Notes under the pieces: generated by a model
Told to the model about the DNA's origin: nothing
Seen by the model: only the letters and a program-made list of their open reading frames with translations
The model's database searches: none
Shown: in pieces, positions 1 to 64,000 of the stretch
How the letters are laid out: each line of letters opens with the position of its first letter
Numbering within the stretch: position 1 is the first letter of the stretch
Source: Chloroflexota bacterium
Lineage (GTDB): Bacteria > Chloroflexota > Dehalococcoidia > Lucifugimonadales > UBA3495
Length of the DNA stretch: 64,000 nt
Reading direction: 5' to 3'
Assembly (NCBI GenBank): GCA_026710825.1
Contig: JAPOQH010000098.1
Coordinates: 1-64,000, forward strand
Translations under genes and position numbers: made by a program

Positions 1-88
1 CGGCCTGCCAGAGCATGAACAGAACCGCGGCGCATACCGACAGCACAGCGACAATGATGGCCGCTTGACGGGTGGTTTCGCTGGACAT
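1..88 (-). CDS. N-terminus of a membrane protein (partial, runs off window)
   Basis: An ATG at 88 on the minus strand opens a frame that stays open to the window edge (29 codons). The protein begins MSSETTRQ and then has a hydrophobic stretch (AAIIVAVLSVCAAVLFMLW) that would be a signal anchor or first membrane segment. GAGGTGA lies 5-6 nt before the ATG and supports the start. The rest of the gene is outside the window, so no family can be named. It is divergent from the two-component system at 558. Confidence 0.6.
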   Translation of the reverse strand, partial: MSSETTRQAAIIVAVLSVCAAVLFMLWQA

Positions 89-557
89 AGGTCACCTCAA
101 ACGACTGCGTTGTGGCCTGACCAGTCGCACAAGTGGAGGATCATCGTCTGGTGGCACGGGTAAGTTCTGCCCAACCGGTATGCGACGTCGGGATACGATT
201 CAGACCAACAGGGACTGCCTTCAAGTTGGGGGAATCTCAAGAAGCAAAGCGTGGTCGCTGGTGCGCTTTTCTCGTATGTAATCCGAGGCTAACTTCCGCC
301 GGTTCAGTTACGCGATCTGGCGCAGTGTCTCGCGCCCAGTTCAGTCGATGTAAGCAAGTCTCGGCGTGATCCACCCAACATGCTGATAATGTCAGCGAAA
401 TTGATAGCACCGCGCTCGGCATCGGAGTAAGGCCGTTTTCACTGTCTATAGGAACGTTCGCAATCGCAGGTATGATGTTCAGATAAGTCCCCGGTTTTGG
501 CCTTTTGCCCACACGCCTTGAGACGCTACATTGACGGAATGACGATGTTGGTAACGC
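89..557. other. Intergenic region without a recognisable gene
   Basis: Divergent spacer between the partial membrane gene (minus) and the histidine kinase (plus). Short open frames occur on both strands but none has a convincing ribosome binding site or recognisable protein. It must hold the promoters of both flanking genes, but I could not pick a clear pair of -35/-10 boxes. Confidence 0.5.
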
Positions 558-1826
558 ATGAGGTGCAATCATGCACAGTGGCTATCCAATAGGGCCGAGG
601 CGCCTGCCTTGCTGATCCGGCCGTTCACGTTGCTGCGGGATCGGTTCTGGCGCGGCGACTGGGCCGGGCCCTATGAGGTGCGCTTTGCCGCCGTGGTCTC
701 GGTCTGGGTCCGCTGGTGCGTGGCCGCGCTCTGCGTGGCGCTGATTGCGCAGCGTCCCTTTGACTACCCGGCGTCCCAGTACACCTCCTACTGGGTGTTT
801 GTTGGCTTGCTGATCGCGTTCAACGGGTTCATCCACCACCGGCTGTGGTCGGGCCGGACGTTGGCCGGGCGCTGGATGATGGCGCTGAGCGCAACGGACG
901 TGGCGCTGGTCACGGCTCTGGTGTGGATCTCAGGCGGGTTCTCGACCCTGTTCACTCACCTGTTGTACTACCCGGCGCTGGCAGCCTTTGCCGTGCTGTT
1001 CACGTCGCTGAAACTCAACCTCGTGTGGGTCACCCTGGTTGCCCTGACGTACGCTCTGGTGTGCCTGACGGTGGGTGGAGGACTCGATTGGGATGCCCGA
1101 GAGGACGTGACACTGGTGGTGCGGGTGGCGGTGATGTACACCGTGGTACTGGCCGTCAACTTGGTGGCCAGATTTGAGCGGGCCGGTCGCTTGAAGGCGA
1201 CGGCGCGGGAGGGAGCCCTGCAGCAGGAGCGGATCGACCTCTCCCAGTCGATCCACGACACGGCGGCGCAGTCCGTCTACATGATCGGCTTGGGCGTCGA
1301 CAGCGCCCGGTCGCTGGCGGGAGATTCGAACGCGGAGCTTTCCGAGACGCTGGAGGCGACTTCCCAGTTGTCTCGTTCCGTGATGTGGGAACTTAGACGT
1401 TCCATTGACGCGGGACAGCTCTTCGAGGGCCGGGATCTGGGGTCCGTGTTGCGTGAACACACGGAGACGTTCCAGAGGATCACGTCGGTGCCCACCAGGA
1501 TGACGCAATCAGGGGTCGAGCCCGAGCTGAGCGTGGACACCCGTTCTCGGCTCTTTTCAATTGCCCACAACGCGCTCACCAACGCGTTCCGCCATGCCGG
1601 CGCGGGGCGTGTGGACGTCGTGCTGGATTTCAAGGTGGACGGCATCCGCCTGACGGTGGAGGACGACGGGGTCGGGCTTCCCGACGACTACGCGCAACGC
1701 GGCCGGGGGGTTGCCGGCATGAGGGCTGATGCGGAGCGCATTGGCGGCCGGTTGTTGGTGACCTCGGGCGGGCCCGGCAGCGGAACCTCGGTGACCTGTG
1801 TGATCCCTATTGAAACGACCGGATGA
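558..1826 (+). CDS. Membrane sensor histidine kinase, NarL/LiaS (HisKA_3) type
   Basis: Sensor kinase of about 422 aa. Residues about 42-205 hold roughly five to six hydrophobic segments, so the sensor is an integral membrane domain without an obvious extracellular loop domain. The HisKA_3 phosphoacceptor region reads SIHDTAAQSVY with the predicted phospho-His at H233. The ATPase domain follows, with N-box HNALTNAFRHAGAG, DDGVGLP and GRGVAGMRADAERIGG. The response regulator starts 33 nt downstream, so the two form a phosphorelay pair. The ATG at 558 has a poor ribosome binding site, so the exact start is uncertain. The signal sensed cannot be told from the sequence. Confidence 0.88.
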   Translation: MRCNHAQWLSNRAEAPALLIRPFTLLRDRFWRGDWAGPYEVRFAAVVSVWVRWCVAALCVALIAQRPFDYPASQYTSYWVFVGLLIAFNGFIHHRLWSGRTLAGRWMMALSATDVALVTALVWISGGFSTLFTHLLYYPALAAFAVLFTSLKLNLVWVTLVALTYALVCLTVGGGLDWDAREDVTLVVRVAVMYTVVLAVNLVARFERAGRLKATAREGALQQERIDLSQSIHDTAAQSVYMIGLGVDSARSLAGDSNAELSETLEATSQLSRSVMWELRRSIDAGQLFEGRDLGSVLREHTETFQRITSVPTRMTQSGVEPELSVDTRSRLFSIAHNALTNAFRHAGAGRVDVVLDFKVDGIRLTVEDDGVGLPDDYAQRGRGVAGMRADAERIGGRLLVTSGGPGSGTSVTCVIPIETTG

Positions 1827-1859
1827 CCGTGCCGCCCGGAACTGAATGAGGAGTGCGAC

Positions 1860-2522
1860 ATGTCTGAAGACCCGCGGACCCGGGAGCTGCTGGTGGACGA
1901 CCATCCCCTGGTGAGAGACAGTCTGCAGCGCGTGCTGGAGAACTCGGGAGAGTTCGAGGTGGTTGGGCAGGCCGCCGACGGTAATGCAGCGATCCAGATG
2001 GCGGGTGATCTGCGCCCCGACGCCGTGGTGATGGATGTGATCATGCCCGGCATGGATGGTGTGACGGCCTGTCGGGAGATCACGAGGCTGTTGCCCGATG
2101 CCCGCGTGCTGATGCTGACGTCCTCGACGGAAGACGACTCGGTCATCGCGGCGGTGGCGGCCGGTGCGACGGGTTACGTGGTCAAGGACGCCGGTCTGGA
2201 GGATCTGCTGAAAGCGGTACGGGACGTTGCGATGGGCCGTGTCCGGATACCGCTCCCTGTTCTCAGGCGGGCCGCTGCCGTGGCGGACGGGCAGTCGAAG
2301 CCTGTCCTCAAAGGGAACCAGCAATTGCTCACCGAGCGGGAGCGGGAGGTGCTGACGATGTTCGCCAGCGGCAGTTCCTATGCGGACATTGCGGAGGCGC
2401 AGGGCAACAGTCCGTCAACGGTACGGAACACCGTCTACCGCATCCAGGACAAGCTGGGCGTCGGCTCCAGGCAGGGCCTGGTGGTCTGGGCGGTTCGCAA
2501 TGGGCTCCTGGACAGGGAGTAG
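1860..2522 (+). CDS. Response regulator, NarL/FixJ family (receiver + LuxR-type HTH)
   Basis: A 220-aa DNA-binding response regulator, partner of the kinase just upstream. The receiver domain shows the acidic pair D13-D14, the phospho-acceptor D59 in VVMDVIMPGMDG, the conserved T/S in LMLTSS and K in YVVKDAG. The C-terminal LuxR-type helix-turn-helix reads LTEREREVLTMFASGSSYADIA and continues to the recognition helix STVRNTVYRIQDKLGV. GAGGAG lies 7 nt before the ATG. The usual I-R-V-L-L-V-DDH opening is here TRELLVDDH, an unusual charged residue in strand beta1. Confidence 0.9.
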   Translation: MSEDPRTRELLVDDHPLVRDSLQRVLENSGEFEVVGQAADGNAAIQMAGDLRPDAVVMDVIMPGMDGVTACREITRLLPDARVLMLTSSTEDDSVIAAVAAGATGYVVKDAGLEDLLKAVRDVAMGRVRIPLPVLRRAAAVADGQSKPVLKGNQQLLTEREREVLTMFASGSSYADIAEAQGNSPSTVRNTVYRIQDKLGVGSRQGLVVWAVRNGLLDRE

Positions 2523-2871
2523 TGTCCAGAAAATCGCGCAACCGACCGCTCCGTCGTCAGGGATGGCCGGTATAATCTCGGTGCGCGGCGGGCCGGGCGA
2601 GCAGATTGAGCCATTCATCGTCTTGTGGGGGCGTGTGTTGCCGGCGCTAGCCGGCTTGGGGAGGGAGGAGGCGCACGTGAAAGTACCGGATATTGCACGT
2701 GCACGCGGGGAGCGCTGTCGCTGCCAAGTAGTTGCAGGTTGTCGAAATAACCGTGGCAGAGTTTGCGCCCAACTGTGCCACTTTTGCCCTTCCAGCCGCT
2801 TCTGCCGTTCGGGGCGAATCTCCGGACATGGCGGCCTTTTGGCAGAGTTTGTCTAGGTGTATTCTGCCGCC
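2523..2871. other. Intergenic region before the recombinase gene
   Basis: About 350 bases with no convincing gene. A consensus-like TATAAT is at 2571-2576 and a perfect 10-bp palindrome TGCACGTGCA at 2694-2703. Immediately before the recombinase ATG there is TTGGCA, a 15-nt spacer and TATTCT ending 6 nt before the ATG; if this is a promoter, the recombinase mRNA would be nearly leaderless. The boundary between core and accessory DNA probably lies in this stretch. Confidence 0.4.
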
Positions 2872-3426
2872 ATGGATGTTCCCCACTACTGGAGCGCCGA
2901 CCAGGTCCAGCGCCTGCTGGATGCGTTGGCCACCAACAACCGTCATCAGGCACGCACCGCGGCGCTCATCATGTGGCGCACCGGCCTGCGGATTTCGGAG
3001 GTCCTCGGGCTCGAGTGGCGGGATCTCGACTACTCTGGAGATCCTGCGACGTTGCTCGTCCGGCGGTCGAAGACTCGCAGGGCGCGTACCGTGCGGCTGC
3101 ATCCGGAGTTGGTGCAGCTCTTCACGAACTGGCCGGCGAACCGGACGCCTCGGGACAAGATGGTGGCGCTGTCAATGCGAACCGTGCCGCGTCACATTGC
3201 TGACGCCGTGGTGTCGTCCGACTTGGACCAAGAGTCGCCCGGGACCGGGAAACGGCTCCCGGGGGCGCATTCCCTGAGGCATAGTGCGGCCCGGCATTGG
3301 CTGATGGTTGGGAAGGTGCCCCTCAACGTGGTGAGTCAGTGGCTTGGCCACGCGAACGTGTCGGTCACCCTGCGAATTTGCCTGCCGATAGTGGGCAGTG
3401 ATTACGGGATGGACGAGATCCCCTAG
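2872..3426 (+). CDS. Short tyrosine-recombinase/integrase family protein with Cys at the nucleophile position
   Basis: About 184 aa, containing only the C-terminal catalytic domain of the phage-integrase family. Visible catalytic elements: Arg40 in RTGLRISEV, Lys67 in RRSKTRRAR, His133 and Arg136 in HSLRHSAARHW and His160 in WLGHANVSV. The nucleophilic Tyr expected a few residues after that box is occupied by Cys170 (TLRIC, codon TGC at 3379-3381), one transition away from TAC. Another Tyr (Y178) follows eight residues later. A GTG at 2857 is an alternative start. It heads a lower-GC accessory region and is closed by a strong terminator at 3446. It may be an inactive remnant, a domain used as an accessory factor, or carry a base error. 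Confidence 0.8.
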   Translation: MDVPHYWSADQVQRLLDALATNNRHQARTAALIMWRTGLRISEVLGLEWRDLDYSGDPATLLVRRSKTRRARTVRLHPELVQLFTNWPANRTPRDKMVALSMRTVPRHIADAVVSSDLDQESPGTGKRLPGAHSLRHSAARHWLMVGKVPLNVVSQWLGHANVSVTLRICLPIVGSDYGMDEIP

Positions 3427-3445
3427 ATTGAAGAGAGGGAGATTA

Positions 3446-3482
3446 TGGAGGCCCTGCGCTACCGCGCAGGGCCTCCATTTTT
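3446..3482 (+). terminator. Rho-independent terminator after the recombinase gene
   Basis: Perfect 14-bp inverted repeat (3446-3459 pairs with 3464-3477), loop TACC, followed by TTTTT. GC-rich stem plus T-run in the plus direction, 20 nt after the recombinase stop codon. Confidence 0.9.
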
Positions 3483-3547
3483 GGGATTTGAACATGGAAT
3501 TGTTTTTGCAAAACGGCGGTGATCTGCCGTGAGTAGACTGATTTCAA

Positions 3548-4021
3548 ATGGGAACGCCAGAGCAATGTGACTTGCTGGACGAATCTGTCGATACGCATCT
3601 GGTCGCTCGGGACTGGTGGGAATCAGACGGGTGCCGGCTGTTGCCTGGAGAGGCTGACGAGGTGACGGTTTTCGAGGTCCTGCACCAGGACGGATGTCGA
3701 TATTTCGGCTTCACGGGAACAGGCGTGTATGAGCGTTTGGGGGAGCTGTTGAACGGACTGCGTGATGCTCGATCAAGTTCTTTCGTGGTCGAACACTGCC
3801 GGCAGATGTCCTACGTGGTGAGGTGTGTTGCCTCGAACTTGGATCGCGGCACAGGCAGGGAGCTTCGAGAACTCCTGGTGTCTCAGGCGCCGGATGGGGT
3901 CGCACGGATCGATGGCACGGCCGCTGTGTCGCCCGGATGCTGGTTGAAAGAGAGCGACGATGACGTCGAGGTTATGACCTTTGCGGAGTGGGCAAAAATG
4001 ACGAGCGGAGGATCCAAATAG
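3548..4021 (+). CDS. Hypothetical protein, faint GIY-YIG-like pattern
   Basis: A 157-aa soluble acidic protein; I do not recognise the family. One stretch, VFEVL followed by DGCRYFGFT and then VYERL, resembles the spacing of the GIY, YIG and Arg elements of GIY-YIG nuclease domains, but the first element is poor and no catalytic Glu region is clear. It has several Trp/Cys residues (SPGCWLKE near residue 130). It lies alone between the recombinase terminator and the next orphan gene. No good ribosome binding site precedes the ATG. Function unknown. Confidence 0.5.
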   Translation: MGTPEQCDLLDESVDTHLVARDWWESDGCRLLPGEADEVTVFEVLHQDGCRYFGFTGTGVYERLGELLNGLRDARSSSFVVEHCRQMSYVVRCVASNLDRGTGRELRELLVSQAPDGVARIDGTAAVSPGCWLKESDDDVEVMTFAEWAKMTSGGSK

Positions 4022-4106
4022 GCGAATCCTGAGTAGGAATGTTCGTAAAAAAGAGTTTACGGCAATTGCGCCCTGCATCCAAAACCAAAATTGGAGGACA
4101 GCATAC

Positions 4107-4820
4107 ATGTACAGTATGAACAAACTAGCGCTCGAAGGCACGTTGGAACCCTTGGAAGAACTCGAGAAGGCGGGTCTTCATCCCGATCTGACCTACAGGT
4201 TGTTGTACCGCAAAGAAGGGGACGAATTCGTTATCATCCACCCATTCGGGGAAGTTCGCCTCCGAAAGGATTCGGATCTGCCAGGTCTGGTGGACGAAAT
4301 GAACATCCCGCATCTGACGTCTCTCAGGAAAGTCGCGAACTTGCCACTGGCGGAAGCCATCGGCTTGTACTCCGAGCCGTTCAGACTGCAATCGGTGATG
4401 GAGTTCTGGCTAAACCAACGGAATTCCGCAGGGCAAGGGTTCAACGAAGTCTTGGCTTCGGCATGGTTGTCTAGTCGACATTTAAACATGCCAGCGATCC
4501 TACCTTGGACGGGAGGCGACGAGGGAGTCTTTAATGTGGAAGCCCTGATGGAGCTGTTCAAGGACAACGCCATCGTAACGAATGATGGCGACATTGAAGT
4601 ACCGGGGGAACGAATCACCGTTTTTTCTGCGGGCTGGCCCAGCACCATATCCTGGTACCCCTCACCGGAAGAAGCAAAGGCTCATTTGCCCGAAGACATG
4701 GATGATGTATCCATCACGTTGTTCAGTGCGATCGTGCCGCCAACCGCTATTCTGGCGATTTTCAGGCTGGCTGTGACAAACGAATACATCGTCGACCCGT
4801 CCTTGATTACGATTGTGTAG
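4107..4820 (+). CDS. Hypothetical protein, 237 aa
   Basis: Open frame with a clear GGAGG 9 nt before the ATG. The product has no signal peptide; residues about 195-225 (ITLFSAIVPPTAILAIF) are hydrophobic and could be one membrane segment near the C-terminus. Base composition is visibly lower in GC than the core genes, and codon use is more relaxed, in line with recent acquisition. I do not recognise the family. It is followed directly by insertion-sequence debris. Confidence 0.6.
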   Translation: MYSMNKLALEGTLEPLEELEKAGLHPDLTYRLLYRKEGDEFVIIHPFGEVRLRKDSDLPGLVDEMNIPHLTSLRKVANLPLAEAIGLYSEPFRLQSVMEFWLNQRNSAGQGFNEVLASAWLSSRHLNMPAILPWTGGDEGVFNVEALMELFKDNAIVTNDGDIEVPGERITVFSAGWPSTISWYPSPEEAKAHLPEDMDDVSITLFSAIVPPTAILAIFRLAVTNEYIVDPSLITIV

Positions 4821-4845
4821 GTGATCATCATCGCGGGTATCAATA

Positions 4846-4961
4846 TTGCCAAGGCAGGCTGTCGCATCAGGCTTCGGGGAATCCGTCTACCGCTGGCAAG
4901 CCGACTATGGCGGCCTCAGAACGGACCAGGCCAGGCGCCTGAAGCAGTTGGAGGCTAAGCT
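4846..4961 (+). pseudogene. Fragment of an IS3-family OrfA (transposase N-terminal subunit)
   Basis: The translated stretch reads GESVYRWQADYGGLRTDQ and continues ARRLKQLEAKL, which matches the helix-turn-helix/leucine-zipper junction of IS3/IS911 OrfA proteins (typically TYYRW..EYGGL..DQAKRLKELE). Only about 38 codons remain, and no OrfB follows. It is cut at 4961/4962 by the left end of the next insertion sequence, so this is an older element interrupted by a younger one. Confidence 0.7.
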
Positions 4962-4980
4962 GGGCTTTACGCAATTCAAG
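4962..4980 (+). repeat. Left terminal inverted repeat of the insertion sequence
   Basis: GGGCTTTACGCAATTCAAG; matches the right end (6389-6407, reverse complement) at about 14 of 19 positions with one gap. It begins exactly where the IS3 OrfA similarity ends. Confidence 0.6.
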
Positions 4981-6322
4981 CGGCGTAAGCTAGGAAATCC
5001 ACCATTCGGTGGTACAAGTTGGCGGGGAGTTCCTGAATGTCGGTGCTGACTGCGGACAGTGAAAAACCCTCTGACGCCAACCAGAGGTGGCGACGCACCA
5101 GGGCGATGGTGCCCACGAAGTTCGGCGACGGTTTGTCGTACCAGGCGGCGGTACGCTGGGTGATGGGATGTTGTTTTTTCAAGGCGTGAGCGGCCAGAAC
5201 GGTCCAGGAGAAAAGACCCAGCAGGATGGGCGTGGTGCGGGCGATGGCCAGGTCGGACCACTGGCGTTGAGTCTCCACGCCCAGGTGAGTGCCCACCTCA
5301 GAAAGGTAACCTCCAATTGCCAGCGCAGCACAAACCACTCCAGGATCTGGGTTGGGTCCGCCGACGGATCGGTGCAGAGCAGGGTCTGAGGATCGAAGGC
5401 ACCTTCGGGGTCCCGCACCAATACCCAGCGGATGGTCACCGCCGGTTTGCTCGAGCGGTACCAGACGACGGTCTGGGAGGTGAGTTCCACGGTACGGGTG
5501 GTGCCGTCGTACCAAGACACCGCGGCGACGGTCCACGGCACGTCGGCATGGTCTAGGAAGGTTTTCAGCGATGGTCGTCGCGGGCCTTTCAGGGCCGGCC
5601 GACCAGTTTGGCCCGGCGGCCGCGGTGGTGCTGGCGCGTAGAGTGCGGCGTCCAGGCGCAGTCTGGCGATGAGGGTAACCGGCTCGCGCAGAGACTGGCA
5701 GCAGTGGAGCACGGCGTAGCCGTTGTCCCCCACCAGCACCAGGGGGCGATGGGGCAGCCAGCGACGCAGGAGCATGACCAACTGCCGAGCCCAGTCGGTG
5801 ATCTTCTTGTGCCGGCATCCCTGCTGCTGGTGGTAGCGGGAGGAGGGCGCCAACACTGTGGGCACCGGCAGCGCCCAATGTCGACCGGCCCACGGGATGT
5901 GGCTGAGCCACATCAGAGAAATCCAGCGCAATCCATTGGCCTTGACCAACTGGTGGCGACTGGACCGCACCGCGTCCCGGTAGATGCCTCGGGCCCTGAT
6001 CTTGGCGCCACGACGCCGTTCCAGAGTTTCCCGATTGGTCAATGATCGCACGCCGCAGATCAAAGGACCATCGCCGCGATCCAAGTAGTAGATCAGCAGC
6101 AAGAGCAGGATGCGTGCCGCCGCACGGGGCGAACACACCGCCCGATTGAGCACGTCGTGGTAGCGAGGGTAGTCGCGCTGGTCGCTGCGGCCCATGACGC
6201 GCAAGGCTGCGGCCACAGTGCGCTGACCCGTGGCCAGGACCGCGCCGGCAGGGCCTTCTGCCAGGTCGGGTTGGTGAACAGCGTTGCGAAGGGGGCGAGT
6301 ATCGATACAATGGCTTCCCTAG
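4976..6322 (-). pseudogene. Frameshifted DDE transposase of the insertion sequence
   Basis: Three consecutive frames carry one protein. The first piece (about 6322-6262) reads EAIVSILAPFATLFTNPTWQ. The main piece (about 6259-5303) contains VMGRSDQRDYPRYHDVLNRA, TDWARQLVMLLRRWLP, the acidic block LVLVGDNGYAVL and IRWVLVRDPEGAF. The last piece (about 5303-4976) contains SEVGTHLGVETQRQWSDLA and ends MVDFLAYAA. The second break, near 5300-5305, looks like a single-base deletion; the first, near 6260, is a larger change. The upstream frame has a stop before any ATG. Family assignment to IS4/IS701-like elements is from memory of the motif and uncertain; that it is a DDE transposase is fairly sure. 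Confidence 0.8.
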
Positions 6323-6388
6323 GGTGAGCATGGCTGGACCTTTAGTCAGATTTGGGTCAGGCCAGCTTACCCTGTCTTTATACTTTTT

Positions 6389-6407
6389 CTAAAATTTGCG
6401 TAAACCC
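6389..6407 (-). repeat. Right terminal inverted repeat of the insertion sequence
   Basis: Read on the minus strand: GGGTTTACGCAAATTTTAG. Partner of the left end at 4962-4980. Flanking sequence changes character immediately outside it. Confidence 0.6.
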
Positions 6408-6464
6408 TCGCTTAGCGATGAAGTAATTGACACGTTTACGTGGACTTTTTGTGGATCAGTGGAG

Positions 6465-7259
6465 TTACCGGTGCATCAATTGGTGCACGATGACATAAAG
6501 CGCAACGATACCGAAAATTATCAGCAGCACAAAGATGCGGTTGCCCTCAATCAATACCCGATGGATCGCATAAGAGTGAACCAAGAATGCGCCACATGCG
6601 GTGACTGTGACTATGGACATCGAAGCTAAAACACGTCGCAGTGACCTGCACCGGGTCCGAAACGCTTCGCGAATGGTCTCGTCTTCACCATAGAGTAGGA
6701 ATTGCGTCAGGATCACGGTGAATCCCAACCCCAGTGCCGCAGCCAGGGCAGCCCCGAACGGGTATCCTGCGTCTGTGCCGTATGGTAAATGCTCTGATGG
6801 ATCCCAGAGGAGATACGGTAAACCGAAGGAAGCTAAGAAGCCCATCCCCAAGCCGAAGGCCGATAATCCTACCAGTCTTGGACCATAGCGGTAACAAACA
6901 AAGGAAGCCGATGCGATCCAAGGCAGGATGAAAGTCCAAGGAACTGGGCCCCTGTGGGAGTATGAGTAAGTAAACGCGGCGATCATAACCGCCGCTATGA
7001 AGATATATGGCGGAGACCGCATCCAATTTCGCTTCACGAACCCAATTGCGCTGTTCGTCCGCTCTTGCGAGGACAACTGAATCCGATACAACCGGATCAT
7101 CAGGCCGACCAAAGTTCGCCCATCCATGAAAGCCGAGCCCTCGCTCGGTTTCCGAAGTGTCCTTCCAATCCACAGCTGTAAGCGGTGGTCAAGCACTAGA
7201 ATACGGAGCACGTCCGCAACCTTGGAAAGCGAGTGTGGCACAACGACTCGGAGCTCCAA
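6465..7259 (-). CDS. Hypothetical multi-pass membrane protein
   Basis: A 264-aa product with about five or six hydrophobic segments from residue 85 on (for example YIFIAAVMIAAFTYS, FILPWIASASFVCY, ALAAALGLGFTVILTQF and FVLLIIFGIVALYVIVHQL). The N-terminal 80 residues are polar. The start is a TTG at 7259 with GGTGGAG about 5-8 nt upstream. It overlaps the end of the short frame at 7196-7462 in another reading frame, so the two may be one gene split by a frameshift. GC is lower than in the core genes. I do not recognise a family. Confidence 0.55.
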   Translation of the reverse strand: MELRVVVPHSLSKVADVLRILVLDHRLQLWIGRTLRKPSEGSAFMDGRTLVGLMIRLYRIQLSSQERTNSAIGFVKRNWMRSPPYIFIAAVMIAAFTYSYSHRGPVPWTFILPWIASASFVCYRYGPRLVGLSAFGLGMGFLASFGLPYLLWDPSEHLPYGTDAGYPFGAALAAALGLGFTVILTQFLLYGEDETIREAFRTRCRSLRRVLASMSIVTVTACGAFLVHSYAIHRVLIEGNRIFVLLIIFGIVALYVIVHQLMHR

Positions 7260-7462
7260 GCCAACTCCACCTCAGTGGCCTCCGACTTGGGCCAAGTCGA
7301 CAGGTTCAGGGCCCTTAGCACGTCCTCGTAAGTTACAGGGCCGTTGGCCGCGCCTAGCCTGGTGAGTTCTCCATGGGCACCGACGCCCCGCGCCAAAGCC
7401 CCTACAACAAACCGCCGCTCTTCGCGGTCCAAGTCGCTGATTGAGATAGCGCTGTAATCCAT
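7196..7462 (-). CDS. Small hypothetical protein, possibly the N-terminal part of the next gene
   Basis: An 88-aa frame starting MDYSAISISDLDREERRF. It overlaps the following membrane-protein gene by 64 nt in a different frame. The junction region of both frames (STWPKSEATE here, ELRVVVPHSLSKVADVLRI there) could be joined by a one-base frameshift into a single protein of about 330 aa. I cannot tell a real small gene from a frameshifted N-terminus. No family recognised. Confidence 0.35.
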   Translation of the reverse strand: MDYSAISISDLDREERRFVVGALARGVGAHGELTRLGAANGPVTYEDVLRALNLSTWPKSEATEVELAWSSESLCHTRFPRLRTCSVF

Positions 7463-8264
7463 CTCCGCCCACCGGTACGGCGTGGATAAAGTCTAACCTG
7501 GACTGCTGCTCGTGGCCCAGATGGTTCGGTTAGTGGGATTGGGGACGATGCGAATGTTCAGACGGTGCCGCACAGGGGCCATCGGCGAAACAAGTAAACC
7601 CGGCGGCAGCCAACGGTGGTGCTCCAGGTCAGCGATTCGTCCTTACCGCAGCTCGACTCGGCTGGTGGTCTGGCTGACTATCCTCCTGATGATAGCGCCG
7701 GTGTCCCTTGCGAAGATGCCGGCGGGTTCGTTTATTCCTCACGAGCGCCAATTGGCCGGCGTGCTGGCCGGTCCTACGGACTTCATGAGCGCCGCCTTCA
7801 GGGATATCGAGTCGAAACGTTCACCAGAAAGGAAGCGGACCGGCGCGTCATACTTGATGAGTCGCCAAACGCCGGGGTCAACCATCCGTTGGCTGCCCGT
7901 AGGGCAAGAGAGGCAGTTTGCCGGGGGAACCGTTGCCTTCTGGTTTTGATTGGCATCTATTCTCACGTCGGTGCAGGAGTGCCCAAGTTCGGCTGAATTC
8001 CTGCTGAAGTTTCCTTGCGCCGTCGACCCGCCTGATAGGGTGCCAACCATCACGATGCCCGGCACCGCGAGCATGATTATGGGCCGTTCGTTTGTGACGA
8101 TGCTGTCCTCTTGGGCTTGCCATACCCGATCGAGACTCCCAAGGAAGAACACGGACGCACGGGCTTGAGGGTACTCGCTAGCGTTAGCCTTGTGGGGTGT
8201 TGAGTGCTGACCGATTGTCGGGCCGGGATTCCCATCGCCGATTGAGGACCGTCGATAAAATCAG
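7463..8264. other. 800-base stretch with only doubtful open frames
   Basis: Two competing frames overlap on opposite strands: plus 7512-7949, with a signal-like hydrophobic run RLVVWLTILLMIAPVSLA, and minus 7739-8152, with a short hydrophobic run RPIIMLAVPGIVMVGTLSGG near its start. Neither has a good ribosome binding site or a recognisable domain. At most one is real. GC is lower than in the flanking core DNA, in keeping with the accessory character of 2.9-8.3 kb. Confidence 0.4.
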
Positions 8265-8292
8265 ATCGCGCCCGGTATTTCACGGGCGCGAT
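8265..8292 (-). terminator. Inverted repeat, possible terminator for tRNA-Leu transcript
   Basis: Perfect 10-bp stem ATCGCGCCCG / CGGGCGCGAT with an 8-nt loop. On the minus strand it is followed by CTGATTTTA, a weak T-run; on the plus strand there is none. It lies 150 nt downstream of tRNA-Leu in the direction of its transcription. It could also be an unrelated palindrome. Confidence 0.4.
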
Positions 8293-8342
8293 GAATGGGC
8301 AGCGTACTGTGGGTTGTAGCCCGGTGCTGTAGACCGCTGGGA

Positions 8343-8364
8343 ATTTGTCCAGCATTTGTCCAGC
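8343..8364. repeat. Two tandem copies of ATTTGTCCAGC
   Basis: Exact 11-bp direct repeat, copies at 8343-8353 and 8354-8364, about 75 nt from the tRNA-Leu 3' end. Tandem short repeats at an island edge can be recombinase arm sites, but nothing else supports that here. Confidence 0.4.
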
Positions 8365-8440
8365 AAAATGGGCCCAATCCTGCTGATACACCTCTTATTG
8401 ATACCGCCTTTGTGTTTGCAACCGTCCTTTGTTGAGAAAC

Positions 8441-8527
8441 TGGTGCCGAAGGTCAGACTCGAACTGACACGGGATATTATCCCACCGGTTTTTGAGACCG
8501 GCGCGTCTACCATTCCGCCACTTCGGC
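8441..8527 (-). tRNA. tRNA-Leu (anticodon CAA)
   Basis: On the minus strand the acceptor GCCGAAG pairs with CTTCGGC, followed by ACCA, so CCA is encoded. The D-arm region is GCGGAATGGTAGACGC, the anticodon stem-loop is CCGGT-CTCAAAA-ACCGG (anticodon CAA, reading UUG), then a long variable arm with GGGAT/ATCCC typical of class II tRNAs, and the T-loop GTTCGAGTC. A TATACT box lies 10 nt before the 5' end. Its 3' end faces the accessory region, the classical orientation for integration at a tRNA. Confidence 0.96.
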
Positions 8528-8537
8528 CCTCTCGAAG

Positions 8538-8543
8538 AGTATA
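8538..8543 (-). promoter_or_regulatory. Candidate -10 box (TATACT) of tRNA-Leu
   Basis: TATACT on the minus strand, 10 nt before the mature tRNA 5' end. No good -35 match is present at 17 nt, where the sequence is a GC-rich alternating run. Confidence 0.4.
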
Positions 8544-8646
8544 GCACGCTTGCGCGCGCGCCTCGCCCCGTTGTAGCATTAAGCTCCCCAGGCACCAGCA
8601 TCCCGCCTTCCGAAAACAGATCCCGGCTGGAGCAAAGCAGCGCAAC

Positions 8647-9102
8647 ATGACCAGCATCAAAGAACGTCTGGAAGAGGACATCAAGGACACCATGCGCGCC
8701 CGCGACCGGGAGCGCCTGGAGACCCTCAGGTTCTTGAAGAGCCAGATCCAGTTGACCGAAAAAAACGCTCTCCAGGACCTCGATGACTCCGGCGTCACGG
8801 AGGTCATCACCAAGCAGGCCAAGGACCGGCGCGAGAGCATAGAGATGTTCGGCCAGGGCGGCAGGGACGATCTGGTCGCCAAGGAGCGGGCCGCCCTCGC
8901 CATCCTGCAGGAATATATGCCCGAGCAGATGGACAACGACGCCATCGAAGCCCTCGCCCGACAGGTCATCACCGAGGTCGGAGCGACCGGGCCGGGCGAT
9001 CGCGGGAAGGTCATGGGGCGCATCATGCCCCAGGTGCGCGGCAAGGCCGACGGCAGCGAGGTCAACGCCGCGGTTTCCCGCTTGCTCGAATCCCTGGGAT
9101 AA
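8647..9102 (+). CDS. yqeY: GatB/YqeY domain protein
   Basis: A 151-aa protein with the YqeY layout: an N-terminal helical region (TSIKERLEEDIKDTMRARD), RLETLRFLKSQIQLTEKNA, AKDRRESIEMF and a C-terminal GDRGKVMGRIMPQVRGKADG followed by VNAAVSRLL. YqeY resembles the tail domain of the GatB amidotransferase subunit, which contacts tRNA; its own role is not settled. It is 8 nt upstream of purQ and probably shares a transcript with it. Confidence 0.9.
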   Translation: MTSIKERLEEDIKDTMRARDRERLETLRFLKSQIQLTEKNALQDLDDSGVTEVITKQAKDRRESIEMFGQGGRDDLVAKERAALAILQEYMPEQMDNDAIEALARQVITEVGATGPGDRGKVMGRIMPQVRGKADGSEVNAAVSRLLESLG

Positions 9103-9110
9103 CGGGTTCC

Positions 9111-9839
9111 ATGCGCTTCGGCATCCTGGTTTTCCCTGGGACTTGGAGCGATACCGATTGCCATCACGCCGTGAACGGCGTGCTCGGCCAGGACGCTGAC
9201 TACGTCTGGCATAAGGACTCCAATCTCGCCGGCTGCGACGCAATAATCGTCCCGGGCGGGTTCTCTTACGGCGACTACCTCAGGGCTGGCGCCATCGCCA
9301 GGTTCTCTCCGGTAATGGACGCCGTCCGCGACTTCGCCCTCGCCGGCGGCCCCGTGATCGGTATCTGCAACGGTTTCCAGATTCTTTGCGAAGCCGGACT
9401 GCTCCCGGGCGCGCTGCGACGCAACGGGCACTTGGAATACCGTTGCCAGTGGACCTACCTTCGCCCCGAGCGCGACGACACTCTGTTCACCGGTCGATGT
9501 CAGGCCGACCGCCCCCTGGCTGTGCCCGTCTCCCATGGCGAGGGCAGTTACTACGCGGACCCCGCTGTTGTGGCCCAACTCGAGGAGACCGGCCGGGTGT
9601 TGTTCCGCTACTGCGAATCCGATGGCGCTGTCACCGACGCCGCCAACCCCAACGGCTCGGTGGCCAACATCGCAGGCATCATCAACGAGTCGGGCAATGT
9701 TTTGGGCATGATGCCCCACCCCGAGCGCAGTTGCGAGATGCTGTTGGGATCTGAGGACGGCAACCTGATTTTCGGCTCGATGGTGGACGCTGTAACTGGA
9801 GGACAATCCGGAAGCCGACCGATGAGTCGCGCCCGGTAA
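9111..9839 (+). CDS. purQ: Phosphoribosylformylglycinamidine synthase, glutaminase subunit PurQ
   Basis: Glutamine amidotransferase subunit of FGAM synthase (purine biosynthesis step 4), supplying ammonia to PurL. It is a class I glutaminase: oxyanion region VPGGFSYGDYLRAGA, nucleophile Cys86 in GICNGFQIL, and His-Glu pair in MMPHPERS. The 242-aa length fits bacterial PurQ (about 225-235) with a short tail. It is separated from its partner purL by one transporter gene; all are on the plus strand with 2-8 nt gaps. A separate PurS gene is not seen here. Confidence 0.95.
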   Translation: MRFGILVFPGTWSDTDCHHAVNGVLGQDADYVWHKDSNLAGCDAIIVPGGFSYGDYLRAGAIARFSPVMDAVRDFALAGGPVIGICNGFQILCEAGLLPGALRRNGHLEYRCQWTYLRPERDDTLFTGRCQADRPLAVPVSHGEGSYYADPAVVAQLEETGRVLFRYCESDGAVTDAANPNGSVANIAGIINESGNVLGMMPHPERSCEMLLGSEDGNLIFGSMVDAVTGGQSGSRPMSRAR

Positions 9840-9841
9840 CG

Positions 9842-10765
9842 ATGCTGCTTTCGCTCGGGTTGGCGTGCATCGCTGTGTTGGGATTCGGCAGTTCTGCGGT
9901 GCTGGCGCGGATGGGCATGACCGCCCAGGGTGGCATGCGCCCCATGCCGAGCGCGTTGGTCTCACTGGTGGCCTCCACCCTCCTCGCCGGGACCCTGGCC
10001 CTTGTTTTCGATTTCGATGCTGTCATCACCCTGCCCGCGATAGCCATGGTCTGGTTGTTCGGCAACGGCATCCTCACCTACATGGGCGGGCGGTCCCAGC
10101 AATACATCGCCATCAGCCTCGTCGGAGCCTCCCGTGTCACGCCCATAGTCGGCGGGGCGGCGTTGTTTTCCGCGCTCTACGCCATAACGTTCACCCGCAT
10201 CGGCGTGCCCGGATTCGACGAACACCTCAACGTGCCCATCGCGATAGGGACCCTCGTGGTGGTCTCGGGATTGGCCCTCACCGGCGGCAATTTCCTCCGC
10301 CAGAGTTGGGGTCGGGACTGGCATTCGGTCCTCGGCTACGGCTTGGCCCTGGCCGCCGCTGCATGTTACGGCGCGTCGACCCTCAGCGGCAAAGTTCTCA
10401 GTACGCTCTACGGGTCGCCCCTGATCATGGCCGCCGGCAGCATGTTTTTCGCAACCCTGGTTCTTTTCCCGCTGTTCGGGCGGGAAGCCGCCGACGGCGT
10501 CAAGAACACCGGCCGCGCCGCCGTCTACGTCTTCCTGGCCGGATTCGTCGCCGCATGCGCCGTGATGTCCCTCTACTTCGCCGTAACCCGGGAGGGCTCC
10601 AGCATATTGGTGATCAGCCCCATCGTTTCGTGCAATCCGTTGGTTACGCTGTTCCTGGCGCGGATATTCCTCCGCCGCACCGAATCCGTTACCACCGAGC
10701 TGGTGATCGGCACGCTCATGGCCGTGGGCGGCGTCTCGCTGGTCGTGATTGGCGGTATCCTTTAG
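9842..10765 (+). CDS. EamA/DMT-family transporter
   Basis: A 307-aa inner-membrane protein with about ten hydrophobic helices and an internal repeat (two halves, roughly 1-145 and 155-307), typical of the drug/metabolite transporter superfamily. It begins 2 nt after the purQ stop codon and ends 34 nt before the purL start. The position inside the purine pathway suggests, but does not prove, export or uptake of a purine-related compound. Substrate cannot be read from the sequence. Confidence 0.85.
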   Translation: MLLSLGLACIAVLGFGSSAVLARMGMTAQGGMRPMPSALVSLVASTLLAGTLALVFDFDAVITLPAIAMVWLFGNGILTYMGGRSQQYIAISLVGASRVTPIVGGAALFSALYAITFTRIGVPGFDEHLNVPIAIGTLVVVSGLALTGGNFLRQSWGRDWHSVLGYGLALAAAACYGASTLSGKVLSTLYGSPLIMAAGSMFFATLVLFPLFGREAADGVKNTGRAAVYVFLAGFVAACAVMSLYFAVTREGSSILVISPIVSCNPLVTLFLARIFLRRTESVTTELVIGTLMAVGGVSLVVIGGIL

Positions 10766-10799
10766 GCAAACTATTCGAGATAGGACAGAGTGCAACGAC

Positions 10800-13058
10800 A
10801 TGCCGGTTAGCAAGGAAATCCTCGACGAAATAGCGCTGTCTCCCGCCGAGTACCAGATGATCGTCGACCGTCTGGACCGCGAGCCGAACCCGGTCGAACT
10901 CGGCATGTTCGGCGCGTTGTGGAGCGAGCACTGCGGATACAAACACTCGCGCCCCTTGTTGGGCATGCTGCCGTCTGCGTCGGATCGTACGCTTTCCCAG
11001 GCCGGCGCCGAAAACGCCGGCGCCATCGACATCGGCGACGGATTGGCGGTCGTGTTCAAAGTGGAGTCCCACAACCATCCGTCCGCCGTGGAGCCTTTGC
11101 AGGGCGCGGCCACCGGCGTCGGGGGCATCGTCCGCGACATCCTGGCCATGGGCGCTCGACCCATCGCCCTCCTGAACTCCCTGCGGTTCGGCCCGCCCGA
11201 TGATGCAACCAACCGCCGCCTCCTCTGCGGCGTGGTCGACGGCATCGGCTGGTATGGCAACTGCATCGGCGTGCCGGACGTGGCCGGCGAGATCTATTTC
11301 GATGAGTCGTACTCCCAGAACCCACTGGTCAACGCCATGTGCGTCGGCATCGCGCGTATCGAAGATCTAGCCAGCGCCGCGGCGGAAACGCCCGGCGATG
11401 TGTTGCTCCTGGTCGGCGCCGGCACCGGTCGCGATGGTATTCACGGAGCCTCCGGCCTGGCCTCCCGCACCTTCGAGGAGGAGCAGGAATTGCGGCCCAC
11501 CGTCCAGGTCGGCAACCCCTTCCTGGAAAAGGTCCTGATCGAAGCCTGCCTCGAAGCATTGGGTACCGGCAAAGTGCGCGCGTCTCAGGACCTCGGCGCC
11601 GCCGGTCTCACCAGCGCCGCCGTGGAGTCGGTAGCCCGGGGAGGACGCGGGTTTTCGCTTGACATAAACCAGGTCCACCGCCGTGAGGCTGGCATGACCG
11701 GCTACGAGGTGATGCTGTCCGAATCTCAGGAGCGCATGTTGTTGGTCGCCGCTCCGGAAAACGTTCCAGCGGTTAGCCAGGTATTCGAGAAGTGGGACGT
11801 CCCGTGCCGTCCCGTTGGCGTCGTCACCGAGGAACAGGCTGCCCGCGTGACCGAGGACACGGTAACCATCGCCGCAGCGCCGATCCCACACCTGTCCGAC
11901 GCCCCCAGGTACCGCCTCAACGGCGTGCAAGCCGCAGATGATGAGGCGCGCCAGCATTTGCAGTTGTCCGACGTGCCGCTGCCGTCCGACCCCAGGTTGG
12001 GCAATGCCGGAACCATCCTGCTCAAGCTCATGGCGTCGCCGAACATCGCGAGCCGGCGGCAGGTCTACCGGCAATACGACCATCAGGTGCAGACCAACAC
12101 CGTCGTCGCCCCGGGCAACGGCGACGCAGCCGTCCTGCGCGTCAAGGGAACCGGCAAGGCCATCGCCGTCGCCATCGACGGCAACGGTCGACAATGCTTC
12201 CTCGATCCATACCGTGGGGGACAGCGTGTCGTCGCGGAGGTAGCGCGCAATCTGACTTGCGTGGGCGCTCAACCCCTCGCGTTGACCGACTGCCTGAACT
12301 TCGGGAACCCAGAGCGGCCCGAAATCTATTACCAGCTTGAGCAGTGCATCGCCGGCATGGCCGACGCTTGCCGCCAGTTGGGCGTCCCCGTGGTCAGCGG
12401 GAACGTCAGCCTGTACAACGAAAGCCAGGGCACGGCCATCTTCCCGACGCCTATCGTCGGCGGTCTGGGCCTGTTGGATGATGTCCAGCGCCATTGTGGG
12501 GCCGGATTCCCACGGTCTGGGTTGGAAGTCATTTTGCTCGGTGCTGCCGGATTGTCAGCGAACGCAGCCGACCTGGCCGGCAGTGAGTATCTCCACGCCA
12601 TCCACGGGATGATCCAAGGCCGCCCCGAAATCGATCTGGCCTTGGAGCAGCGAGTTCAGGGTCTGTGCCGCCGCCTGATCGCCGACGGTGTCGCGCTATC
12701 GGCTCACGATTGTTCTGACGGCGGATTCGCCGTCGCGCTCGCCGAATCCTGCATCTTGGGAGATACCAGCGTCGGGGGCAGTGGCTCGGTGGGCTTTACC
12801 GCATCCGCAGAGTTCGCCGCCAACATACCCGCCCGCTGGGATGCCGCCCTCTTCGGCGAAGCATCATCCCGCATACTGGTGGCGGTGGAACCCGAAAATG
12901 TGCCGACCGTGCTCGATGCCGCCCAAAGCCTCAACGTCCCAGCCTGCCAAGTGGGCGAGACGGGAGGCGCTCGTCTCCATATCGGATCACTGGTGGACGT
13001 AGGCATCGACGAAAGCGCCGATGCCTGGTACGGAGGCCTCAACCAGGCTTCGAGCTAA
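10800..13058 (+). CDS. purL: Phosphoribosylformylglycinamidine synthase, synthetase subunit PurL
   Basis: About 752 aa, the length of the small (PurQ-dependent) PurL. It shows SEHCGYKHSRPLL, the ATP/Mg site VVFKVESHNHPSAVEP, GVGGIVRDILAMGARPIA and RFGPPDD in the first half, a second AIRS-type domain with DCLNFGNPERPEIYYQ and VVSGNVSLYNES, and SAHDCSDGGFAVALAE near the end. The ATG at 10800 is chosen because the conserved N-terminus starts there (MPVSKEILDEIALSPAEY); an upstream in-frame start at 10749 would overlap the transporter. Ribosome binding site weak. Ends 29 nt from the convergent NYN gene. Confidence 0.96.
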   Translation: MPVSKEILDEIALSPAEYQMIVDRLDREPNPVELGMFGALWSEHCGYKHSRPLLGMLPSASDRTLSQAGAENAGAIDIGDGLAVVFKVESHNHPSAVEPLQGAATGVGGIVRDILAMGARPIALLNSLRFGPPDDATNRRLLCGVVDGIGWYGNCIGVPDVAGEIYFDESYSQNPLVNAMCVGIARIEDLASAAAETPGDVLLLVGAGTGRDGIHGASGLASRTFEEEQELRPTVQVGNPFLEKVLIEACLEALGTGKVRASQDLGAAGLTSAAVESVARGGRGFSLDINQVHRREAGMTGYEVMLSESQERMLLVAAPENVPAVSQVFEKWDVPCRPVGVVTEEQAARVTEDTVTIAAAPIPHLSDAPRYRLNGVQAADDEARQHLQLSDVPLPSDPRLGNAGTILLKLMASPNIASRRQVYRQYDHQVQTNTVVAPGNGDAAVLRVKGTGKAIAVAIDGNGRQCFLDPYRGGQRVVAEVARNLTCVGAQPLALTDCLNFGNPERPEIYYQLEQCIAGMADACRQLGVPVVSGNVSLYNESQGTAIFPTPIVGGLGLLDDVQRHCGAGFPRSGLEVILLGAAGLSANAADLAGSEYLHAIHGMIQGRPEIDLALEQRVQGLCRRLIADGVALSAHDCSDGGFAVALAESCILGDTSVGGSGSVGFTASAEFAANIPARWDAALFGEASSRILVAVEPENVPTVLDAAQSLNVPACQVGETGGARLHIGSLVDVGIDESADAWYGGLNQASS

Positions 13059-13087
13059 ACCCTCGCCTTTGCTTGGCCGCCCACTGG

Positions 13088-14761
13088 CTAGGAAAAGAGG
13101 ACTGCAGCCTCCGCGTCCTCGGCCGATTGCGCGTGGGCAGCCTCCGCTGAGCCGTGCTCATCCAGGGCCGGCGTGGCGAGCGCGTCGTTGATTGCCACGT
13201 CCACCGGAGTATCGGGCTCGGGCGGCAAGCCCAGGCGCGCTGCCAGGGCCACCCCAACCAGCGGATGCTCCCGGTTCAACCCAAACACCCGTCGCCGCCT
13301 CATCCGGTTGGTTTCGGGGTCCCGCACGCTGACGTTCCTGTACTGGAACACCTCGTTGGATGCCAGGCTCCGAATCAGCCGTATCACGTAAGACCGGGAA
13401 CTGTTCTCTCCCCAGTTCGAAACGATGTACCCGTCACCGGCTTCGATGCCGGCGGCCAGCGCTTCGCCAATCTCGCCGCACAACGCGTTAAACATAACGT
13501 GGTCGGCGCCGTCGCGCTCTTCCAGCGTATGGCCCATGGCGACCAGGTCCGCGATCCGTTCCGTGTCTCCAGCGTCGTCATCAGATTCAGGAAGGTCTAA
13601 CTCGCCGACCGCGGCTGCCAGCGCCTCGCTGTAATCGATCGATGCAGAGGGAGCGGGTGCCGGCGCCTCGCGTCGTGCCGGTTCCCGGTACGCCTCGTCG
13701 GTTGCCGCCGGCTCGTCCTCTTCGTAATCCTCGGCATACGAGTCATCATCCTCGTACTCAGCAATCGGCCGGTCCTCAGATTCAGAGCGAGGTTCCTCTC
13801 GCGGTTCGGTAGCGTCTCGGTCCGTGCCGGCGTCTTCCTCGAATTCCTCAGGTTGGTCGTCCTCAACCTGGTTCTGCGGCTCCGGATCCGGCTCATCTGC
13901 CATCAGGATCCAGTCCACCAGGTCAACGCTGCGGATCTTGATGTTGCCTTCCTCGGCAACCCGCAGCATGAGCTTTTTGAAGCCCGAGAAACCCAGCTTC
14001 CGCTCGTCGAAACCGGCAATGCGGCGCACCAGGCGCTGTTTCAGGGATGTCAGCAGCAGCGTGTGTCCGGCCGCCCGCTCGGTGCGGATTACATCCTCGA
14101 TGGCCCTGATCACCTCTGGAAGCTGGTGGCGTCCAGGGTTGCTCAGTTGCGCCGGCGCGGGTTGGCGGTTCCGTTGGTACGGCCCGCGGTGCGAGACCGG
14201 TTCCACGTCAATCGGGTCCACGTCGGCGTCGTAGAAGATCAGGCCGTCCACGTGGTCTGCCATGCGGCGGGACGTAGCCCACGACACCCCAACCACCAGC
14301 ACGCGTTTGCCCACGGCCCTCAGCGAGTTGATTACATGAATGAAATCCGAATCTCCCGAAACCAGTACGAATGTGGTTATATTCGGGAAATTATGGGCGG
14401 TGTCTATGCAGTCCGCCGTCATCTTTACGTCTACGCTGTTCTTGACGGCGATCGTTCGGCCGGAACCGTACGTACCGCCGGGCGGCAACCGGGTTGGCAC
14501 GTAAACCGGTTCGATGCCTGCCGCGTAGAGAGAGGGGGGATCCTGGATAAACTGGCTCGCCCCTTTGAGCTCGGGCGCGCGGGTTACCCAGTCTGCGTAA
14601 GCCTTGCCTACTACCACCCTGCCGTGATTGGCGACCTCTTCTTTAAGGGCCGAAACGTTCGGGGTTCTGCCCCGCACCGCCAGGCTGATCTTGAAGTTCT
14701 CCCAATCTATGAATAATGCTACGTCTTCACTGAATGCCGGGTTGCCATTGACCTGTTGAAT
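13088..14761 (-). CDS. NYN-domain (LabA/DUF88-like) protein with C-terminal OST-HTH/LOTUS-like regions
   Basis: The N-terminal domain is a NYN/PIN-fold ribonuclease-like module: DVALFIDWENFKISL with the first acidic residue, then VDVKMTADCIDTA and FVLVSGDSDFIHVINSL carrying further metal-binding acids. A middle LOTUS-like segment (IEDVIRTERAAGHTLLLTSL and KLGFSGFKKLMLRVAEEG) follows, then a long Glu/Asp-rich linker (about residues 270-380) and a second C-terminal domain. The conserved N-terminus lies upstream of the first GTG (14677), yet no ATG, GTG or TTG occurs in frame between it and the promoter at 14819-14847. I place the start at the ATT at 14759-14761; a sequencing indel (an ATG at about 14748 in the next frame) is the alternative. 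Likely RNA-binding or RNA-processing. Confidence 0.75.
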   Translation of the reverse strand: MQQVNGNPAFSEDVALFIDWENFKISLAVRGRTPNVSALKEEVANHGRVVVGKAYADWVTRAPELKGASQFIQDPPSLYAAGIEPVYVPTRLPPGGTYGSGRTIAVKNSVDVKMTADCIDTAHNFPNITTFVLVSGDSDFIHVINSLRAVGKRVLVVGVSWATSRRMADHVDGLIFYDADVDPIDVEPVSHRGPYQRNRQPAPAQLSNPGRHQLPEVIRAIEDVIRTERAAGHTLLLTSLKQRLVRRIAGFDERKLGFSGFKKLMLRVAEEGNIKIRSVDLVDWILMADEPDPEPQNQVEDDQPEEFEEDAGTDRDATEPREEPRSESEDRPIAEYEDDDSYAEDYEEDEPAATDEAYREPARREAPAPAPSASIDYSEALAAAVGELDLPESDDDAGDTERIADLVAMGHTLEERDGADHVMFNALCGEIGEALAAGIEAGDGYIVSNWGENSSRSYVIRLIRSLASNEVFQYRNVSVRDPETNRMRRRRVFGLNREHPLVGVALAARLGLPPEPDTPVDVAINDALATPALDEHGSAEAAHAQSAEDAEAAVLFS

Positions 14762-14818
14762 AGCGATGATTGAACCTCTGCTCGCTCCTCGTTCCTCGTT
14801 GGAGCGTTTGTGCCTTAA

Positions 14819-14847
14819 AGTGTATTCTGGCGCACCAATAGCGTCAA
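14819..14847 (-). promoter_or_regulatory. Sigma70-type promoter of the NYN gene
   Basis: On the minus strand TTGACG (14847-14842), a 17-nt spacer, and TACACT (14824-14819). Transcription would start near 14812, about 50 nt before the proposed coding start. Confidence 0.6.
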
Positions 14848-14855
14848 GTTGACGC
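14841..14855. promoter_or_regulatory. Palindromic operator-like site over the -35 box
   Basis: GCGTCAA-G-TTGACGC, a perfect 7+1+7 dyad that contains the -35 hexamer of the NYN promoter and presents a second TTGACG to the plus strand toward the gene at 14977. A dimeric regulator bound here would control both divergent genes. Confidence 0.5.
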
Positions 14856-14976
14856 TGATACTGGCAGAGTTAGTGTTGAATATCCACGCCTGTCGAAATA
14901 TGTCGAAAGGATTCCATCATTGATGGCAAAAATGCCTTGTGGTATCGTGCCGCCGGTCCAATCTGGTGAGTCGTAA

Positions 14977-15564
14977 GTGAAATCCATTTTGACTTGGTTG
15001 AGCGGTCGGTTTCCGATCACCACGCTTCTGACGGTCACGTTCTCCGCTGCCGCCGTTGCGCTCGTTTCATTGGTCCTCTTCCTGTCGCTGCCGCCGGATT
15101 CCGCCCAGGCCAACGGCGCGTCCACTACTATCCTGGACCGCATCCAGGGCCCGTATCGCGTGGTCGTGGGAATCATACCGGCGCGCCCGGTGATCCCTCA
15201 GACGCATCTCGCGATCCAGGTTTTCGAAGCCGACGACGAGCGCTTGCTCAGGGACACCGATGTCGATCTGCACGTCGCAGCCAGCGGGCCAGGCGGATCA
15301 TCCGCATTCGGTCCCCAAATCGTGCTCAATGAACAGTCGCTGCGTTACTTCGAAATCGACGTGCCGTTCGACGTCATAGGATCATGGGACGTGTCCTTGG
15401 CGGTTTCTTCAGATCTCGGCGACGAGGTATTCGCGCTCAACTTGGAGGTGGAAGAGCCTCGTCCTCAAATCCAGTGGATCTGGATCACCGCCGTCCTGGT
15501 CTTGATATTCGCCGTGGGAATCTGGACTTGGTTGACCTTGCAACGCCGACGTGGTGTGCGATGA
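14977..15564 (+). CDS. Membrane-anchored Ig-like/YtkA-type protein (possible FedA-like partner)
   Basis: A 195-aa product starting at GTG. It has an N-terminal hydrophobic signal (TTLLTVTFSAAAVALVSLVL), an extracytoplasmic beta-rich domain (residues about 45-165: PYRVVVGIIPARPVIPQTHL, SLRYFEIDVPFDVIGSW) like the YtkA/FixH/CopC-type folds, and a C-terminal anchor IQWIWITAVLVLIFAVGIW followed by basic residues. Its stop codon overlaps the ATG of the next membrane gene (ATGA), so the two are translationally coupled and probably form one complex. Confidence 0.7.
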   Translation: MKSILTWLSGRFPITTLLTVTFSAAAVALVSLVLFLSLPPDSAQANGASTTILDRIQGPYRVVVGIIPARPVIPQTHLAIQVFEADDERLLRDTDVDLHVAASGPGGSSAFGPQIVLNEQSLRYFEIDVPFDVIGSWDVSLAVSSDLGDEVFALNLEVEEPRPQIQWIWITAVLVLIFAVGIWTWLTLQRRRGVR

Positions 15565-17126
15565 GCGTGCGGCGATTCGCCATCACAGGCGTCATCCTGG
15601 CCCTGTTTGTGTTTGCCGGCGCGGCCCTGCCGCTTGGGCCGGCCCACGCCCACGGATTCGGCGAACGTTACGACCTTCCCTTGCCGCTGTCATTGTTCGT
15701 AGTCGCGGGCGCGGCGGCGGTTGCCCTGTCCTTTCTAGTCGTCGCCGTCTTCCTCCGCGGCGATGCCCTCCACCGGAACTACCCCCGTTACAACCTGCTC
15801 CGGATTCCCGTGCTGGGAGCAATACTCTCTAAACCGGCGGTCACGGCGCCGCTGCAATTCCTGGCCGTGCTGTTGACGGCATACGTCATCATCGGCGGGT
15901 TGATCGGTACCGAACGCGCCGCCTTGAATCCGGCCCCTGCGGCGCTCTACGTCGGCTTCTGGGTTGGCCTGAGCTTTTTCACCGCCCTGTTCGGTAACCT
16001 GTGGGCATTGGTCAACCCGTGGAAGATCGTTTGGGGGTTCGCCGAAACGGTCGTCGCGACATTCGCTCCCGGCCGGACCCTGAGCCTCCACCTTCCTTAC
16101 CCCCAAAGTTGGGGCCAGTGGCCCGCAGTGTTGGTCTTCGGTGGCTTTGCGATCCTGGAAACGGTAATCGCCGGAGCCGCCGGCCCCCGCGCCCTCGGTT
16201 GGATAATCATCGGTTACACCCTCTACAACTTCGCCGGCATGTACCTGTTCGGCCGCGACCTGTGGTTGAGAAACGCTGAGGGATTCACCGTCGTCTATGG
16301 GTTCATGGCTCGGTTCTCAATCACCGAGGTGAGAAGCCCCACGTCCTGTTGTGCTGACTGTACCAGCGATGGTCGATGCTCCGACGATGGCCGGGACTGC
16401 GTGGACTGCTACGAATGCTACAACCTCGCCCGCCCGTCGGACCGAGAATTCAACATACGGCCGTTCTGCGTCGGCTTGAACCGGTTGGGTGATGTCACCG
16501 CCCCAGCCTTGTGCTTTGTGATCCTGCTGCTCTCCACCGTGTCTTTCGACGGCCTGTCCGCGACGCCCGAATGGGTGGTGTTCAGCACCCAGTTCCTGTT
16601 GCAGTTCCCCAAGTACGGCGGCTACATCGCCAATCTGGTCGGCGTGGTGGGGCTCCCCATCGTGTTCGGCATCTTGTACGCCGCCACCTGCCGCGCCATG
16701 ATCGCCCTGTCCAGCTCATCTGCCTCCCAATCGCCTGACACCGGCAGTCTGACCAGGGCGTTCGTGTTTTCGCTGTTGCCCATCGCGCTGGCCTATCACT
16801 ACGCCCATTTCTTGGGTTTCCTGTTGATCAACGGTCAGCGGTTCATCGTGCTGGCGTCAGACCCATTCGGTTGGGGATGGGACTTGTTCGGCACCGCGGA
16901 CGCCATCATCAACATCGGAATCCTGTCCCCGGTGTTCATCTGGTACTTCTCAATTGGGGCAATCGTCGTCGGCCATATGGCCGGCGTATACCTCGCCCAC
17001 GTCCAGGCCGTGCGTTTGTACCCCGACCGCCGCGCCGCCCTCATGAGTCAGGTGCCCATGCTCGTTCTGATGGTGTGCTACACTTGCGCGAGCCTGTGGA
17101 TCATCTCAAGACCCATCGCTGAATAG
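15561..17126 (+). CDS. Polytopic membrane protein resembling fenitrothion hydrolase FedB, with Cys-rich insertion
   Basis: A 521-aa protein with a signal-like N-terminus ending AHAHGFGERYDLPLPLSL and about eleven to twelve membrane helices. The AHG.G.R.DLPLP opening and NLWALVNPWK motif recall proteins annotated as fenitrothion hydrolase (FedB); this is from memory and says little about the real substrate. Between helices, residues 262-290 hold seven cysteines (263, 264, 267, 273, 280, 283, 286) in a CxxC-rich loop that looks like a metal or iron-sulfur site. Start chosen at 15561 (ATGA overlap with the upstream partner). It ends 31 nt before the SDR gene. Confidence 0.6.
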   Translation: MSVRRFAITGVILALFVFAGAALPLGPAHAHGFGERYDLPLPLSLFVVAGAAAVALSFLVVAVFLRGDALHRNYPRYNLLRIPVLGAILSKPAVTAPLQFLAVLLTAYVIIGGLIGTERAALNPAPAALYVGFWVGLSFFTALFGNLWALVNPWKIVWGFAETVVATFAPGRTLSLHLPYPQSWGQWPAVLVFGGFAILETVIAGAAGPRALGWIIIGYTLYNFAGMYLFGRDLWLRNAEGFTVVYGFMARFSITEVRSPTSCCADCTSDGRCSDDGRDCVDCYECYNLARPSDREFNIRPFCVGLNRLGDVTAPALCFVILLLSTVSFDGLSATPEWVVFSTQFLLQFPKYGGYIANLVGVVGLPIVFGILYAATCRAMIALSSSSASQSPDTGSLTRAFVFSLLPIALAYHYAHFLGFLLINGQRFIVLASDPFGWGWDLFGTADAIINIGILSPVFIWYFSIGAIVVGHMAGVYLAHVQAVRLYPDRRAALMSQVPMLVLMVCYTCASLWIISRPIAE

Positions 17127-17157
17127 CCCCAAATACTCGATAACGGAGGACAAAACC

Positions 17158-17973
17158 GTGCCCGAACGCAGCCCCAGACTCGACGGAAAAGTAGCCATCG
17201 TAACCGGCGCCGGCACCAGCGGCCCCGGTGTGGGCAACGGGCGGGCTGCTGCGACGTTGTTCGCCAGGGAAGGCGCGAAAGTCCTGCTCGTCGATCTCAA
17301 CGAGGATCGTGCCAAAGAGTCGCAGGAACTCATCGAATCCGAAGGCGGTGTCGCGTCCACCATCCAGGCCGACGTCACCAACGCCGGCGACTGCGAGCGC
17401 ATGGTTGCCGCCTGCATCGAACGCTACGGCCGGCTCGATATCCTGGACAACAACGTCGGCATTTCCCACCGAGGCACCGTGGTTGAAATCGACGAGGATG
17501 CGTGGGATCGGGTCATGGCCATCAACGTCAAGAGCATCGTGTTGTCCAGCAAATTTGCCATTCCCAGGATGGTCGAAACCGGCGGCGGATCCATCATCAA
17601 CATCTCGTCCATTGCCGGTCTGCGCGCCCACAGCAGCACGCCATACACCGCCTCAAAGGCGGCGGTAATCGGCCTGACCATCTCCATGGCCGCCGACCAC
17701 GGTCCCGAAGGCATCCGCACCAACTGCATCGCGCCGGGCCTGGTGTACACCCCGATGGTTGCCCCCCGCATGGACGACGACCTGCGGCAGGTCCGCAACA
17801 ATGCCGCGCCCCTGCGCACCGAAGGCACCGCCTGGGACATTGGCCACGCCGCGCTTTTCCTCGCCAGCGACGAGGCCCGCTGGATCAATGGGGTGATATT
17901 GCCCGTGGACGCCGGCTTGGTGGCGACCTCGCCGGTCACCTACCAGACTTTGGCCCAACAGGTGCGCCTGTAA
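17158..17973 (+). CDS. Short-chain dehydrogenase/reductase (SDR)
   Basis: Classical SDR of 271 aa: nucleotide site VAIVTGAGTSGPGVGNGRA (TGxxxGxG-like with a two-residue longer loop), acidic residue in LLVDLNED pointing to NAD rather than NADP, NNVGISHRG at the NNAG position, catalytic Ser in IINISSIAG and the YxxxK pair in PYTASKAAV. GTG start with GGAGGA 7 nt upstream. Substrate unknown; probably co-transcribed with the two membrane genes before it. Confidence 0.9.
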   Translation: MPERSPRLDGKVAIVTGAGTSGPGVGNGRAAATLFAREGAKVLLVDLNEDRAKESQELIESEGGVASTIQADVTNAGDCERMVAACIERYGRLDILDNNVGISHRGTVVEIDEDAWDRVMAINVKSIVLSSKFAIPRMVETGGGSIINISSIAGLRAHSSTPYTASKAAVIGLTISMAADHGPEGIRTNCIAPGLVYTPMVAPRMDDDLRQVRNNAAPLRTEGTAWDIGHAALFLASDEARWINGVILPVDAGLVATSPVTYQTLAQQVRL

Positions 17974-18027
17974 GGCCTCTTGTAAGGGAAAAATGGGGCT
18001 CCGCTGGCGGCCGCCCCTTGGAATCGC

Positions 18028-18459
18028 CTAGCCTTCTATGGAAACCAGCGTCAGGTCGAAAGTCAGGTCTTTCCCTGCCAATGGGTGATTGGCGTCCAGC
18101 GTCACCGTCTCGTCGGTGACCGCCATTATCGCAAACGTCACCGTCTGCCCACCGCTCTGTTGCCCTTGTACTGACGAGCCGACTTCCAGCGGCATTTCGG
18201 GCGGAAATTCGCCCCGCGGCACCTCCAGAACGCCATCGTTTCGGCGTTCTCCGTAGGCGTCCGCGCACGGTATGTTGACGGTCTTGGTGTCCCCTTCCGC
18301 CATCCCGACCACGCCGTTTTCAAAACCGGGTATCACTTGGCCACCGCCGACCGTGAAAGATAGCGGTGTGCCGCCTTCGGATGAATCAAACACCTCTCCG
18401 TCGTCCAGTCGACCGGTGTAGTGGACCCGAACCCGGCTCCCAATCTGCGCTGTAGTCAA
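18028..18459 (-). CDS. SlyD-like FKBP-type peptidyl-prolyl isomerase
   Basis: A 143-aa protein with the FKBP half-domains VRVHYTGRLDDGEVFDSSEG and PLSFTVGGGQVIPGFENGVV, then an inserted-in-flap region (TVNIPCADAYGERRND..., FPPEMPLEVGSSVQ) and the closing DANHPLAGKDLTFDLTLV, the arrangement of SlyD-type chaperone/isomerases. The His-rich metal tail of E. coli SlyD is absent. TTG start at 18459 with AGGA 7 nt upstream. Divergent from the monooxygenase at 18590, convergent with the SDR. Confidence 0.9.
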   Translation of the reverse strand: MTTAQIGSRVRVHYTGRLDDGEVFDSSEGGTPLSFTVGGGQVIPGFENGVVGMAEGDTKTVNIPCADAYGERRNDGVLEVPRGEFPPEMPLEVGSSVQGQQSGGQTVTFAIMAVTDETVTLDANHPLAGKDLTFDLTLVSIEG

Positions 18460-18589
18460 AACTAGTCCTTTGCCTGAGTGGATATGCCACTATAACACGG
18501 CCCGCAAACCCGCCCGGATTTATGGTAAGGTACGGGCCTGATCCCCTTGTGGTCGCATGCGCCATGACTCGAGGTTCGCGGGAGGAGCC

Positions 18590-19684
18590 ATGAAGTACGG
18601 ACTGTTTATGATGCCGTCCCATCCGCCGGAACGGAATATCTACGATGCCCATCAGTGGGATCTGCGATACCTCAAGTTGTGCGACGAACTCGGCTTCGAC
18701 GAGGCGTGGATCGGCGAGCATTTCACCTCACCCTGGGAACCCATACCCGCCCCCGACCTGCTGATCGCCCAGGCGTTGATGCAGACCAAGCGGATCAAAC
18801 TTGGTTCCGGCGCTCACCTCCTGCCATTCCATCACCCCGCCGAATTGGCCCATCGGGTTGCGTACCTCGACCACATCTCCCAGGGTCGGTTCCTATTCGG
18901 CGTCGGCGCCAGCGGATTGCCCAGCGACTGGGCGCTCTTCGACGTCGATGGCAACAACGGCGAGCACCGCGACATGACCCGCGAATCGCTGGACATAATC
19001 CTCAAGATCTGGGCGAACGACGGCCCCTTCGAGTACAAGGGCAAGTACTGGAACGTGAGCATCCCTGAGCCCATGTACGGCACTCTCGAATTCTTCCTGC
19101 GCCCCTATCAGCAACCCCACCCTCCCATCGGCGTGGCATCCGTCAGTTACAAGTCTCCCACGCTGATGATCGCCGGCGAGCGCGGGTTCATCCCCATGAG
19201 CCTCGCGTTGAACTCCGACTATTGCCGCAGCCACTGGGAAGCCATCGAAGAAGGCGCCCAGCGCACCGGCCGCACGCCATCACGCGCCGACTGGCGCCTC
19301 GTCCGCGACGTCTACGTGGCGGATACCGACGAGGAGGCCCGGGACCTTGCGCTCAACGGCATGTTGGGTCGCGTTTGGCACGACTACCTGCTGCCCCTGT
19401 TCCGCGAGTTCGACCTCATGAAGGTGTTCAAGCACGACGACGAAGTTCCTGACGACGCGGTGAACATCGAGTACATGGCCGATCATCTCTGGCTCATCGG
19501 GTCCCCGGACACGGTGGCCGGGAAAATCAGGAACCTGTATGGCGACGTGGGCGGATTCGGCGGTCTGTTGATGCTGGTGTACGACCAGTCGGAAAACAAC
19601 GCCGCGTGGGATCATTCCACCCATCTGCTCGCCGAAAAGGTGATGCCGCAGGTGGCAGACCTGACCGGGGCAACGGCATCCTGA
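18590..19684 (+). CDS. LLM-class flavin-dependent oxidoreductase (luciferase-like)
   Basis: A 364-aa bacterial-luciferase-fold monooxygenase: MKYGLFMMPSHPPER at the first strand, DEAWIGEHFTSPWEPIPAPD, IKLGSGAHLLPFHHPAELAH, RFLFGVGASGLPSDWALF and GSPDTVAGKIRNLYGDVGGF. It would use FMNH2/F420-type reduced flavin supplied by another protein to oxidise an organic substrate. ATG at 18590 has GGGAGGAG directly upstream; an earlier in-frame ATG at 18557 is unlikely. Substrate unknown. Confidence 0.88.
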   Translation: MKYGLFMMPSHPPERNIYDAHQWDLRYLKLCDELGFDEAWIGEHFTSPWEPIPAPDLLIAQALMQTKRIKLGSGAHLLPFHHPAELAHRVAYLDHISQGRFLFGVGASGLPSDWALFDVDGNNGEHRDMTRESLDIILKIWANDGPFEYKGKYWNVSIPEPMYGTLEFFLRPYQQPHPPIGVASVSYKSPTLMIAGERGFIPMSLALNSDYCRSHWEAIEEGAQRTGRTPSRADWRLVRDVYVADTDEEARDLALNGMLGRVWHDYLLPLFREFDLMKVFKHDDEVPDDAVNIEYMADHLWLIGSPDTVAGKIRNLYGDVGGFGGLLMLVYDQSENNAAWDHSTHLLAEKVMPQVADLTGATAS

Positions 19685-19889
19685 TGCGGTCCAACATATC
19701 GCTTACGGGTGCGCTGAGCCGATTTTCGTAACATCCTTAAGGAATTTTCTAAAAATTGCCTTAGGTTGCGCGCCGATTACATATGCCCAAGGTTCTGGTT
19801 AATGTAATATGTCGGCAGTCAGCAGAGTATTGGTAGAGACCCGAAAGTGTGCGGCCTCCACCCGGTAAAATACGAAAAGCAGAGGGAAT
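19685..19889. other. AT-richer intergenic region
   Basis: Spacer with visibly lower GC between the monooxygenase and the small HTH gene. It contains a run TTTTCTAAAAATTGC similar to, but too short to equate with, the insertion-sequence end at 6389-6407. No gene seen. Confidence 0.4.
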
Positions 19890-20126
19890 ATGGCGACGCA
19901 ACGAATTAGAAAGACCAAGTTAATGCGTAGTGTGGAAGAAAAGCATGGGCAACCTCTGGAAACCTTAGTGCCCCATTTGGTAAATGATGTTGGAATGAGC
20001 CGGGCGGCCTCTCAACTCGGGGTGAGCCCAGCAACCCTGGGTTATTGGATGCTGAAAATGGGCATCCAGTATCGCCGCGTCGCCCTCGCCGATGGTGAGA
20101 CCATTGAAGTTCGACGTCCCGGATAA
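19890..20126 (+). CDS. Small helix-turn-helix protein
   Basis: A 78-aa basic protein. Residues 33-60 (VNDVGMSRAASQLGVSPATL and YWMLKMGI) look like a Fis/Psq-type helix-turn-helix with the recognition helix VSPATLGYWMLK. AGAGGGA precedes the ATG. A strong terminator at 20162 ends its transcript inside the 3' end of the convergent cupin gene. Composition is less GC-rich than neighbours. Possibly a transcriptional regulator. Confidence 0.6.
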   Translation: MATQRIRKTKLMRSVEEKHGQPLETLVPHLVNDVGMSRAASQLGVSPATLGYWMLKMGIQYRRVALADGETIEVRRPG

Positions 20127-20152
20127 CTCCCGGACCGCACCATCAATGGCAG

Positions 20153-20593
20153 TTACAGCGTAGGCGGCCACCGGCCGCCTTTTTCCATCTCAACCGCTTC
20201 ATCCATGCCGGGCCACGGCGGCATCGTCACGCAGATGAACCGCAACGCAGCGTCCTCCTTGGCGCGAAACTGAAACGCCCATCCCGTCGGAATTATCAGA
20301 GCGTCCCCGGCGCAGACGGTCATCGCAGGCGCCTGATCGATCGCATCTCCCGGCGGGCATCGCCAGACTTCCCCTTCACCCTCTATCACGTACCACGCCT
20401 CTTCAACTGTCTGGTGTCGCACCGCCCGACTCACCGACCCGGCGCCAATGGTCACCTCCACCACGCTGCAACGGTTGGCTCCGTGGTCATCGGTCAGCAG
20501 CAGCCTCACCTCGGATCCATCAGGCGCCATGATAACGCCGTCGGAACGGCGTCCCAACGGCGGTAAGCGCGGCGAACTTTCAGCGTCCGGCAT
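20153..20593 (-). CDS. Cupin-domain protein
   Basis: About 146 aa. The cupin barrel is visible in VEVTIGAGSVSRAVRHQTVEE, AWYVIEGEGEVWR (the G(X)5HXH...E motif is reduced to RHQTVEEAWYVIEG) and CAGDALIIPTGWAFQFRA (second motif with PTGWAF in place of P.G..H). One His and a Glu remain, so metal binding is possible but weak. The TAG stop of the upstream enoyl-CoA hydratase overlaps a GTG and sits 2 nt before the ATG, so the genes are coupled. Role unknown. Confidence 0.8.
   Translation of the reverse strand: MPDAESSPRLPPLGRRSDGVIMAPDGSEVRLLLTDDHGANRCSVVEVTIGAGSVSRAVRHQTVEEAWYVIEGEGEVWRCPPGDAIDQAPAMTVCAGDALIIPTGWAFQFRAKEDAALRFICVTMPPWPGMDEAVEMEKGGRWPPTL
20162..20184 (+). terminator. Rho-independent terminator of the small HTH gene, inside the cupin coding sequence
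   Basis: Perfect 8-bp stem AGGCGGCC / GGCCGCCT, loop ACC, then a run of five T. It lies within the last codons of the convergent cupin gene (minus strand). Confidence 0.8.
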
Positions 20594-20595
20594 CA

Positions 20596-21411
20596 CTAAT
20601 CTTGAGGTTTGCGCCCTTTCCTTGCCAGGAAGTCGGAGAACCCCTCTTCCACTGAGAGGCCCTTGAACCGGTCGGTGCGTCCTTCAACCTCGTTGCGGAA
20701 CTGCTCTTCAACCGGCAACCCGGAGTGCTCCAGGAGCAGTTGCTTGATGTTGGCCAATCCCTGGACCCGGTTGCGCGCAATGCCGGCTGCTATATCCAGG
20801 GTGCGCTCCATCAGTTCCTCGGACGGCACCAGGTGATTGATCAGGCCAATATGGTAGGCCTCGTCCGCGAACACCTCACGCCCGCTCAATAGCAGTTCCT
20901 TGGCGCGGTTGATGCCCACCAACTGCGGCAGACTCCACGTCGCGTTCATCTGCCCGTAGTTCACCGCCAGGAACCTGAAGCTGGTTTTTTCGCAACCCAC
21001 CAGGAAATCCAGGCTGGTCGCCAGCACCGTCCCGCCGCCATAGCAGAGCCCGTTGACCGCTCCGATTACCGGCTTGCTGCTGGCATGCAGGTGCCAGGTA
21101 TATTCGGTTCGCTCAGCCTGCCCCGCCTCGCGCTGCTCCGGCGAAAATTCGCGGTTCTCGTGAATGTCCGCTCCCGCCGAGAATGCCCGCTCGCCGGCGC
21201 CGGTGATGATCACGGCCCCAACGCTGTCGTCAGCCTCGTAATCCGTGATCGCTTGGTCCAGCTCGCGCACCAGTTGCAGGTTCAGGGCATTCAAGACCTC
21301 CGGACGGTTGAGGGTGATCACGCCGATATGTGTTTCAACTTCGTTCCGGCCCATCACCGTCTTGCGTGCGACCGTTTCGACTTCGATGCAGGAGTAGGTA
21401 GTTGCGACCAT
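20596..21411 (-). CDS. Enoyl-CoA hydratase/isomerase family protein
   Basis: A 271-aa crotonase-fold enzyme: GVITLNRPEVLNALNLQL at the N-terminus, oxyanion-hole segments AFSAGADIHENREF and KPVIGAVNGLCYGGGTVLAT, then GINRAKELLLSGREVFADEA and GLINHLVPSEELM. It acts on a CoA thioester in beta-oxidation-like catabolism. The position of one of the usual catalytic Glu (in ..A.FGxPE..LG..P) reads FRFLAVNYGQMNATWSLPQL, so it may be an isomerase, hydrolase or lyase of the superfamily rather than a true hydratase. AAGGA precedes the ATG. Confidence 0.88.
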   Translation of the reverse strand: MVATTYSCIEVETVARKTVMGRNEVETHIGVITLNRPEVLNALNLQLVRELDQAITDYEADDSVGAVIITGAGERAFSAGADIHENREFSPEQREAGQAERTEYTWHLHASSKPVIGAVNGLCYGGGTVLATSLDFLVGCEKTSFRFLAVNYGQMNATWSLPQLVGINRAKELLLSGREVFADEAYHIGLINHLVPSEELMERTLDIAAGIARNRVQGLANIKQLLLEHSGLPVEEQFRNEVEGRTDRFKGLSVEEGFSDFLARKGRKPQD

Positions 21412-21531
21412 GATTAAATCCTTGCGTTTCCGTAAATGTTGGTGTCGTGGAGTTCTCGCGTTGCAATTATAACTGCATTGACAACGGCTAGGTAGGTCGG
21501 GTCAGAGCAGTGCGCTCCACGCTGCCGGATG

Positions 21532-22926
21532 TCATCCCAACGGGCTGATCCCTTGCACCAGGCGGACAATGTCGTTCGCCGATATCGCTATCACCAGCGC
21601 GATCATCGCTACGAATCCGATCAGGTGGACCAGGCCTTCTTTTTCGGAAGGCACGCGCTTCCCGCCGCGCACCCACTCGATGGCAACGAACAGCAGCCGT
21701 CCGCCGTCCAGCATCGGTATCGGCAGTATGTTCAGCACGGCCAGGTTGATGCTCAACAGAATCGCCACCACCATCCAGCCCTGGAACCCTCCGCTCTGGG
21801 TCACCTGCCCCGTGATCTGTGCGATGCCGATGGGCCCGCTGAATTCAGGCCCGCGTCCTCCGCCGAACCAACCGCGCACTTCGCGGCCAATCAGGGTCAG
21901 CATGTCCCATGTGTCGGTCACACCCAGTCGCAGCGCGACCCACGGGGGTTCAGCCCGGCGCTCGGCCTGTTGGCCTACAATCTCGTACCCGATGCCCACA
22001 GCGCCCTGTCCCGGTGGCGGGTCCACCCGGGGAGTGATCTGCACCACGTGGGTTTGGCCGCCCCGTTCGACCAGCCAGGACATTTCCGAACCGGCCCCCA
22101 GCCTGACCTCTTGGGGTAGGCGCTCCGGTTGGACCAGGGCTTGTTCGCCCACCGACAGCACCCGGTCTCCCGGCATCAGTCCCGCCTCGGCCGCCGGCGA
22201 TCCCGGAGCAACCGCGGTTATCTGCGCCGTCCCGCCCATCAGCACGGTGTGCGGCACCATTGCCATGATGGCGAACGCCACAATGGGGAACAGCGCATTC
22301 ATCGCCGATCCCGCCGCCAGCACGATCGCTCGTTGGCCGACTCCTCGCCGCGCCAGGCTCTGCGGCGCCGCCGGATTGTTCTCACCGGACAGGCGCACGA
22401 ACCCACCCAGCGGTAGCCAATTCACGGAGTACAGCATGTCTGCCAGCACGATCCGGTCGGGGTGCGCCTCTCGGACCTTCCCCTCGTGCCGGAGGAATTC
22501 GTCGCTCTCGACATCCTCCAGACGGCGACGCTGCGGATGCTCTTGCTCCGCCTCCTCCGTTCGCCTTCCGCCGAAACCCACGAAACGCCCCATGGAACCG
22601 ATCATGCCTTCGTTGCCGGCCGCATCGCGAACCTCGATGTAACGCGCAATCAGGCGGCCGTCCTCGGTCTCGCCGGAAAGGATCCGTACGACGTCTCCCG
22701 GTTTCAACGCTTGCAGCGAGCCGTTCAGGCAGACCGTGGTATCTGCCACCAGCGTTTCGGTCCGCCCCGTGAATATCCCGAAAGCCCTGGGGGGATATCC
22801 CACGCCGAACTCCAGCACCTTGATTCCAAACGCCTTCGCCGACCAGAAATGGCCCAACTCGTGCACCACCACCAGCAACAGCAGCATCGGAATGAACGAT
22901 GCCAGCGCAATCAGGACGGTATCCAT
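21532..22926 (-). CDS. rseP: RIP metalloprotease RseP (site-2 protease) with enlarged N-terminal loop
   Basis: Intramembrane zinc protease, 464 aa. First helix carries the zinc motif VVVHELGHFW (H22, E23, H26); the last helices carry LNILPIPMLDGGRLLF with the third ligand Asp. One PDZ domain (ITAVAPGSPAAEAGLMPGDR) is seen. Compared with E. coli RseP, about 100 extra residues (about 60-163) lie between GRTETL and SVNWLPLGGFVRLSGE; this insertion starts with a small beta domain (LQALKPGDVVRILSGETEDG) and ends in charged sequence (RRTEEAEQEHPQRRRLEDVE). It cleaves anti-sigma or signal-peptide remnants. Downstream of dxr in the conserved cluster. Confidence 0.92.
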   Translation of the reverse strand: MDTVLIALASFIPMLLLLVVVHELGHFWSAKAFGIKVLEFGVGYPPRAFGIFTGRTETLVADTTVCLNGSLQALKPGDVVRILSGETEDGRLIARYIEVRDAAGNEGMIGSMGRFVGFGGRRTEEAEQEHPQRRRLEDVESDEFLRHEGKVREAHPDRIVLADMLYSVNWLPLGGFVRLSGENNPAAPQSLARRGVGQRAIVLAAGSAMNALFPIVAFAIMAMVPHTVLMGGTAQITAVAPGSPAAEAGLMPGDRVLSVGEQALVQPERLPQEVRLGAGSEMSWLVERGGQTHVVQITPRVDPPPGQGAVGIGYEIVGQQAERRAEPPWVALRLGVTDTWDMLTLIGREVRGWFGGGRGPEFSGPIGIAQITGQVTQSGGFQGWMVVAILLSINLAVLNILPIPMLDGGRLLFVAIEWVRGGKRVPSEKEGLVHLIGFVAMIALVIAISANDIVRLVQGISPLG

Positions 22927-22939
22927 CTATGAAATCCAG

Positions 22940-24067
22940 TCAGTTGGCCGGCAACCCGGCAATCTCCGAAGCCCGGGCGCTTGCCCACTGGTCGGCTGCG
23001 GTGATAGCGTCAAGGTCCGGGTGGGACTGAACATCGTGCTCGGTCAGGACTTGTTCCACCACCCGGTAGATCCCGGTGAACCCGATCTTGCCCTGCAGAA
23101 ACGCCGCCACCGCCACCTCGTCGGCCGCGCTCAGGACTGTCGGCGCGGTTCCCCCCATCTGGCCGGCTGACACCGCCAGGTCAAAGCACGGGAATCGCTC
23201 GGGTTCCAGCGGCTCAAAATCCAGGGACCACGGCACCCCAATGTCCAATCGCGGTATCTCCGCGTTGGCGAAACGCTGCGGATAAAACAGCGCGTATTGA
23301 ATCGGCAGTCTCATGCTCGGAGGGCCCATCTGTGCTTTCACCGATCCGTCATCAAACTCCACCATCGAGTGGATGGTGCTCTGCGGATGCACGACCACCG
23401 CGATATCCTCCCAGGGCACGGAGAACAGCCAATGCGATTCAATAACCTCAAACGCCTTGTTCATCAACGTAGCGGAGTCGATGGTGATCTTGTCGCCCAT
23501 GCGCCACGTCGGATGCTGTAGCGCCTGCTCCGGGGTAACCGACTCCAGGTCCTCCAACGGCGTGCGTCGGAACGGGCCGCCGCTGGCCGTGATCATCAGC
23601 CGCCGGATGTGATTGTCCTCCCCTTGCAGGCACTGCCAGATGGCGCTGGGTTCGCTGTCCACCGGCAGGATCACGCCGCCGTGTTCCGCCTCGGCCGCTT
23701 TCAGCGCTGCGCCCGCCATGACGATCGGCTCTTTGTTGGAGAGGGCCACCTGCTTGCCCGATTTCAATGCCTCAAGCGTCGGCGACAATCCCACCGCTCC
23801 CATCAGCGCCACCATCACCTGGTCCACTCCCGGCAGGACCGCCATTTCCTCCATGCTCATCATGGCTGTGCCTTTGGGTAATGGTACGGGGGGACTGTTG
23901 CACCAGATGTATCTCGGTTGGAACTCCGCGACCTGCTCCAGCAGAAGCTCAACGTTGTTCCCGGCGGCCAACGCCACCACGTCAAACTCGTCTGGGAACG
24001 CTCTGACTATGTCCAGCGTTTGCCGACCAATTGATCCCGTGGACCCCAGCACTACGATTCGTCGCAT
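22940..24067 (-). CDS. dxr: 1-deoxy-D-xylulose 5-phosphate reductoisomerase
   Basis: MEP-pathway enzyme converting DXP to MEP with NADPH. Nucleotide site IVVLGSTGSIGRQTLDIV, ALSNKEPIVMAG, metal and substrate site PVDSEPSAIWQCLQG, ITASGGPFR, HPTWRMGDKITIDSATLMNK and VVHPQSTIHSMVEF, all hallmarks of Dxr. 375 aa is normal length. Lies between cdsA and rseP with 13-16 nt gaps. Confidence 0.96.
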   Translation of the reverse strand: MRRIVVLGSTGSIGRQTLDIVRAFPDEFDVVALAAGNNVELLLEQVAEFQPRYIWCNSPPVPLPKGTAMMSMEEMAVLPGVDQVMVALMGAVGLSPTLEALKSGKQVALSNKEPIVMAGAALKAAEAEHGGVILPVDSEPSAIWQCLQGEDNHIRRLMITASGGPFRRTPLEDLESVTPEQALQHPTWRMGDKITIDSATLMNKAFEVIESHWLFSVPWEDIAVVVHPQSTIHSMVEFDDGSVKAQMGPPSMRLPIQYALFYPQRFANAEIPRLDIGVPWSLDFEPLEPERFPCFDLAVSAGQMGGTAPTVLSAADEVAVAAFLQGKIGFTGIYRVVEQVLTEHDVQSHPDLDAITAADQWASARASEIAGLPAN

Positions 24068-24083
24068 GAAAATAGCATCCCCA

Positions 24084-24971
24084 TCAATTGAGGGTGGTCA
24101 AAACGATCGCCACGATATACACGACGATGAACGATGGGAGCAGGCTGTCCAGGCGGTCCAGCATGCCCCCGTGCCCCGGGAATATTGCTCCTGAGTCTTT
24201 GACACCGGCCCACCGCTTTACTTTCGATTCCAGAAGATCGCCCGCAGGGGCCACGACACCTAAAATAACACCAGTTGCCACGGCTTGCCAAACTGCCAGA
24301 TTCAAAGGCGTGATCAGCCCCAACGCGGTTACGGCCACCGTCGCCGCCAACAGGCCGCCAATGGTCCCCTCCCAGGTCTTTCCGGGACTGATGGACGGCG
24401 CCATCCGGTGCCTGCCCATCAACCTTCCAACGCCATATGCTCCGGTATCCGCCGCGTACACCCCCAGGATCGCCAGCAGCAGCCACCACAGTCCGAGGTT
24501 CGTGTTCGCTAGTATCGGAATCGCGGCGGATCCAGGCATCTCCTGTTCCAGCCCTCTCAATGCCACCGCGGCCGCCATCGCGCCCCCGACGTACACCGGC
24601 GTTACCCACAACCACGCCGCCGTCGCCACCGGTCTTTGCCCGCGCCACGCTGCGATCATCCACAGGCCCCCAATGATGCTCCCCGCGATGCAGATGCCCA
24701 CCAGCGTCTTGGCGAAATCCAGCGGAGTCGCCGCCAGTTCACCCGCCAGCACCATCGCCGCCGACCACACGCAGCCCAAAAGCGCGGGCGGAGCCTTGTC
24801 GTCGGACGTGTCGCCCTTGGCCACTGCGGCAGGATGCAGTCGGTACGCCTCCCATACCCCAACCACCGCTGCCGCCACGGCCAGGGCGGTGAGCCAAGGA
24901 GGACCCGACCAGATCGCCGCCAGGATGATGGGGACTGCGACCAGGGCGGTCAAAACCCTGTGAAGCAACAA
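24084..24971 (-). CDS. cdsA: Phosphatidate cytidylyltransferase CdsA
   Basis: Makes CDP-diacylglycerol from phosphatidate and CTP in the inner membrane. About eight membrane helices and the CdsA signature near the C-terminus, ESKVKRWAGVKDSGAIFPGH followed by GGMLDRLDSLL. Start is uncertain: the typical N-terminus (LLHRVLTALVAVPIIL) begins at a TTG at 24971 with GGAGAGG 9 nt upstream, just after the uppS stop; ATGs at 25004 and 25043 would overlap uppS by 29-68 nt. Confidence 0.94.
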   Translation of the reverse strand: MLLHRVLTALVAVPIILAAIWSGPPWLTALAVAAAVVGVWEAYRLHPAAVAKGDTSDDKAPPALLGCVWSAAMVLAGELAATPLDFAKTLVGICIAGSIIGGLWMIAAWRGQRPVATAAWLWVTPVYVGGAMAAAVALRGLEQEMPGSAAIPILANTNLGLWWLLLAILGVYAADTGAYGVGRLMGRHRMAPSISPGKTWEGTIGGLLAATVAVTALGLITPLNLAVWQAVATGVILGVVAPAGDLLESKVKRWAGVKDSGAIFPGHGGMLDRLDSLLPSFIVVYIVAIVLTTLN

Positions 24972-24975
24972 AGGC

Positions 24976-25740
24976 TCAGGCCTCTCCGTGACCGGAATGC
25001 CCATCCAGGGCGCCGAATCTCCGTTGGCGTTGGCGGTAAGCATCCAGGGCTTGGTCCAGTTCCTGTTCGCCCAGGTCAGGCCACAGCACCGGCGTATGGT
25101 AATACTCGCTGTAGGCGGCCTGCCACAGCAGGAAGTTGCTGAGGCGCTGCTCTCCCCCGGTGCGGATGATCAGATCCGGGTCGGGACACTCCTTGGTGTA
25201 CAGGTAACGGCTGAACAGTCCTTCGTCAATATCACCCGGCGAAACGCCGTCCGCAATGATGCCCCGCACGGCGTGCAAAATCTCGTCCCGACCGCCGTAG
25301 TTGAACGCCACGTTGAGCGTGAGGCGGTTGTTGTCTTTGGTAACCTGCTCTGCGGTCGCAATCGCGTCCTGCAACGCCGCATCCAGGGGTTTCGGATCAC
25401 CCAGGTGGACCAGGCGCACGCCCGCCTCGTGCAATTCCCTGGTTTGAGGCCCGATTTCCTCCGCCAGGATCGACATCAGCGCGTCCACTTCGGCGCTCGG
25501 CCGTCGCCAGTTCTCCGTTGAAAAGGCGTACAGCGTGACCACGGAAACACCGCGCGCTCCCAGCGCCCTCACTACTTGTTGGATTTTGGCGACCCCGCGG
25601 CGGTGGCCCGCCTCTCGCGGTAGCTTTCTGCCCGCAGCCCATCGCCCGTTGCCATCCATGATGATGGCAATATGCTGCGGTATCGATTCATTCCGTCCGG
25701 TTGTGCCGGACTGGTGTGGCTTGCGGTTTGGCGTCGACAA
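24976..25740 (-). CDS. uppS: Undecaprenyl diphosphate synthase (cis-prenyltransferase)
   Basis: A 254-aa Z-type prenyltransferase for the cell-wall lipid carrier. Motifs: HIAIIMDGNGRWA (catalytic Asp), GHRRGVAKIQQVV, TLYAFSTENWRRP, FNYGGRDEI and PDLIIRTGGEQRLSNFLLWQ followed by YSEYYHTPVLWPD. The only in-frame start before the conserved part is TTG at 25740. Between frr and cdsA as in many bacteria. Confidence 0.96.
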   Translation of the reverse strand: MSTPNRKPHQSGTTGRNESIPQHIAIIMDGNGRWAAGRKLPREAGHRRGVAKIQQVVRALGARGVSVVTLYAFSTENWRRPSAEVDALMSILAEEIGPQTRELHEAGVRLVHLGDPKPLDAALQDAIATAEQVTKDNNRLTLNVAFNYGGRDEILHAVRGIIADGVSPGDIDEGLFSRYLYTKECPDPDLIIRTGGEQRLSNFLLWQAAYSEYYHTPVLWPDLGEQELDQALDAYRQRQRRFGALDGHSGHGEA

Positions 25741-25776
25741 GGAGGAAGGAGCGCGGATGATGCGTGAGCGGCCGGA

Positions 25777-27160
<1,384 letters not shown>

Positions 27161-27224
27161 CTACGGATGGGAGTCCTGGCGTCGTGGCATTCCCTGGGAA
27201 AGTCGCTTGGCTGCTCCCAGTGAA

Positions 27225-27731
27225 TTATTCGCCCAGCGCGAGCCTTGTGAACTGGACGATGCGCACGTTTTCGCCGGTCTGCGCGGCGGTTTCGCGCACC
27301 AGGTCAGCCAGCGTCTTCGAGCCATCCTTGATGAAAGGTTGCTGCAAAAGGCACACCTGCGCCGCCGGTCGCTCATCGTCCTCAGGGAGGTCATCTTCGC
27401 TCAGGTACAACGGCGACATGGCCGCGACTTGCATCGCAATGTCATGAGCCAGCGCGCGAAATTCTTCGGTGCGCGCCACGAAGTCGGTCTCGCAACCCAG
27501 TTGCACCATCGCGCCCACCCGGCCCCCGGTGTGGATGTAAGATTCGATCAACCCCTGCGAGGTTTCACGGTCCGCGCGCTTGGCTGCCTGCTCGAAACCC
27601 TTCTGTCGCAGGGCCTCAGCGGCGCGTGTCAGGTCGCCTTCGGTATCCTCAAGCGCCTTCTTGCAATCGCTGACGCCGGCTCCGGTCTGATCGCGAAGTG
27701 ATTTGATAAGTTCAACGGTAACCGCAGGCAA
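27225..27731 (-). CDS. tsf: Elongation factor Ts (short form)
   Basis: Nucleotide exchange factor for EF-Tu. N-terminal module ELIKSLRDQTGAGVSDCKKA is diagnostic, followed by EALRQKGFEQAAKRADRETS, IESYIHTGGRVGAMVQLGCE and TDFVARTEEFRALAHDIAMQ. At about 168 aa it lacks the repeated core subdomain and coiled coil of E. coli EF-Ts (283 aa); short forms of this kind are known in Thermus and several other phyla, so it is not a truncation. Start: the second TTG (27731) has GGAGG 8 nt upstream; the first TTG (27737) is too close to it. Confidence 0.96.
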   Translation of the reverse strand: MPAVTVELIKSLRDQTGAGVSDCKKALEDTEGDLTRAAEALRQKGFEQAAKRADRETSQGLIESYIHTGGRVGAMVQLGCETDFVARTEEFRALAHDIAMQVAAMSPLYLSEDDLPEDDERPAAQVCLLQQPFIKDGSKTLADLVRETAAQTGENVRIVQFTRLALGE

Positions 27732-27821
27732 GATCAAGGCCTCCTGGCTGCTCGGTGTTTCGGGTTCAGTCAGCGCTGCCGGCGCATCCGTGATCGGGCG
27801 GGAGCCGGCGGTGCCTCGTTG

Positions 27822-28691
27822 TTATTCCAATGGGCGGGCCGACATCATCTGGCCCAGTTCTTCCAGCGTCACGGTCTGCGCAAACCGGGCGGCGTCCTCC
27901 ACCGACTGCTCTTCCTCGGTGGTCGGTTCCGCATCAGCGTGCATCAACGCCTCGCGCTGCGCCTGTCCTTCTTCAATCGCCGCCGCCATTCGGCCGGTGA
28001 TCAGACGGATGGAACGGACTGCGTCGTCGTTGCCGGGCACCGCGTGGGATACCAGGCCAGGGTCGCAATCAGTGTCCACGATCGCGAAGATCGGTATGTT
28101 CAACCGCCGCGCCTCTGCAATGCAGAGGTCCTCTTTGCCGATGTCAATGACGAACAGCGCCGTAGGAAGGCGGTCCATGTTCCGCAGCCCGGTGAAGTAC
28201 TTCTCCAGCTTGTCCAGCGTGTGGGTCAGCCGCACCGTTTCCTTCTTGGGAAGACGGGCCAGGTACCCCGTGTCGCGCTGTTCCTGCAACCGCTTCATGT
28301 GGTCTATGCGCGCCTTGATGGTCTGGAAGTTGGTCAGCGTGCCGCCCAGCCATCGTTGGTTCACATACCACTGCTCGGTCCGCTCGGCCTCGGACGCGAT
28401 GACGTCCTGCGCCTGCTTCTTGGTGCCCACGAACAGCACTTTCCCGCCGTTGGCGGCAACATCCACCATCGCCCGGTACGCGTCGTTGATCAGCCCCATG
28501 GTCTGCTGGAGGTCGATGATGTGGATGCCATTCCGCTGCGTAAATATGTAGCGGCGCATCCTGGGATTCCATCGCCTGGTCTGGTGTCCGAAGTGAACAC
28601 CCGCTTCCAGCAGCGATTTCATCGTGATCGGTTCCATAGCGGTCGCCGAACCCGGCTCGGTGGTTGCCGGGCGCTCCGGGGCTTGTACCAT
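27822..28691 (-). CDS. rpsB: 30S ribosomal protein S2
   Basis: S2 of 289 aa: [67 protein letters not shown] and [20 protein letters not shown] are the family signatures. A C-terminal acidic tail ([18 protein letters not shown]) is typical of longer S2 proteins. ATG at 28691 with GGACAG upstream and a good promoter at 28736-28764. First gene of the rpsB-tsf-pyrH-frr-uppS-cdsA-dxr-rseP cluster. Confidence 0.97.
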
Positions 28692-28735
28692 AAGCTGTCC
28701 TGCCTTTCCTATTCGTAGTCGATTCAGCGTCGCCA

Positions 28736-28764
28736 AGTATAGCATAGGCCCCAAACACGGGCAA
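28736..28764 (-). promoter_or_regulatory. Sigma70-type promoter of the rpsB-tsf cluster
   Basis: Minus strand: TTGCCC (28764-28759), 17-nt spacer, TATACT (28741-28736). The start would be near 28729, leaving a leader of about 38 nt before the rpsB ATG. Confidence 0.65.
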
Positions 28765-28908
28765 ACCGACGCGAACCGCCATCCTGTGTCCGGATTCGGG
28801 GATCGCGTCGTCCATCGCGACGGCCCTCGTGCTCCTGTGCGCAACGCGTATAACGCCGTGGTCGCTCTATTCTGCAAATTGTTCGTTTCCACTGGGAGGT
28901 TCCGGCAA

Positions 28909-30114
28909 ATGTCCTTGGTGCTCACCAACGCCAATCTGATCGACGCTGTCACCCAGGGCGTCACCGCCGACGCCACGGTCACCATCGAGGACGACCGCAT
29001 CGCGGAAATCGCCAGCCGCGCATCCGCGGACCGTTTATCCACCGCTCAGGTTATCGACCTCCGCGGCGCATTCCTTCTGCCGGGTCTATGGGACGTGCAC
29101 ATTCACCCCGAGTACCCTGTACCGCCCGGCACCACCACTGCCCAGGAAACCGCCAACTTCGGTCGCGCGCTATCCCTGGCGTTGACCGAGGCCGGCGTGA
29201 CCGGCGTGCGTTGCGGCGGCGCGGCCCACTTCATGGACGTGGCATGGAAGCGCGTCTTCGACGCCGGCGATGTTCCCGGACCTCGCGTGTTCGCCTGCGG
29301 CCATTTCCTGACCACCACCGGCGGCCACTTCCTCACCTCCGGCCAGGCCCGCGAGTGCGACGGCCCGTACGGATTCGTCCAGGCCATCCGCGAGCAGATC
29401 AAGAACGGCGTCGACCACATCAAGCTCAACCTCACCGGCGGCATCATGGGCCCCGACTGGGATCGCCATTGGCATTCTTTCCTGCTCGAGGACGAGTTGG
29501 CCGCCGCCTTCGCCATCTGTCGCCAGCGCGAATTCCCCGTGATGGCGCACGCCGCCAATCCGGACGCCGTGAAATCCGCGCTGCGCCTCGGCGCCCACAC
29601 CGTCGAGCACGGCTACATCATGGACGAGGAGTGCATCGGCACCCTGTCCGAATCACCGACCTGGTATGTGCCCACTCTTGCGATATCCCACCTCACCGAA
29701 GGGCAGGCCCAGAACGACTACGAGCGGGATTGGCTCGCCCAGCGCAACATCGCCGCCGATTTGCAGTGCCGCGCCGATGCCGCCGCTGACGAGCATGCCC
29801 ACTGGTTCAAGCGCGCCCTCGACTCCGGCGCAAAGATGGCCTTGGGCTCAGACATTCGACCGCTCAAGGACGCCGCCCTCCTGGAAATGGGCCTGTGGGT
29901 ACGCGACGGCGCCACCACCTGGCAGACCATTCAAGCCGCAACCCGCAACGCCGCCGAGCTATGCGGTGTGGGCGATCAGCTCGGCACCGTCGAAGCCGGC
30001 AAACTAGCCGACCTGATCGTCGTCGCCGAAAACCCGCTGGATGACATCAACAACCTGCGCCAGCTCCAACTCGTAATCAAAAACGGCCGCATCGTCTCCG
30101 ACAAACGGGGGTGA
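28909..30114 (+). CDS. Amidohydrolase-superfamily enzyme (imidazolonepropionase/prolidase-like)
   Basis: A 401-aa metal-dependent hydrolase: N-terminal beta sandwich strand [12 protein letters not shown], metal motif H64-x-H66 in [13 protein letters not shown], bridging Lys in [10 protein letters not shown], His in VMAHAANPD and VEHGYIMDE, and catalytic Asp in ALGSDIRPL; the sandwich closes with [20 protein letters not shown]. It would open a cyclic amide or peptide-like bond. GGGAGGT precedes the ATG. Divergent from rpsB, convergent with the nuclease gene. Substrate unknown. Confidence 0.88.
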
Positions 30115-30134
30115 ATTTGTCCTGATCCTCGTTT

Positions 30135-31310
30135 CTACGTGGGCAGGATTCCAGTGGCCTCCCTGTAGGCTTCACCAATAGCGGCCAAGATTGCATCCCA
30201 ATCGTGTTTCTTAACGGTCAATCTCCGGTAGCGATTTTTCAGCACATCGGCACCAATCAATTGCTCAATATGGGGCCGTGACTTAGGTGCTGCATTGGCC
30301 AGTTCGGGCAGAAAAGCTATCTCTCCCCCGTACTCTTTGCCTTTGTACTCCAGGATGTTGGTGAAGGTTACCAGCGCGTTGTCACGGCCCGGCACCATTA
30401 GATTGATAGTGAAATTTTTTCCCTTGACAGTAGTTGACAATTCAGCGGTCTTATTTGTCTCCATAGCCTTCGCGGCTTGATAGAGCAACGCCAACCCCGG
30501 CCGGAACGTCTCTGACACGGACTCAATGCTTTCTTGGAATGCGTCAGCTCCTTGGCGGGTTAGTGTCTCCGTTGAACCTGCTGACCGGATTCCTTGCTCC
30601 AATCTTTTGCGCTGCATTTGATACTCTGAGGCTTCAGGCAACGGGATTACCACGTTTGCTTCAATTAATATCTCCTTATAGTTGCGGTGCGGTTGCAGCC
30701 GAACGCATTTGATTTCTTGGCCCCCCTCTCTAAGCCAGGAATCGTTCAGCCACAGAACGCACGTGGTCAATTCCTTGCCAAAGTCCTCTGAAACCAGGAT
30801 GATGCGGGGAATTTCGGTATGGATCACAGGGTCGTTTCCGTCTGTACCTCCATATTGCTCTCGAAGGGTGTTTCGGGCATCGTTTTCTTCAACGGGGCCG
30901 CGGTCTGGTTCCTTGGTCGCCCGATCTTTGAGGTATTTCTGATGGGCCTCCGCCACATCATCCAAGCTCATGTTGGCGACCATTGCAGCGTAGCGAATCG
31001 CCTGCAAGTCCATTTGCTCGCCAGTGTAGCCTCGTTTTAGCTCAATCACGACCAAGCGGCCTGCGTCGTCCAGGCCCAGCAGGTCGATTCGACGTTTGAC
31101 ATCCTGCCAGTTGCCGAATTCCTCAGCGATTATTAGTAACCCATCCTCCAGCACTTCTGGCCGGTCGCGCAGCATACGCCGTAACGCGCTTTCCCAAACC
31201 ACTTCTTCGCCTAACGACGTCGTATCAATCTTGACCAGCTTTTTGTTATTGTCTTCAATTTTGTAGATAGCCACAATCTCGTCCCCGTATTGTGTCGAGC
31301 GGCGACTCAT
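30135..31310 (-). CDS. NucS/DUF91-like PD-(D/E)XK nuclease-domain protein
   Basis: About 391 aa. The N-terminal domain has a PD-(D/E)XK core: RRIDLLGLDD (D76) followed by RLVVIELKRG (E90, K92), preceded by LLIIAEEFGNW, as in the C-terminal domain of NucS/EndoMS and DUF91 proteins. The nuclease is at the front here, and the NucS N-terminal DNA-binding domain is missing. The rest (residues about 170-390) is a domain I do not recognise, with FTNILEYKGKEYGGEIAFLP. Start taken at the ATG at 31310; upstream in-frame codons would overlap the cyclase gene. Lower GC than neighbours, so it may be acquired. Role may be repair or defence. Confidence 0.6.
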   Translation of the reverse strand: MSRRSTQYGDEIVAIYKIEDNNKKLVKIDTTSLGEEVVWESALRRMLRDRPEVLEDGLLIIAEEFGNWQDVKRRIDLLGLDDAGRLVVIELKRGYTGEQMDLQAIRYAAMVANMSLDDVAEAHQKYLKDRATKEPDRGPVEENDARNTLREQYGGTDGNDPVIHTEIPRIILVSEDFGKELTTCVLWLNDSWLREGGQEIKCVRLQPHRNYKEILIEANVVIPLPEASEYQMQRKRLEQGIRSAGSTETLTRQGADAFQESIESVSETFRPGLALLYQAAKAMETNKTAELSTTVKGKNFTINLMVPGRDNALVTFTNILEYKGKEYGGEIAFLPELANAAPKSRPHIEQLIGADVLKNRYRRLTVKKHDWDAILAAIGEAYREATGILPT

Positions 31311-31336
31311 CAGAGCCGCCGCCCACACCGATACCC

Positions 31337-32257
31337 CTACAAAATCGCCACCGGATTCACGGGCGACCCGGTGCCGCCCACCACGCGCAGCGGGTTGATC
31401 GTCAGCATGAACTCCCAACGCCCGGCTTCGGCGCAAGCCTCGGCCAGCGGCTGCAGCAGCGCGTTGTCCAGCAGGCCAATCCCGTAGGCGAAAATGCTAC
31501 CGTGCACCGACCACGGCAGGTCGTACCCGTTCGGCGTGTGGTCCATCATGTCCCACACCAGCACGCAGCAGTCGCTCTGCCGGATGAACTTCAGCGTGGA
31601 TGCGTGCAGGCCCGGTCGCAGCGTCGCGTCGCTGCCCCATAGCGGGTTGCCGTCGGCGTTCCACTTCTCGCGCCCGCCATACACCACCAGCGCGTCCCCC
31701 GGCTCCATCTGTATGCCCTGCGCGTCGCAGACTTCCTGCAACTCCCACCCATGGATCGGCGTTTCCTGCGTGACGTAGTCGGTGCCGCGATACCGCGGCA
31801 CATCCAGCAGCACGCCCCGCGTGATGATGCCTTCCTTCCACTGGTCGACTGCCCCGTACTTGGCGCCGTCAAACTGGATCATCTCGTTGGGGTCCTTGCC
31901 GTTCCACATCCCGTTGTGGTCCCAAACGTGGCACAGCGCGTCCAGGTGAGTCGTGGCCGTGCCGTGATACGAGATGCCGTAGTAGTCAGTGGACATCCCG
32001 CCGCCCGGCTCTCGCGGACCCTTGCGCATGTAGTGGATTGCCGGCGTTGGGTTGTTCGGAGCCGGCGTAACCGGAAACTCACGGCTTAACGAAATGGCCT
32101 GTCCGCTCTTGACCAACCCGGCCGCGCGCAACCGCTTGGCGTCGTCAACCATGTTGACCGCGCCCTTCTGGTCATCAGGACCCCAGCGGCCCCAGTTGAC
32201 GTCATCTCTCAGGTAGCCAAGGACTTCTTCCCTGCTGGGCTCTTGTCGCGTGGTCAT
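31337..32257 (-). CDS. Cyclase-family metal hydrolase (kynurenine formamidase-like)
   Basis: A 306-aa cyclase/dehydrase-family protein: metal motif H98-GTATT-H104-L-D106 (HxGTHxD with Ala for the last family Gly-Thr pattern) followed by HVWDHNGMWNG, then RGVLLDVPRYRG, LQEVCDAQGIQMEPGDALVV and DCCVLVWDMMDHTPNGYDLP with WSVHGSIFAYGIGLLD. Such enzymes hydrolyse N-formyl or cyclic substrates using Zn or Mn. GGAGGGAC precedes the ATG at 32257. Confidence 0.85.
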   Translation of the reverse strand: MTTRQEPSREEVLGYLRDDVNWGRWGPDDQKGAVNMVDDAKRLRAAGLVKSGQAISLSREFPVTPAPNNPTPAIHYMRKGPREPGGGMSTDYYGISYHGTATTHLDALCHVWDHNGMWNGKDPNEMIQFDGAKYGAVDQWKEGIITRGVLLDVPRYRGTDYVTQETPIHGWELQEVCDAQGIQMEPGDALVVYGGREKWNADGNPLWGSDATLRPGLHASTLKFIRQSDCCVLVWDMMDHTPNGYDLPWSVHGSIFAYGIGLLDNALLQPLAEACAEAGRWEFMLTINPLRVVGGTGSPVNPVAIL

Positions 32258-32343
32258 ATGCGTCCCTCCAGCGCAGGTAGCGCTCGCCGCAAGATTGCCA
32301 CGCGACTCCCGTAATGGCAAGTATCCAACCCTAACGCGCGCTG

Positions 32344-32805
32344 TCAATCACTGCTGATTGTGACCTCTCCGGAAAGCCCGTCATAGTGGAGAACCAAATC
32401 CCTGAGGAATTCACGTCCCAGGATAGCGCGGTGAAGCTGTCCACCCGCTGCTAATCTAACACCGGTGAACCGGCCGTTTATAGTTCGTTCCAATCCGGGA
32501 ATGTGGATTTGGGCCAGATAAATGTCAACGAAATGTGGACCCGCAGAGCCTACGATTTCCGAATCGTTATCGATGACGGGTAAGCGGAGTCCGACCGCCA
32601 AATCGGCATCGATGCAGTTAGCGCTAGCTCCGGTATCCACTAACGCCGGGAACAAGTCCGGCGACAGGTCAGGCCCGAACCCAACGAACTCGTCAAACCC
32701 CGGGTCAAAACCGATCTGGACTGGTACGGTAGGTCCAACGTCAACTAGGAGTGGGCGTCGTTCTGGACCGGGTACATCGGGGAATCCACAGTCAACTGTC
32801 GGCAT
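32344..32805 (-). CDS. Retropepsin-like aspartic protease-fold protein
   Basis: A 153-aa protein with the single-domain aspartic protease signature FPALVDTGASANCID (D57-T-G-A-S) and the later hydrophobic-hydrophobic-Gly block RAILGREFLRD, as in bacterial clan AA proteins that act as dimers. Its start overlaps the end of the upstream small gene by 14 nt, so the pair is translated together. No signal peptide. Similar two-gene units occur in many genomes; their job is unknown. Confidence 0.75.
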   Translation of the reverse strand: MPTVDCGFPDVPGPERRPLLVDVGPTVPVQIGFDPGFDEFVGFGPDLSPDLFPALVDTGASANCIDADLAVGLRLPVIDNDSEIVGSAGPHFVDIYLAQIHIPGLERTINGRFTGVRLAAGGQLHRAILGREFLRDLVLHYDGLSGEVTISSD

Positions 32806-33121
32806 GCGATTGCCAATGGCGCTTGATGTGGTCCTGCCAATTAGTCGGAGCTACCTGCCGGATCAAATACGGACCCCTGCCGAAGCGCTTTCTCGCCTCG
32901 CGAGCGGCATCGCTAAATTCCGGATACACCCCTATTAACTCGGAACCTCGTACCACAGCCCATTCGTTGGCGTACATGGATTCCAACTTGGGTCGCATAC
33001 TTTCATATGCTTCCATTTCAGTTTTCAGCACTACGTGGGCCACGGAGGGCGCTGGCTGATATTTCATAACCATGACTCCGCCTACGAAGTGGGCCGGATT
33101 CCTACGGTGCTCATTCGACAT
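32792..33121 (-). CDS. Small DUF5678-like protein paired with the retropepsin-like gene
   Basis: About 109 aa. The segment YANEWAVVRGSELIGVYPEF followed by DAAREARKRFGRGPYLIRQV has the pattern of the small DUF5678 family (W-V-A-...-G-...-Y-...-A-...-P-Y-L-I). AGGA lies 7 nt before the ATG at 33121; internal ATGs at about 33073 and 33067 are alternatives. It overlaps the next gene by 14 nt. Gene pairs of this sort often encode a short protein with a partner protease-fold protein; whether this is a toxin-antitoxin-like unit is speculation. Confidence 0.6.
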   Translation of the reverse strand: MSNEHRRNPAHFVGGVMVMKYQPAPSVAHVVLKTEMEAYESMRPKLESMYANEWAVVRGSELIGVYPEFSDAAREARKRFGRGPYLIRQVAPTNWQDHIKRHWQSHADS

Positions 33122-33159
33122 CCTACTCGAATCATACCACGCTGCTCTCAGACGCCCCT

Positions 33160-33837
33160 CTAGCCTTCGTCGTGCCAACGCCAGCCGTGGTAGTTCGCCT
33201 CCCAGAAGAGATACTCGTACCGCAGTGTCGTCCGGAAGATGCGCTCAAGATTCGCGGCCTTGGCGGCGTTCGATCGGGCTCCTGCGTCGTTCAGCCTCTC
33301 AGTGAACCATGCCACCACGTCGGATAGCACCGCCGGACTGTGAATGTCGATCCAACCCTGGTACACCGCGTTGTTCGGCTCCGCGCCGGACTCTATCAAC
33401 CTCGTCGCCCAATCGAGATACGTTCCCTCCGTAACGTAGAACAGCGCCACCAGGTCGTCGATGTCGCCTTCCAATGCGGTGCGGACCATGAAATCGCCAA
33501 AACCCTGCGTTACCGGGTTGGCCACGGTCGTGTGATATTCCTCCGCAGTTACGCCCAGGTCGTGAAACCCGTTCAGGAACAGGTCATTTTCGGCAGAAAG
33601 GAAGTTGGACAAAAAACCGTTGAGCACTTTGCCCGCCTCATAGTCGGGCGCCGCCTTCGCAATCGCGATCGAGGTTAGCTTCACCAGGTCCGAGCAGAAC
33701 ACGTAATCCTGGCGAAAATAGTTGCGGAACTTGGCGATGTCCAGACTCCCGTCGCCCATCTCCATCACGAACGGATGAGTGACCATTGTCTCCCATTGGT
33801 CGTGATACTTCGCCCTCAAATCGTCTGTGAAAGCCAT
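33160..33837 (-). CDS. TenA/THI-4 family protein without the usual Cys
   Basis: A 225-aa all-helical TenA-family protein: HPFVMEMGDGSLDIAKFRNY and FRQDYVFCSDLVKLTSIAIA at the substrate pocket (Asp of RQDY), FLNGFHDLGVTAEEY and the C-terminal TLRYEYLFWEANYHG with the catalytic Glu region. The active-site Cys that classical thiaminase II has in L-P-C-.-W.Y is replaced (VALFYVTEGTYLDWA), which points to the TenA_E-type subgroup or to another role in amine salvage. GGAGGA precedes the ATG. Confidence 0.85.
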   Translation of the reverse strand: MAFTDDLRAKYHDQWETMVTHPFVMEMGDGSLDIAKFRNYFRQDYVFCSDLVKLTSIAIAKAAPDYEAGKVLNGFLSNFLSAENDLFLNGFHDLGVTAEEYHTTVANPVTQGFGDFMVRTALEGDIDDLVALFYVTEGTYLDWATRLIESGAEPNNAVYQGWIDIHSPAVLSDVVAWFTERLNDAGARSNAAKAANLERIFRTTLRYEYLFWEANYHGWRWHDEG

Positions 33838-33855
33838 CTGTGTCCTCCGCTAAAT

Positions 33856-33945
33856 CACCCCCTCTCCCTCATCGGGGACCTCGGGGGTGTGGATAACATC
33901 CGTAACGGTTCCTCCCCCAAATAGGAGAGTGTTACGGAGAGGGTG
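33856..33945. repeat. REP-like palindromic intergenic element
   Basis: Nested inverted repeats: CACCCCC (33856-33862) with GGGGGTG (33883-33889), and CCGTAAC (33900-33906) with GTTACGG (33931-33937), flanked by CTCTCC and GGAGAGGG. The same CCCTCTCC...GGAGAGGG theme recurs at 47099-47134. Fills most of the 168-nt gap between the TenA and CoxG genes. Confidence 0.55.
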
Positions 33946-34005
33946 GAAATCTCTCAATCAAGCCCGGCGCTGCTGTCGCTCTGACCGTGCCTGGAGCCAC
34001 CGGAT

Positions 34006-34440
34006 TTACACCGATTCGGCCAGGCACCCGAAGAATCGGTCCAGCATCCCCTTCGCCACCGATCCCATCATCCGCTGTCCGACCCGTGCCACGGCCCCGC
34101 CGACCTGCGTGTCTGAGTCGACGTGCACGATGGTTCCGCCGTCCCCCGACGGGGTCAGCGTCACCGTCGACGTCCCATTCGCGAAGCCAAGGTTGCCCGA
34201 ACCCTCGACGGTCATGGTGTACGAATTGGGCGGATCCAGATCGGACAGCGCCACCGTGGCCGTGTAGGTTCCGCTCACCGGCCCCACCCGCACTGTCGCC
34301 ACCGCTCGGTAGCGATCGGGACCATCCGATTCGATGCCGCGACACCCCGGGATGCAGCCCGCCAGCACGTCGGGATTCATCAGCGCGTCCCAAACCGCTT
34401 GCGGGGGCTTGGGGAAGGTGTAATCGCCGGAAAGTTCCAT
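34006..34440 (-). CDS. SRPBCC/CoxG-family protein
   Basis: A 144-aa START/SRPBCC-fold protein of the CoxG (carbon monoxide dehydrogenase subunit G) type: YTFPKPPQAVWDALMNPDVL, AGCIPGCRGIESDGPDRYRA, VGPVSGTYTATVALSDLDPP and TQVGGAVARVGQRMMGSVAK. CoxG proteins bind lipids or quinones and help molybdenum hydroxylases work; no hydroxylase genes are near. It is 23 nt downstream of the carbamoylase gene. Confidence 0.88.
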   Translation of the reverse strand: MELSGDYTFPKPPQAVWDALMNPDVLAGCIPGCRGIESDGPDRYRAVATVRVGPVSGTYTATVALSDLDPPNSYTMTVEGSGNLGFANGTSTVTLTPSGDGGTIVHVDSDTQVGGAVARVGQRMMGSVAKGMLDRFFGCLAESV

Positions 34441-34463
34441 GATGCCGCGATTATAGCAGTTGA

Positions 34464-35723
34464 CTACCGCGCGTCCGCCATCAGCAGCGCGTTCATCAAT
34501 ACCTGCGTCCCGTTGGCGCAGTCCTCCGGCGCGCTGAACTCTGCCGGCGCGTGGCTGATCCCGTTCACGCTCGGCACGAATATCATCGCCGACGGCGTGA
34601 TCGACGCGATAGCCTGGGCGTCGTGCCCCGCTCCGCTCGGCAGGTTGATGTGCGCCAGCCCGGCGACCTCCGCCGCGTCCGTAACCAACTGCCGCATGTT
34701 CCCCGATATCGGCACCGCCGGCGTGTTGCGCTGCGCCGTCACCGCAATGCCGACCTGCTCCGCGTGCCCCACCTCCTCGGCGGTCCGCCGCAACTCCACC
34801 TCTGCAGCCGCGAGGGATTCCATCCGTTCATCCCTAAACTCTATCCCCATCTGCACGCGCCCCGGAATCACGTTGCCCGCGTTCGGATGCACCTCCATGC
34901 TGCCGACCGTGCCAACCCTGCAGATCTCCATCTCCCCGGCGATGCTCCGCACCTTCAGCGCGATCTGCGCCGCCGCCGACATCGCGTCCTTTCGCATCCC
35001 CATCGGCGTCGTGCCCGCGTGGTTCGCCTCGCCCACTATGTCCACGTGATATACCGACCTCCCGGTGATGCCCGTGACGATGCCTATCGGATAGCCGCCC
35101 CGGTGCATCGTTGGCCCCTGCTCGATATGCAGTTCCAGGTAGCAGGCCAGTTCGTCGGGACGCCGCCGCGCCTCCTCGATGTGCGAGATGTTGCCGCCGA
35201 TATCCGGCAGGCGCGACGCCAGCGTGGCTCCGTCGTCGGCCACCGCCGCAAAGTCCTCGGCCTCCCAGAGTCCGGCCACGGCCCTGCTGCCCAGCAGCCA
35301 CCGGTGAAAGCTCGTGCCCTCCTCGTTGGTGAACACCATCACTTCCAGCGGGTGCCGCGTCGTGTGCCCCGCGTCCTTCAGCGCCTGCACCACCTCGATC
35401 GCAGCGATCACCCCCAACGCGCCGTCATACTGGCCGCCCGCCGGCACCGTGTCGGTATGCGAACCCAGCGCGATGGCCGGCAGCGACCCTCCACTGCCCT
35501 CAACCCGCCCGATGATGTTTCCGGCCGCGTCAATGCGCACCGCCATGCCCGCTCGGCGCATCAGTTCCATCACGTAGTCGCGGCCCGCCACGTCCAGCGG
35601 GGAAAACGCCACCCGCTGCATCCCCTCGTCGGTGTTGCCAATCTGGCCCAGAGCCGTCAGGGTGTCGTTGAGGCGCGCGGCGTTGATGGTCACCGAGTCT
35701 GCCGGTGTCTGCGATGTGGTCAT
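34464..35723 (-). CDS. M20-family hydantoinase/carbamoylase-type amidase
   Basis: A 419-aa Zn-dependent amidase of the N-carbamoyl-L-amino-acid hydrolase/allantoate amidohydrolase group: ALGSHTDTVPAGGQYDGALG (metal ligands H89 and D100), VMVFTNEEGTSFHRWLLGSR (catalytic Glu pair), YLELHIEQGPTMHRGG (HIEQGP hallmark), GEANHAGTTPMGMRKDAM and LPSGAGHDAQ. It hydrolyses N-carbamoyl or ureido amides to amino acid, CO2 and ammonia. Confidence 0.92.
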   Translation of the reverse strand: MTTSQTPADSVTINAARLNDTLTALGQIGNTDEGMQRVAFSPLDVAGRDYVMELMRRAGMAVRIDAAGNIIGRVEGSGGSLPAIALGSHTDTVPAGGQYDGALGVIAAIEVVQALKDAGHTTRHPLEVMVFTNEEGTSFHRWLLGSRAVAGLWEAEDFAAVADDGATLASRLPDIGGNISHIEEARRRPDELACYLELHIEQGPTMHRGGYPIGIVTGITGRSVYHVDIVGEANHAGTTPMGMRKDAMSAAAQIALKVRSIAGEMEICRVGTVGSMEVHPNAGNVIPGRVQMGIEFRDERMESLAAAEVELRRTAEEVGHAEQVGIAVTAQRNTPAVPISGNMRQLVTDAAEVAGLAHINLPSGAGHDAQAIASITPSAMIFVPSVNGISHAPAEFSAPEDCANGTQVLMNALLMADAR

Positions 35724-35914
35724 GCTGGTTGTTCCTCAGTGCTGCGTGGTGATCGAGGCGTCGCCGGCCGGGGCGTCAGATGGCGACGGCGGCCCGTCCC
35801 GCCTGTAACCCGCTGGTGCGGTAACCGATGTGCCCTGGAACGCGGTCGATGTCGCGTCCGCATTATAGCCGATGCCAGGACGCCGGCATGCGCCCGGCGC
35901 GGCAACACCCGACG

Positions 35915-36739
35915 TCAGCCGCTCCCGCTGTCGACGTCGCGTTTCCCGAATATCAGGATCGATAGCCCGTAGAACGCGATCAGGTACGCCAGCACCGCCG
36001 GCAGGAACCACGCCGCGTTCATCTCGTCGCGCCCCACGATCCCGTTGGACACGCCCCACAGGGTCCACCGCGTGTATTCGTGCAACTCGAAACCGTACAC
36101 GCCGTTCACGATGACGTTGGCCAGCGGATAAGCCACTGATTCTGCCACCACTACAGCAAGCCCCACTCCTACGCCGAAAGCGGACGAGCGTGACGCCACG
36201 CAGAGCAACGCGCCCAACGCCATGTATGTCATGGCAACCGGCAGGCTCGCGAAGCACGTCGCAGCGGCTTCACCCCAACCGTCCGGCACATCAAACAGGA
36301 AATCCCCGATCGCGCTCGAGCTTTCGTCACCGGCAATCAATCCCACCCCGGCGCCCACGCACCACGCCACGACCCACACCGCCAGCAGGATCCCGCTGCC
36401 CAGCAGCAATTTGGGATGTATGGTCCAGTGCCGACGCTCCCCTCGCGCGATCAGGGTTCGCCAGGTCCCCCAGGCAAACTCGCTGCCCAGCAGGAACGAT
36501 GCCAGCACGATCCCGAAGAACGGCCCCAACCTGGACAGCCCTTGGAAAACCGCGGCGGGATATCCCTGCGGCGGAATACCCAGCGGCACCGCCGACTGGC
36601 TGGTAGCCAGCGTTGTGACAGCCAGAATCCCGACCACGAACAGGCCGGCTATGCCGACCACCACCCAGAACCCGACACGTTGCCGCAGCCTGAACCATTC
36701 CCACTGCAGTAGGCTGAGATATGTCGCCGTCGCGGTCAT
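35915..36739 (-). CDS. ABC-2 type transporter permease
   Basis: A 274-aa protein with six membrane helices (for example VGFWVVVGIAGLFVVGILAV, GPFFGIVLASFLLGSEFAWG, WFLPAVLAYLIAFYGLSILI). The EFAWGTWRTLIARGERR segment is the coupling-helix motif of ABC-2 exporters. Its ATG (36737-36739) overlaps the stop codon of the ATP-binding subunit directly upstream. Substrate unknown. Confidence 0.85.
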   Translation of the reverse strand: MTATATYLSLLQWEWFRLRQRVGFWVVVGIAGLFVVGILAVTTLATSQSAVPLGIPPQGYPAAVFQGLSRLGPFFGIVLASFLLGSEFAWGTWRTLIARGERRHWTIHPKLLLGSGILLAVWVVAWCVGAGVGLIAGDESSSAIGDFLFDVPDGWGEAAATCFASLPVAMTYMALGALLCVASRSSAFGVGVGLAVVVAESVAYPLANVIVNGVYGFELHEYTRWTLWGVSNGIVGRDEMNAAWFLPAVLAYLIAFYGLSILIFGKRDVDSGSG

Positions 36740-37701
36740 CAGTCATCCCTTAGCGCGTTGCCCGTCACTTCCAGGAAACCTTCCTCCAGCGACGCGCCCG
36801 ATTGTGTCATCTCCGAAACGTAGATCCGCGCCTCCGCCAGCTCCCTGCTGATTTTCCATTCGCTCCCCGGCGCCGCCGATACTTTCAACCCGTCGTCGGC
36901 CCCCCCTCCGATGGCCCAGCCGGCATCCTGCAGCAGTGATCGCGCCTTGACGTCGTCGGTCGTCCGCAGCCTCACCCGCGACTGACCCGAGATCCCCGAC
37001 ACAGGGCCTGAGTAGAGCAGTTTCCCGCGCGCCATCACGCCGACGTGGTCGCAAACCTGCTCCACCTCGTTGAGCAGGTGGCTGGCCAATATCACCGTTC
37101 TTGCCTTCCCGCCCGATTTGCCATCGCCTGTGGCCAGGCCACGAATCAATTCCCGCACTTCGATGATCCCGGCCGGGTCCAGTCCGTTGGTCGGTTCGTC
37201 CAGGATCAGCAAATCCGGGTCGCCCAGCAGCGTCGCCGCGATGCCCAGCCGTTGTTTCATCCCGGTGGAGCACGCGCGGAATTTCCGACCCGCTGCATCC
37301 CGGTCCAGGTTCACCAACCCCAGCAGCCGTTCGATTTCGTCGTCTCCGCCGCTCGATCCGTAGATCCCCTGCAGGCATCTCAGGTTGTCCCGGCACGACA
37401 GGTACGGCCAGAAAATCGGCCGCTCGATCATCGCGCCCACGCGACCGCGCGCCTGTTCGAGCCCGGTATCACCCGTTTCGCCCAGCAGCACGATGTCGCC
37501 AGCCGTCGGGCTGAGGAAACCGGCCAGCATGGACAGCAGCGTCGTCTTACCCGATCCGTTCGGTCCCAGCAGCCCGTACGCCCCTCCCGACGGAATCGTC
37601 AGGCTGACGCCGTCAACGGCGCGCACTCGCCGAAAGTGCTTGGTGATGCCAACCACTTCCACGGCCGGCACATTCATGGTGTCAGAGGAAATCGTCATCA
37701 T
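36739..37701 (-). CDS. ABC transporter ATP-binding protein
   Basis: A 320-aa ATPase of the drug/lipid exporter (ABC-2) class: Walker A GLLGPNGSGKTTLLSMLAG, signature FRACSTGMKQRLGIAATLLG (S-T-G-M-K in place of LSGGQ), Walker B LLILDEPTNGLDPAG, switch His in VILASHLLNEVE, and a C-terminal extension of 90 residues. ATGATG at 37701 overlaps the stop of the upstream oxidase gene. Works with the permease that follows. Confidence 0.92.
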   Translation of the reverse strand: MMTISSDTMNVPAVEVVGITKHFRRVRAVDGVSLTIPSGGAYGLLGPNGSGKTTLLSMLAGFLSPTAGDIVLLGETGDTGLEQARGRVGAMIERPIFWPYLSCRDNLRCLQGIYGSSGGDDEIERLLGLVNLDRDAAGRKFRACSTGMKQRLGIAATLLGDPDLLILDEPTNGLDPAGIIEVRELIRGLATGDGKSGGKARTVILASHLLNEVEQVCDHVGVMARGKLLYSGPVSGISGQSRVRLRTTDDVKARSLLQDAGWAIGGGADDGLKVSAAPGSEWKISRELAEARIYVSEMTQSGASLEEGFLEVTGNALRDD

Positions 37702-38900
37702 GCCAGCACGTCGAACCCGTAGCCTGAGGTGTTCAGCGCGCCCTCCGCGAACCGGGAGAACCGCAGCGGCGATATGTCCATCGTGGAAGCCTGTCCGTCG
37801 CCTATCAACTCGGCCATCAGCACCCCCACCATTGGCGAGAGCTTGAACCCGTGCCCGCTGAACCCGGTGCACACGTACAGGCCGTCGATTCCCTCGATTC
37901 GGTCCATGATCGGGTGCGAGTCCGGCGTGTTCGTGTACAGTCCCGCGTACCCCGCCGCAAGCTCCGCATCTGCAATCGGCGGAATCCTCTGTGCCAGCCG
38001 CTGCCATATGTCCTGTATGAACGCCGGACTCGCTCGCTGCGCGAATACCTCCGGATCATCCACCACGTCAGAGTGGTTGCCGTTCCCCACCAGCGTCAAC
38101 TCCTGCCCCTCGGGCCGGAAGTAAATCCGGTTGCCGATGTCCGCTCCGCCCGGATGGTGCGGCACCAGGTCCAGCGGGCGCCGGAAGTGCAGCACCTCGT
38201 GGCGCGTGGCGACCAGCGGCGCGTCGATGCCGTGCGACGTCAAAAACCTTGCCGACCACGGCCCGGTCGCCGCCACCGCGATGCCCGTCTCGACGCGTGT
38301 GCCGTCCGCTGCCACCACCGCCGTTACACGACTACCGTCCTCGCTGGTCTCAATCCCGGTCGCCGGCGTCTGCAGCCTGATGTTCACCCCCTCGGCGCGG
38401 GCGCGGGTCGCGTATGCGTACGCCGTCCCCGATGCGTCGGCGTGCCCCGAGTAAGGCTCGTACGCGATGGCCGCCGCGTCCTCCACCACAAAACCTGGCG
38501 CCAAGGCCGCGGCATCCCCCGCGCCGATGATGTCAGTGATGACGCCAACCGACTGCTGCGTCGCTATGTTGCCGCGAAACGTCTCCAGATCGTCCGCGCC
38601 CGCGAATACCAGGTACCCCGTTTCCGTGTAACCGCAATCACCGCCGATGATTTCGCCGAAGTTGCGGAAGATGTTCAGGCTCCTCCACGCCAACTCCGCG
38701 TTCACCGCCGTTGAATAGTGCATGCGGATGGCCCCGCTGCTCCGGCCCGTCGATCCGCTGCCCAGCGTGTCGCGCTCGAGCAGCACGATGCGTCGCAATC
38801 CGTGTCTGTGCGCGGTCAGCGCCAGGTTGCAAGCGATGCTGCATCCCATCACCCCGCCGCCGATGATCACCACATCGGCAGTATCCGTCGTGGCAGTCAT
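37698..38900 (-). CDS. FAD-dependent amino-acid oxidase-type protein (DAO family)
   Basis: A 400-aa D-amino-acid/sarcosine/glycine-oxidase-like flavoprotein: FAD Rossmann site DVVIIGGGVMGCSIACNL, LLERDTLGSGSTGRSSGAIR (the Ser/Thr-rich stretch where some relatives bind flavin), IAVAATGPWSARFL, and the C-terminal FAD contact GLYVCTGFSGHGFKLSPMVG. It would oxidise an amine or amino acid. Overlaps the ABC ATPase start by 4 nt and the HEPN-like gene end by 4 nt. Confidence 0.88.
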   Translation of the reverse strand: MTATTDTADVVIIGGGVMGCSIACNLALTAHRHGLRRIVLLERDTLGSGSTGRSSGAIRMHYSTAVNAELAWRSLNIFRNFGEIIGGDCGYTETGYLVFAGADDLETFRGNIATQQSVGVITDIIGAGDAAALAPGFVVEDAAAIAYEPYSGHADASGTAYAYATRARAEGVNIRLQTPATGIETSEDGSRVTAVVAADGTRVETGIAVAATGPWSARFLTSHGIDAPLVATRHEVLHFRRPLDLVPHHPGGADIGNRIYFRPEGQELTLVGNGNHSDVVDDPEVFAQRASPAFIQDIWQRLAQRIPPIADAELAAGYAGLYTNTPDSHPIMDRIEGIDGLYVCTGFSGHGFKLSPMVGVLMAELIGDGQASTMDISPLRFSRFAEGALNTSGYGFDVLA

Positions 38901-39388
38901 CTTGACTCGTGCCCAGTTCCAAATATTTCCTGCAGCAGGTCAATCGCTTCTGCTGTGCTGCCGGCTCGCCTCAGGACGGTTTCGTCGGGCAGGTCGTTTT
39001 CGTAAAAATGTATGTGCAAGCTGTGGGCGGAGTTAGCCCCAACATCCAAAATGGCGCCGATTTCAGAGTTTGAACTCAACACCAGAGATGTGAGCCGCTC
39101 GGCTACACGGAGAACATTCGAATGGCTGCGCACGCGTAAACGGTGGTCGGCCGCGATCGCCTTGATGGTTTGTGTATAAGCGCCCCACGACTTCTCTGCA
39201 ACTTGCCGGAGATCGCCGTCCGCCCGGCTTTTTTCAACATGCTCGCGGTAGTGCTCGAGACTGTCGCGGTACGTTGTCTTCAACTCGTCAGCCTCGGAAT
39301 CGGTCAACGCGATCTCCGGGCGGTTGGGCAACCCAGTGCGAATAGCTTCCGACACCTGTTCCGACGGAAATTCCATTCGATGGACCAT
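38897..39388 (-). CDS. PaREP1/HEPN-like helical protein
   Basis: A 163-aa helical protein. The segment YREHVEKSRADGDLRQVAEK followed by SWGAYTQTIKAIAADHRLRV resembles the PaREP1/HEPN pattern (GD..QA.EK.WGA....KA.A). The HEPN RxxxxH motif is not clear. GGAG is 6 nt before the ATG; a 27-bp palindromic site lies just upstream. Its partner gene, if any, is not an obvious MNT nucleotidyltransferase; the neighbours are an HNH nuclease upstream and the oxidase downstream (4-nt overlap). Confidence 0.6.
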   Translation of the reverse strand: MVHRMEFPSEQVSEAIRTGLPNRPEIALTDSEADELKTTYRDSLEHYREHVEKSRADGDLRQVAEKSWGAYTQTIKAIAADHRLRVRSHSNVLRVAERLTSLVLSSNSEIGAILDVGANSAHSLHIHFYENDLPDETVLRRAGSTAEAIDLLQEIFGTGHESR

Positions 39389-39398
39389 ATCGGCTCCA

Positions 39399-39425
39399 CA
39401 TGCTATTTGTCACAATCATAGCATG
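39399..39425. promoter_or_regulatory. Palindromic site upstream of the PaREP1/HEPN-like gene
   Basis: CATGCTAT (39399-39406) and ATAGCATG (39418-39425), a perfect 8-bp inverted repeat with 11-nt spacing, 10 nt upstream of the ATG at 39388. Dyad length and spacing fit a dimeric repressor site better than a terminator (no T-run). Confidence 0.45.
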
Positions 39426-39438
39426 GCCGCGGATCTAC

Positions 39439-39858
39439 CTATGCCCGGTCCTTTTCCCGCCGGACCCTGAACGCTGCCCCTCGTTGCTTGCGCATCCAAC
39501 GCAAAAACGATGCCACCCGCGGATTGGCCCGCAGCAGTTCCACGCTGTAAAGCTCATCGGCCAGCGTGGTCTCGGAGAACATCGCGTGGACTTGCCGGTG
39601 GCAGGTTGGGCAGAGCCGCGCCGTGGGCCCGTGGTTCCCGCCTCGCGCCCGGGGAACCAGGTGGTGCACCGTGAACCGGTCGACTTCCCGTTCACATAAA
39701 GCGCAGTGGACTTCATCGCCGAGAACGCGGCGCCGGGCTTCGACGCGGTTCGCTCCCTGATCCGGGTTGATCGCTCCTTGATCCGGGCTGATCGTTGGGG
39801 CTGTCATGGATCCGTCCTTCGCCCCGCGAGACCGAGTGCGGCCCCGTTTTCTAGCCAT
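39439..39858 (-). CDS. HNH endonuclease-domain protein
   Basis: A 139-aa protein with a zinc-finger HNH domain: C52-x-x-C55 (HCALCERE), VDRFTVHHLVPRARGGNHG with the catalytic HH pair (65/66), C83-x-x-C86 (LCPTCHRQVH). An N-terminal basic tail (MARKRGRTRSRG) and a duplicated heptapeptide (ISPDQGA-INPDQGA, from a 21-nt direct repeat near 39755-39795) precede it. An ATG at 39807 with AAGGA upstream is an alternative start. It overlaps the upstream hypothetical gene by 8 nt. Confidence 0.82.
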   Translation of the reverse strand: MARKRGRTRSRGAKDGSMTAPTISPDQGAINPDQGANRVEARRRVLGDEVHCALCEREVDRFTVHHLVPRARGGNHGPTARLCPTCHRQVHAMFSETTLADELYSVELLRANPRVASFLRWMRKQRGAAFRVRREKDRA

Positions 39859-40339
39859 CCCTGCGCGTGCCGGACGTGTCCAGGAATCGCCAACCTGGCA
39901 GGTCCACCTGCCACTGGGCGTCCTCGTACAACATCGGTATCATCAACCCGGACATCAGTTGGCTGTGCTGGACCACCGTTTCGTCTTTCACTCCAAACGG
40001 CAGGAAGACGAACGCGTGCGCGTCATCCACGTAACGCGTCGGCGCCGCCGCCAGTTCCGACAGGTCCTCCAGCGGCCAGAGCCTCAATACCGTGGTGCGA
40101 AAGTCGTCCAGCAGCGACCCCCGCATAGGATGGCCGGAGTCGTAGGCGGCCCGGTATGCCACCTGCATGTCGATGCTCAGGCGTGTCGCCCACACCCCCA
40201 GCCGCATGCCCCGAGTTTCCTTGGAGAGCATCGACCACGCCAGGTCCATGTCCCCGTCCCTTATGGACTCGGCGAACAGGCCGGCCCGTTGCCCCACTTC
40301 GTCAGGTTCCTGGCTCCGGCGCTGTCCGGGCATTCGCAT
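39851..40339 (-). CDS. Hypothetical protein, NTF2/ketosteroid-isomerase-like size
   Basis: About 162 aa, soluble. Sequence such as RAGLFAESIRDGDMDLAWSM, RLSIDMQVAYRAAYDSGHPM and EDAQWQVDLPGWRFLD suggests a small alpha+beta domain; no family recognised. Start ambiguous between ATGs at 40366 and 40339. Its stop overlaps the HNH gene start, so the two are co-translated and may be functionally linked. Confidence 0.55.
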   Translation of the reverse strand: MRMPGQRRSQEPDEVGQRAGLFAESIRDGDMDLAWSMLSKETRGMRLGVWATRLSIDMQVAYRAAYDSGHPMRGSLLDDFRTTVLRLWPLEDLSELAAAPTRYVDDAHAFVFLPFGVKDETVVQHSQLMSGLMIPMLYEDAQWQVDLPGWRFLDTSGTRRDG

Positions 40340-40414
40340 GTTTCCGCCATCCCTCCGGGTCAACATAGCGCCCAGTGGCGTCCCCGAAGCAGTTCACATT
40401 CTATGGGTTAAAGG

Positions 40415-41218
40415 TCATACCGGCAAACCAATAAACCGCTCTGGTATCGTGTCAGCTTGCACGCCGACCGCGTCTCCTACCCGCACCGCGCCTGGCTTCT
40501 CCACGATTCCGTACATCCCGAAATATCCCGCCAACGCGTTGGGCCGGTAACCCAGAATCGACCGCACCACTTCTGCGTCCGTTTCTCCGGTGACCGGGTG
40601 CTGGTCCACGATGGCGCAGCGAGGGTCCGGCGCAAGCACCCGTACCACCGCGTCGCCCACGGTGAGGGTGTGGTTGATCCATCCGTCCTCTTCGTGCGGC
40701 TCGCAGCCGTCCAGCAGCAACGTGGGCCGGAACCGGTCAGTGGCCAAGCACTCATCCTCCGACATTCCCATTTCGGCCGACAGGCGCTCCACTGATGCTC
40801 GCGATAGCACTGATACCGGAAACTCGTCGAACACCTGGCAGGGCAGGACCGACATCATCAGCACCGCCGGCTGATCGCAGAAGTCGCTGATCGCTTGCAT
40901 CCAATCGCCCTGCAGCGCGCGGCCGCGCACCCGGCGGCCCCAGATTATCGTCCAGACCGGCCGGTCCAACTCCGGCTGTCCCTCCAGTACCCGCCCGTCC
41001 GGGAACTCAATGCGCAGTTGTTCCGACTCCGGATCCCAGGACGTCACCAACTGCGCCAACTTGCCCACATTCCGCCGGGACAGCAGACGCCCCGAGCTGT
41101 TCACCAGGTAAAACCGCCTGTCGTCGGTGATCCCGCCCAACTCCAGGTTGACTGATTCCAGCGGTACCAGCGCCATCGACTTCACCGGCGCAATGTTGAT
41201 TTCGGCGACTGTGATCAT
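40415..41218 (-). CDS. MOSC-domain protein
   Basis: About 267 aa with the MOSC_N beta barrel (VAEINIAPVKSMALVPLESV, GGITDDRRFYLVNSSGRLLS) and the MOSC sulfur-carrier domain (DRFRPTLLLDGCEPHEEDGW, VGDAVVRVLAPDPRCAIVDQ). The Cys in DPRCAI is at the position that binds persulfide or molybdenum cofactor in MARC/YcbX-type enzymes. GGAG 8 nt before the ATG at 41218 favours it over the GTG at 41227. Likely an oxidoreductase or cofactor sulfur transfer protein. Confidence 0.85.
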   Translation of the reverse strand: MITVAEINIAPVKSMALVPLESVNLELGGITDDRRFYLVNSSGRLLSRRNVGKLAQLVTSWDPESEQLRIEFPDGRVLEGQPELDRPVWTIIWGRRVRGRALQGDWMQAISDFCDQPAVLMMSVLPCQVFDEFPVSVLSRASVERLSAEMGMSEDECLATDRFRPTLLLDGCEPHEEDGWINHTLTVGDAVVRVLAPDPRCAIVDQHPVTGETDAEVVRSILGYRPNALAGYFGMYGIVEKPGAVRVGDAVGVQADTIPERFIGLPV

Positions 41219-41243
41219 ATCGGTCACTCCAGCGACGGGTTGC

Positions 41244-42698
41244 TTACTCCAGAGACAGGAATTCTTCCACCATGTCCCGCTGCGCTCCGCGGTCGTATAT
41301 CTGGTACAGCAACGCCGCGTTGCGCGCTCCGTCGCCGCCGAAATATCGCTCGTAAAGCGTCTGCCTGCTCCCGAACGCGCTGCAAGACACGTCCCACGCC
41401 AGCCGGAACAATCGGATGCGTTCCTCCGCCGTCGCGGTGTCTGTGTCCATGTACTCCCGGATATCCTCCGCCAGCGGCCCGTTCAGGTCCGCCTCCGCGG
41501 GCAGCGCCATCAGGCTGCTCGATCCCAGCAGATGCAGGATCTCCGTCATTCGCGGATACATGTCGATCATCTTCTTCCGCGCTACCAGCAGCGGCCGGTA
41601 GTCGGGGCAGAATATCCCCCACTCGTCCACAGATGCCTGCGCCTCCGATGCCGCCAGCAGCGCCTTGGTGATCTCCAGGTTCTCGATGATCTCGGCGATC
41701 AGATGCTGGGTGGCCGGCAGGTCGCCCGACCCCAGCGTGTCCACCATCAGCGTCGCCAGCCCCAGCATGAACTCGCACTTCACCACGTTCTTGGTCACCA
41801 CCTGGTGGGCCGTGTGCGCGTTGCGGTTGGTTCGTTCTCCCCATTGGTTGCACAACGCAACGTCGTTGTACAGGAACACCCGCTCCCAGGGAACCAGCAC
41901 ATCGTCAAAAAACACGATGGCGTCCATCTCCTCGAAGCGGCTGCCCGCCGGATGGTCGAAATGTGACCGGCCCAGGTCAACTGAGTCCCTGCACTGGAAC
42001 TTGAGCCCTTCGGTGTTGCACGGTATCGCGAACCCGAAGGCGTACCGCCCTTCGTCGCCCGCCGGTACCCTGCGTGTCCGCGCCGGATACACCGCAATCT
42101 CGTCCGACAACGGCCCCAGGGTTGCCAGCACGCGTGCTCCGCGCACCACCAGGCCTGCGTCCGTCTCTTTCGCCACCGATAGCGCCACCTCGGTCCGGTC
42201 ATCAAACGGCGTTGCGCCCACCGCCCTGCTGCGCTGCAGGTTCACCAGCGTATGGGTCATCACAATGTCGTTTTCCCGGATGTATTCGTAATAGTCCAGG
42301 ATGTTCTGCTTGAACTCCGGCCGGTTCAACCCCGAATAGTCCGATGCCGCTGCCATCGACGTCACCGCCACGTTCAGAAAATCCGGCGTCCGACCCATCA
42401 TCCCGCACGAAAGCTTGGCCCAGTTGCGCATCATGTTCCGCCGCCGCGCCAGATCCTCCGCGTTGCGCGGCATGATGAACGAAAGACCCACCGGATCGCC
42501 CGTGCTCGGTGACGTATACGTCATCTCGTCGTGCAACGCCGGCGCGTGCTGCATGTCCAGCAGACCCGCAACCGTCCGCAGACCTCCGGCAAACGCCGGA
42601 TGCGTGGTCACGTCCTTGACCCGTTCCCCGCCGATGTACACCTCCGCCGCCCGGTCCCGAATGCCGGCGATGTACTGTGCTCCGGTTCGTGCTGGCAT
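41244..42698 (-). CDS. 4-hydroxyphenylacetate 3-hydroxylase (HpaB)-family flavin monooxygenase
   Basis: A 484-aa member of the HpaB/acyl-CoA-dehydrogenase-fold family: RTGAQYIAGIRDRAAEVYIG at the start, MTYTSPSTGDPVGLSFIMPR, THTLVNLQRSRAVGATPFDD, DAIVFFDDVLVPWERVFLYN and YRPLLVARKKMIDMYPRM with LLGSSSLMALPAEADL. Such enzymes hydroxylate phenols with FADH2, but the family also includes 4-hydroxybutyryl-CoA dehydratase and pyrrole oxygenases, so the substrate is open. GGAGGA precedes the ATG. No reductase component (HpaC) is seen in the window. Confidence 0.88.
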   Translation of the reverse strand: MPARTGAQYIAGIRDRAAEVYIGGERVKDVTTHPAFAGGLRTVAGLLDMQHAPALHDEMTYTSPSTGDPVGLSFIMPRNAEDLARRRNMMRNWAKLSCGMMGRTPDFLNVAVTSMAAASDYSGLNRPEFKQNILDYYEYIRENDIVMTHTLVNLQRSRAVGATPFDDRTEVALSVAKETDAGLVVRGARVLATLGPLSDEIAVYPARTRRVPAGDEGRYAFGFAIPCNTEGLKFQCRDSVDLGRSHFDHPAGSRFEEMDAIVFFDDVLVPWERVFLYNDVALCNQWGERTNRNAHTAHQVVTKNVVKCEFMLGLATLMVDTLGSGDLPATQHLIAEIIENLEITKALLAASEAQASVDEWGIFCPDYRPLLVARKKMIDMYPRMTEILHLLGSSSLMALPAEADLNGPLAEDIREYMDTDTATAEERIRLFRLAWDVSCSAFGSRQTLYERYFGGDGARNAALLYQIYDRGAQRDMVEEFLSLE

Positions 42699-42744
42699 CG
42701 TGGTTCCTCCTCTGGCGGATTTCGCCGGATTATTGATACCGGAT

Positions 42745-43155
42745 TCAGACGACGAACTCGTCCCCGATCGACCGCCGCGCCTCTGCGGTGTCGTCGGTGG
42801 TCAGGCCGATCATCGCGTATCCATCTTGCCGGCCCAGAATGTGCATGCTCTGGATGTTCACGCCGGCCTGTTTGAGACGGTCCGCCACCGAGGCCAATTC
42901 CCCCGGTTGATCGGGCAGCCGTATCACCAGCGCGTCGTCGCCCACCGCTTTGAAACCCGCCTGGTTCAGCACGTAGAGCGCATGGTCGTACCGGTCCACC
43001 GTGAGGATGATCGCGCCGCGACTGCCGGCCGATTCGGTGTTCAGGCTCTCGATGTTGATCCCCTCGCCGGCCAGCGCTCCGGTGATGCCGGCAATCACCC
43101 CGACTTCGTTGTCCGCCATTATGACGATGCGGTTTGCCAGGTCCGGTTGGTTCAT
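42745..43155 (-). CDS. Tandem ACT-domain protein
   Basis: A 136-aa protein of two ACT domains: RIVIMADNEVGVIAGITGAL with GEGINIESLNTESAG, then VIRLPDQPGELASVADRLKQ with AGVNIQSMHILGRQDG. ACT domains bind small ligands, usually amino acids. It stands between histidine decarboxylase (14 nt upstream) and the HpaB-type gene, so it may sense histidine or a related amine acid. AAGGAGAG precedes the ATG. Confidence 0.88.
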   Translation of the reverse strand: MNQPDLANRIVIMADNEVGVIAGITGALAGEGINIESLNTESAGSRGAIILTVDRYDHALYVLNQAGFKAVGDDALVIRLPDQPGELASVADRLKQAGVNIQSMHILGRQDGYAMIGLTTDDTAEARRSIGDEFVV

Positions 43156-43168
43156 CGCTCGGCTCTCC

Positions 43169-44299
43169 TTACCTGGCGCAATCCGTTACCAGTTCATCGA
43201 TCATCTCCCGCGTCACGTGCGGCATCGTGATGATGTGAGCGATATCCCCTTCCGGCGCGATTTGCCACTTGCGAAACACCTCCGGCCCAGGCCGCTCGAA
43301 CACCACGGTAACTGAATTCTTGTGCCGCCAGGCCGGAATCCCGCGCTCGTTGAATTGACCAACCGCGTATTCGGCCGTGTCCAACATCCCGGCGACCAAC
43401 TTGCGGAACCCCTCGTCACCGTAGTTCGCCAGGGCATACCACATCATCAGCGGACCGATCGCGCTCCGCGAACCCGAAAGCGTCGTGTCCTGCACCCCCA
43501 CCAGTTCGATCGCCCTGCCAACCCGCTCCACGTGCGTTTTCTTGGTTACGACTACTCCGCACGGCAACGGCGCCCCGATCAACTTGTGCCCGCTCACCGA
43601 CACGCTGTCCACGCCAACGTCAAACCCGAACGGCTGCGGATCGTCCACGAACGGCAGGATCATCCCGCTCAGCGCCGCGTCCGCGTGTATGTAATAGTTG
43701 GTTACGGCCAATTCTTCCAGGATGGCGCGTATGCGCACTATGTCGTCCACCGCACCGCGCATCGTCGTCCCGATGGTCGCCATGATCACCGCCGGCACGT
43801 CCCGGTGCACCCTTACCATATCCTGAAGGTCGTCGTAGTCGATCTCGCCGTTCTCCTGCCTCTTGATCATGATGTACCGGGCATTCAACAGGCGAACATT
43901 CTTCAGCACGCTGTAGTGGGTTTCTTCGGAGAAGTAGAATATCGCGTTCGGGTACATCTCCCGGGCCAGGTACAGCCCATACATGTTCCCCTCTGTGCCA
44001 CCCGAGGTCACGTAACCCCACGCTTCGTCCGGAGAGATCCTCAGCAACTCTGCGAACCGGTTGACCACCTCTCGTTCAAATGCATGGGAGTTGCTTCGGT
44101 AGTTGCTGTGGTGAAACGGGTCGCCCACATTGTTGACCGAATAGTTCAGGAACGGCAGCACGGCGGAGAAATCAAAATTCTGATTCGTCGGGTAGCCGAC
44201 CTGCCATTGACCAGCCTCTTCAAGTTCATTCAGCAGTTCGTCCAGTCGTTCCTGTATTGCTGATTGCTCGAGAGCAGAGGTGCCCAGCGTTTCGGTCAT
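43169..44299 (-). CDS. hdc: PLP-dependent histidine decarboxylase
   Basis: A 376-aa fold-type-I group II decarboxylase close to bacterial histidine decarboxylases: VGYPTNQNFDFSAVLPFLNY, SVNNVGDPFHHSNYRSNSHA, WGYVTSGGTEGNMYGLYLAR, FYFSEETHYSVLKNVRLLNA, YIHADAALSGMILPFVDDP and the PLP lysine in SVSGHKLIGAPLPCG. The product would be histamine. Start is the second of two ATGs in a duplicated initiation region (44296-44335). A serine- or other amino-acid decarboxylase activity cannot be excluded. Confidence 0.85.
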   Translation of the reverse strand: MTETLGTSALEQSAIQERLDELLNELEEAGQWQVGYPTNQNFDFSAVLPFLNYSVNNVGDPFHHSNYRSNSHAFEREVVNRFAELLRISPDEAWGYVTSGGTEGNMYGLYLAREMYPNAIFYFSEETHYSVLKNVRLLNARYIMIKRQENGEIDYDDLQDMVRVHRDVPAVIMATIGTTMRGAVDDIVRIRAILEELAVTNYYIHADAALSGMILPFVDDPQPFGFDVGVDSVSVSGHKLIGAPLPCGVVVTKKTHVERVGRAIELVGVQDTTLSGSRSAIGPLMMWYALANYGDEGFRKLVAGMLDTAEYAVGQFNERGIPAWRHKNSVTVVFERPGPEVFRKWQIAPEGDIAHIITMPHVTREMIDELVTDCAR

Positions 44300-44319
44300 G
44301 TCTTCGTATCCTCGGTCAT
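44296..44319 (-). CDS. Seven-codon leader ORF overlapping the histidine decarboxylase start
   Basis: A 20-nt tandem duplication at 44296-44335 copies the ribosome binding site and start codon of hdc. The upstream copy opens MTEDTKT and stops at a TGA that overlaps the hdc ATG (ATGA). Its own GAGGAA is about 8 nt upstream. Could couple translation of hdc, or be a neutral duplication. Confidence 0.4.
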   Translation of the reverse strand: MTEDTKT

Positions 44320-44365
44320 GTCTTCGTTTCCTCAGACGTCATCGGTCGTCGAAAACGCATGCGGA

Positions 44366-44394
44366 TTGCCGCCGTCGCAAGGGTATGCTATACC
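44366..44394 (+). promoter_or_regulatory. Sigma70-type promoter of the alpha/beta hydrolase gene
   Basis: TTGCCG (44366-44371), 17-nt spacer, TATACC (44389-44394); start of transcription near 44401, about 24 nt before the ATG. Confidence 0.55.
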
Positions 44395-44424
44395 GGCACA
44401 AACCGCAATCAGCGGAGGTCACTC

Positions 44425-45237
44425 ATGCCCACCATCCAACGCGGCGATGCCCAACTCCACTACTACCTCGACGACTTCACCGATCCGTGGCGTACGTCCC
44501 GCGACGCCATCGTGCTCCAGCACGGTTTCTCCCGAAACGGCAACTTCTGGTACAACTGGCCGCCCCTGCTCAGCCGCGAGTACCGCGTCATACGGCCCGA
44601 TATGCGCGGCATGGGCCTGTCGACAATCGACCCAGACCGCTACGAACCCACCCTCGACACCCTCATGGGCGACCTGCTCGCCATCCTCGACGACGCTGGC
44701 GCAGAGCGCGTCGTGTACGTAGGCGAGTCGTTCGGCGGCATCATGGGCATGCAATTCGCCCACGATCACCCCGACCGGTGCCGCGCCCTCGTGTTGTGCA
44801 ATTCTCCCTGCCGCCTCACCCGCCGCGAAAACTCCACCCCCGGCGGAAGCTGGCTCGCCACCATGGAACAGGGAGGCATCGGCGCCTGGTCCGCCGCCAC
44901 CATCAACTTCCGTCTCGACATGCGCCACGCCGCCGAAGGTCTGAAGGACTGGTATATCGCCGAGATGGACAAAACACCCGGTGAAATCGGGCAGGCCCTG
45001 CACAGCTACCTGGACAGTCTCGACTTCGGCCCCCACCTCAAGGACATCTCGGTCCCAACCCTGTTGCTGACCGGCGACGAATCCCTCACCACCAGCATGG
45101 AACAGCAGGAGTTCATGGCCGCCGAAATCCCCAACAGCCGGCTCGTCACGTGGCCCGGTCTCGGCCACGGCGTCAACGTCATCTACCCCGAGTGGTGCGT
45201 TGACCGGATGCGCGAGTTCCTCGGCGAAACGGCGTAA
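44425..45237 (+). CDS. Alpha/beta-fold hydrolase
   Basis: A 270-aa esterase/hydrolase: oxyanion region IVLQHGFSRNGNFWYNWPPL, DMRGMGLSTIDP, nucleophile Ser in VYVGESFGGIMGMQ (GxSxG), acid Asp in LLTGDESL and His in WPGLGHGVNVIYPE. No signal peptide. GGAGGTCACTC directly precedes the ATG. Divergent from histidine decarboxylase. Substrate unknown; lactonase, esterase or C-C hydrolase are all possible. Confidence 0.9.
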   Translation: MPTIQRGDAQLHYYLDDFTDPWRTSRDAIVLQHGFSRNGNFWYNWPPLLSREYRVIRPDMRGMGLSTIDPDRYEPTLDTLMGDLLAILDDAGAERVVYVGESFGGIMGMQFAHDHPDRCRALVLCNSPCRLTRRENSTPGGSWLATMEQGGIGAWSAATINFRLDMRHAAEGLKDWYIAEMDKTPGEIGQALHSYLDSLDFGPHLKDISVPTLLLTGDESLTTSMEQQEFMAAEIPNSRLVTWPGLGHGVNVIYPEWCVDRMREFLGETA

Positions 45238-45267
45238 CCGGTCAGGCCGGCTGCGTCATCTCCGTGC

Positions 45268-46338
45268 CTACCAGCCGGAGTTGCGCTCGGCCCAGCGTTT
45301 TTGCGCCTTCTCCAGGTTGATCCGCGTGAGATCGTCGTGCGGATCAATCAGCATCGCCTGCTCGAAATCAGCAATCGCCTTCGGATCGTCTCCGAGGCAG
45401 AAAAAGGCGTACCCGCGGCCGTTGTAGGCGTCTGCGAACTCCCGGTCCAGCGAAATCGCGCGGTTGAAGTCGTTGATCGCCCGCTCGAACTCGCCCATGT
45501 GGCCCCACGTCAGCGCGCGGTGATACCACGCCTCAACATGCTCACGGTTGAGGCTGATCGCTTTCCCGAAACTGGTGATTGCCGTCTGGAAATCACCCTG
45601 CTGTCGGGATGACACGCCCCGCTGAATCAGGGCGTCCATCTGATCGCCGCCATCGATACCATACGCCGGTGGTGCAGGCGTCGCCGCTGGCTCGGATGCC
45701 GTGTATCGAGCGGCCGCCTGCGTTGGTTCCCGGTCCGCGTACTGTGGAGCCGCCGGCGCCGGTTCCCGCTCTGCGTACTGCGATGCGGTCGGCGTTGGTT
45801 CGGGTGCTGCGTATTGTGGCTCCGGTGACACAGGACGCGATGTCGGTGCCTGTGCTGCCGGTTCGCGTTCCCCGGTCGTTCGCGTCGCCGTGGACTCCGC
45901 CGATCCGTACCGTGTGCGGCGCAACCGGTCTTTGGCCCGGCTCACCCGGTCTCCCTCATTCCTGGCTCCGACCCCTATCAACAGCCGCTCGATGGAATCC
46001 AGCGCCCGGTCGAGGTCATCCTCATTGAAAGTATCCATGTGAGCCCATCGGTTGCGCGTTTCCCGAAGCTCGGATACCAAGCTCCGTTCGTATGATCCAA
46101 GGTGGTCGCGAAACACGTCGTTCCAGCCGCTGACCATCACTTTCAACATCATCGCCACGTCACCCTCGACGTCGCCGTAGATGTCCGCGTCGTCGGGCAC
46201 GTACTGCCCCCTGCCCGCCGCTTCCCGCAGCATGCGGGTCACGTATGGGCCAAGGCCGACCCCCAGCAGTTGAAGGGCATTCCCAACCAGGCTGTGGTTA
46301 TTGGACTTGGTGGTGTTGCTGTTCTTGGTAGTCGTCAT
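45268..46338 (-). CDS. Swt1-like HEPN domain + Pro/Ala repeat linker + TPR protein
   Basis: A 356-aa protein. Residues about 15-125 (GNALQLLGVGLGPYVTRMLR, WNDVFRDHLGSYERSLVSEL, RETRNRWAHMDTF) match the Swt1-type HEPN domain, including the RxxxxH motif (R95-NRWA-H100), a possible RNase site or inactive remnant. Residues 175-222 are four 12-residue repeats of the type QYAEREPAPAAP. Residues about 235-345 hold three TPR units (GVSSRQQGDFQTAITSFGKA, ALTWGHMGEFERAINDFNRA, GYAFFCLGDDPKAIADFEQA). HEPN plus TPR suggests an RNA-targeting or protein-complex role. Confidence 0.72.
   Translation of the reverse strand: MTTTKNSNTTKSNNHSLVGNALQLLGVGLGPYVTRMLREAAGRGQYVPDDADIYGDVEGDVAMMLKVMVSGWNDVFRDHLGSYERSLVSELRETRNRWAHMDTFNEDDLDRALDSIERLLIGVGARNEGDRVSRAKDRLRRTRYGSAESTATRTTGEREPAAQAPTSRPVSPEPQYAAPEPTPTASQYAEREPAPAAPQYADREPTQAAARYTASEPAATPAPPAYGIDGGDQMDALIQRGVSSRQQGDFQTAITSFGKAISLNREHVEAWYHRALTWGHMGEFERAINDFNRAISLDREFADAYNGRGYAFFCLGDDPKAIADFEQAMLIDPHDDLTRINLEKAQKRWAERNSGW
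45673..45816 (-). repeat. Four 36-bp coding repeats in the HEPN-TPR gene
   Basis: Encodes QYAAPEPTPTAS, QYAEREPAPAAP, QYADREPTQAAA and RYTASEPAATPA: an exact 12-codon period with diverged copies. Confidence 0.75.
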
Positions 46339-46483
46339 ACGAGCATCCCTGCCGCAGGCGTGCGGCTGTACGTAAGTGCCGTCGATAGCCGCGAGACGGT
46401 TTTACTCACGCCCACCGTAGCACATACGCCGCACCGCCCGCCGTGGCATGGACGTGCGATTTCTGCGATTTGATGGCAAGTTT

Positions 46484-47077
46484 TCAGGCCGTCGGCTGGA
46501 TGCCAAGTTCGGCCTGCATGTCTGCCACTGCCTGGTTGCGCGTCTTGCGCTGCCACTGCGGCCGCGCGTTGATCGGCTCGTTGGTGATCTCCGGGGCAAT
46601 CTTCAACGCCACGAACAACGGCCCCGGCTGTCCCCGGATCTCCTCGATCTGGCTCGCGAAATCTTCCAGGTTGTCAATCGCATACGTCGCCGGATACCCG
46701 CAACCCTTCGCAACGACCTCGTATTCCATCTGCTCTGCGTTCGGCACCGGCTGGCCACCGGTCGTCGCGTACACGCCGTTGTCCAGCATGAAATGGTACA
46801 GATTCGACGGCGCTTTCTCCGCGATCGTGGGCAGCGCCCCCATCCCCATCAGCACGTCCCCTTCCGAGTCAAACAGCACCACTCGCTGCTCCGGCATGGA
46901 CAGAGCCAACCCCAACGCGAACGACGCGTGGCCGCCCATCGCCGGGTCGCCCAACGGGAGGTCCCGGTCCGGTTGGTCGCTCAATTCCACCCAGAACCTG
47001 CCGCCGCGCCCCGGTATCACCACCGCGTCCCCGCGATGCTGCTTGAAGATCTCCAGCATTTCCGCCGTCTTCATCAT
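46484..47077 (-). CDS. ThDP-dependent decarboxylase, C-terminal (ThDP-binding) subunit; ComE/sulfopyruvate decarboxylase-like
   Basis: About 197 aa, the PP half of a split 2-oxo-acid decarboxylase: DPAMGGHASFALGLALSMPE, the ThDP/Mg motif FDSEGDVLMGMGALPTIA, and FMLDNGVYATTGGQPVPNAE. Its partner, the PYR half, is encoded 127 nt upstream (47205-47714). Split enzymes of this kind include sulfopyruvate decarboxylase (ComDE) and phosphonopyruvate decarboxylase. AGGA precedes the ATG at 47077; a GTG at 47086 is also possible. Substrate cannot be fixed from sequence. Confidence 0.82.
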   Translation of the reverse strand: MMKTAEMLEIFKQHRGDAVVIPGRGGRFWVELSDQPDRDLPLGDPAMGGHASFALGLALSMPEQRVVLFDSEGDVLMGMGALPTIAEKAPSNLYHFMLDNGVYATTGGQPVPNAEQMEYEVVAKGCGYPATYAIDNLEDFASQIEEIRGQPGPLFVALKIAPEITNEPINARPQWQRKTRNQAVADMQAELGIQPTA

Positions 47078-47098
47078 GTCAATCACTTCCTGAGTAAC

Positions 47099-47134
47099 AT
47101 CCCCTCTCCCGCCAGGGGAGAAGGTGAGGGGGAT
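47099..47134. repeat. REP-like palindrome
   Basis: ATCCCCTC (47099-47106) with GAGGGGGAT (47126-47134), and inside it TCTCCC/GGGAGA around a 5-nt loop. Same theme as 33856-33945. Located between the two decarboxylase subunit genes. Confidence 0.55.
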
Positions 47135-47204
47135 CCCTCGCGGAAAGAACTCGGTTCTATCGTCTCGGAATCCCGTTCATCCTGTGTGTCGATGTGCTGA
47201 GCCG

Positions 47205-47714
47205 TTAGCGGCTGACGTTGAACCCGTGGTACTCGTCGCCCACCAGCACGGCCACCGGCTTCTTGTTCCGTTGCGCTTCTTCAAACGCAATGGAAATCCG
47301 GTCCGCGTCCTCGTCTGATTCGACCAGGTAATAGTTGATGTTGAAGGCGTGCAGGAACCGCTCCGTGTAAAACGCCGCGGTGTCGGTGATCACGCCGTGC
47401 CGCGTCCATCCGCGATACCCCACCATCATCACCACCGGCACATTCATCCCGAGCGCCCAGCCGCGCAGCGAGTCCCCTGACTCCATCATGCCCGTGTTCT
47501 GGATGAGGATCACCGGCTTCTTGCCGCCTGCCGCAAGCCCAGCCGCCGTCGAGAATGCATGCCCCTCGCGGCTCACCGGCACCAGGTCAAGGCTATCGTC
47601 CTCGCTCATCAGCACGTACAGAAAATTCGTCTCGCTGTCCGGCAGCCACACCACGTGGGTCGCGCCGTTTTTCTTCAGCTGCTCCAGCACCGTCGCCGGA
47701 CTCAATTCGGCCAT
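47205..47714 (-). CDS. ThDP-dependent decarboxylase, N-terminal (PYR) subunit; ComD-like
   Basis: A 169-aa PYR-domain subunit: THVVWLPDSETNFLYVLMSE, the catalytic Glu in LVPVSREGHAFSTAAGLAAG, then KPVILIQNTGMMESGDSLRG and NVPVVMMVGYRGWTRHG, as in the alpha subunit of sulfopyruvate/phosphonopyruvate decarboxylases. It needs the ThDP-binding partner at 46484-47077 to be active. AGGTG precedes the ATG. Confidence 0.82.
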   Translation of the reverse strand: MAELSPATVLEQLKKNGATHVVWLPDSETNFLYVLMSEDDSLDLVPVSREGHAFSTAAGLAAGGKKPVILIQNTGMMESGDSLRGWALGMNVPVVMMVGYRGWTRHGVITDTAAFYTERFLHAFNINYYLVESDEDADRISIAFEEAQRNKKPVAVLVGDEYHGFNVSR

Positions 47715-48121
47715 GGGGACACCTGCCTTGTTGCGATCGCTAAGTTTGCAGCGTTCGACCCAGTCGAAAGCCGAACAAGGATATACCCACCCAAGTACGA
47801 GCCGTCAACCGCCACCCGTCAATCGTAGACGGGGAAGCTTGAGGGCGCCGTTATCTGCCGCAACCGTCATACCGGCGGAAGCCGGTATCCAGGACAGCCT
47901 TGCCCCGAACATGCTGGCTTTCCGGCAGAGTCTCTCGGGTTCCGTTGCATCCGGGTTTGCCCTGTTCACACGCTCGGGGCCAACAGCTTCGTCGTGCTTC
48001 CTCCACTCACGGTTTTCGCTCCACCCTCGGCATGGGTTGGAAACGCGGACAGTGAATGTCAAATTGGCTATGTTTTCTGCGTCGTGGCCTTTCTGTAATA
48101 CGCGGAATCCAGAAGAATCGA
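47715..48121. other. Intergenic region with a REP-type hairpin
   Basis: About 400 nt without a credible gene. It contains the hairpin at 47869-47888 and the flanking GTCATACC...TATCCAGG context known from dispersed palindromic repeats. It separates the nitrile-hydratase-like operon from the decarboxylase genes and should hold the promoter of the latter. Confidence 0.5.
47869..47888. repeat. REP-type hairpin ATACCGGC-GGAA-GCCGGTAT
   Basis: Perfect 8-bp stem with a GGAA loop, in the wider context CGTCATACCGG...CCGGTATCCAGG. This closely resembles the widespread family of intergenic palindromes (CATTCCCGCGAAAGCGGGAATCC) found in many bacteria. Confidence 0.7.
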
Positions 48122-48736
48122 CTACGGCGCCAACGCCTCCGACACTCCGACCATGCTGTCGCGGGTCACCAGCCGTGCCAACTCCTCCTCGCTCATCCCT
48201 TCCGTTCCCTCCGGCCGGCGCGGCAACACCAGGTAACGCATGTCAGCGGTGCTGTCCAGCACGTCCACTTGCATATCGGACGCCACCGCTGTCCCGAATT
48301 CAGCCATCACACCCCGCGGGTCGCTCACCGCCCGCGACCGGTAGGCCAGGCTCTTGTACCAGTCCGGCGGGCGACCCAACAGCATCCGCGGGTAGCAGGA
48401 ACACAGCGTGCATACCACCAGGTGATGCACCTCCTCAGTGTTCTCCACCACCGTCAGATGCGGCGTATCCTCCGAGATCCGAATCCCCATCTCGCCAAGC
48501 GCGGAACGCGTGTCGGAGAGCAAACGAGCCTTGAAATCGGGATCGACCCACGCCCGGGCCACAACCTTCGCCCCGTCCGCCGGAGTCCTCCGGTCCATCA
48601 GGTCAACCTGCCTTTGCACCTCATCCGCAGTCAGAAGTCCTTTTTCTGCCAGGAGCGCTTCGATGGCAACAGAGCGCAGGGCGACCTCGCTCATCGGCTG
48701 GTCGTGTACGTGGTCTTCAACGTGGGTAGTCGTCAT
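48122..48736 (-). CDS. Nitrile hydratase alpha / thiocyanate hydrolase gamma-like subunit (Co-type claw)
   Basis: A 204-aa metal-binding subunit. The claw C109-T-L-C112-S-C114 in VVCTLCSCYP has Thr at the second place, the cobalt-type pattern; Cys112 and Cys114 would be oxidised post-translationally. The flanks fit the family: KVVARAWVDPDFKARLLSD, RPPDWYKSLAYRSRAVSDPR and MAEFG. Nitrile hydratases turn nitriles into amides; thiocyanate hydrolase makes COS. Its beta counterpart is split over two genes about 2.5 kb upstream in the same run. No separate activator gene is seen nearby. GGGGAGAG precedes the ATG. Confidence 0.9.
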   Translation of the reverse strand: MTTTHVEDHVHDQPMSEVALRSVAIEALLAEKGLLTADEVQRQVDLMDRRTPADGAKVVARAWVDPDFKARLLSDTRSALGEMGIRISEDTPHLTVVENTEEVHHLVVCTLCSCYPRMLLGRPPDWYKSLAYRSRAVSDPRGVMAEFGTAVASDMQVDVLDSTADMRYLVLPRRPEGTEGMSEEELARLVTRDSMVGVSEALAP

Positions 48737-48821
48737 AAGTCTCTCCCCAAAGTTCCAAACGGAGCGGCTGTGGGTCTGAACCGATTGTGCCGGCGAACGA
48801 TCACCATCGGAAACAAAACCC

Positions 48822-49925
48822 CTAGTTGTGGCATCCCCGCGCCTCTATCTCCCAAACCGCCTCCACCATCCCGTCGCGTATCCCGATGAAGCGATCCCAG
48901 CGGCTGACCATGGCATCCTGCTGGCCGGGAAGCAGAATTACCTGGTCCCCAACCGCCAGTTCAACGCCATCCGCCACTTGAAACACGGTGCGGTCGGTGT
49001 CCATGTCAACGGCTTCGACCCCCGGTCTGCCTTCCACCCGTGGCAGCCCCTTGATCCCGCATACCGCCCGCGCTCCCGCGTCGCCAATCGCCGTGCCCGG
49101 GCGTGGGACGCTGATGATGGTACTTAACACCTTGCCAGCAAACTCAAAGTCCTGCATGTAGTCGTAAGAGGTTTCCATCACCAGGTACGAACCACCCTGG
49201 ATTTCGGTAACCTCCGGCATATCCCCGGCGATATCGTAGCTCCAGGTTTCGCCCGTGGATACGATTTCCACCGGCAGCCCGTCGGCAATCATGGCCTCAC
49301 GAAGGTCGAGAACCGGCTGTATCAGGCGGTGCGCCTCGGTGGCCCGGTCCTCGCGGTCTGACGAAACTTCGGACATCATCTGGTGGCTCATCACGCCTTT
49401 CAGGGAGAGCCCCGGTAGCGAGTCGATCGCCCTGGCCAGCGCAATGCCGGGCTCCACTTCCTGCACCCCGCACCGCAGCAACCCGGTCTCCTGCTCGATG
49501 ACCACGCCCAGGTCAACGCCTCGGGCGGTGGCAGCTTCGGAAAGCACACGGGCATTGGCCTCGTTTTCGCATGCCACCAGGATCTCGGCCTGGTCCGCCA
49601 GCGCGCAGAGCCGCGCAATCTTCGCTGGCGCAACCACCTCGCTGGTGACGAAAACGCTGGGCACTCCGCCCTGCACCATCACCTCAGCCTCGGCAACCTT
49701 GGCGGCGCACACCCCGCCGACCGTCCCTCCGCGCTCGATCTGCCGCAGCGCGATGGCGGGACTCTTGTGGTTCTTGCTGTGACCACGCAGCTTGCTGTGC
49801 CGGTCGCTGTAGAAATCGGCGATCACATCCATGTTGTGATCCAGCGCGTCCATGTCCAGGATCAGGCATGGAGTATCCAGTTCCTGCATCGGGGTGCCGG
49901 GTTGGGGTTCATATGCTTGCTGCAT
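48822..49925 (-). CDS. Fold-III PLP enzyme, D-threonine aldolase/D-serine dehydratase-like, lysine kept
   Basis: About 367 aa with an alanine-racemase-type barrel: ELDTPCLILDMDALDHNMDV, the PLP motif RGHSKNHKSPAIALRQI (K51; family form RPHxKTHK), GLRCGVQEVEPGIALARAI-like barrel strands and GDAGARAVCGIKGLPRV. The C-terminal metal pair of the family (P-x-H-x-C/D) reads PGQQD, so the His is Gln and one acidic ligand remains. GGAGGTACGTCC precedes the ATG at 49925. It lies between its paralog and the nitrile hydratase alpha gene in one operon. Confidence 0.85.
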   Translation of the reverse strand: MQQAYEPQPGTPMQELDTPCLILDMDALDHNMDVIADFYSDRHSKLRGHSKNHKSPAIALRQIERGGTVGGVCAAKVAEAEVMVQGGVPSVFVTSEVVAPAKIARLCALADQAEILVACENEANARVLSEAATARGVDLGVVIEQETGLLRCGVQEVEPGIALARAIDSLPGLSLKGVMSHQMMSEVSSDREDRATEAHRLIQPVLDLREAMIADGLPVEIVSTGETWSYDIAGDMPEVTEIQGGSYLVMETSYDYMQDFEFAGKVLSTIISVPRPGTAIGDAGARAVCGIKGLPRVEGRPGVEAVDMDTDRTVFQVADGVELAVGDQVILLPGQQDAMVSRWDRFIGIRDGMVEAVWEIEARGCHN

Positions 49926-50003
49926 GGACGTACCTCCGAGCTTCTCGCACATCTAATAGAATCTTGCCGTGAATTCTGACCATAAAATCGCCGACAGGTA
50001 GCC

Positions 50004-51176
50004 CTACACCAGTTGTCCCCGGCCTGCAACCCGCCAATACCCGACCAGCTTGCCATCCCTTACCGCGCGAATGTAGTCATACTGGTTGACGCACAGGGCC
50101 AGGTTGTACGGAACGAGGCGGACTTTGTCGTTGGGCATCAACTGCTCGGTGGCCGGCCCCTCCAGATCCAGGATTCCGTGCTCAGCGCTGAACCTGGACG
50201 CGACGGCGCTCGGGAATGCCTCCAGGACCGGCACCCCGAAATCAGGCCCGGTGGTCTTGTGACCGGCGTCCACCACTGCCCTGCCCTCTACCGGATGGCT
50301 GATAACCGTGGCCAGGATCTTGGCCGCAGGCTGAAATTCCTGGCGAATTCGCAGGGTCTCCACGTCCATCAGGGGATACACCCCGGCCTGAACCTCGGTT
50401 ATGCCCGACATCTGCGCGACCACGTCATAGCTGTAGGTGCTGCCCGCGCTAACCGTCGCAACCTCGATACCGGCCTGTTCCAGGGCGCTTCGCGTGTCCA
50501 GTACGGGTTGCAACCGACGGCCGGTCTCTGCCGACAACTCGTCGCGGTCGGTCATGGCTAACGGCCCCTCATAGGTCATTATCCCTTTGAACGACAAACC
50601 GGCGGCGTCCCTGACCTTCCGCGCCAGGTCGACCGCGTCGTTCCCTGGTTCTACACCGCCAAACCCGTAACCGGCGTCAATGTCCACCAATACCCCAACG
50701 GTAACGCCGGCGGTCTGTGCGGCCTCCGCCAGATCCTCGACGTTGCGTACGTTGTCCACGGCCACGCTCAGCGTGATTCGGCCGGCCAAGTCCACCAGCC
50801 GGCGAATCTTGCCGGCGGTAATCACCCGACCAGCTATCAGAATGTCATCAATCGCAGGGGAAATCGACGCGGACCCGTCCACGCCGGCAATATCTCCGCC
50901 GCCGGCAAATGCCTCGGCTTCCCCAAGGGAACTGACCGCCACGCCGCCCGCGCTGTTTGCAGCAGCCAACTGCAACAGGGCGATGTCAGGGCAGCCATGA
51001 CAGGAAACATGAGGCCGAACCTTGACCCCACCGGCCGACGATCCCCCGCCAGGTCCGCCAAAAGCGTTGTGCAGGACCGCGATGTTCTGCTCCATCACCC
51101 CCAGGTCAACCACCAGGGCCGGCGTATCCAATTCCTCGGCGGGGGTGCCAACAGGCTGAATTATCGGTCGCTCCAT
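50004..51176 (-). CDS. D-threonine aldolase-like paralog lacking the PLP lysine
   Basis: A 390-aa paralog of the previous protein: EELDTPALVVDLGVMEQNIA, AAANSAGGVAVSSLGEAEAF, GVLVDIDAGYGFGGVEPGND and AVVDAGHKTTGPDFG. At the cofactor site, where the family has RPHxKTHKCP, it reads RPHVSCHGCPDIA: Ser58 replaces the Schiff-base lysine and Gly61 the second lysine (codons TCC and GGC). The metal pair position reads PYNLA. A Gly/Ser-rich insert (GGPGGGSSAGG) precedes the site. It is probably catalytically altered or a non-catalytic partner. 30 nt downstream of the beta C-domain gene. Confidence 0.85.
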   Translation of the reverse strand: MERPIIQPVGTPAEELDTPALVVDLGVMEQNIAVLHNAFGGPGGGSSAGGVKVRPHVSCHGCPDIALLQLAAANSAGGVAVSSLGEAEAFAGGGDIAGVDGSASISPAIDDILIAGRVITAGKIRRLVDLAGRITLSVAVDNVRNVEDLAEAAQTAGVTVGVLVDIDAGYGFGGVEPGNDAVDLARKVRDAAGLSFKGIMTYEGPLAMTDRDELSAETGRRLQPVLDTRSALEQAGIEVATVSAGSTYSYDVVAQMSGITEVQAGVYPLMDVETLRIRQEFQPAAKILATVISHPVEGRAVVDAGHKTTGPDFGVPVLEAFPSAVASRFSAEHGILDLEGPATEQLMPNDKVRLVPYNLALCVNQYDYIRAVRDGKLVGYWRVAGRGQLV

Positions 51177-51206
51177 TCCTCACGTACCTCTCAGTTTTTG
51201 CGCCGG

Positions 51207-51509
51207 TCAGGCGGCTTCGAGCCAGTGCTGGTACACGTCCACCAACAGCGTATCGGCGGGATTCCCCGCGTATTCCGGCCACAGGTCCGTCTGCCGCAGC
51301 CGCACCCGGTATAGCGGCTGACGCGGCAGCCCGTCGCCCCCGTGCGCCAGCGATTCGGGGTTGGGATAAACCCCGCACAGCGCGTCCACCACACCCACGT
51401 GCCCCTGTATGTAGGCGGGCGTCCGGAAGTGATGCGCCGGCGATTCGACCCGCACCCGCACGGCGCTCCCGTCTTCAAATCGCACTGGTTCAGCGGCAGC
51501 GATCGTCAC
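51207..51509 (-). CDS. Nitrile hydratase beta-like, C-terminal SH3-type domain as a separate protein
   Basis: A 100-aa protein equal to the C-terminal barrel of nitrile hydratase beta: RFEDGSAVRVRVESPAHHFR, TPAYIQGHVGVVDALCGVYP and LYRVRLRQTDLWPEY. The family's HTRxPRYxRG signature reads HFRTPAYIQG, so two of three arginines are replaced. GTG start overlaps the stop of the beta N-terminal gene (GTGA). Splitting of beta in two is known for thiocyanate hydrolase and toyocamycin nitrile hydratase. Confidence 0.82.
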   Translation of the reverse strand: MTIAAAEPVRFEDGSAVRVRVESPAHHFRTPAYIQGHVGVVDALCGVYPNPESLAHGGDGLPRQPLYRVRLRQTDLWPEYAGNPADTLLVDVYQHWLEAA

Positions 51510-51808
51510 AAGCCCTGCTCCCGCAGTTGCGCCGCTTTGGCGTCAATCTCCTGAGCCGTGAGAACTCCCTTCTCGATCAGCAGGATCTCCAAAGCCGCGG
51601 TCCACTTTTCGTAGTACGACAGGGACTCGTACTGATCCGGCGGCAGACTCTCGATCGCCCGCCGCATCTCGTCCGTGGTGCGTATCCCCTGCGCTCCCAA
51701 CACTTGGTGCACGGCATCGACACGCCGCTCCCAGTCGCTGTATTCGTGCTCGGTGAGGTCAATCGGGGTGTCGTCGGGCCACCCGCCGCGGTCATGTACT
51801 CCCGGCAT
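51506..51808 (-). CDS. Nitrile hydratase beta-like, N-terminal domain as a separate protein
   Basis: A 100-aa protein with the beta-subunit opening MPGVHDRGGWPDDTP (family MxGxHDxGG), then YSDWERRVDAVHQVLGAQGI, TDEMRRAIESLPPDQYESLS and YYEKWTAALEILLIEKGVLT, all standard for beta N-domains. The Arg of the DEMRRAIE helix is kept. It starts 3 nt after the deacetylase stop and overlaps the C-domain gene by 4 nt. Confidence 0.88.
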   Translation of the reverse strand: MPGVHDRGGWPDDTPIDLTEHEYSDWERRVDAVHQVLGAQGIRTTDEMRRAIESLPPDQYESLSYYEKWTAALEILLIEKGVLTAQEIDAKAAQLREQGL

Positions 51809-51811
51809 ATA

Positions 51812-52630
51812 TTAAGCTCCCTTGTCCCACATGTCGGCCACATCCACAGCGCGCATGAACTCCACGCCTGGGAACGTCTTGATGTATTCGATCAACCGCT
51901 CCAGCATCAGCAGCCGCCCGGGCCTGCCTATATACTGCGGATGCATCGTCAGGTTGAAGCACCGCCCGTACCGGTAGATTCCCCGAAATTCCGCCGCCCA
52001 GCTATCGAACACCTCATCGGGATTCCGCATCGGCCCCAGCCGGTTCGCCGACGGCGCGTACGCAAAGTGCGGAGCGTCGTCCAGCAGCCAGTGTATCGGC
52101 AACTCAACCATCTGGCGCGGCGGGTCTCCACCTTCCACGAAGTAAGGCGCGTCATCCCCCATCAGGCTGCTGTCGTACCGGAAGTTGTGCTTCGCCAGCA
52201 GGTCCAGGGACACCGCGCTCAATTCCCAACTCGGCGACCGGTACCCAACCGGCGCCCGCCCCGTCAGGTCTCCCAGGATCCCAATCCCTTTGATCAGGAC
52301 CTCTTCCTCCTCCTCGTGCGTCATGGTCGCGGGAGGCTCGTGCAAATAGCCGTGGTGCGCAATTTCGTGGCCCCGCCCGTCAATCTCCCGCACCAGGTCC
52401 GTGTGAGTTTCCGCCACCTGTCCGGGAATATAGAAGCTCGCTTTGATCCCCTGCGCGTCCAGCATGTCGAGGATGCGCGGCGTCGCGACGCTCGGCCCGT
52501 ACTCCGCCATCGACAGCAGGCTCGGGTAGTTGATGAAATCAGCGTTCCGCCGCAGCCACGACGAAACCCCGTCCACATCAAACGTGATCAGCGCGACGCA
52601 TCGAATGTCGTTTGGCCAGATGCCGGCCAT
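51812..52630 (-). CDS. Polysaccharide deacetylase (PuuE/HpPgdA-type)
   Basis: A 272-aa NodB-fold hydrolase without signal peptide: VALITFDVDGVSSWL (D-D pair for base and metal), KASFYIPGQVAETH, GHEIAHHGYLHEPP (metal His), APVGYRSPSWELSAVS and the late FNLTMHPQYIGRPGRL. This cytoplasmic subgroup includes allantoinase PuuE and other C-N hydrolases, so here a small-molecule amidase is as likely as a sugar deacetylase. It directly precedes the nitrile-hydratase-like genes; GAGGAG precedes the ATG. Confidence 0.88.
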   Translation of the reverse strand: MAGIWPNDIRCVALITFDVDGVSSWLRRNADFINYPSLLSMAEYGPSVATPRILDMLDAQGIKASFYIPGQVAETHTDLVREIDGRGHEIAHHGYLHEPPATMTHEEEEEVLIKGIGILGDLTGRAPVGYRSPSWELSAVSLDLLAKHNFRYDSSLMGDDAPYFVEGGDPPRQMVELPIHWLLDDAPHFAYAPSANRLGPMRNPDEVFDSWAAEFRGIYRYGRCFNLTMHPQYIGRPGRLLMLERLIEYIKTFPGVEFMRAVDVADMWDKGA

Positions 52631-52662
52631 ATTTCTCCTCTCGGGATGCGGCTGGACGCGGG

Positions 52663-53943
52663 TTACGAGGATGGAATCCGGTCAAAACCCGTGTAAGGAC
52701 GCAGTGCCTCTGGAATCACCACCGATCCGTCCGGCTGCTGGTAATTCTCCAATATGGCGATGATAACTCGCGGCAGCGCCAGCCCTGAGCCGTTCAGCGT
52801 GTGCACGAAGCGCGGTCGCTCACCTACTCCAGGACGGTAACGGATGTTGGATCTGCGCGCCTGGAAGTCTGTGCAGTTGGAACAGGACGATACCTCCAAC
52901 CACTCCTGCGACCCGGCGGCCCAAACCTCTATGTCGTACGACTTGGCGGACGGAAACGATATGTCCCCCGCGCAAAGTTGCAGAATCCGGTACGGCAGCC
53001 CAAGACGCTGGCAAACCGTTTCTGCGTTGCCCAGCAGCTTTTCGAGTTCATCAAACGACGTGTCCGGTTCAACAAACTTGTACATCTCAACCTTGTTGAA
53101 CTGGTGCACCCGCTTGATCCCCCGCGTGTCCCGTCCTGCCGCGGCCTTCTCACGCCGGAAGCACGGCGTATGCGCCACGTAATACAGCGGCAACTCGTCT
53201 GCCGACAGGATCTCATCCCGGTGTAGGTTCGTCACCGGCACCTCTGCCGTGGGGATCAGCCAGAGGTCATCCTCCTCGTCGTGGTACAGGTTTTCCGCGA
53301 ACAGCGGCAGGTTGCCCGATCCTTCCATGATCTCGCGGCGCACCAGGATTGGGAGGGCCACCTCGGTGTACCCGTGCTCCCCGCCGTGCAGGTCCAGCAT
53401 CCACGAGATGATCGCCCGCTCCAGCCGCGCCCCATACCCGTTCAGCGTGTAGAACCGACTCCCCGACAGCTTGACCCCCCGCTGGAAATCAATGATCCCC
53501 AACTGCTCAGCGATATCCCAGTGCGGCAGGGCCTCGAAGTCCAGGGCAGCGGGCTCTCCCCAGTGGCGCAGCACCTGGTTGCACGTCTCGTCCAACCCGT
53601 CCGGCGTGCTGATATCGGGCAGGTTCGGCAGCGCCAGCATCGCGTCGTTCATGCGGGCATCCAGGTCCCGCACTTCGTCCTCAAGCGCGCCGATCTGCCC
53701 ACCGACCTTGCGCATCTGGGCGATGATGTCGTCGGACGGCGCGCCGCCTTGCGAGCGTGCCTGCCCGATCTCCCGGGACACCTGGTTGCGACGGGAGCGC
53801 AGTTCGTCTCCCTCGGTGATGGCGACACGTCGGCGCGCGTCCATGGCGAGGATTTCGTCGAGGCAATCATCGTCCTCGGCGCGCCGAATCAGGGCAGCGC
53901 GGACGGCTTCGGTCTCAGTGCGGATCTGTTCGATGGAAAGCAT
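52663..53943 (-). CDS. serS: Seryl-tRNA synthetase
   Basis: A class II synthetase of about 426 aa: the N-terminal coiled-coil arm (residues about 25-105), GYTEVALPILVRREIMEGSG, the motif 2 block LYYVAHTPCFRREKAAAGRD and TRGIKRVHQFNKVEMYKF, SYDIEVWAAGSQEWLEVSSC and motif 3 NGSGLALPRVIIAILENYQ. ATG at 53943; a GTG four codons upstream is an alternative. Between the Uma2-type gene (12 nt) and the deacetylase (32 nt), all on one strand. Confidence 0.97.
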   Translation of the reverse strand: MLSIEQIRTETEAVRAALIRRAEDDDCLDEILAMDARRRVAITEGDELRSRRNQVSREIGQARSQGGAPSDDIIAQMRKVGGQIGALEDEVRDLDARMNDAMLALPNLPDISTPDGLDETCNQVLRHWGEPAALDFEALPHWDIAEQLGIIDFQRGVKLSGSRFYTLNGYGARLERAIISWMLDLHGGEHGYTEVALPILVRREIMEGSGNLPLFAENLYHDEEDDLWLIPTAEVPVTNLHRDEILSADELPLYYVAHTPCFRREKAAAGRDTRGIKRVHQFNKVEMYKFVEPDTSFDELEKLLGNAETVCQRLGLPYRILQLCAGDISFPSAKSYDIEVWAAGSQEWLEVSSCSNCTDFQARRSNIRYRPGVGERPRFVHTLNGSGLALPRVIIAILENYQQPDGSVVIPEALRPYTGFDRIPSS

Positions 53944-53955
53944 GTGGTGAAACAC

Positions 53956-54648
53956 TCAGTTCAAATCAAAAATTAGCTCGCGCACCGCGAACGTGAAACC
54001 TGGGAGCACCTCTTCGCCGTCCAGGGTTTCCGGTTCGGTGAGCAGTTCCGGCTCATCAACACCGGCGCGATAAACACGCACCGTCCGCTCCATGGGATCG
54101 ATCAGCCAACCCAGCCGTGCCCCATTCTCCATGTACTCCCGCATCTTCTCCAATAGATGGTCGATCGAAGACGGGGCGTCGGACCGCGCTTCTGCTATGA
54201 AATCAGGACAGAACGGCCAGGTTCTGGGAGGTTCGCTGCGCGGTGGCACGATATTTTCATTTGGGGTCCATGCCGCATCCGGGCCGCGTATGGCGCCATT
54301 ACTCATGAAATACGCGGCGGAGGGCCCTGTGGTCATGCCGGGATTATCATTCGCTATGTTCCAGGTTTCAACTGCATACACCAGGCGGAATTCCCGCCTC
54401 TCCCCGTACGCATAGGTCGGCATTAATTCCAGCTCCCCGGATCCGTTCAACTCAATAGACCACGGCCGATCCTGGTTGGCCGTGCATACCTCCCAGAACC
54501 AGTCTTCGCAGGCGGCGACGCCTTCCGCGATTGCCGAATCGGGCAGCCGGAGCGCGACCGGGAATAGCCTCTCCGTTTCATCGATGACGGAGGCTGCCTT
54601 CGTTATCCCGGTGGCATCGGGCTTCGACGTTGTTGAAATCGTCGTCAT
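53956..54648 (-). CDS. Uma2-family PD-(D/E)XK protein (DUF820)
   Basis: About 230 aa. The Uma2 pattern is visible: GPDAAWTPNENI (acidic D after strand), WPFCPDFIAEARSDAPSSID (E-x-R in place of E-x-K) and HLLEKMREYMENGARLGWLI followed by DP. These PD-(D/E)XK-fold proteins are abundant in Cyanobacteria and Chloroflexota; their role is unknown. TTG at 54657 overlaps the lysS stop; ATG at 54648 is the alternative adopted here. Inserted between lysS and serS. Confidence 0.8.
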   Translation of the reverse strand: MTTISTTSKPDATGITKAASVIDETERLFPVALRLPDSAIAEGVAACEDWFWEVCTANQDRPWSIELNGSGELELMPTYAYGERREFRLVYAVETWNIANDNPGMTTGPSAAYFMSNGAIRGPDAAWTPNENIVPPRSEPPRTWPFCPDFIAEARSDAPSSIDHLLEKMREYMENGARLGWLIDPMERTVRVYRAGVDEPELLTEPETLDGEEVLPGFTFAVRELIFDLN

Positions 54649-54653
54649 CGTTG

Positions 54654-56303
54654 TCAACTTGATGGATCGTCCTGGAGGTTGCGCGGCCCTTCCGCCGCCA
54701 ACTCCGGCGCAGACAAACTCACGTCCGCCGTGATGGTCAATGTCCGCATCTGCGGAAATAGTAGCACATCGCGGATCGTCGCCTGCCCCGTCAGCAGCAT
54801 CACCAACCTGTCAATTCCAATCCCGAGCCCCCCCGTCGGCGGCATCCCGTACTCCAGCGCGGTCAGGAAATCCATGTCCGTGCGGTCCGCCTCCTCGTCG
54901 CCGTACGCATCCCGTTGGTGCTCCTGGTCGGCGAACCGCGCCCGTTGTACTTCAGGGTCATTCAACTCCGTGTACGAGTTGGCGATCTCCATCCCCGCGG
55001 CGAAAGCCTCGAAACGCTCCACATATCCCGGCCTGTCGGGGTGTCCCTTCGCCAACGGAGACATATCCTCCGGATAATCCATCAGGAACGACGGTTGCAC
55101 CAGGTGCGGCTCCACGTACACCGACAACATCTTGTCGATCAGCCTGCCGCGCGCCTCCCGAGGACCCGGCTGCAACCCCAGGTCCAGGCACACCCGCGTC
55201 AGCGATTCGGAATCAGGGAAGTCCTCAATGTCGATGCCGCTACGTTTCTGCAATTCCTCCCGCAGCGACAGGCGCGGCCACGGCGGCGTGAAATCGATCA
55301 TCTCGTCGCCCATCGCTACCGACATGGATCCGTGGATATCCTGCGCCAACGACGACACCAGCGATTCCACCATCTCCATCACAACGTTGTAGTCAGCGTA
55401 CGCTTCGTACGATTCCAGCAGCGTGAACTCGGGGTTGTGGTCCTGGTCTATGCCCTCATTTCGAAACACGCGCCCAATCTCGTACACCTTGTCCAGCCCG
55501 CCCACTATCAACCGCTTGAGGTACAACTCCGTCGCGATGCGCAGGTAAAGCTGTTCGTCCAGCGCGTTGTGATGCGTGATAAACGGACGCGCGTGCGCCC
55601 CCGCCGGAATCGGCACCAGTATCGGCGTGTCCACCTCCACGAACCCCCGCCTGTCCAGGAACCGCCGGATCCCGCTGATTATGCGGCTCCGCTGCACGAA
55701 CGTCTCGGACACCTCCGGGTTGGCGATCAGGTCCAGGTATCGCTGCCGGTAGCGAGTCTCCACGTCCCGCAACCCGTGCCATTTCTCCGGAAGCGGCCGC
55801 ATCCCCTTGGCCAGCAGGGTCAGCGAGCGCGCCTCGATGGTGGGCTGGCCCGTCCGCGTCCGTATCATGTTGCCGGTCACACCCAGGAAATCCCCCAGGT
55901 CAAGATCTTGCAACGTCTCGTATTCGTCCCCCAGCACGTTCTGTCGCAACATGGCCTGCACCACGCCTGATGCGTCCCGCAGGTCGAGGAAGGCCGCACG
56001 TCCCATCACGCGCATGGAAACGATGCGTCCGGCCAAGCTCAGGTTTTCAACCGCCTCCGGCGCGTCCGCCGATTCCGCCGCCTCGAATTGCTCGATGGCC
56101 TCGGTCGCCGTGCAACTGCGTTCAAAACGCGGCGGATACGGATCAACCCCGCGCTGCCGGATGCGGTGCAGCTTCAGCCTGCGGCTCTCCAGGTTGGCCT
56201 CCAGGCTCCCCAGGTTTTCCGTGTCGCCGGAATCAGTGTTCCCGGAGTCGGTATTCTGTGAATCGGTCGGTACGTTTGCTTCAGGCACGGCGATTTCGCA
56301 CAA
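54654..56303 (-). CDS. lysS: Lysyl-tRNA synthetase, class II
   Basis: A 549-aa class II synthetase: OB-fold anticodon domain (LAGRIVSMRVMGRAAFLDLR), motif 1 RGFVEVDTPILVPIPAGAHA, LRIATELYLKRLIVGGLDKV, motif 2 YEIGRVFRNEGIDQDHNPEF and motif 3 GGLGIGIDRLVMLLTGQATI. The N-terminal 40 residues hold a low-complexity repeat (NTDSGNTDSGDTEN). The first start in frame is a TTG at 56303 without a good ribosome binding site; a GTG at 56288 is an alternative. It may head a long transcript reaching the nitrile hydratase alpha gene. Confidence 0.96.
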   Translation of the reverse strand: MCEIAVPEANVPTDSQNTDSGNTDSGDTENLGSLEANLESRRLKLHRIRQRGVDPYPPRFERSCTATEAIEQFEAAESADAPEAVENLSLAGRIVSMRVMGRAAFLDLRDASGVVQAMLRQNVLGDEYETLQDLDLGDFLGVTGNMIRTRTGQPTIEARSLTLLAKGMRPLPEKWHGLRDVETRYRQRYLDLIANPEVSETFVQRSRIISGIRRFLDRRGFVEVDTPILVPIPAGAHARPFITHHNALDEQLYLRIATELYLKRLIVGGLDKVYEIGRVFRNEGIDQDHNPEFTLLESYEAYADYNVVMEMVESLVSSLAQDIHGSMSVAMGDEMIDFTPPWPRLSLREELQKRSGIDIEDFPDSESLTRVCLDLGLQPGPREARGRLIDKMLSVYVEPHLVQPSFLMDYPEDMSPLAKGHPDRPGYVERFEAFAAGMEIANSYTELNDPEVQRARFADQEHQRDAYGDEEADRTDMDFLTALEYGMPPTGGLGIGIDRLVMLLTGQATIRDVLLFPQMRTLTITADVSLSAPELAAEGPRNLQDDPSS

Positions 56304-56436
56304 GTTGCGGGGCGTGTCGGGATGAATGGCAATTCGGATTCAACGAATATTTATCGTAAGCGGGCGCTTTGGGAATGTAAAGGAAACTCGCTAAATCATG
56401 TCATATTTTTGATAGTGGTCACATTCCTCACTTGAC

Positions 56437-56442
56437 TATAAT
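56437..56442 (+). promoter_or_regulatory. Candidate -10 box (TATAAT) before the YIP1 gene
   Basis: Consensus TATAAT 62 nt upstream of the ATG at 56504, in an AT-rich divergent region (56304-56503) between lysS and the YIP1 gene. TTGATA occurs upstream but at 22 nt, longer than usual. Confidence 0.4.
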
Positions 56443-56503
56443 GACCCACCACTTGGTGTGGCGAATCCATCATCTACACCTATACGGCCACTGAGGTGAG
56501 AAT

Positions 56504-57103
56504 ATGATCCAGAGAATGATCGGTGCGGCGTTTTTCAACCGCCAAACCTACGAGGAGATCGAACAAGACCAGGGAGCCTTGGGCCAGGCGATCGGCGTTG
56601 TCCTGCTGGTTACGCTGTGCGGAGTCGTCGGAGGCGTGATCGGCGGACTGATGCAGGGTTCCGCTGTGCTCGGCATCCTGTTCGGAATAATCGGCGGCTT
56701 GGTGTTCGGCATCATCCGCTGGGCCCTGTGGGTCTCGGTCATGTACTTGGTTGGCGGCAAGATGCTCAGGACCGGCGACACGCAGACCAGTTGGGGCGAA
56801 TTGGGTCGTGTGATGGGCTTCGCCTATACGCCGGGCGTCTTGTCCGTGTTGTCGTTCATACCTGGCATTGGCGGCCTGTTCCCTGTCATCGGCTTTTGCT
56901 GGACCTTGGCCGCCGTGACCGTGGCGGTCCGTCAGGCGATGGATTTTGAATCCACCGGACGAGCGATTGGCGTGGTGTTGCTGTCCGCAGTGATCGGCTT
57001 CATCCCGTGGGTGATCATATGGGCGATTCAATTGGCGATTCTCGGCGGACCGGAAGCGCCGCCGGTCGAAAGCGCGATCCGGAACCTGATGTCCGTCATC
57101 TGA
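56504..57103 (+). CDS. YIP1-family membrane protein
   Basis: A 199-aa protein with five hydrophobic helices (GQAIGVVLLVTLCGVVGGVI, LGILFGIIGGLVFGIIRWAL, LGRVMGFAYTPGVLSVLSFI, VIGFCWTLAAVTVAVRQAMD, GVVLLSAVIGFIPWVIIWAI) and the YIP1 elements MYLVGGKML and FAYTPGVLS. Bacterial members have no firm function. GAGGTGAGAAT precedes the ATG; the cyclo-ligase gene starts 6 nt downstream. Confidence 0.85.
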   Translation: MIQRMIGAAFFNRQTYEEIEQDQGALGQAIGVVLLVTLCGVVGGVIGGLMQGSAVLGILFGIIGGLVFGIIRWALWVSVMYLVGGKMLRTGDTQTSWGELGRVMGFAYTPGVLSVLSFIPGIGGLFPVIGFCWTLAAVTVAVRQAMDFESTGRAIGVVLLSAVIGFIPWVIIWAIQLAILGGPEAPPVESAIRNLMSVI

Positions 57104-57109
57104 TCCAAC

Positions 57110-57835
57110 ATGCGCGATAAGTGGGCAATACGCGACGAGGTCTGGACGGCGCTGGAAACCGCCCGCGTCGTCCGCGGCAGGTCCGTTCACGACAAGATCC
57201 CAAACTTTTATGGGAGTGACGATGCCGCTCTGCAGGTGACTGAACTGCCCGAATGGCAGGCCGCACGTGCCGTCAAGAGCAACCCCGACCAGGCCCAGCG
57301 CCCACTGCGCCAACTGGCTCTGGAACAGGGCAAGCTCCTCTACATGGCCGTTCCCCGCCTCAAAGATGAGCGCGTATTCATCGAACTCGACCCCACGCGT
57401 CCCGAGGTAGAACCCAAAAAAGCCGCCACCATCTCCGGCGCGTTCAAGGTCGGACGGCCCGTCTACGTCGCCGAGATGCAGCCCGTTGATCTCGTGATAT
57501 CGGGCTCGGTTGCGGTCAACCGGCAGGGCGTGCGCATCGGCAAGGGCGGCGGGTTCGCTGACCTCGAGTACGGTCTGGCCGCTGCTGCCGGCATCCTGGC
57601 GCCTTCAACCCCCGTGATCAGTACCGTGCATCCCATGCAGGTCCTGGCCGAAGACCTCCCCTGGACCCAGCACGACGTGCCCCTCGACATTGTCGTAACT
57701 GCGGACGAGGTGATCCGGTGCGACCGCAGCGGCGGCGATATCCCCCGGCCCAGCGGCATCTACTGGGAAGACCTCGACGAGCGCAAGATCCGTTCGATAC
57801 CGTTGTTGGCCAAGTTGCGGTCTGAAAACGCATGA
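57110..57835 (+). CDS. 5-formyltetrahydrofolate cyclo-ligase-like protein
   Basis: A 241-aa MTHFS-fold protein: WAIRDEVWTALETARVVRGR, YMAVPRLKDERVFIELDPTR, PVDLVISGSVAVNRQGVRIG followed by KGGGFADLEYGLAA, and the C-terminal DIVVTADEVIRCDR. The ATP-site glycine run (family G-x-G-x-G-Y-Y-D) is here GKGGGFADLEYG, so it belongs to the MTHFSD-like branch and true cyclo-ligase activity is not certain. Confidence 0.82.
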   Translation: MRDKWAIRDEVWTALETARVVRGRSVHDKIPNFYGSDDAALQVTELPEWQAARAVKSNPDQAQRPLRQLALEQGKLLYMAVPRLKDERVFIELDPTRPEVEPKKAATISGAFKVGRPVYVAEMQPVDLVISGSVAVNRQGVRIGKGGGFADLEYGLAAAAGILAPSTPVISTVHPMQVLAEDLPWTQHDVPLDIVVTADEVIRCDRSGGDIPRPSGIYWEDLDERKIRSIPLLAKLRSENA

Positions 57836-57867
57836 CCCGTAACCCACGCTTCCCATGACCGATATCG

Positions 57868-57889
57868 GCCCCACTTTCAATGGTGGGGT
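57868..57889. terminator. Hairpin after the cyclo-ligase gene, weak terminator
   Basis: CCCCAC (57869-57874) pairs with GTGGGG (57883-57888) around an 8-nt loop; no T-run follows. A TATAAT at 57911-57916 shortly downstream may drive the next gene. Confidence 0.35.
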
Positions 57890-57910
57890 CGATTCGTTTC
57901 GGCGTGTGTG

Positions 57911-57916
57911 TATAAT
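57911..57916 (+). promoter_or_regulatory. Candidate -10 box (TATAAT) of the gene at 57983
   Basis: TATAAT 67 nt upstream of the ATG at 57983; the -35 region at the right distance is poor. Confidence 0.4.
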
Positions 57917-57982
57917 CTGGACATAATCGACGTTCGGACCCCGGTTGACGTCGAATCACCCGCAAAACAGGAAGGAGGAATC

Positions 57983-58426
57983 ATGACTCAACAAGCTATG
58001 CATGCGCGAATGGGAGGCTCCACTGGCGGGGACGAGGAACTGATCCCGGCCGGCGCAGTGACCTTTGGCCTGGTGTACCGAACCGACGTGGGCGCAATGA
58101 GCGACGAGGGCATCTGCATACACGTGTACGGCAACGATGTCGAAGGCGACGATAAGGAACTCCTGCGGTTCGACTGCTTCCGCATCGGCCCCCACTACCA
58201 CTACCGCAACAAGACCATCGACAAGAACGTCCGCCTGGAGCTCGACTTCACCGCCGAGGGCGATCCTCTGGCCTGGACCCTCGACAAGATCCAGAACCGC
58301 CTGCCCATCATGCTGCTGGGCTGCGAAGCCGAATCAACCGCTCGCGCCGTCGATCAGCGCGACGTTGACGCGGCCATCCCCCACATCGTCGCCTGGGCGG
58401 AAACCAAGACCCACAACCGCGGATAA
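57983..58426 (+). CDS. Conserved-looking hypothetical protein, 147 aa
   Basis: Strong AAGGAGGAATC before the ATG shows a well-translated gene. The product is soluble and acidic: AVTFGLVYRTDVGAMSDEGI, CIHVYGNDVEGDDKELLRFD, CFRIGPHYHYRNKTIDKN and LAWTLDKIQNRLPIMLLGCE. The HYHYR cluster and several acidic residues could bind a metal, but I do not recognise the family. It has its own candidate promoter and is convergent with the chromate transporter gene. Confidence 0.75.
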   Translation: MTQQAMHARMGGSTGGDEELIPAGAVTFGLVYRTDVGAMSDEGICIHVYGNDVEGDDKELLRFDCFRIGPHYHYRNKTIDKNVRLELDFTAEGDPLAWTLDKIQNRLPIMLLGCEAESTARAVDQRDVDAAIPHIVAWAETKTHNRG

Positions 58427-58590
58427 ATGGGCGCAGCGCGAAAACACGCGCGAAAACCAACAGCGGGTTCGGCTCACCCGGGCCGGACCCGTTTCTGTTG
58501 GTAAGGGCCGGCCGAGCCGTTTGCTCTGCACAAGCGGGGCAAAACCCATGACGCCATCCGCACCAGATTCAACGGAGCGGTACGTGGGTT

Positions 58591-59835
58591 TTACAACAGC
58601 CCCGCCCAACCGAAAATCCAGCCCAGCACGCCCGCGCCGATGATAACCAGTGGCGCTGGGGCTCGGAAAAACATCACCGACCCGAAGGCCGCCAGGGTGA
58701 TCACCGCTCCGCCGGCGCTGGGATCGGCCCGCTCCCACAGCAGGAACACCACGCCCACCACCAGGCCTATTGCGGTCGCATTGACTCCCGTCAGGGCTAT
58801 CCTCACCCACGGATACCGCCGCACCGTCTCCCAGAAGGGCAGCACCCCGAAGATGATCAGCACCCCCGGCAGGAATAGACCCACAAAGGCCAGCAAAAGC
58901 CCGGGCACGCCCCCGGCCACTGCCCCCAGGTAAGCGCTGAAGCTGAACAGCGGGCCGGGCAGGGCCAGCATCAGGGCCAACCCGTCCAGGAACTGCTGCT
59001 GCGTTACCCAGCCGGGTTCCACCACCTCGGCGCTGAGCATGGGCAATACCACCTGCCCGCCGCCAAAAATCAGCGACCCGGTGCGATAGAAAGATTCCAG
59101 GACTTGCAGCCATGGCCAGTCCAGCGCCAGCCGAGCCAGGATCAGCGCCCCCAGCAGTCCGATAAACACCACCAGCAGCAGGCCGCCGGCCACCCGCGAG
59201 ATTCCCAGGTTGTCCAAGGGAATGCTGCCTGATCGGTCGACCGCGTCGTGTCGTTGAGAGCGCAGGGCGACCGCCGTCACCATCCCTCCCAGGGCCAGCA
59301 CCACCGGAAATGCCCAGGGTTGACGCACCAGTATGGTCACCACCGCTCCCACGAGCATCAGGCCCATGGTCAGCCGTGTGTTGACCACCGCCACGCCCAG
59401 CCTCCAGGCCGCCACCGCCACCAATGCCACCGTGGCCGGCTGTACCCCGTCCAGCCACAACGGGCGCTCTCCCTCGTCCAGGAAAGTCGCCACACCCAGG
59501 CCGGCCAGGGCCATTATCGTCGCCGCCGGATACAGAAAGAGCAGAAACGCCAGCAGGCCGCCCAGTGGCCCTGCCCGGGCCGTGCCGACCGCCACCACCA
59601 TTTGAGTTGAGGTGGGGCCGGGCAGTCCCTGACCCAGGCCCAGCAGTTCCACAAACCGCTGTTCGTCCAGCCAGCGGCGCCGGGCGACAAAACGCTCCTG
59701 CAGCAGGGCGATATGCGCCTGCGGTCCCCCAAAAGCTATCCAACCCAGCGGCAGGAACGCCCAAGCCACCTCGGCCAGCCTGCGGGGCAGCGAGGGAATG
59801 TGCTCGGGACCACGGTGTTCAGCTATCTCTTCCAT
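58591..59835 (-). CDS. chrA: Chromate-transporter family protein (ChrA, CHR superfamily)
   Basis: A 414-aa inner-membrane protein with two homologous halves: AWAFLPLGWIAFGGPQAHIA with LLGLGQGLPGPTSTQMVVAV in the first half and SFYRTGSLIFGGGQVVLPML with LALMLALPGPLFSFSAYLGA in the second. These FGGPxAH/FGGGQVVLP and LPGP motifs define the CHR family, which exports chromate (or other oxyanions) with the proton gradient. Whether chromate is the real substrate here is unknown. Confidence 0.9.
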   Translation of the reverse strand: MEEIAEHRGPEHIPSLPRRLAEVAWAFLPLGWIAFGGPQAHIALLQERFVARRRWLDEQRFVELLGLGQGLPGPTSTQMVVAVGTARAGPLGGLLAFLLFLYPAATIMALAGLGVATFLDEGERPLWLDGVQPATVALVAVAAWRLGVAVVNTRLTMGLMLVGAVVTILVRQPWAFPVVLALGGMVTAVALRSQRHDAVDRSGSIPLDNLGISRVAGGLLLVVFIGLLGALILARLALDWPWLQVLESFYRTGSLIFGGGQVVLPMLSAEVVEPGWVTQQQFLDGLALMLALPGPLFSFSAYLGAVAGGVPGLLLAFVGLFLPGVLIIFGVLPFWETVRRYPWVRIALTGVNATAIGLVVGVVFLLWERADPSAGGAVITLAAFGSVMFFRAPAPLVIIGAGVLGWIFGWAGLL

Positions 59836-59906
59836 CCGTGCATCTTCCGGAGTCTCAGTGGTCGAGGTACAGGTTCATTGCTCACATTCTTGCCGTCGTC
59901 GGCCTG

Positions 59907-60749
59907 TCAGAAAAACGCGGTCGAAGCTCTCAGCAGCATCATGCATCCGGATCCGGTGAGCAAAATTCCCATGACCAAAAGCAACAGGTTGATGCTGATG
60001 CGGCCCGTGAATTTGGCGCCATAGTAGCTGCCCACAATGGCCGGCCCCAACAATATCACTAAGAGCGCCAGATCGGGGCGCGTGTGCAGCACATGTCCCA
60101 ACCACCCCAATGCGCCCATCGTCATTCCTATGAACAGATTGCTGCCCGCAGCGATGCGCGGGTCGACCCGCATCACCCTGATAATCAGCGGGAGCCTGAC
60201 CGAGCCCAGCACCAGCCCGATCGCGCCCGCCAACAATCCGACCACGAAGCTCGCGCCCGCTCCACCGATGGTTCGGGCCACTGTGAATTGGCCGACTGAT
60301 CCTTCCAACTGATCCTCGTGCGCCTGCTCCGAGCCGGAATCGCGCCGCCTCCGGTATGCCAGCAGGACCAGTTCAATGCCTTGCCACAGGATCAGCCCCC
60401 CGGCCAGCGCAATCAGAATATTGACCGGAGCCTGATTGCTGTAATAGCCGCCCAAAAACCCGGCGACAAACGCAGGCACGCCGATGATGGCGACCAGGCG
60501 CAATTTGACCCGACCGTCCCGGAAATGCCGGTAGCTGCCCGTAATTCCCACCACGCTGCTGACGAATATGTTCGCGCTGGCTGCGATCGGGAGCGGTACC
60601 CCCAGCATCAGCATCGCCGGCAGGCGCATGGTGCCCAGCGACAGGCCGATCAACCCGCCCAGCAGGCCGACGAGGAGCGACAGCGCCAGCAGCAGCCCCG
60701 CCAACCAGACCGCAAGGTCGGAAGGTATTCCGAGATCGGAGAGAAGCAT
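59907..60749 (-). CDS. TauE/SafE-family membrane permease
   Basis: A 280-aa protein with about eight helices and two repeats of the TauE pattern: LLGGLIGLSLGTMRLPAMLM with PIAASANIFVSSVVGITGSY, then LAGAIGLVLGSVRLPLIIRV with RIAAGSNLFIGMTMGALGWL. The family exports sulfite, sulfonates or other anions. The second basic/acidic loop RRRRDSGSEQAHEDQ lies in the cytoplasm. About 70 nt upstream of chrA on the same strand, so the two anion exporters may be co-expressed. Confidence 0.88.
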   Translation of the reverse strand: MLLSDLGIPSDLAVWLAGLLLALSLLVGLLGGLIGLSLGTMRLPAMLMLGVPLPIAASANIFVSSVVGITGSYRHFRDGRVKLRLVAIIGVPAFVAGFLGGYYSNQAPVNILIALAGGLILWQGIELVLLAYRRRRDSGSEQAHEDQLEGSVGQFTVARTIGGAGASFVVGLLAGAIGLVLGSVRLPLIIRVMRVDPRIAAGSNLFIGMTMGALGWLGHVLHTRPDLALLVILLGPAIVGSYYGAKFTGRISINLLLLVMGILLTGSGCMMLLRASTAFF

Positions 60750-60797
60750 TGTTCCGCTTCCCTACCTCGCCCGGACCTGTGCCGGACCGTGTGTCCG

Positions 60798-61850
60798 TCA
60801 GGGCTGGCCCACCGCCTCGGCGACCCCAACCTCTTCCATCAACTCGGTGATCTGCCGCCAGGTTTCGTCCTCAATGAATATGCCGTTCTCCCGACGCTGC
60901 AACTCGGTCCGGTACTCGATCTCTCCCGGATAGTAGACCTCGCTGAATCCGGGGGCCGGCGGCGACGTCTTCACGAACTCGGCGAACTCCGTCATTTCCT
61001 GCTTGAAGTCCTCCAGCGGCCGGAACTTGGACACATCGAACACCGCCAGGAAGCAGCCGTCGTTGTGCCGTGCCTGCGGGTCAATCCCGAAGCCCAGGCC
61101 GGTCAGCAGTCCGGAGAACATCTCGACCATGAACGACAGGCCGAACCCCTTGTGGCCCTGGTCCGCGCCCACCGGCAGAATCGCGCCTCCGGCCGAGTAG
61201 TCGTTGGGGTCGTTCGTCGGATTGCCGTCCTTGTCCACAATCCAGCCCGTCGGCACCTGTTCCCCTCGATTACGAGCCAGGCTGATCTTGCCGGCCGCCA
61301 CGGCGGAAGTCGCCATATCCAGCAACACCGGTCCCTGCAGGTTGCTCGGCACCCCGATGCAGATCGGGTTCGTCCCCAGCCGCCGCGCCCGGCCACCGAA
61401 CGGCGCCACCGCCTTGGGGCCCGCGCCGGAGTCGGCCGTCAACAGCGCGATCATCCCCTCTTGGGCGCAGATCGTCGGGTAGTCGCCCAGCCGACCGATG
61501 TGGCTCTGCCGTCGGACGGTGAACGCGGCGACGCCGCTCTGCTTGGCCTTGTCGATGGCCATCCGTGTCGCCTTCTCCGTTACCACGAAACCGAACCCCC
61601 AGTGCCCGTCCACCACGGCGGTCGTGGGAGTTTCGCTCAGCACCTCGAACGGAGCCCCGGGAACGATGTGCCCGCGGTCAATCCGCTCGCAGTACTCGGG
61701 AATGTGAATGCAGCCGTGCGAATCGTGCCCCACCAGGTTGGCTTTCACCTGGTGCGCGGCGACGATCTCGGCCTCTTCTGCAGGCGTGCCTTTGGCTTGA
61801 TAAATTGCGGACGCTGCCTTGTGCAAATATTCGGGCGTGAAGACTGGCAT
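60798..61850 (-). CDS. Malate/L-lactate (Ldh-family) NAD(P)-dependent dehydrogenase
   Basis: A 350-aa member of the LDH2/MDG family (not the classical Rossmann LDH): VAAHQVKANLVGHDSHGCIH followed by IPEYCERIDRGHI, FTVRRQSHIGRLGDYPTICA, FGGRARRLGTNPICIGVPS, LLDMATSAVAAGKISLARNR and HKGFGLSFMVEMFSGLLTG. The S-H-G and R..H..R residues of the active site are present. It oxidises a 2-hydroxy acid (malate, lactate, ureidoglycolate, sulfolactate are family substrates). Confidence 0.92.
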   Translation of the reverse strand: MPVFTPEYLHKAASAIYQAKGTPAEEAEIVAAHQVKANLVGHDSHGCIHIPEYCERIDRGHIVPGAPFEVLSETPTTAVVDGHWGFGFVVTEKATRMAIDKAKQSGVAAFTVRRQSHIGRLGDYPTICAQEGMIALLTADSGAGPKAVAPFGGRARRLGTNPICIGVPSNLQGPVLLDMATSAVAAGKISLARNRGEQVPTGWIVDKDGNPTNDPNDYSAGGAILPVGADQGHKGFGLSFMVEMFSGLLTGLGFGIDPQARHNDGCFLAVFDVSKFRPLEDFKQEMTEFAEFVKTSPPAPGFSEVYYPGEIEYRTELQRRENGIFIEDETWRQITELMEEVGVAEAVGQP

Positions 61851-62002
61851 TGCGGGCCTCCGTGTTTCGAGCAGATCGCTGGCGTTAATGCCGGAGATTG
61901 TAGCAGGTAATTGTGAATCGATGCGGTGATCCGTATGCGCTCAATTCGCGCCCTCCGCATGCTCGACCGAGCGGCGCTGCCCGGCACATCGTTACCTATC
62001 CG

Positions 62003-62407
62003 TCACAGCGCTTTCTCGAAGTAATGCCGGCTCGCCCCGCCTTCGTACCCTTCCGACACGCCGAACCTGCTGTACCCCGCCCTGACGTAGAACTCCGGCG
62101 CCTGAAATGACATGGTATTGACCACCGCCGAAACACACTCCAGTTCCCTGCCGCGCTCCTCCGCCCAGTCCAGCAGACGGCTGCCCAAACCCATGGACCG
62201 GTAATCCTCGTGCACCCAAAGCGTCCTGATATGCAGCTTGCCCCAGTAGGCAGCGGCCTCAATCCCACCGACCACGCGGCCCGATTCCAAGTAAACACCC
62301 CTGACTGGAATCACAGTCCGAACAACGCCAACCTCGGCGTTGTGCCCGTCCAGCCGGCGACCAATCTCCGCCGCCTGCTCATCCGTGGGGTTCGCCGAAA
62401 ATTCCAT
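62003..62407 (-). CDS. GNAT-family N-acetyltransferase
   Basis: A 134-aa GNAT: strand GGIEAAAYWGKLHIRTLWV, acetyl-CoA loop HEDYRSMGLGSRLLDWAEER (R/Q-x-x-G-x-G/A form), TMSFQAPEFYVRAGYSRFGV. Conserved end Y..F.KAL (RHYFEKAL). Substrate unknown. Confidence 0.88.
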   Translation of the reverse strand: MEFSANPTDEQAAEIGRRLDGHNAEVGVVRTVIPVRGVYLESGRVVGGIEAAAYWGKLHIRTLWVHEDYRSMGLGSRLLDWAEERGRELECVSAVVNTMSFQAPEFYVRAGYSRFGVSEGYEGGASRHYFEKAL

Positions 62408-62650
62408 ACCCGCCTCTGCTTCGTAGATTTGTGCCCTGCTCGCGGGTCCACCGCTTCAATCTTTAGCGGCCCACGCTCAATGGACGGAGGATTGTAGCAA
62501 CCCGATCCGCGCCATTCCCCATATGCCAACGGTACGCATGGACATGTCGACGCACTGGTACCGTCCCAAGACGCCCCCAATCGATTTGCCCACCCGCCGC
62601 CGCCCCTATAAACTGCCCGCACTACCAATTGCCATTTGGAGGGAACCCTG

Positions 62651-63685
62651 ATGAAAGCAATATACATAAACGAAACGGGAGGCACCGATGTCCTCACCCA
62701 CGGCGACCGCCCCGATCCCGAGATCGCCCCCGGCGAGGTCCTCATCCGCGTCGGCGGGAGCGCCCTGAACCACCTCGACCTCAACCTGCGCGCCGGCAAC
62801 TGCAGCCGTTTCCCCCACATCCTCGGTTGCGACCTGGCCGGTGAGGTCGTGCAGATCAGCCCCGACGCCGGCACCGACCTGAAAATCGGCGACCGCGTAC
62901 TGGTCGATAACCGCGTCAAGTGCGGCGGCATCAACCTGTGCGAGCACTGCGCCGCCGGCCATGACCAGTGGTGTACCCGTCAGCAGCGCATCGGCGTTGA
63001 CCTCGACGGCGGCCACGCCGAGTACGTCGTCGCCCCCGCCATCAACTCCTACACCATCCCCGACGAGATGTCGTTCGCGGAGGCAGCGGCCCTGCCTATC
63101 GCGCTCCACACCTCGTGGCACTGCCTAATCACCCAGGCCAAGCTGCAGCCGTGGGACGACGTCCTCGTCCAGGCCGCCGGCTCCGGCGTCGGCAGCATGG
63201 GCATCCAGATCGCCAAGATGATGGGCTGCCGCGTCATCACCACCGCCGGCAGCGACTGGAAGCTGGAGGAGGCAAAAAAGTGGGGCGCCGATGAGGTAAT
63301 CAACTACCGCGAGGTCGACAGCCTCAGCGCCCGCGTGCGCGAGTTGACCGACGGCCAGGGTGTCGATGTCGTGTTCGACTGTGTCGGCGCGGATGTTTGG
63401 CACGAGAACATGCTCTCCCTCAAGCACGAAGGACGCCTCGTGATCACCGGCGTGACCTCGGGCAGCCAGATACCCATGGACCTGTCGGTGCTGCACGGCC
63501 GCCCCCTCCACCTCATGGGCAGCGGCGGCCGCAGTCGGCGCACCATGGCCGACGCCATGAAGATGGTGAACCAGGGCGCCCTGCGCGGCGTCGTCGGCCG
63601 CACCTTCCCCCTTGAAGGCGTCGCTGAAGCCCATCAGGTCATGCACGACCGCGATTTCTACGGCAAGCTCGTCATCGAACACTGA
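62651..63685 (+). CDS. Zinc-type alcohol dehydrogenase/quinone oxidoreductase (MDR)
   Basis: A 344-aa medium-chain dehydrogenase: GEVLIRVGGSALNHLDLNLR, HILGCDLAGEVVQISPDAGT, structural-zinc type segment KCGGINLCEHCAAGHDQWC, then LIQAAGSGVGSMGIQIAKM-like Rossmann (VLVQAAGSGVGSMGIQIA) and GADEVINYREVDSLSARVRE. The catalytic-zinc Cys position reads N-H-L-D instead of C-x-D, so it is more likely a quinone-oxidoreductase-type enzyme. TTGGAGGGAACCCTG precedes the ATG at 62651. Confidence 0.9.
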   Translation: MKAIYINETGGTDVLTHGDRPDPEIAPGEVLIRVGGSALNHLDLNLRAGNCSRFPHILGCDLAGEVVQISPDAGTDLKIGDRVLVDNRVKCGGINLCEHCAAGHDQWCTRQQRIGVDLDGGHAEYVVAPAINSYTIPDEMSFAEAAALPIALHTSWHCLITQAKLQPWDDVLVQAAGSGVGSMGIQIAKMMGCRVITTAGSDWKLEEAKKWGADEVINYREVDSLSARVRELTDGQGVDVVFDCVGADVWHENMLSLKHEGRLVITGVTSGSQIPMDLSVLHGRPLHLMGSGGRSRRTMADAMKMVNQGALRGVVGRTFPLEGVAEAHQVMHDRDFYGKLVIEH

Positions 63686-63761
63686 ACAATCAACCGCAGG
63701 TGATACAATAACCCGCGCCAACACGGTCAAACTTACCTACATCCACGGAGGCAGTTCCGCT

Positions 63762-64000
63762 ATGAGAATCGCTCGCTACATCGCCCACGGCTCCGAGCAC
63801 CACGGCGTCGTTGACGGCGACAATGTGACCGCCATCGACGGCACCATTTTTGACGATCCGATCAAGCTGACCGACCACGTTCATGCCCTGTCCGACGTCA
63901 AGCTGCTCGCCCCGGTGGTACCCGGCAAAATCCTCGCCATGGGCCTGAACTACACCAGCCACGTCGGCGATCGTCCGGCCCCCGAGTACCCCATGATTTT
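63762..64000 (+). CDS. Fumarylacetoacetate hydrolase-family protein, N-terminal part (cut by window end)
   Basis: An ATG at 63762 with GGAGG 10 nt upstream opens a frame that runs to the window end (79 codons). It reads MRIARYIAHGSEHHGVVDGD, then VKLLAPVVPGKILAMGLNYT and SHVGDRPAPEYPMIF: the short N-terminal domain and the conserved P.KI...G.NY..H......P..P..F opening of FAH-family hydrolases/isomerases, which cleave or tautomerise beta-diketones in aromatic catabolism. Confidence 0.85.
   Translation, partial: MRIARYIAHGSEHHGVVDGDNVTAIDGTIFDDPIKLTDHVHALSDVKLLAPVVPGKILAMGLNYTSHVGDRPAPEYPMI

Follow-up and report, generated by a model that had tools for sequence, protein, structure and literature searches.

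Judged by their sequences, some uncultured SAR202-type bacteria carry a three-gene cobalt-type nitrile hydratase (NHase) in a predicted operon that also encodes a hydrolase and two related enzymes, here called PLP1 and PLP2. Each of the two has lost a different part of the same active site. This points to an obligate heterodimer in which a single site, mostly metal-free, is still live, and the two proteins probably work only as a mixed pair. Our favoured reading of the operon, held with rather more confidence than doubt, combines a three-gene cobalt NHase, an obligate PLP1/PLP2 heterodimer module and a NodB-fold hydrolase.

Six open reading frames lie on the minus strand at positions 48122-52630 of the window (the whole 64,000-nucleotide stretch of DNA analysed), in the transcription order deacetylase, betaN, betaC, PLP2, PLP1, alpha. 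The initial annotation had reported this one-strand, six-gene order, and we find it at the same place; the gaps it gave (3, -4, 30, 78 and 85 nt) hold for a PLP1 start codon (ATG) at 49925, and a longer PLP1 frame from 49952 makes the PLP2-PLP1 gap 51 nt instead of 78. The features are:

51812..52630, minus strand: NodB/CE4-fold (polysaccharide deacetylase family) hydrolase, 272 aa, with the pattern FDVD ... HHGYLH
51506..51808, minus strand: betaN, the NHase beta N-terminal domain as its own protein, 100 aa
51207..51509, minus strand: betaC, the NHase beta C-terminal domain as its own protein, 100 aa; its first 4 nt overlap the end of betaN
50004..51176, minus strand: PLP2, D-threonine-aldolase-fold protein without PLP lysine and without metal site; partner-facing loop K, E and H kept
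51003..51005, minus strand: codon of PLP2 Ser58, which replaces the Schiff-base lysine (HVSCHGC; Lys59 in AxDTA)
49933..49937, minus strand: GGAGG, likely PLP1 ribosome-binding site
48822..49925, minus strand: PLP1, D-threonine-aldolase-fold protein forming the proposed catalytic half, 367 aa when read from the 49925 ATG; frame open to 49952
49773..49775, minus strand: codon of PLP1 Lys51, the Schiff-base lysine (HSKNHK)
48122..48736, minus strand: alpha subunit, Co-type nitrile hydratase, 204 aa
48395..48412, minus strand: metal claw of alpha, CTLCSC at residues 109-114; the next residues are YPR, versus YPW in fused-beta enzymes

Profile searches placed the six genes in the families Polysacc_deac_1, NHase_beta_N, NHase_beta_C, Ala_racemase_N plus D-ser_dehydrat (both PLP genes) and NHase_alpha. 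Conservation of the gene order, a check proposed in the initial annotation, is borne out: besides the window, 9 of the 71 related named loci share the order, every one of them labelled Chloroflexota, Chloroflexi, Dehalococcoidia or SAR202. Together with mean dN/dS values of 0.06-0.16 across the six genes (10 loci; 45 pairs for each gene, 43 for betaN), this recurrence shows that the arrangement is not due to chance. Five of the nine named loci have inserts between betaN and betaC, which are probably foreign DNA. Several relatives have LysS and SerS next to the operon.

The PLP pair also occurs away from the NHase. A tandem pair is located elsewhere in 13 of the 18 genomes whose NHase operon is without it. 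It is also present in 7 other genomes, and 5 of these do not belong to the set with an NHase alpha at E 1e-15. PLP2 is upstream of PLP1 on the same strand in all 30 pairs; two of the 32 PLP1 copies (L153 and L154) have no adjacent PLP2, and both of these genomes also hold a full pair. Neighbours of the 13 free pairs include methionine synthase, formate-THF ligase, class III CoA-transferases and enoyl-CoA hydratase, and the searched neighbours of the class-sample pairs include a thioredoxin-reductase-like protein, TsaD, a PhyH dioxygenase and GTP cyclohydrolase II among others. The pair would be an independent module in these bacteria that joined the NHase operon in one lineage. The initial annotation had read the PLP-fold proteins between the subunit genes as suggesting a dedicated pathway on an amino- or nitrile-containing small molecule, and this distribution does not support a pathway dedicated to the NHase; because the pair is often away from the NHase, the case for a joint pathway is weak, and we infer one only with caution.

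The same facts bear on a competing account, which we consider a serious possibility though short of probable: that PLP1/PLP2 is a real heterodimer but a passenger, which entered the operon of a single ancestor between the betaC and alpha genes, shares no pathway with the NHase and stays there for expression or by chance. The free pairs and the five pair-bearing genomes lacking an NHase alpha hit agree with it, as do the insertions between betaN and betaC, which record other DNA entering the operon, and a neighbouring lineage (L057) whose operon reads deacetylase-betaN-betaC-alpha and whose genome contains no pair. Against it, the pair stayed between betaC and alpha over a divergence that brought alpha to 80-89% identity, during which other DNA entered some loci nearby; this point is weak, since the loci were selected by that very order.

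The proposed heterodimer follows from a complementary loss that was absent from the initial annotation. In AxDTA, active-site loops 295-298 and 319-323 come from the second protomer (PMC4401734, in the part available). The Schiff-base lysine is present in 32/32 PLP1 and in none of the 29 PLP2 sequences covering the position; the K, E and H of the partner-facing loop are kept in 30/30 PLP2 and in only 5, 6 and 14 of 32 PLP1; and 40/40 canonical relatives, a set made up of best hits, the two copies of L151 and three solved chains rather than a random draw, keep both lysine and loop residues. The PLP1 of the window has kept the lysine, has Gln for the metal His and has changed partner-facing residues. 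The metal ligands do not characterise the pair: His347 is found in 2/31 PLP1 and 0/30 PLP2, against 40/40 canonical sequences, and Asp349 (the Asp/Cys349 ligand) is kept in the operon PLP1 (10/10). Tyr187 is His in 32/32 PLP1. This His in place of the PLP-stacking Tyr, together with the missing metal His in the operon pair, makes a metal-free reaction likely. PLP1 and PLP2 form separate clades in the tree (100 and 99, respectively; 13 of the pairs are not in the tree).

The division of parts is not a clean one. Some PLP2 sequences retain parts of the cofactor site (R157 in 9/29, Y187 in 19/30), PLP1 itself has lost several conserved columns such as G189, G232 and D257, and all three partner-facing residues are lost in only 14 of the 32 PLP1 (the 10 operon copies, L154, L171, L173 and L181). 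In a scan of all 59 conserved columns, from which the duplicate L122 was dropped, the barrel columns as a group were kept about equally (PLP1 75%, PLP2 71%). The loop argument rests on three columns. The tandem aldolase pair of L151 was considered as a look-alike and rejected, both copies having lysine, metal ligands and loops; they scored PLP1-like and were counted as canonical.

As for PLP2, its mean dN/dS of 0.16 indicates that it is kept by selection. Its AlphaFold model is poor (mean pLDDT 65), and the best match of the fold search, 7dib, gives the D-threonine-aldolase fold only. Both proteins fall below the BhcC equivalog cut-off of 690 (PLP1 248.8 bits, PLP2 197.8 bits). The earlier description of two alanine-racemase-fold "PLP-fold" proteins stands for the fold and family of both; since PLP2 has lost the PLP lysine, the term names its fold and not its chemistry. 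In the heterodimer that we propose, the PLP1 barrel would hold PLP on Lys51, and PLP2, unable to form a Schiff base, would supply two loops, AGHK and SAEH, closing the PLP1 active site; the reaction would probably be the aldol cleavage of a D-amino acid or its racemisation.

It seems unlikely that PLP1 and PLP2 are instead separate homodimers, with PLP2 a pseudoenzyme that, for example, binds a nitrile or a metal or regulates the operon. HVSCHGC replaces the lysine loop of PLP2 in 10/10 operon loci, PLP2 is under purifying selection, and in L149 none of the three partner-facing residues of PLP1 has been lost, as such a reading would have it. However, the Cys of HVSCHGC is absent from many free-pair PLP2s, and the partner-facing residues are kept in every one of the 30 PLP2s; conservation would not be expected of loops that reach only a dead site.

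The other half of the operon, alpha with betaN and betaC, is by sequence a member of the nitrile hydratase family. Alpha scores 260.9 bits against the nitrile hydratase alpha model TIGR01323 (cut-off 249.85) and 193.4 bits against the thiocyanate hydrolase gamma model TIGR03887, below its cut-off of 291.45; its best solved chains are nitrile hydratases. The three-piece NHase-family enzyme first described is thereby supported, and of the label "thiocyanate-hydrolase-like" the subunit layout holds and the gamma-subunit match does not. The claw reported earlier is present in the window as VCTLCSC, and CTLCSC occurs in 97/97 alpha rows. Beta Arg52 and Arg157, in columns that we take to be the right ones from P. 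thermophila numbering, are kept in 44/44 split and 35/35 fused rows. An apparent loss of Arg52, suggested by the Ser in AIESLPP, was discounted: in the alignment the Arg lies in DEMRRAIE, and the 44 split rows all keep it. The roles of these two arginines are described in PMC7587978 (in the part available). The residue after CYP is Arg in 31/44 split rows and Trp in 38/38 fused rows.

Instead of a one-piece beta with N and C domains, the window has two 100-aa proteins, as do the 41 rows of one group. These 41 of the 44 split rows cluster together in both the alpha and the beta trees, and the split beta thus appears to be a family trait; the two trees match, and the alpha and beta pieces do not fall into separate unrelated families. 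Both trees were built from sequences other than toyocamycin NHase and thiocyanate hydrolase (SCNase). Left out before the alpha tree were L001 and L002 (the window itself), L100 (a near-copy of L099), L115 (a short frame), L022 (taken as a repeat of L066) and L047 (taken as a repeat of L105); L105 and L112 are labelled "?" in it, and the identical rows L037 and L093 were both counted as fused.

The activator model TIGR03889 matches above cut-off in 0/18 split-beta versus 9/9 fused-beta genomes (chosen by hand, mostly MAGs), so that cobalt loading probably proceeds without an activator. BetaN is the sole NHase_beta_N (PF21006) match in the window's genome, which is 91.67% complete; this free, activator-like betaN perhaps loads the cobalt. 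The contrast between fused and split enzymes offers a testable case for activator-free cobalt loading, of interest for biocatalysis. Compared with fused-beta Co-type nitrile hydratases, the window enzyme shares the claw, both beta arginines and an alpha above the TIGR01323 cut-off, and differs in having two beta genes upstream of alpha, in the Trp after CYP being mostly replaced, and in that no activator was found.

Toyocamycin NHase belongs to a Streptomyces nucleoside pathway and makes a nitrile-derived amide natural product; we know of no PLP-fold genes in that pathway. Like the window enzyme it has three separate subunits, of 21.2, 10 and 11.4 kDa, assembled as (alpha beta gamma)2 (ToyJKL; PMC8574189, in the part available). 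By analogy with it, alpha, betaN and betaC would assemble into an NHase adding water to a nitrile, and the claw points to cobalt as the metal.

We think it quite improbable that the three-piece enzyme hydrolyses thiocyanate or works on another small anion of that kind. SCNase (2dd4) likewise has the NHase beta as two proteins with an alpha-like subunit; it has Arg at the residue after CYP, and the Arg in most of our split rows may make the pocket positive. The window alpha, however, fails the SCNase gamma model and passes that of NHase alpha, its closest solved chains are nitrile hydratases, and no cyanase or rhodanese is among the 10 window proteins searched. SCNase has the activator P15K (named in a title that PMC3511329 cites), and the 18 split-beta genomes have no activator above cut-off. 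It is very improbable that the operon serves to make an amide natural product from a nitrile and not to degrade one: the subunit sizes resemble those of toyocamycin NHase (alpha 21.2, beta 10, gamma 11.4 kDa; PMC8574189, same part), but no known biosynthetic core enzyme is among the 10 window proteins searched, and LysS and SerS lie beside the operon in several relatives.

The deacetylase scores 64.3 bits against Polysacc_deac_1 (cut-off 23.1). FD.D and HHGY.H, residues that presumably have a metal role, are kept in the 20 aligned deacetylases (the window and 19 loci; L055 and L064 were left out) and in 3rxz, its best solved match. Its earlier name, "PuuE-type", is too loose, given 78.2 bits against a cut-off of 424.6 for PuuE (TIGR03212). 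In the operon as we read it, this NodB-fold hydrolase would probably cut an amide or N-acyl bond, its substrate possibly being the amide made by the hydratase.

Serine palmitoyltransferase LCB1/LCB2 combines an active subunit with a paralog that has no catalytic residue of its own, and trypanosome AdoMetDC/prozyme and DHS are described as likewise pairing an active subunit with a paralog that lost its own. PLP1/PLP2 resembles these in its division of labour; they have other folds or cofactors. In fold and family the pair resembles the fold III PLP enzymes D-threonine aldolase, BhcC and D-serine dehydratase, and differs from them in dividing the catalytic roles and in having lost the metal His in 29/31 PLP1 and 30/30 PLP2. 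A literature search found no fold III, D-threonine-aldolase-type case of an active subunit with a dead paralog. If the heterodimer is real, a D-threonine-aldolase-type enzyme has turned into a catalytic subunit and a cofactor-free helper in 30 tandem pairs. The pair would then also be a candidate from nature for the kind of metal-free retro-aldolase chemistry that an engineered alanine racemase is described as having (PMC4401734, in the part available). Tentatively, and with more doubt than belief in the whole taken jointly, PLP1/PLP2 may be the first fold III PLP enzyme to be described with its site split between a catalytic subunit and an obligate partner free of cofactor. It would be a naturally occurring metal-free aldolase or racemase for D-amino acids, and in one lineage it would act in series with a cobalt nitrile hydratase made of three pieces and needing no activator, the substrate being an amino- or hydroxy-nitrile.

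Around the operon, promoter and terminator scans of 46400-57000 gave chance-level results, and Rfam had no match on 40000-60000. A TPP-enzyme pair at 46484-47714 was considered as part of the system and rejected, 0/9 six-gene loci showing it in the flanks examined. Opposite-strand ORFs follow alpha in the 9 six-gene loci: cluster c8 comes directly after alpha in 6 of them, and in L052, L054 and L109 it sits behind a c28 ORF.

The six genes that the initial annotation had read as an operon are present as open reading frames in the order it gave, and its intergenic gaps are matched when PLP1 is started at 49925, upstream of which stands a GGAGG.

Genes of the operon (48122-52630, minus strand), in order, with their Pfam domains
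deacetylase, NodB-fold hydrolase: Polysacc_deac_1
betaN, one of two genes of the split nitrile hydratase (NHase) beta: NHase_beta_N
betaC, the other beta gene: NHase_beta_C
PLP2, PLP-fold paralog without the Schiff-base lysine (Ser58): Ala_racemase_N and D-ser_dehydrat
PLP1, start at 49925, PLP-fold paralog with the Schiff-base lysine (Lys51): Ala_racemase_N and D-ser_dehydrat
alpha, NHase alpha subunit: NHase_alpha

The window's genome is 91.67% complete, with 3.86 Mb spread over 137 contigs; it has one NHase alpha copy, and its single NHase_beta_N match is betaN itself. Scanning the named genomes with an alpha gave 71 loci, and the order deacetylase-betaN-betaC-PLP2-PLP1-alpha is conserved in nine of them (L048-L054, L056 and L109), whose record titles read Chloroflexota, Chloroflexi, Dehalococcoidia or SAR202. 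In five of these nine the gap between betaN and betaC holds 1.7-3.4 kb of extra DNA.

Extra DNA between betaN and betaC, by locus
L049:3523-5232
L051:1722-5135
L052:2975-5056
L053:2860-5220
L056:2650-5325

The GC content of these inserts is 0.52-0.58, against about 0.62 in the window. The insert of L052 contains a second copy of the final ~97 bases of betaN, as if an element targets the betaN/betaC junction and supplies its own gene end. Downstream of alpha in the window, at 46484-47714, lie the two genes of a TPP enzyme that resembles sulfopyruvate and phosphonopyruvate decarboxylases and scores below the cut-offs for both; the flanks of the nine six-gene loci show no such gene pair, and distant homologues of the two genes adjoin alpha at locus L055.

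The deacetylase, betaN, betaC and alpha genes also occur together without the PLP genes (L057, L059-L062, L064, L068, L070 and L102), at some loci with another gene in between, and LysS and SerS often precede this group. A fused-beta NHase adjoins a 44% identical deacetylase in L099 and L100, titled Candidatus Binatia and Desulfurellaceae. At a threshold of E 1e-15, an NHase alpha is present in 26 of 393 genomes sampled from the class.

Judged by its sequence, alpha is a cobalt-type NHase alpha and not the gamma subunit of thiocyanate hydrolase (SCNase): it scores above the curated cut-off of the former and below that of the latter, and its top solved relatives are nitrile hydratases, several of them named as cobalt-type. 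The CTLCSC claw is present in all 97 alpha rows. Beta Arg52 and Arg157, mutation of which is reported to abolish activity (PMC7587978), are kept in 44/44 split and 35/35 fused rows. The position after CYP is Arg in 31 of the 44 split rows and Trp in all 38 fused rows, and because of this difference the pocket may have changed.

Quick trees with SH-aLRT support only, built without SCNase and toyocamycin nitrile hydratase (ToyJKL), place 41 of the 44 split rows within one 45-row set of the alpha tree (97 rows; support 93, below the starred level), the other four rows of which carry no split or fused label. The beta tree, of 81 rows, puts 41 split rows on one side of a branch (100, starred), and the same three, L104, L107 and L090, fall outside in both trees. 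The alpha and beta trees match, and the two kinds of piece therefore belong together rather than in the unrelated families that the initial annotation had named as a refutation. These trees argue that the split beta is a trait of a family, whose members include, by record title, Chloroflexota, Rokuibacteriota, Alphaproteobacteria, Streptomyces griseoviridis and others. Near the S. griseoviridis split NHase lies a gene (L096:9832-10920) that, read by eye from a motif, is a putative NhlF/HoxN-type cobalt transporter. Both trees place the split-beta NHase of L072, on a contig titled as a Klebsiella pneumoniae MAG, together with a row from Rokuibacteriota; this record may be mislabelled or contaminated.

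Cobalt NHases have been described with an activator gene adjoining the subunit genes (PMC3511329). In a hand-chosen survey of 27 genomes, mostly MAGs, the activator model TIGR03889 was matched above cut-off in 9/9 fused-beta and 0/18 split-beta genomes. Sixteen of the 18 have one sub-cut-off match, which by coordinates coincides with their own betaN, and the other two have no match of any score. The likeness of betaN to the model is weak (23.6 bits; cut-off 46), and betaN may replace the activator in its task.

PLP1 and PLP2 are both members of the D-threonine aldolase/BhcC/D-serine dehydratase family. In the reference D-threonine aldolase AxDTA, whose numbering we follow, the barrel contributes Lys59, Arg157, Tyr187, Thr233, Gln249, Gly251, Ser252, Tyr260 and the metal ligands His347 and Asp349, and the second protomer completes the site with its loops 295-298 and 319-323 (PMC4401734). 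Throughout the ten operon loci (the window and the nine others), PLP2 carries K59S, R157F, S252V, Y260T, H347N and D349A and retains K297, E322 and H323; PLP1 retains K59, R157, T233, Q249, G251, S252, Y260 and D349 and carries Y187H, H347Q, K297R, E322D and H323R. All 19 best phylum homologues fetched, together with three solved enzymes, retain K59, R157, H347, K297, E322 and H323. Tandem aldolase paralogs with lysine, metal ligands and loops intact, found at L151:7072-9492 (genome G374), offer a naturally occurring control against which to set the degenerate pair.

Across all copies the lysine is present in 32/32 PLP1 and 0/29 PLP2 (one further PLP2 ends before the site). K297, E322 and H323 are kept in 30/30 PLP2 and, respectively, in 5, 6 and 14 of the 32 PLP1; L149 is the only PLP1 retaining the three together, and 14 PLP1 lack all three (the ten of the operon, L154, L171, L173 and L181). 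The metal ligand His347 is absent from 29 of the 31 PLP1 that cover the site, and the stacking Tyr187 is His in 32/32.

To avoid hand-picked sites, we scanned every one of the 59 columns in which no fewer than 93% of the 40 canonical relatives agree. Mean retention in the four partner-facing loop columns is 100% in PLP2 and 45% in PLP1; G295 is retained in both, so the loop contrast comes down to three columns. Retention of the 43 barrel columns is much the same in the two proteins (PLP1 75%, PLP2 71%), as is that of the 12 remaining beta-domain columns (73% and 79%), so that the PLP2 barrel has not decayed as a whole. The losses of PLP2 concern particular residues, chiefly K59, K62, R200 and H347; nearly all PLP1 copies have lost Y187, G189, G232, D257, H347 and H355.

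We propose that PLP1 and PLP2 would pair obligately, as a heterodimer that has a single composite site, whose live part would be the PLP1 barrel and the PLP2 loops, the PLP2 barrel being lysine-less and the PLP1 loops decaying. The pattern of losses is what such a one-site heterodimer would leave. An engineered alanine racemase performs metal-free aldol cleavage via a His equivalent to Tyr187 (PMC4401734). Given this precedent, and because His347 is lost and Tyr187 replaced by His, the expected reaction of the pair would be metal-free aldol cleavage or racemisation.

The tandem PLP2-PLP1 pair was found in seven further genomes of the class (L145-L150 and L152). PLP1 and PLP2 form clades (support 100 and 99, both starred), each including operon and class-sample pairs, in a tree that omits 13 free pairs of split-set genomes and drew a long-branch warning from the tree tool. 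Purifying selection acts on PLP2, whose mean dN/dS is 0.16 (PLP1 0.09). Solitary second PLP1 copies without an adjoining PLP2 (L153:324-1421 and L154:51-1022) count against a strict pair rule; both of their genomes also contain a full pair.

A serious rival is that the pair is a passenger in the NHase operon. Five of the seven further pair-bearing genomes (G426, G533, G556, G641 and G654) are outside the 26 with an NHase alpha at E 1e-15, the pair there occurring without NHase; the other two, G305 and G397, are among the 26. The position of the pair between betaC and alpha in 10/10 operon loci is no test of a link, because the loci were picked by it. A common pathway of the PLP pair and the NHase in the window's lineage is possible.

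We searched 18 genomes with an alpha in the split set and an operon without PLP genes; 15 have both beta pieces at the locus, and at L055, L067 and L073 at least one is missing. The pair lies elsewhere in 13 of the 18 and was not found in the searched genomes of L055, L057, L066, L067 and L075. Neighbours of the 13 free pairs, in clusters named from one or two searched members each, include class III CoA-transferase (9/13; L169-L173, L175-L177 and L181), enoyl-CoA hydratase (7/13), methionine synthase (6/13) and formate-THF ligase (5/13), and several of the nine pairs near the first also lie near the other three. The searched neighbours of the class-sample pairs differ from these. The free-pair neighbours would fit glycine or one-carbon metabolism, without being proof of it.

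Neither the six-gene operon nor a PLP1/PLP2-type pair was found described in the open-access literature searched on NHases, SCNases and D-threonine-aldolase or other fold III enzymes, which is weak evidence of absence as subscription journals are largely outside it. One paper that mentions both NHase and polysaccharide deacetylase does so in separate passages. A 2023 NHase/SCNase phylogeny treats NHases as two-subunit enzymes, and the words Chloroflexi and SAR202 are absent from its text (PMC10098168).

The first gene of the operon had been called a PuuE-type deacetylase. It is a NodB-fold protein with the Asp/His pattern, which is retained in the 20 aligned sequences, and it scores below the PuuE cut-off. 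Its closest solved structures are 3rxz and 3qbu, and we infer that it is an amide or N-acyl hydrolase.
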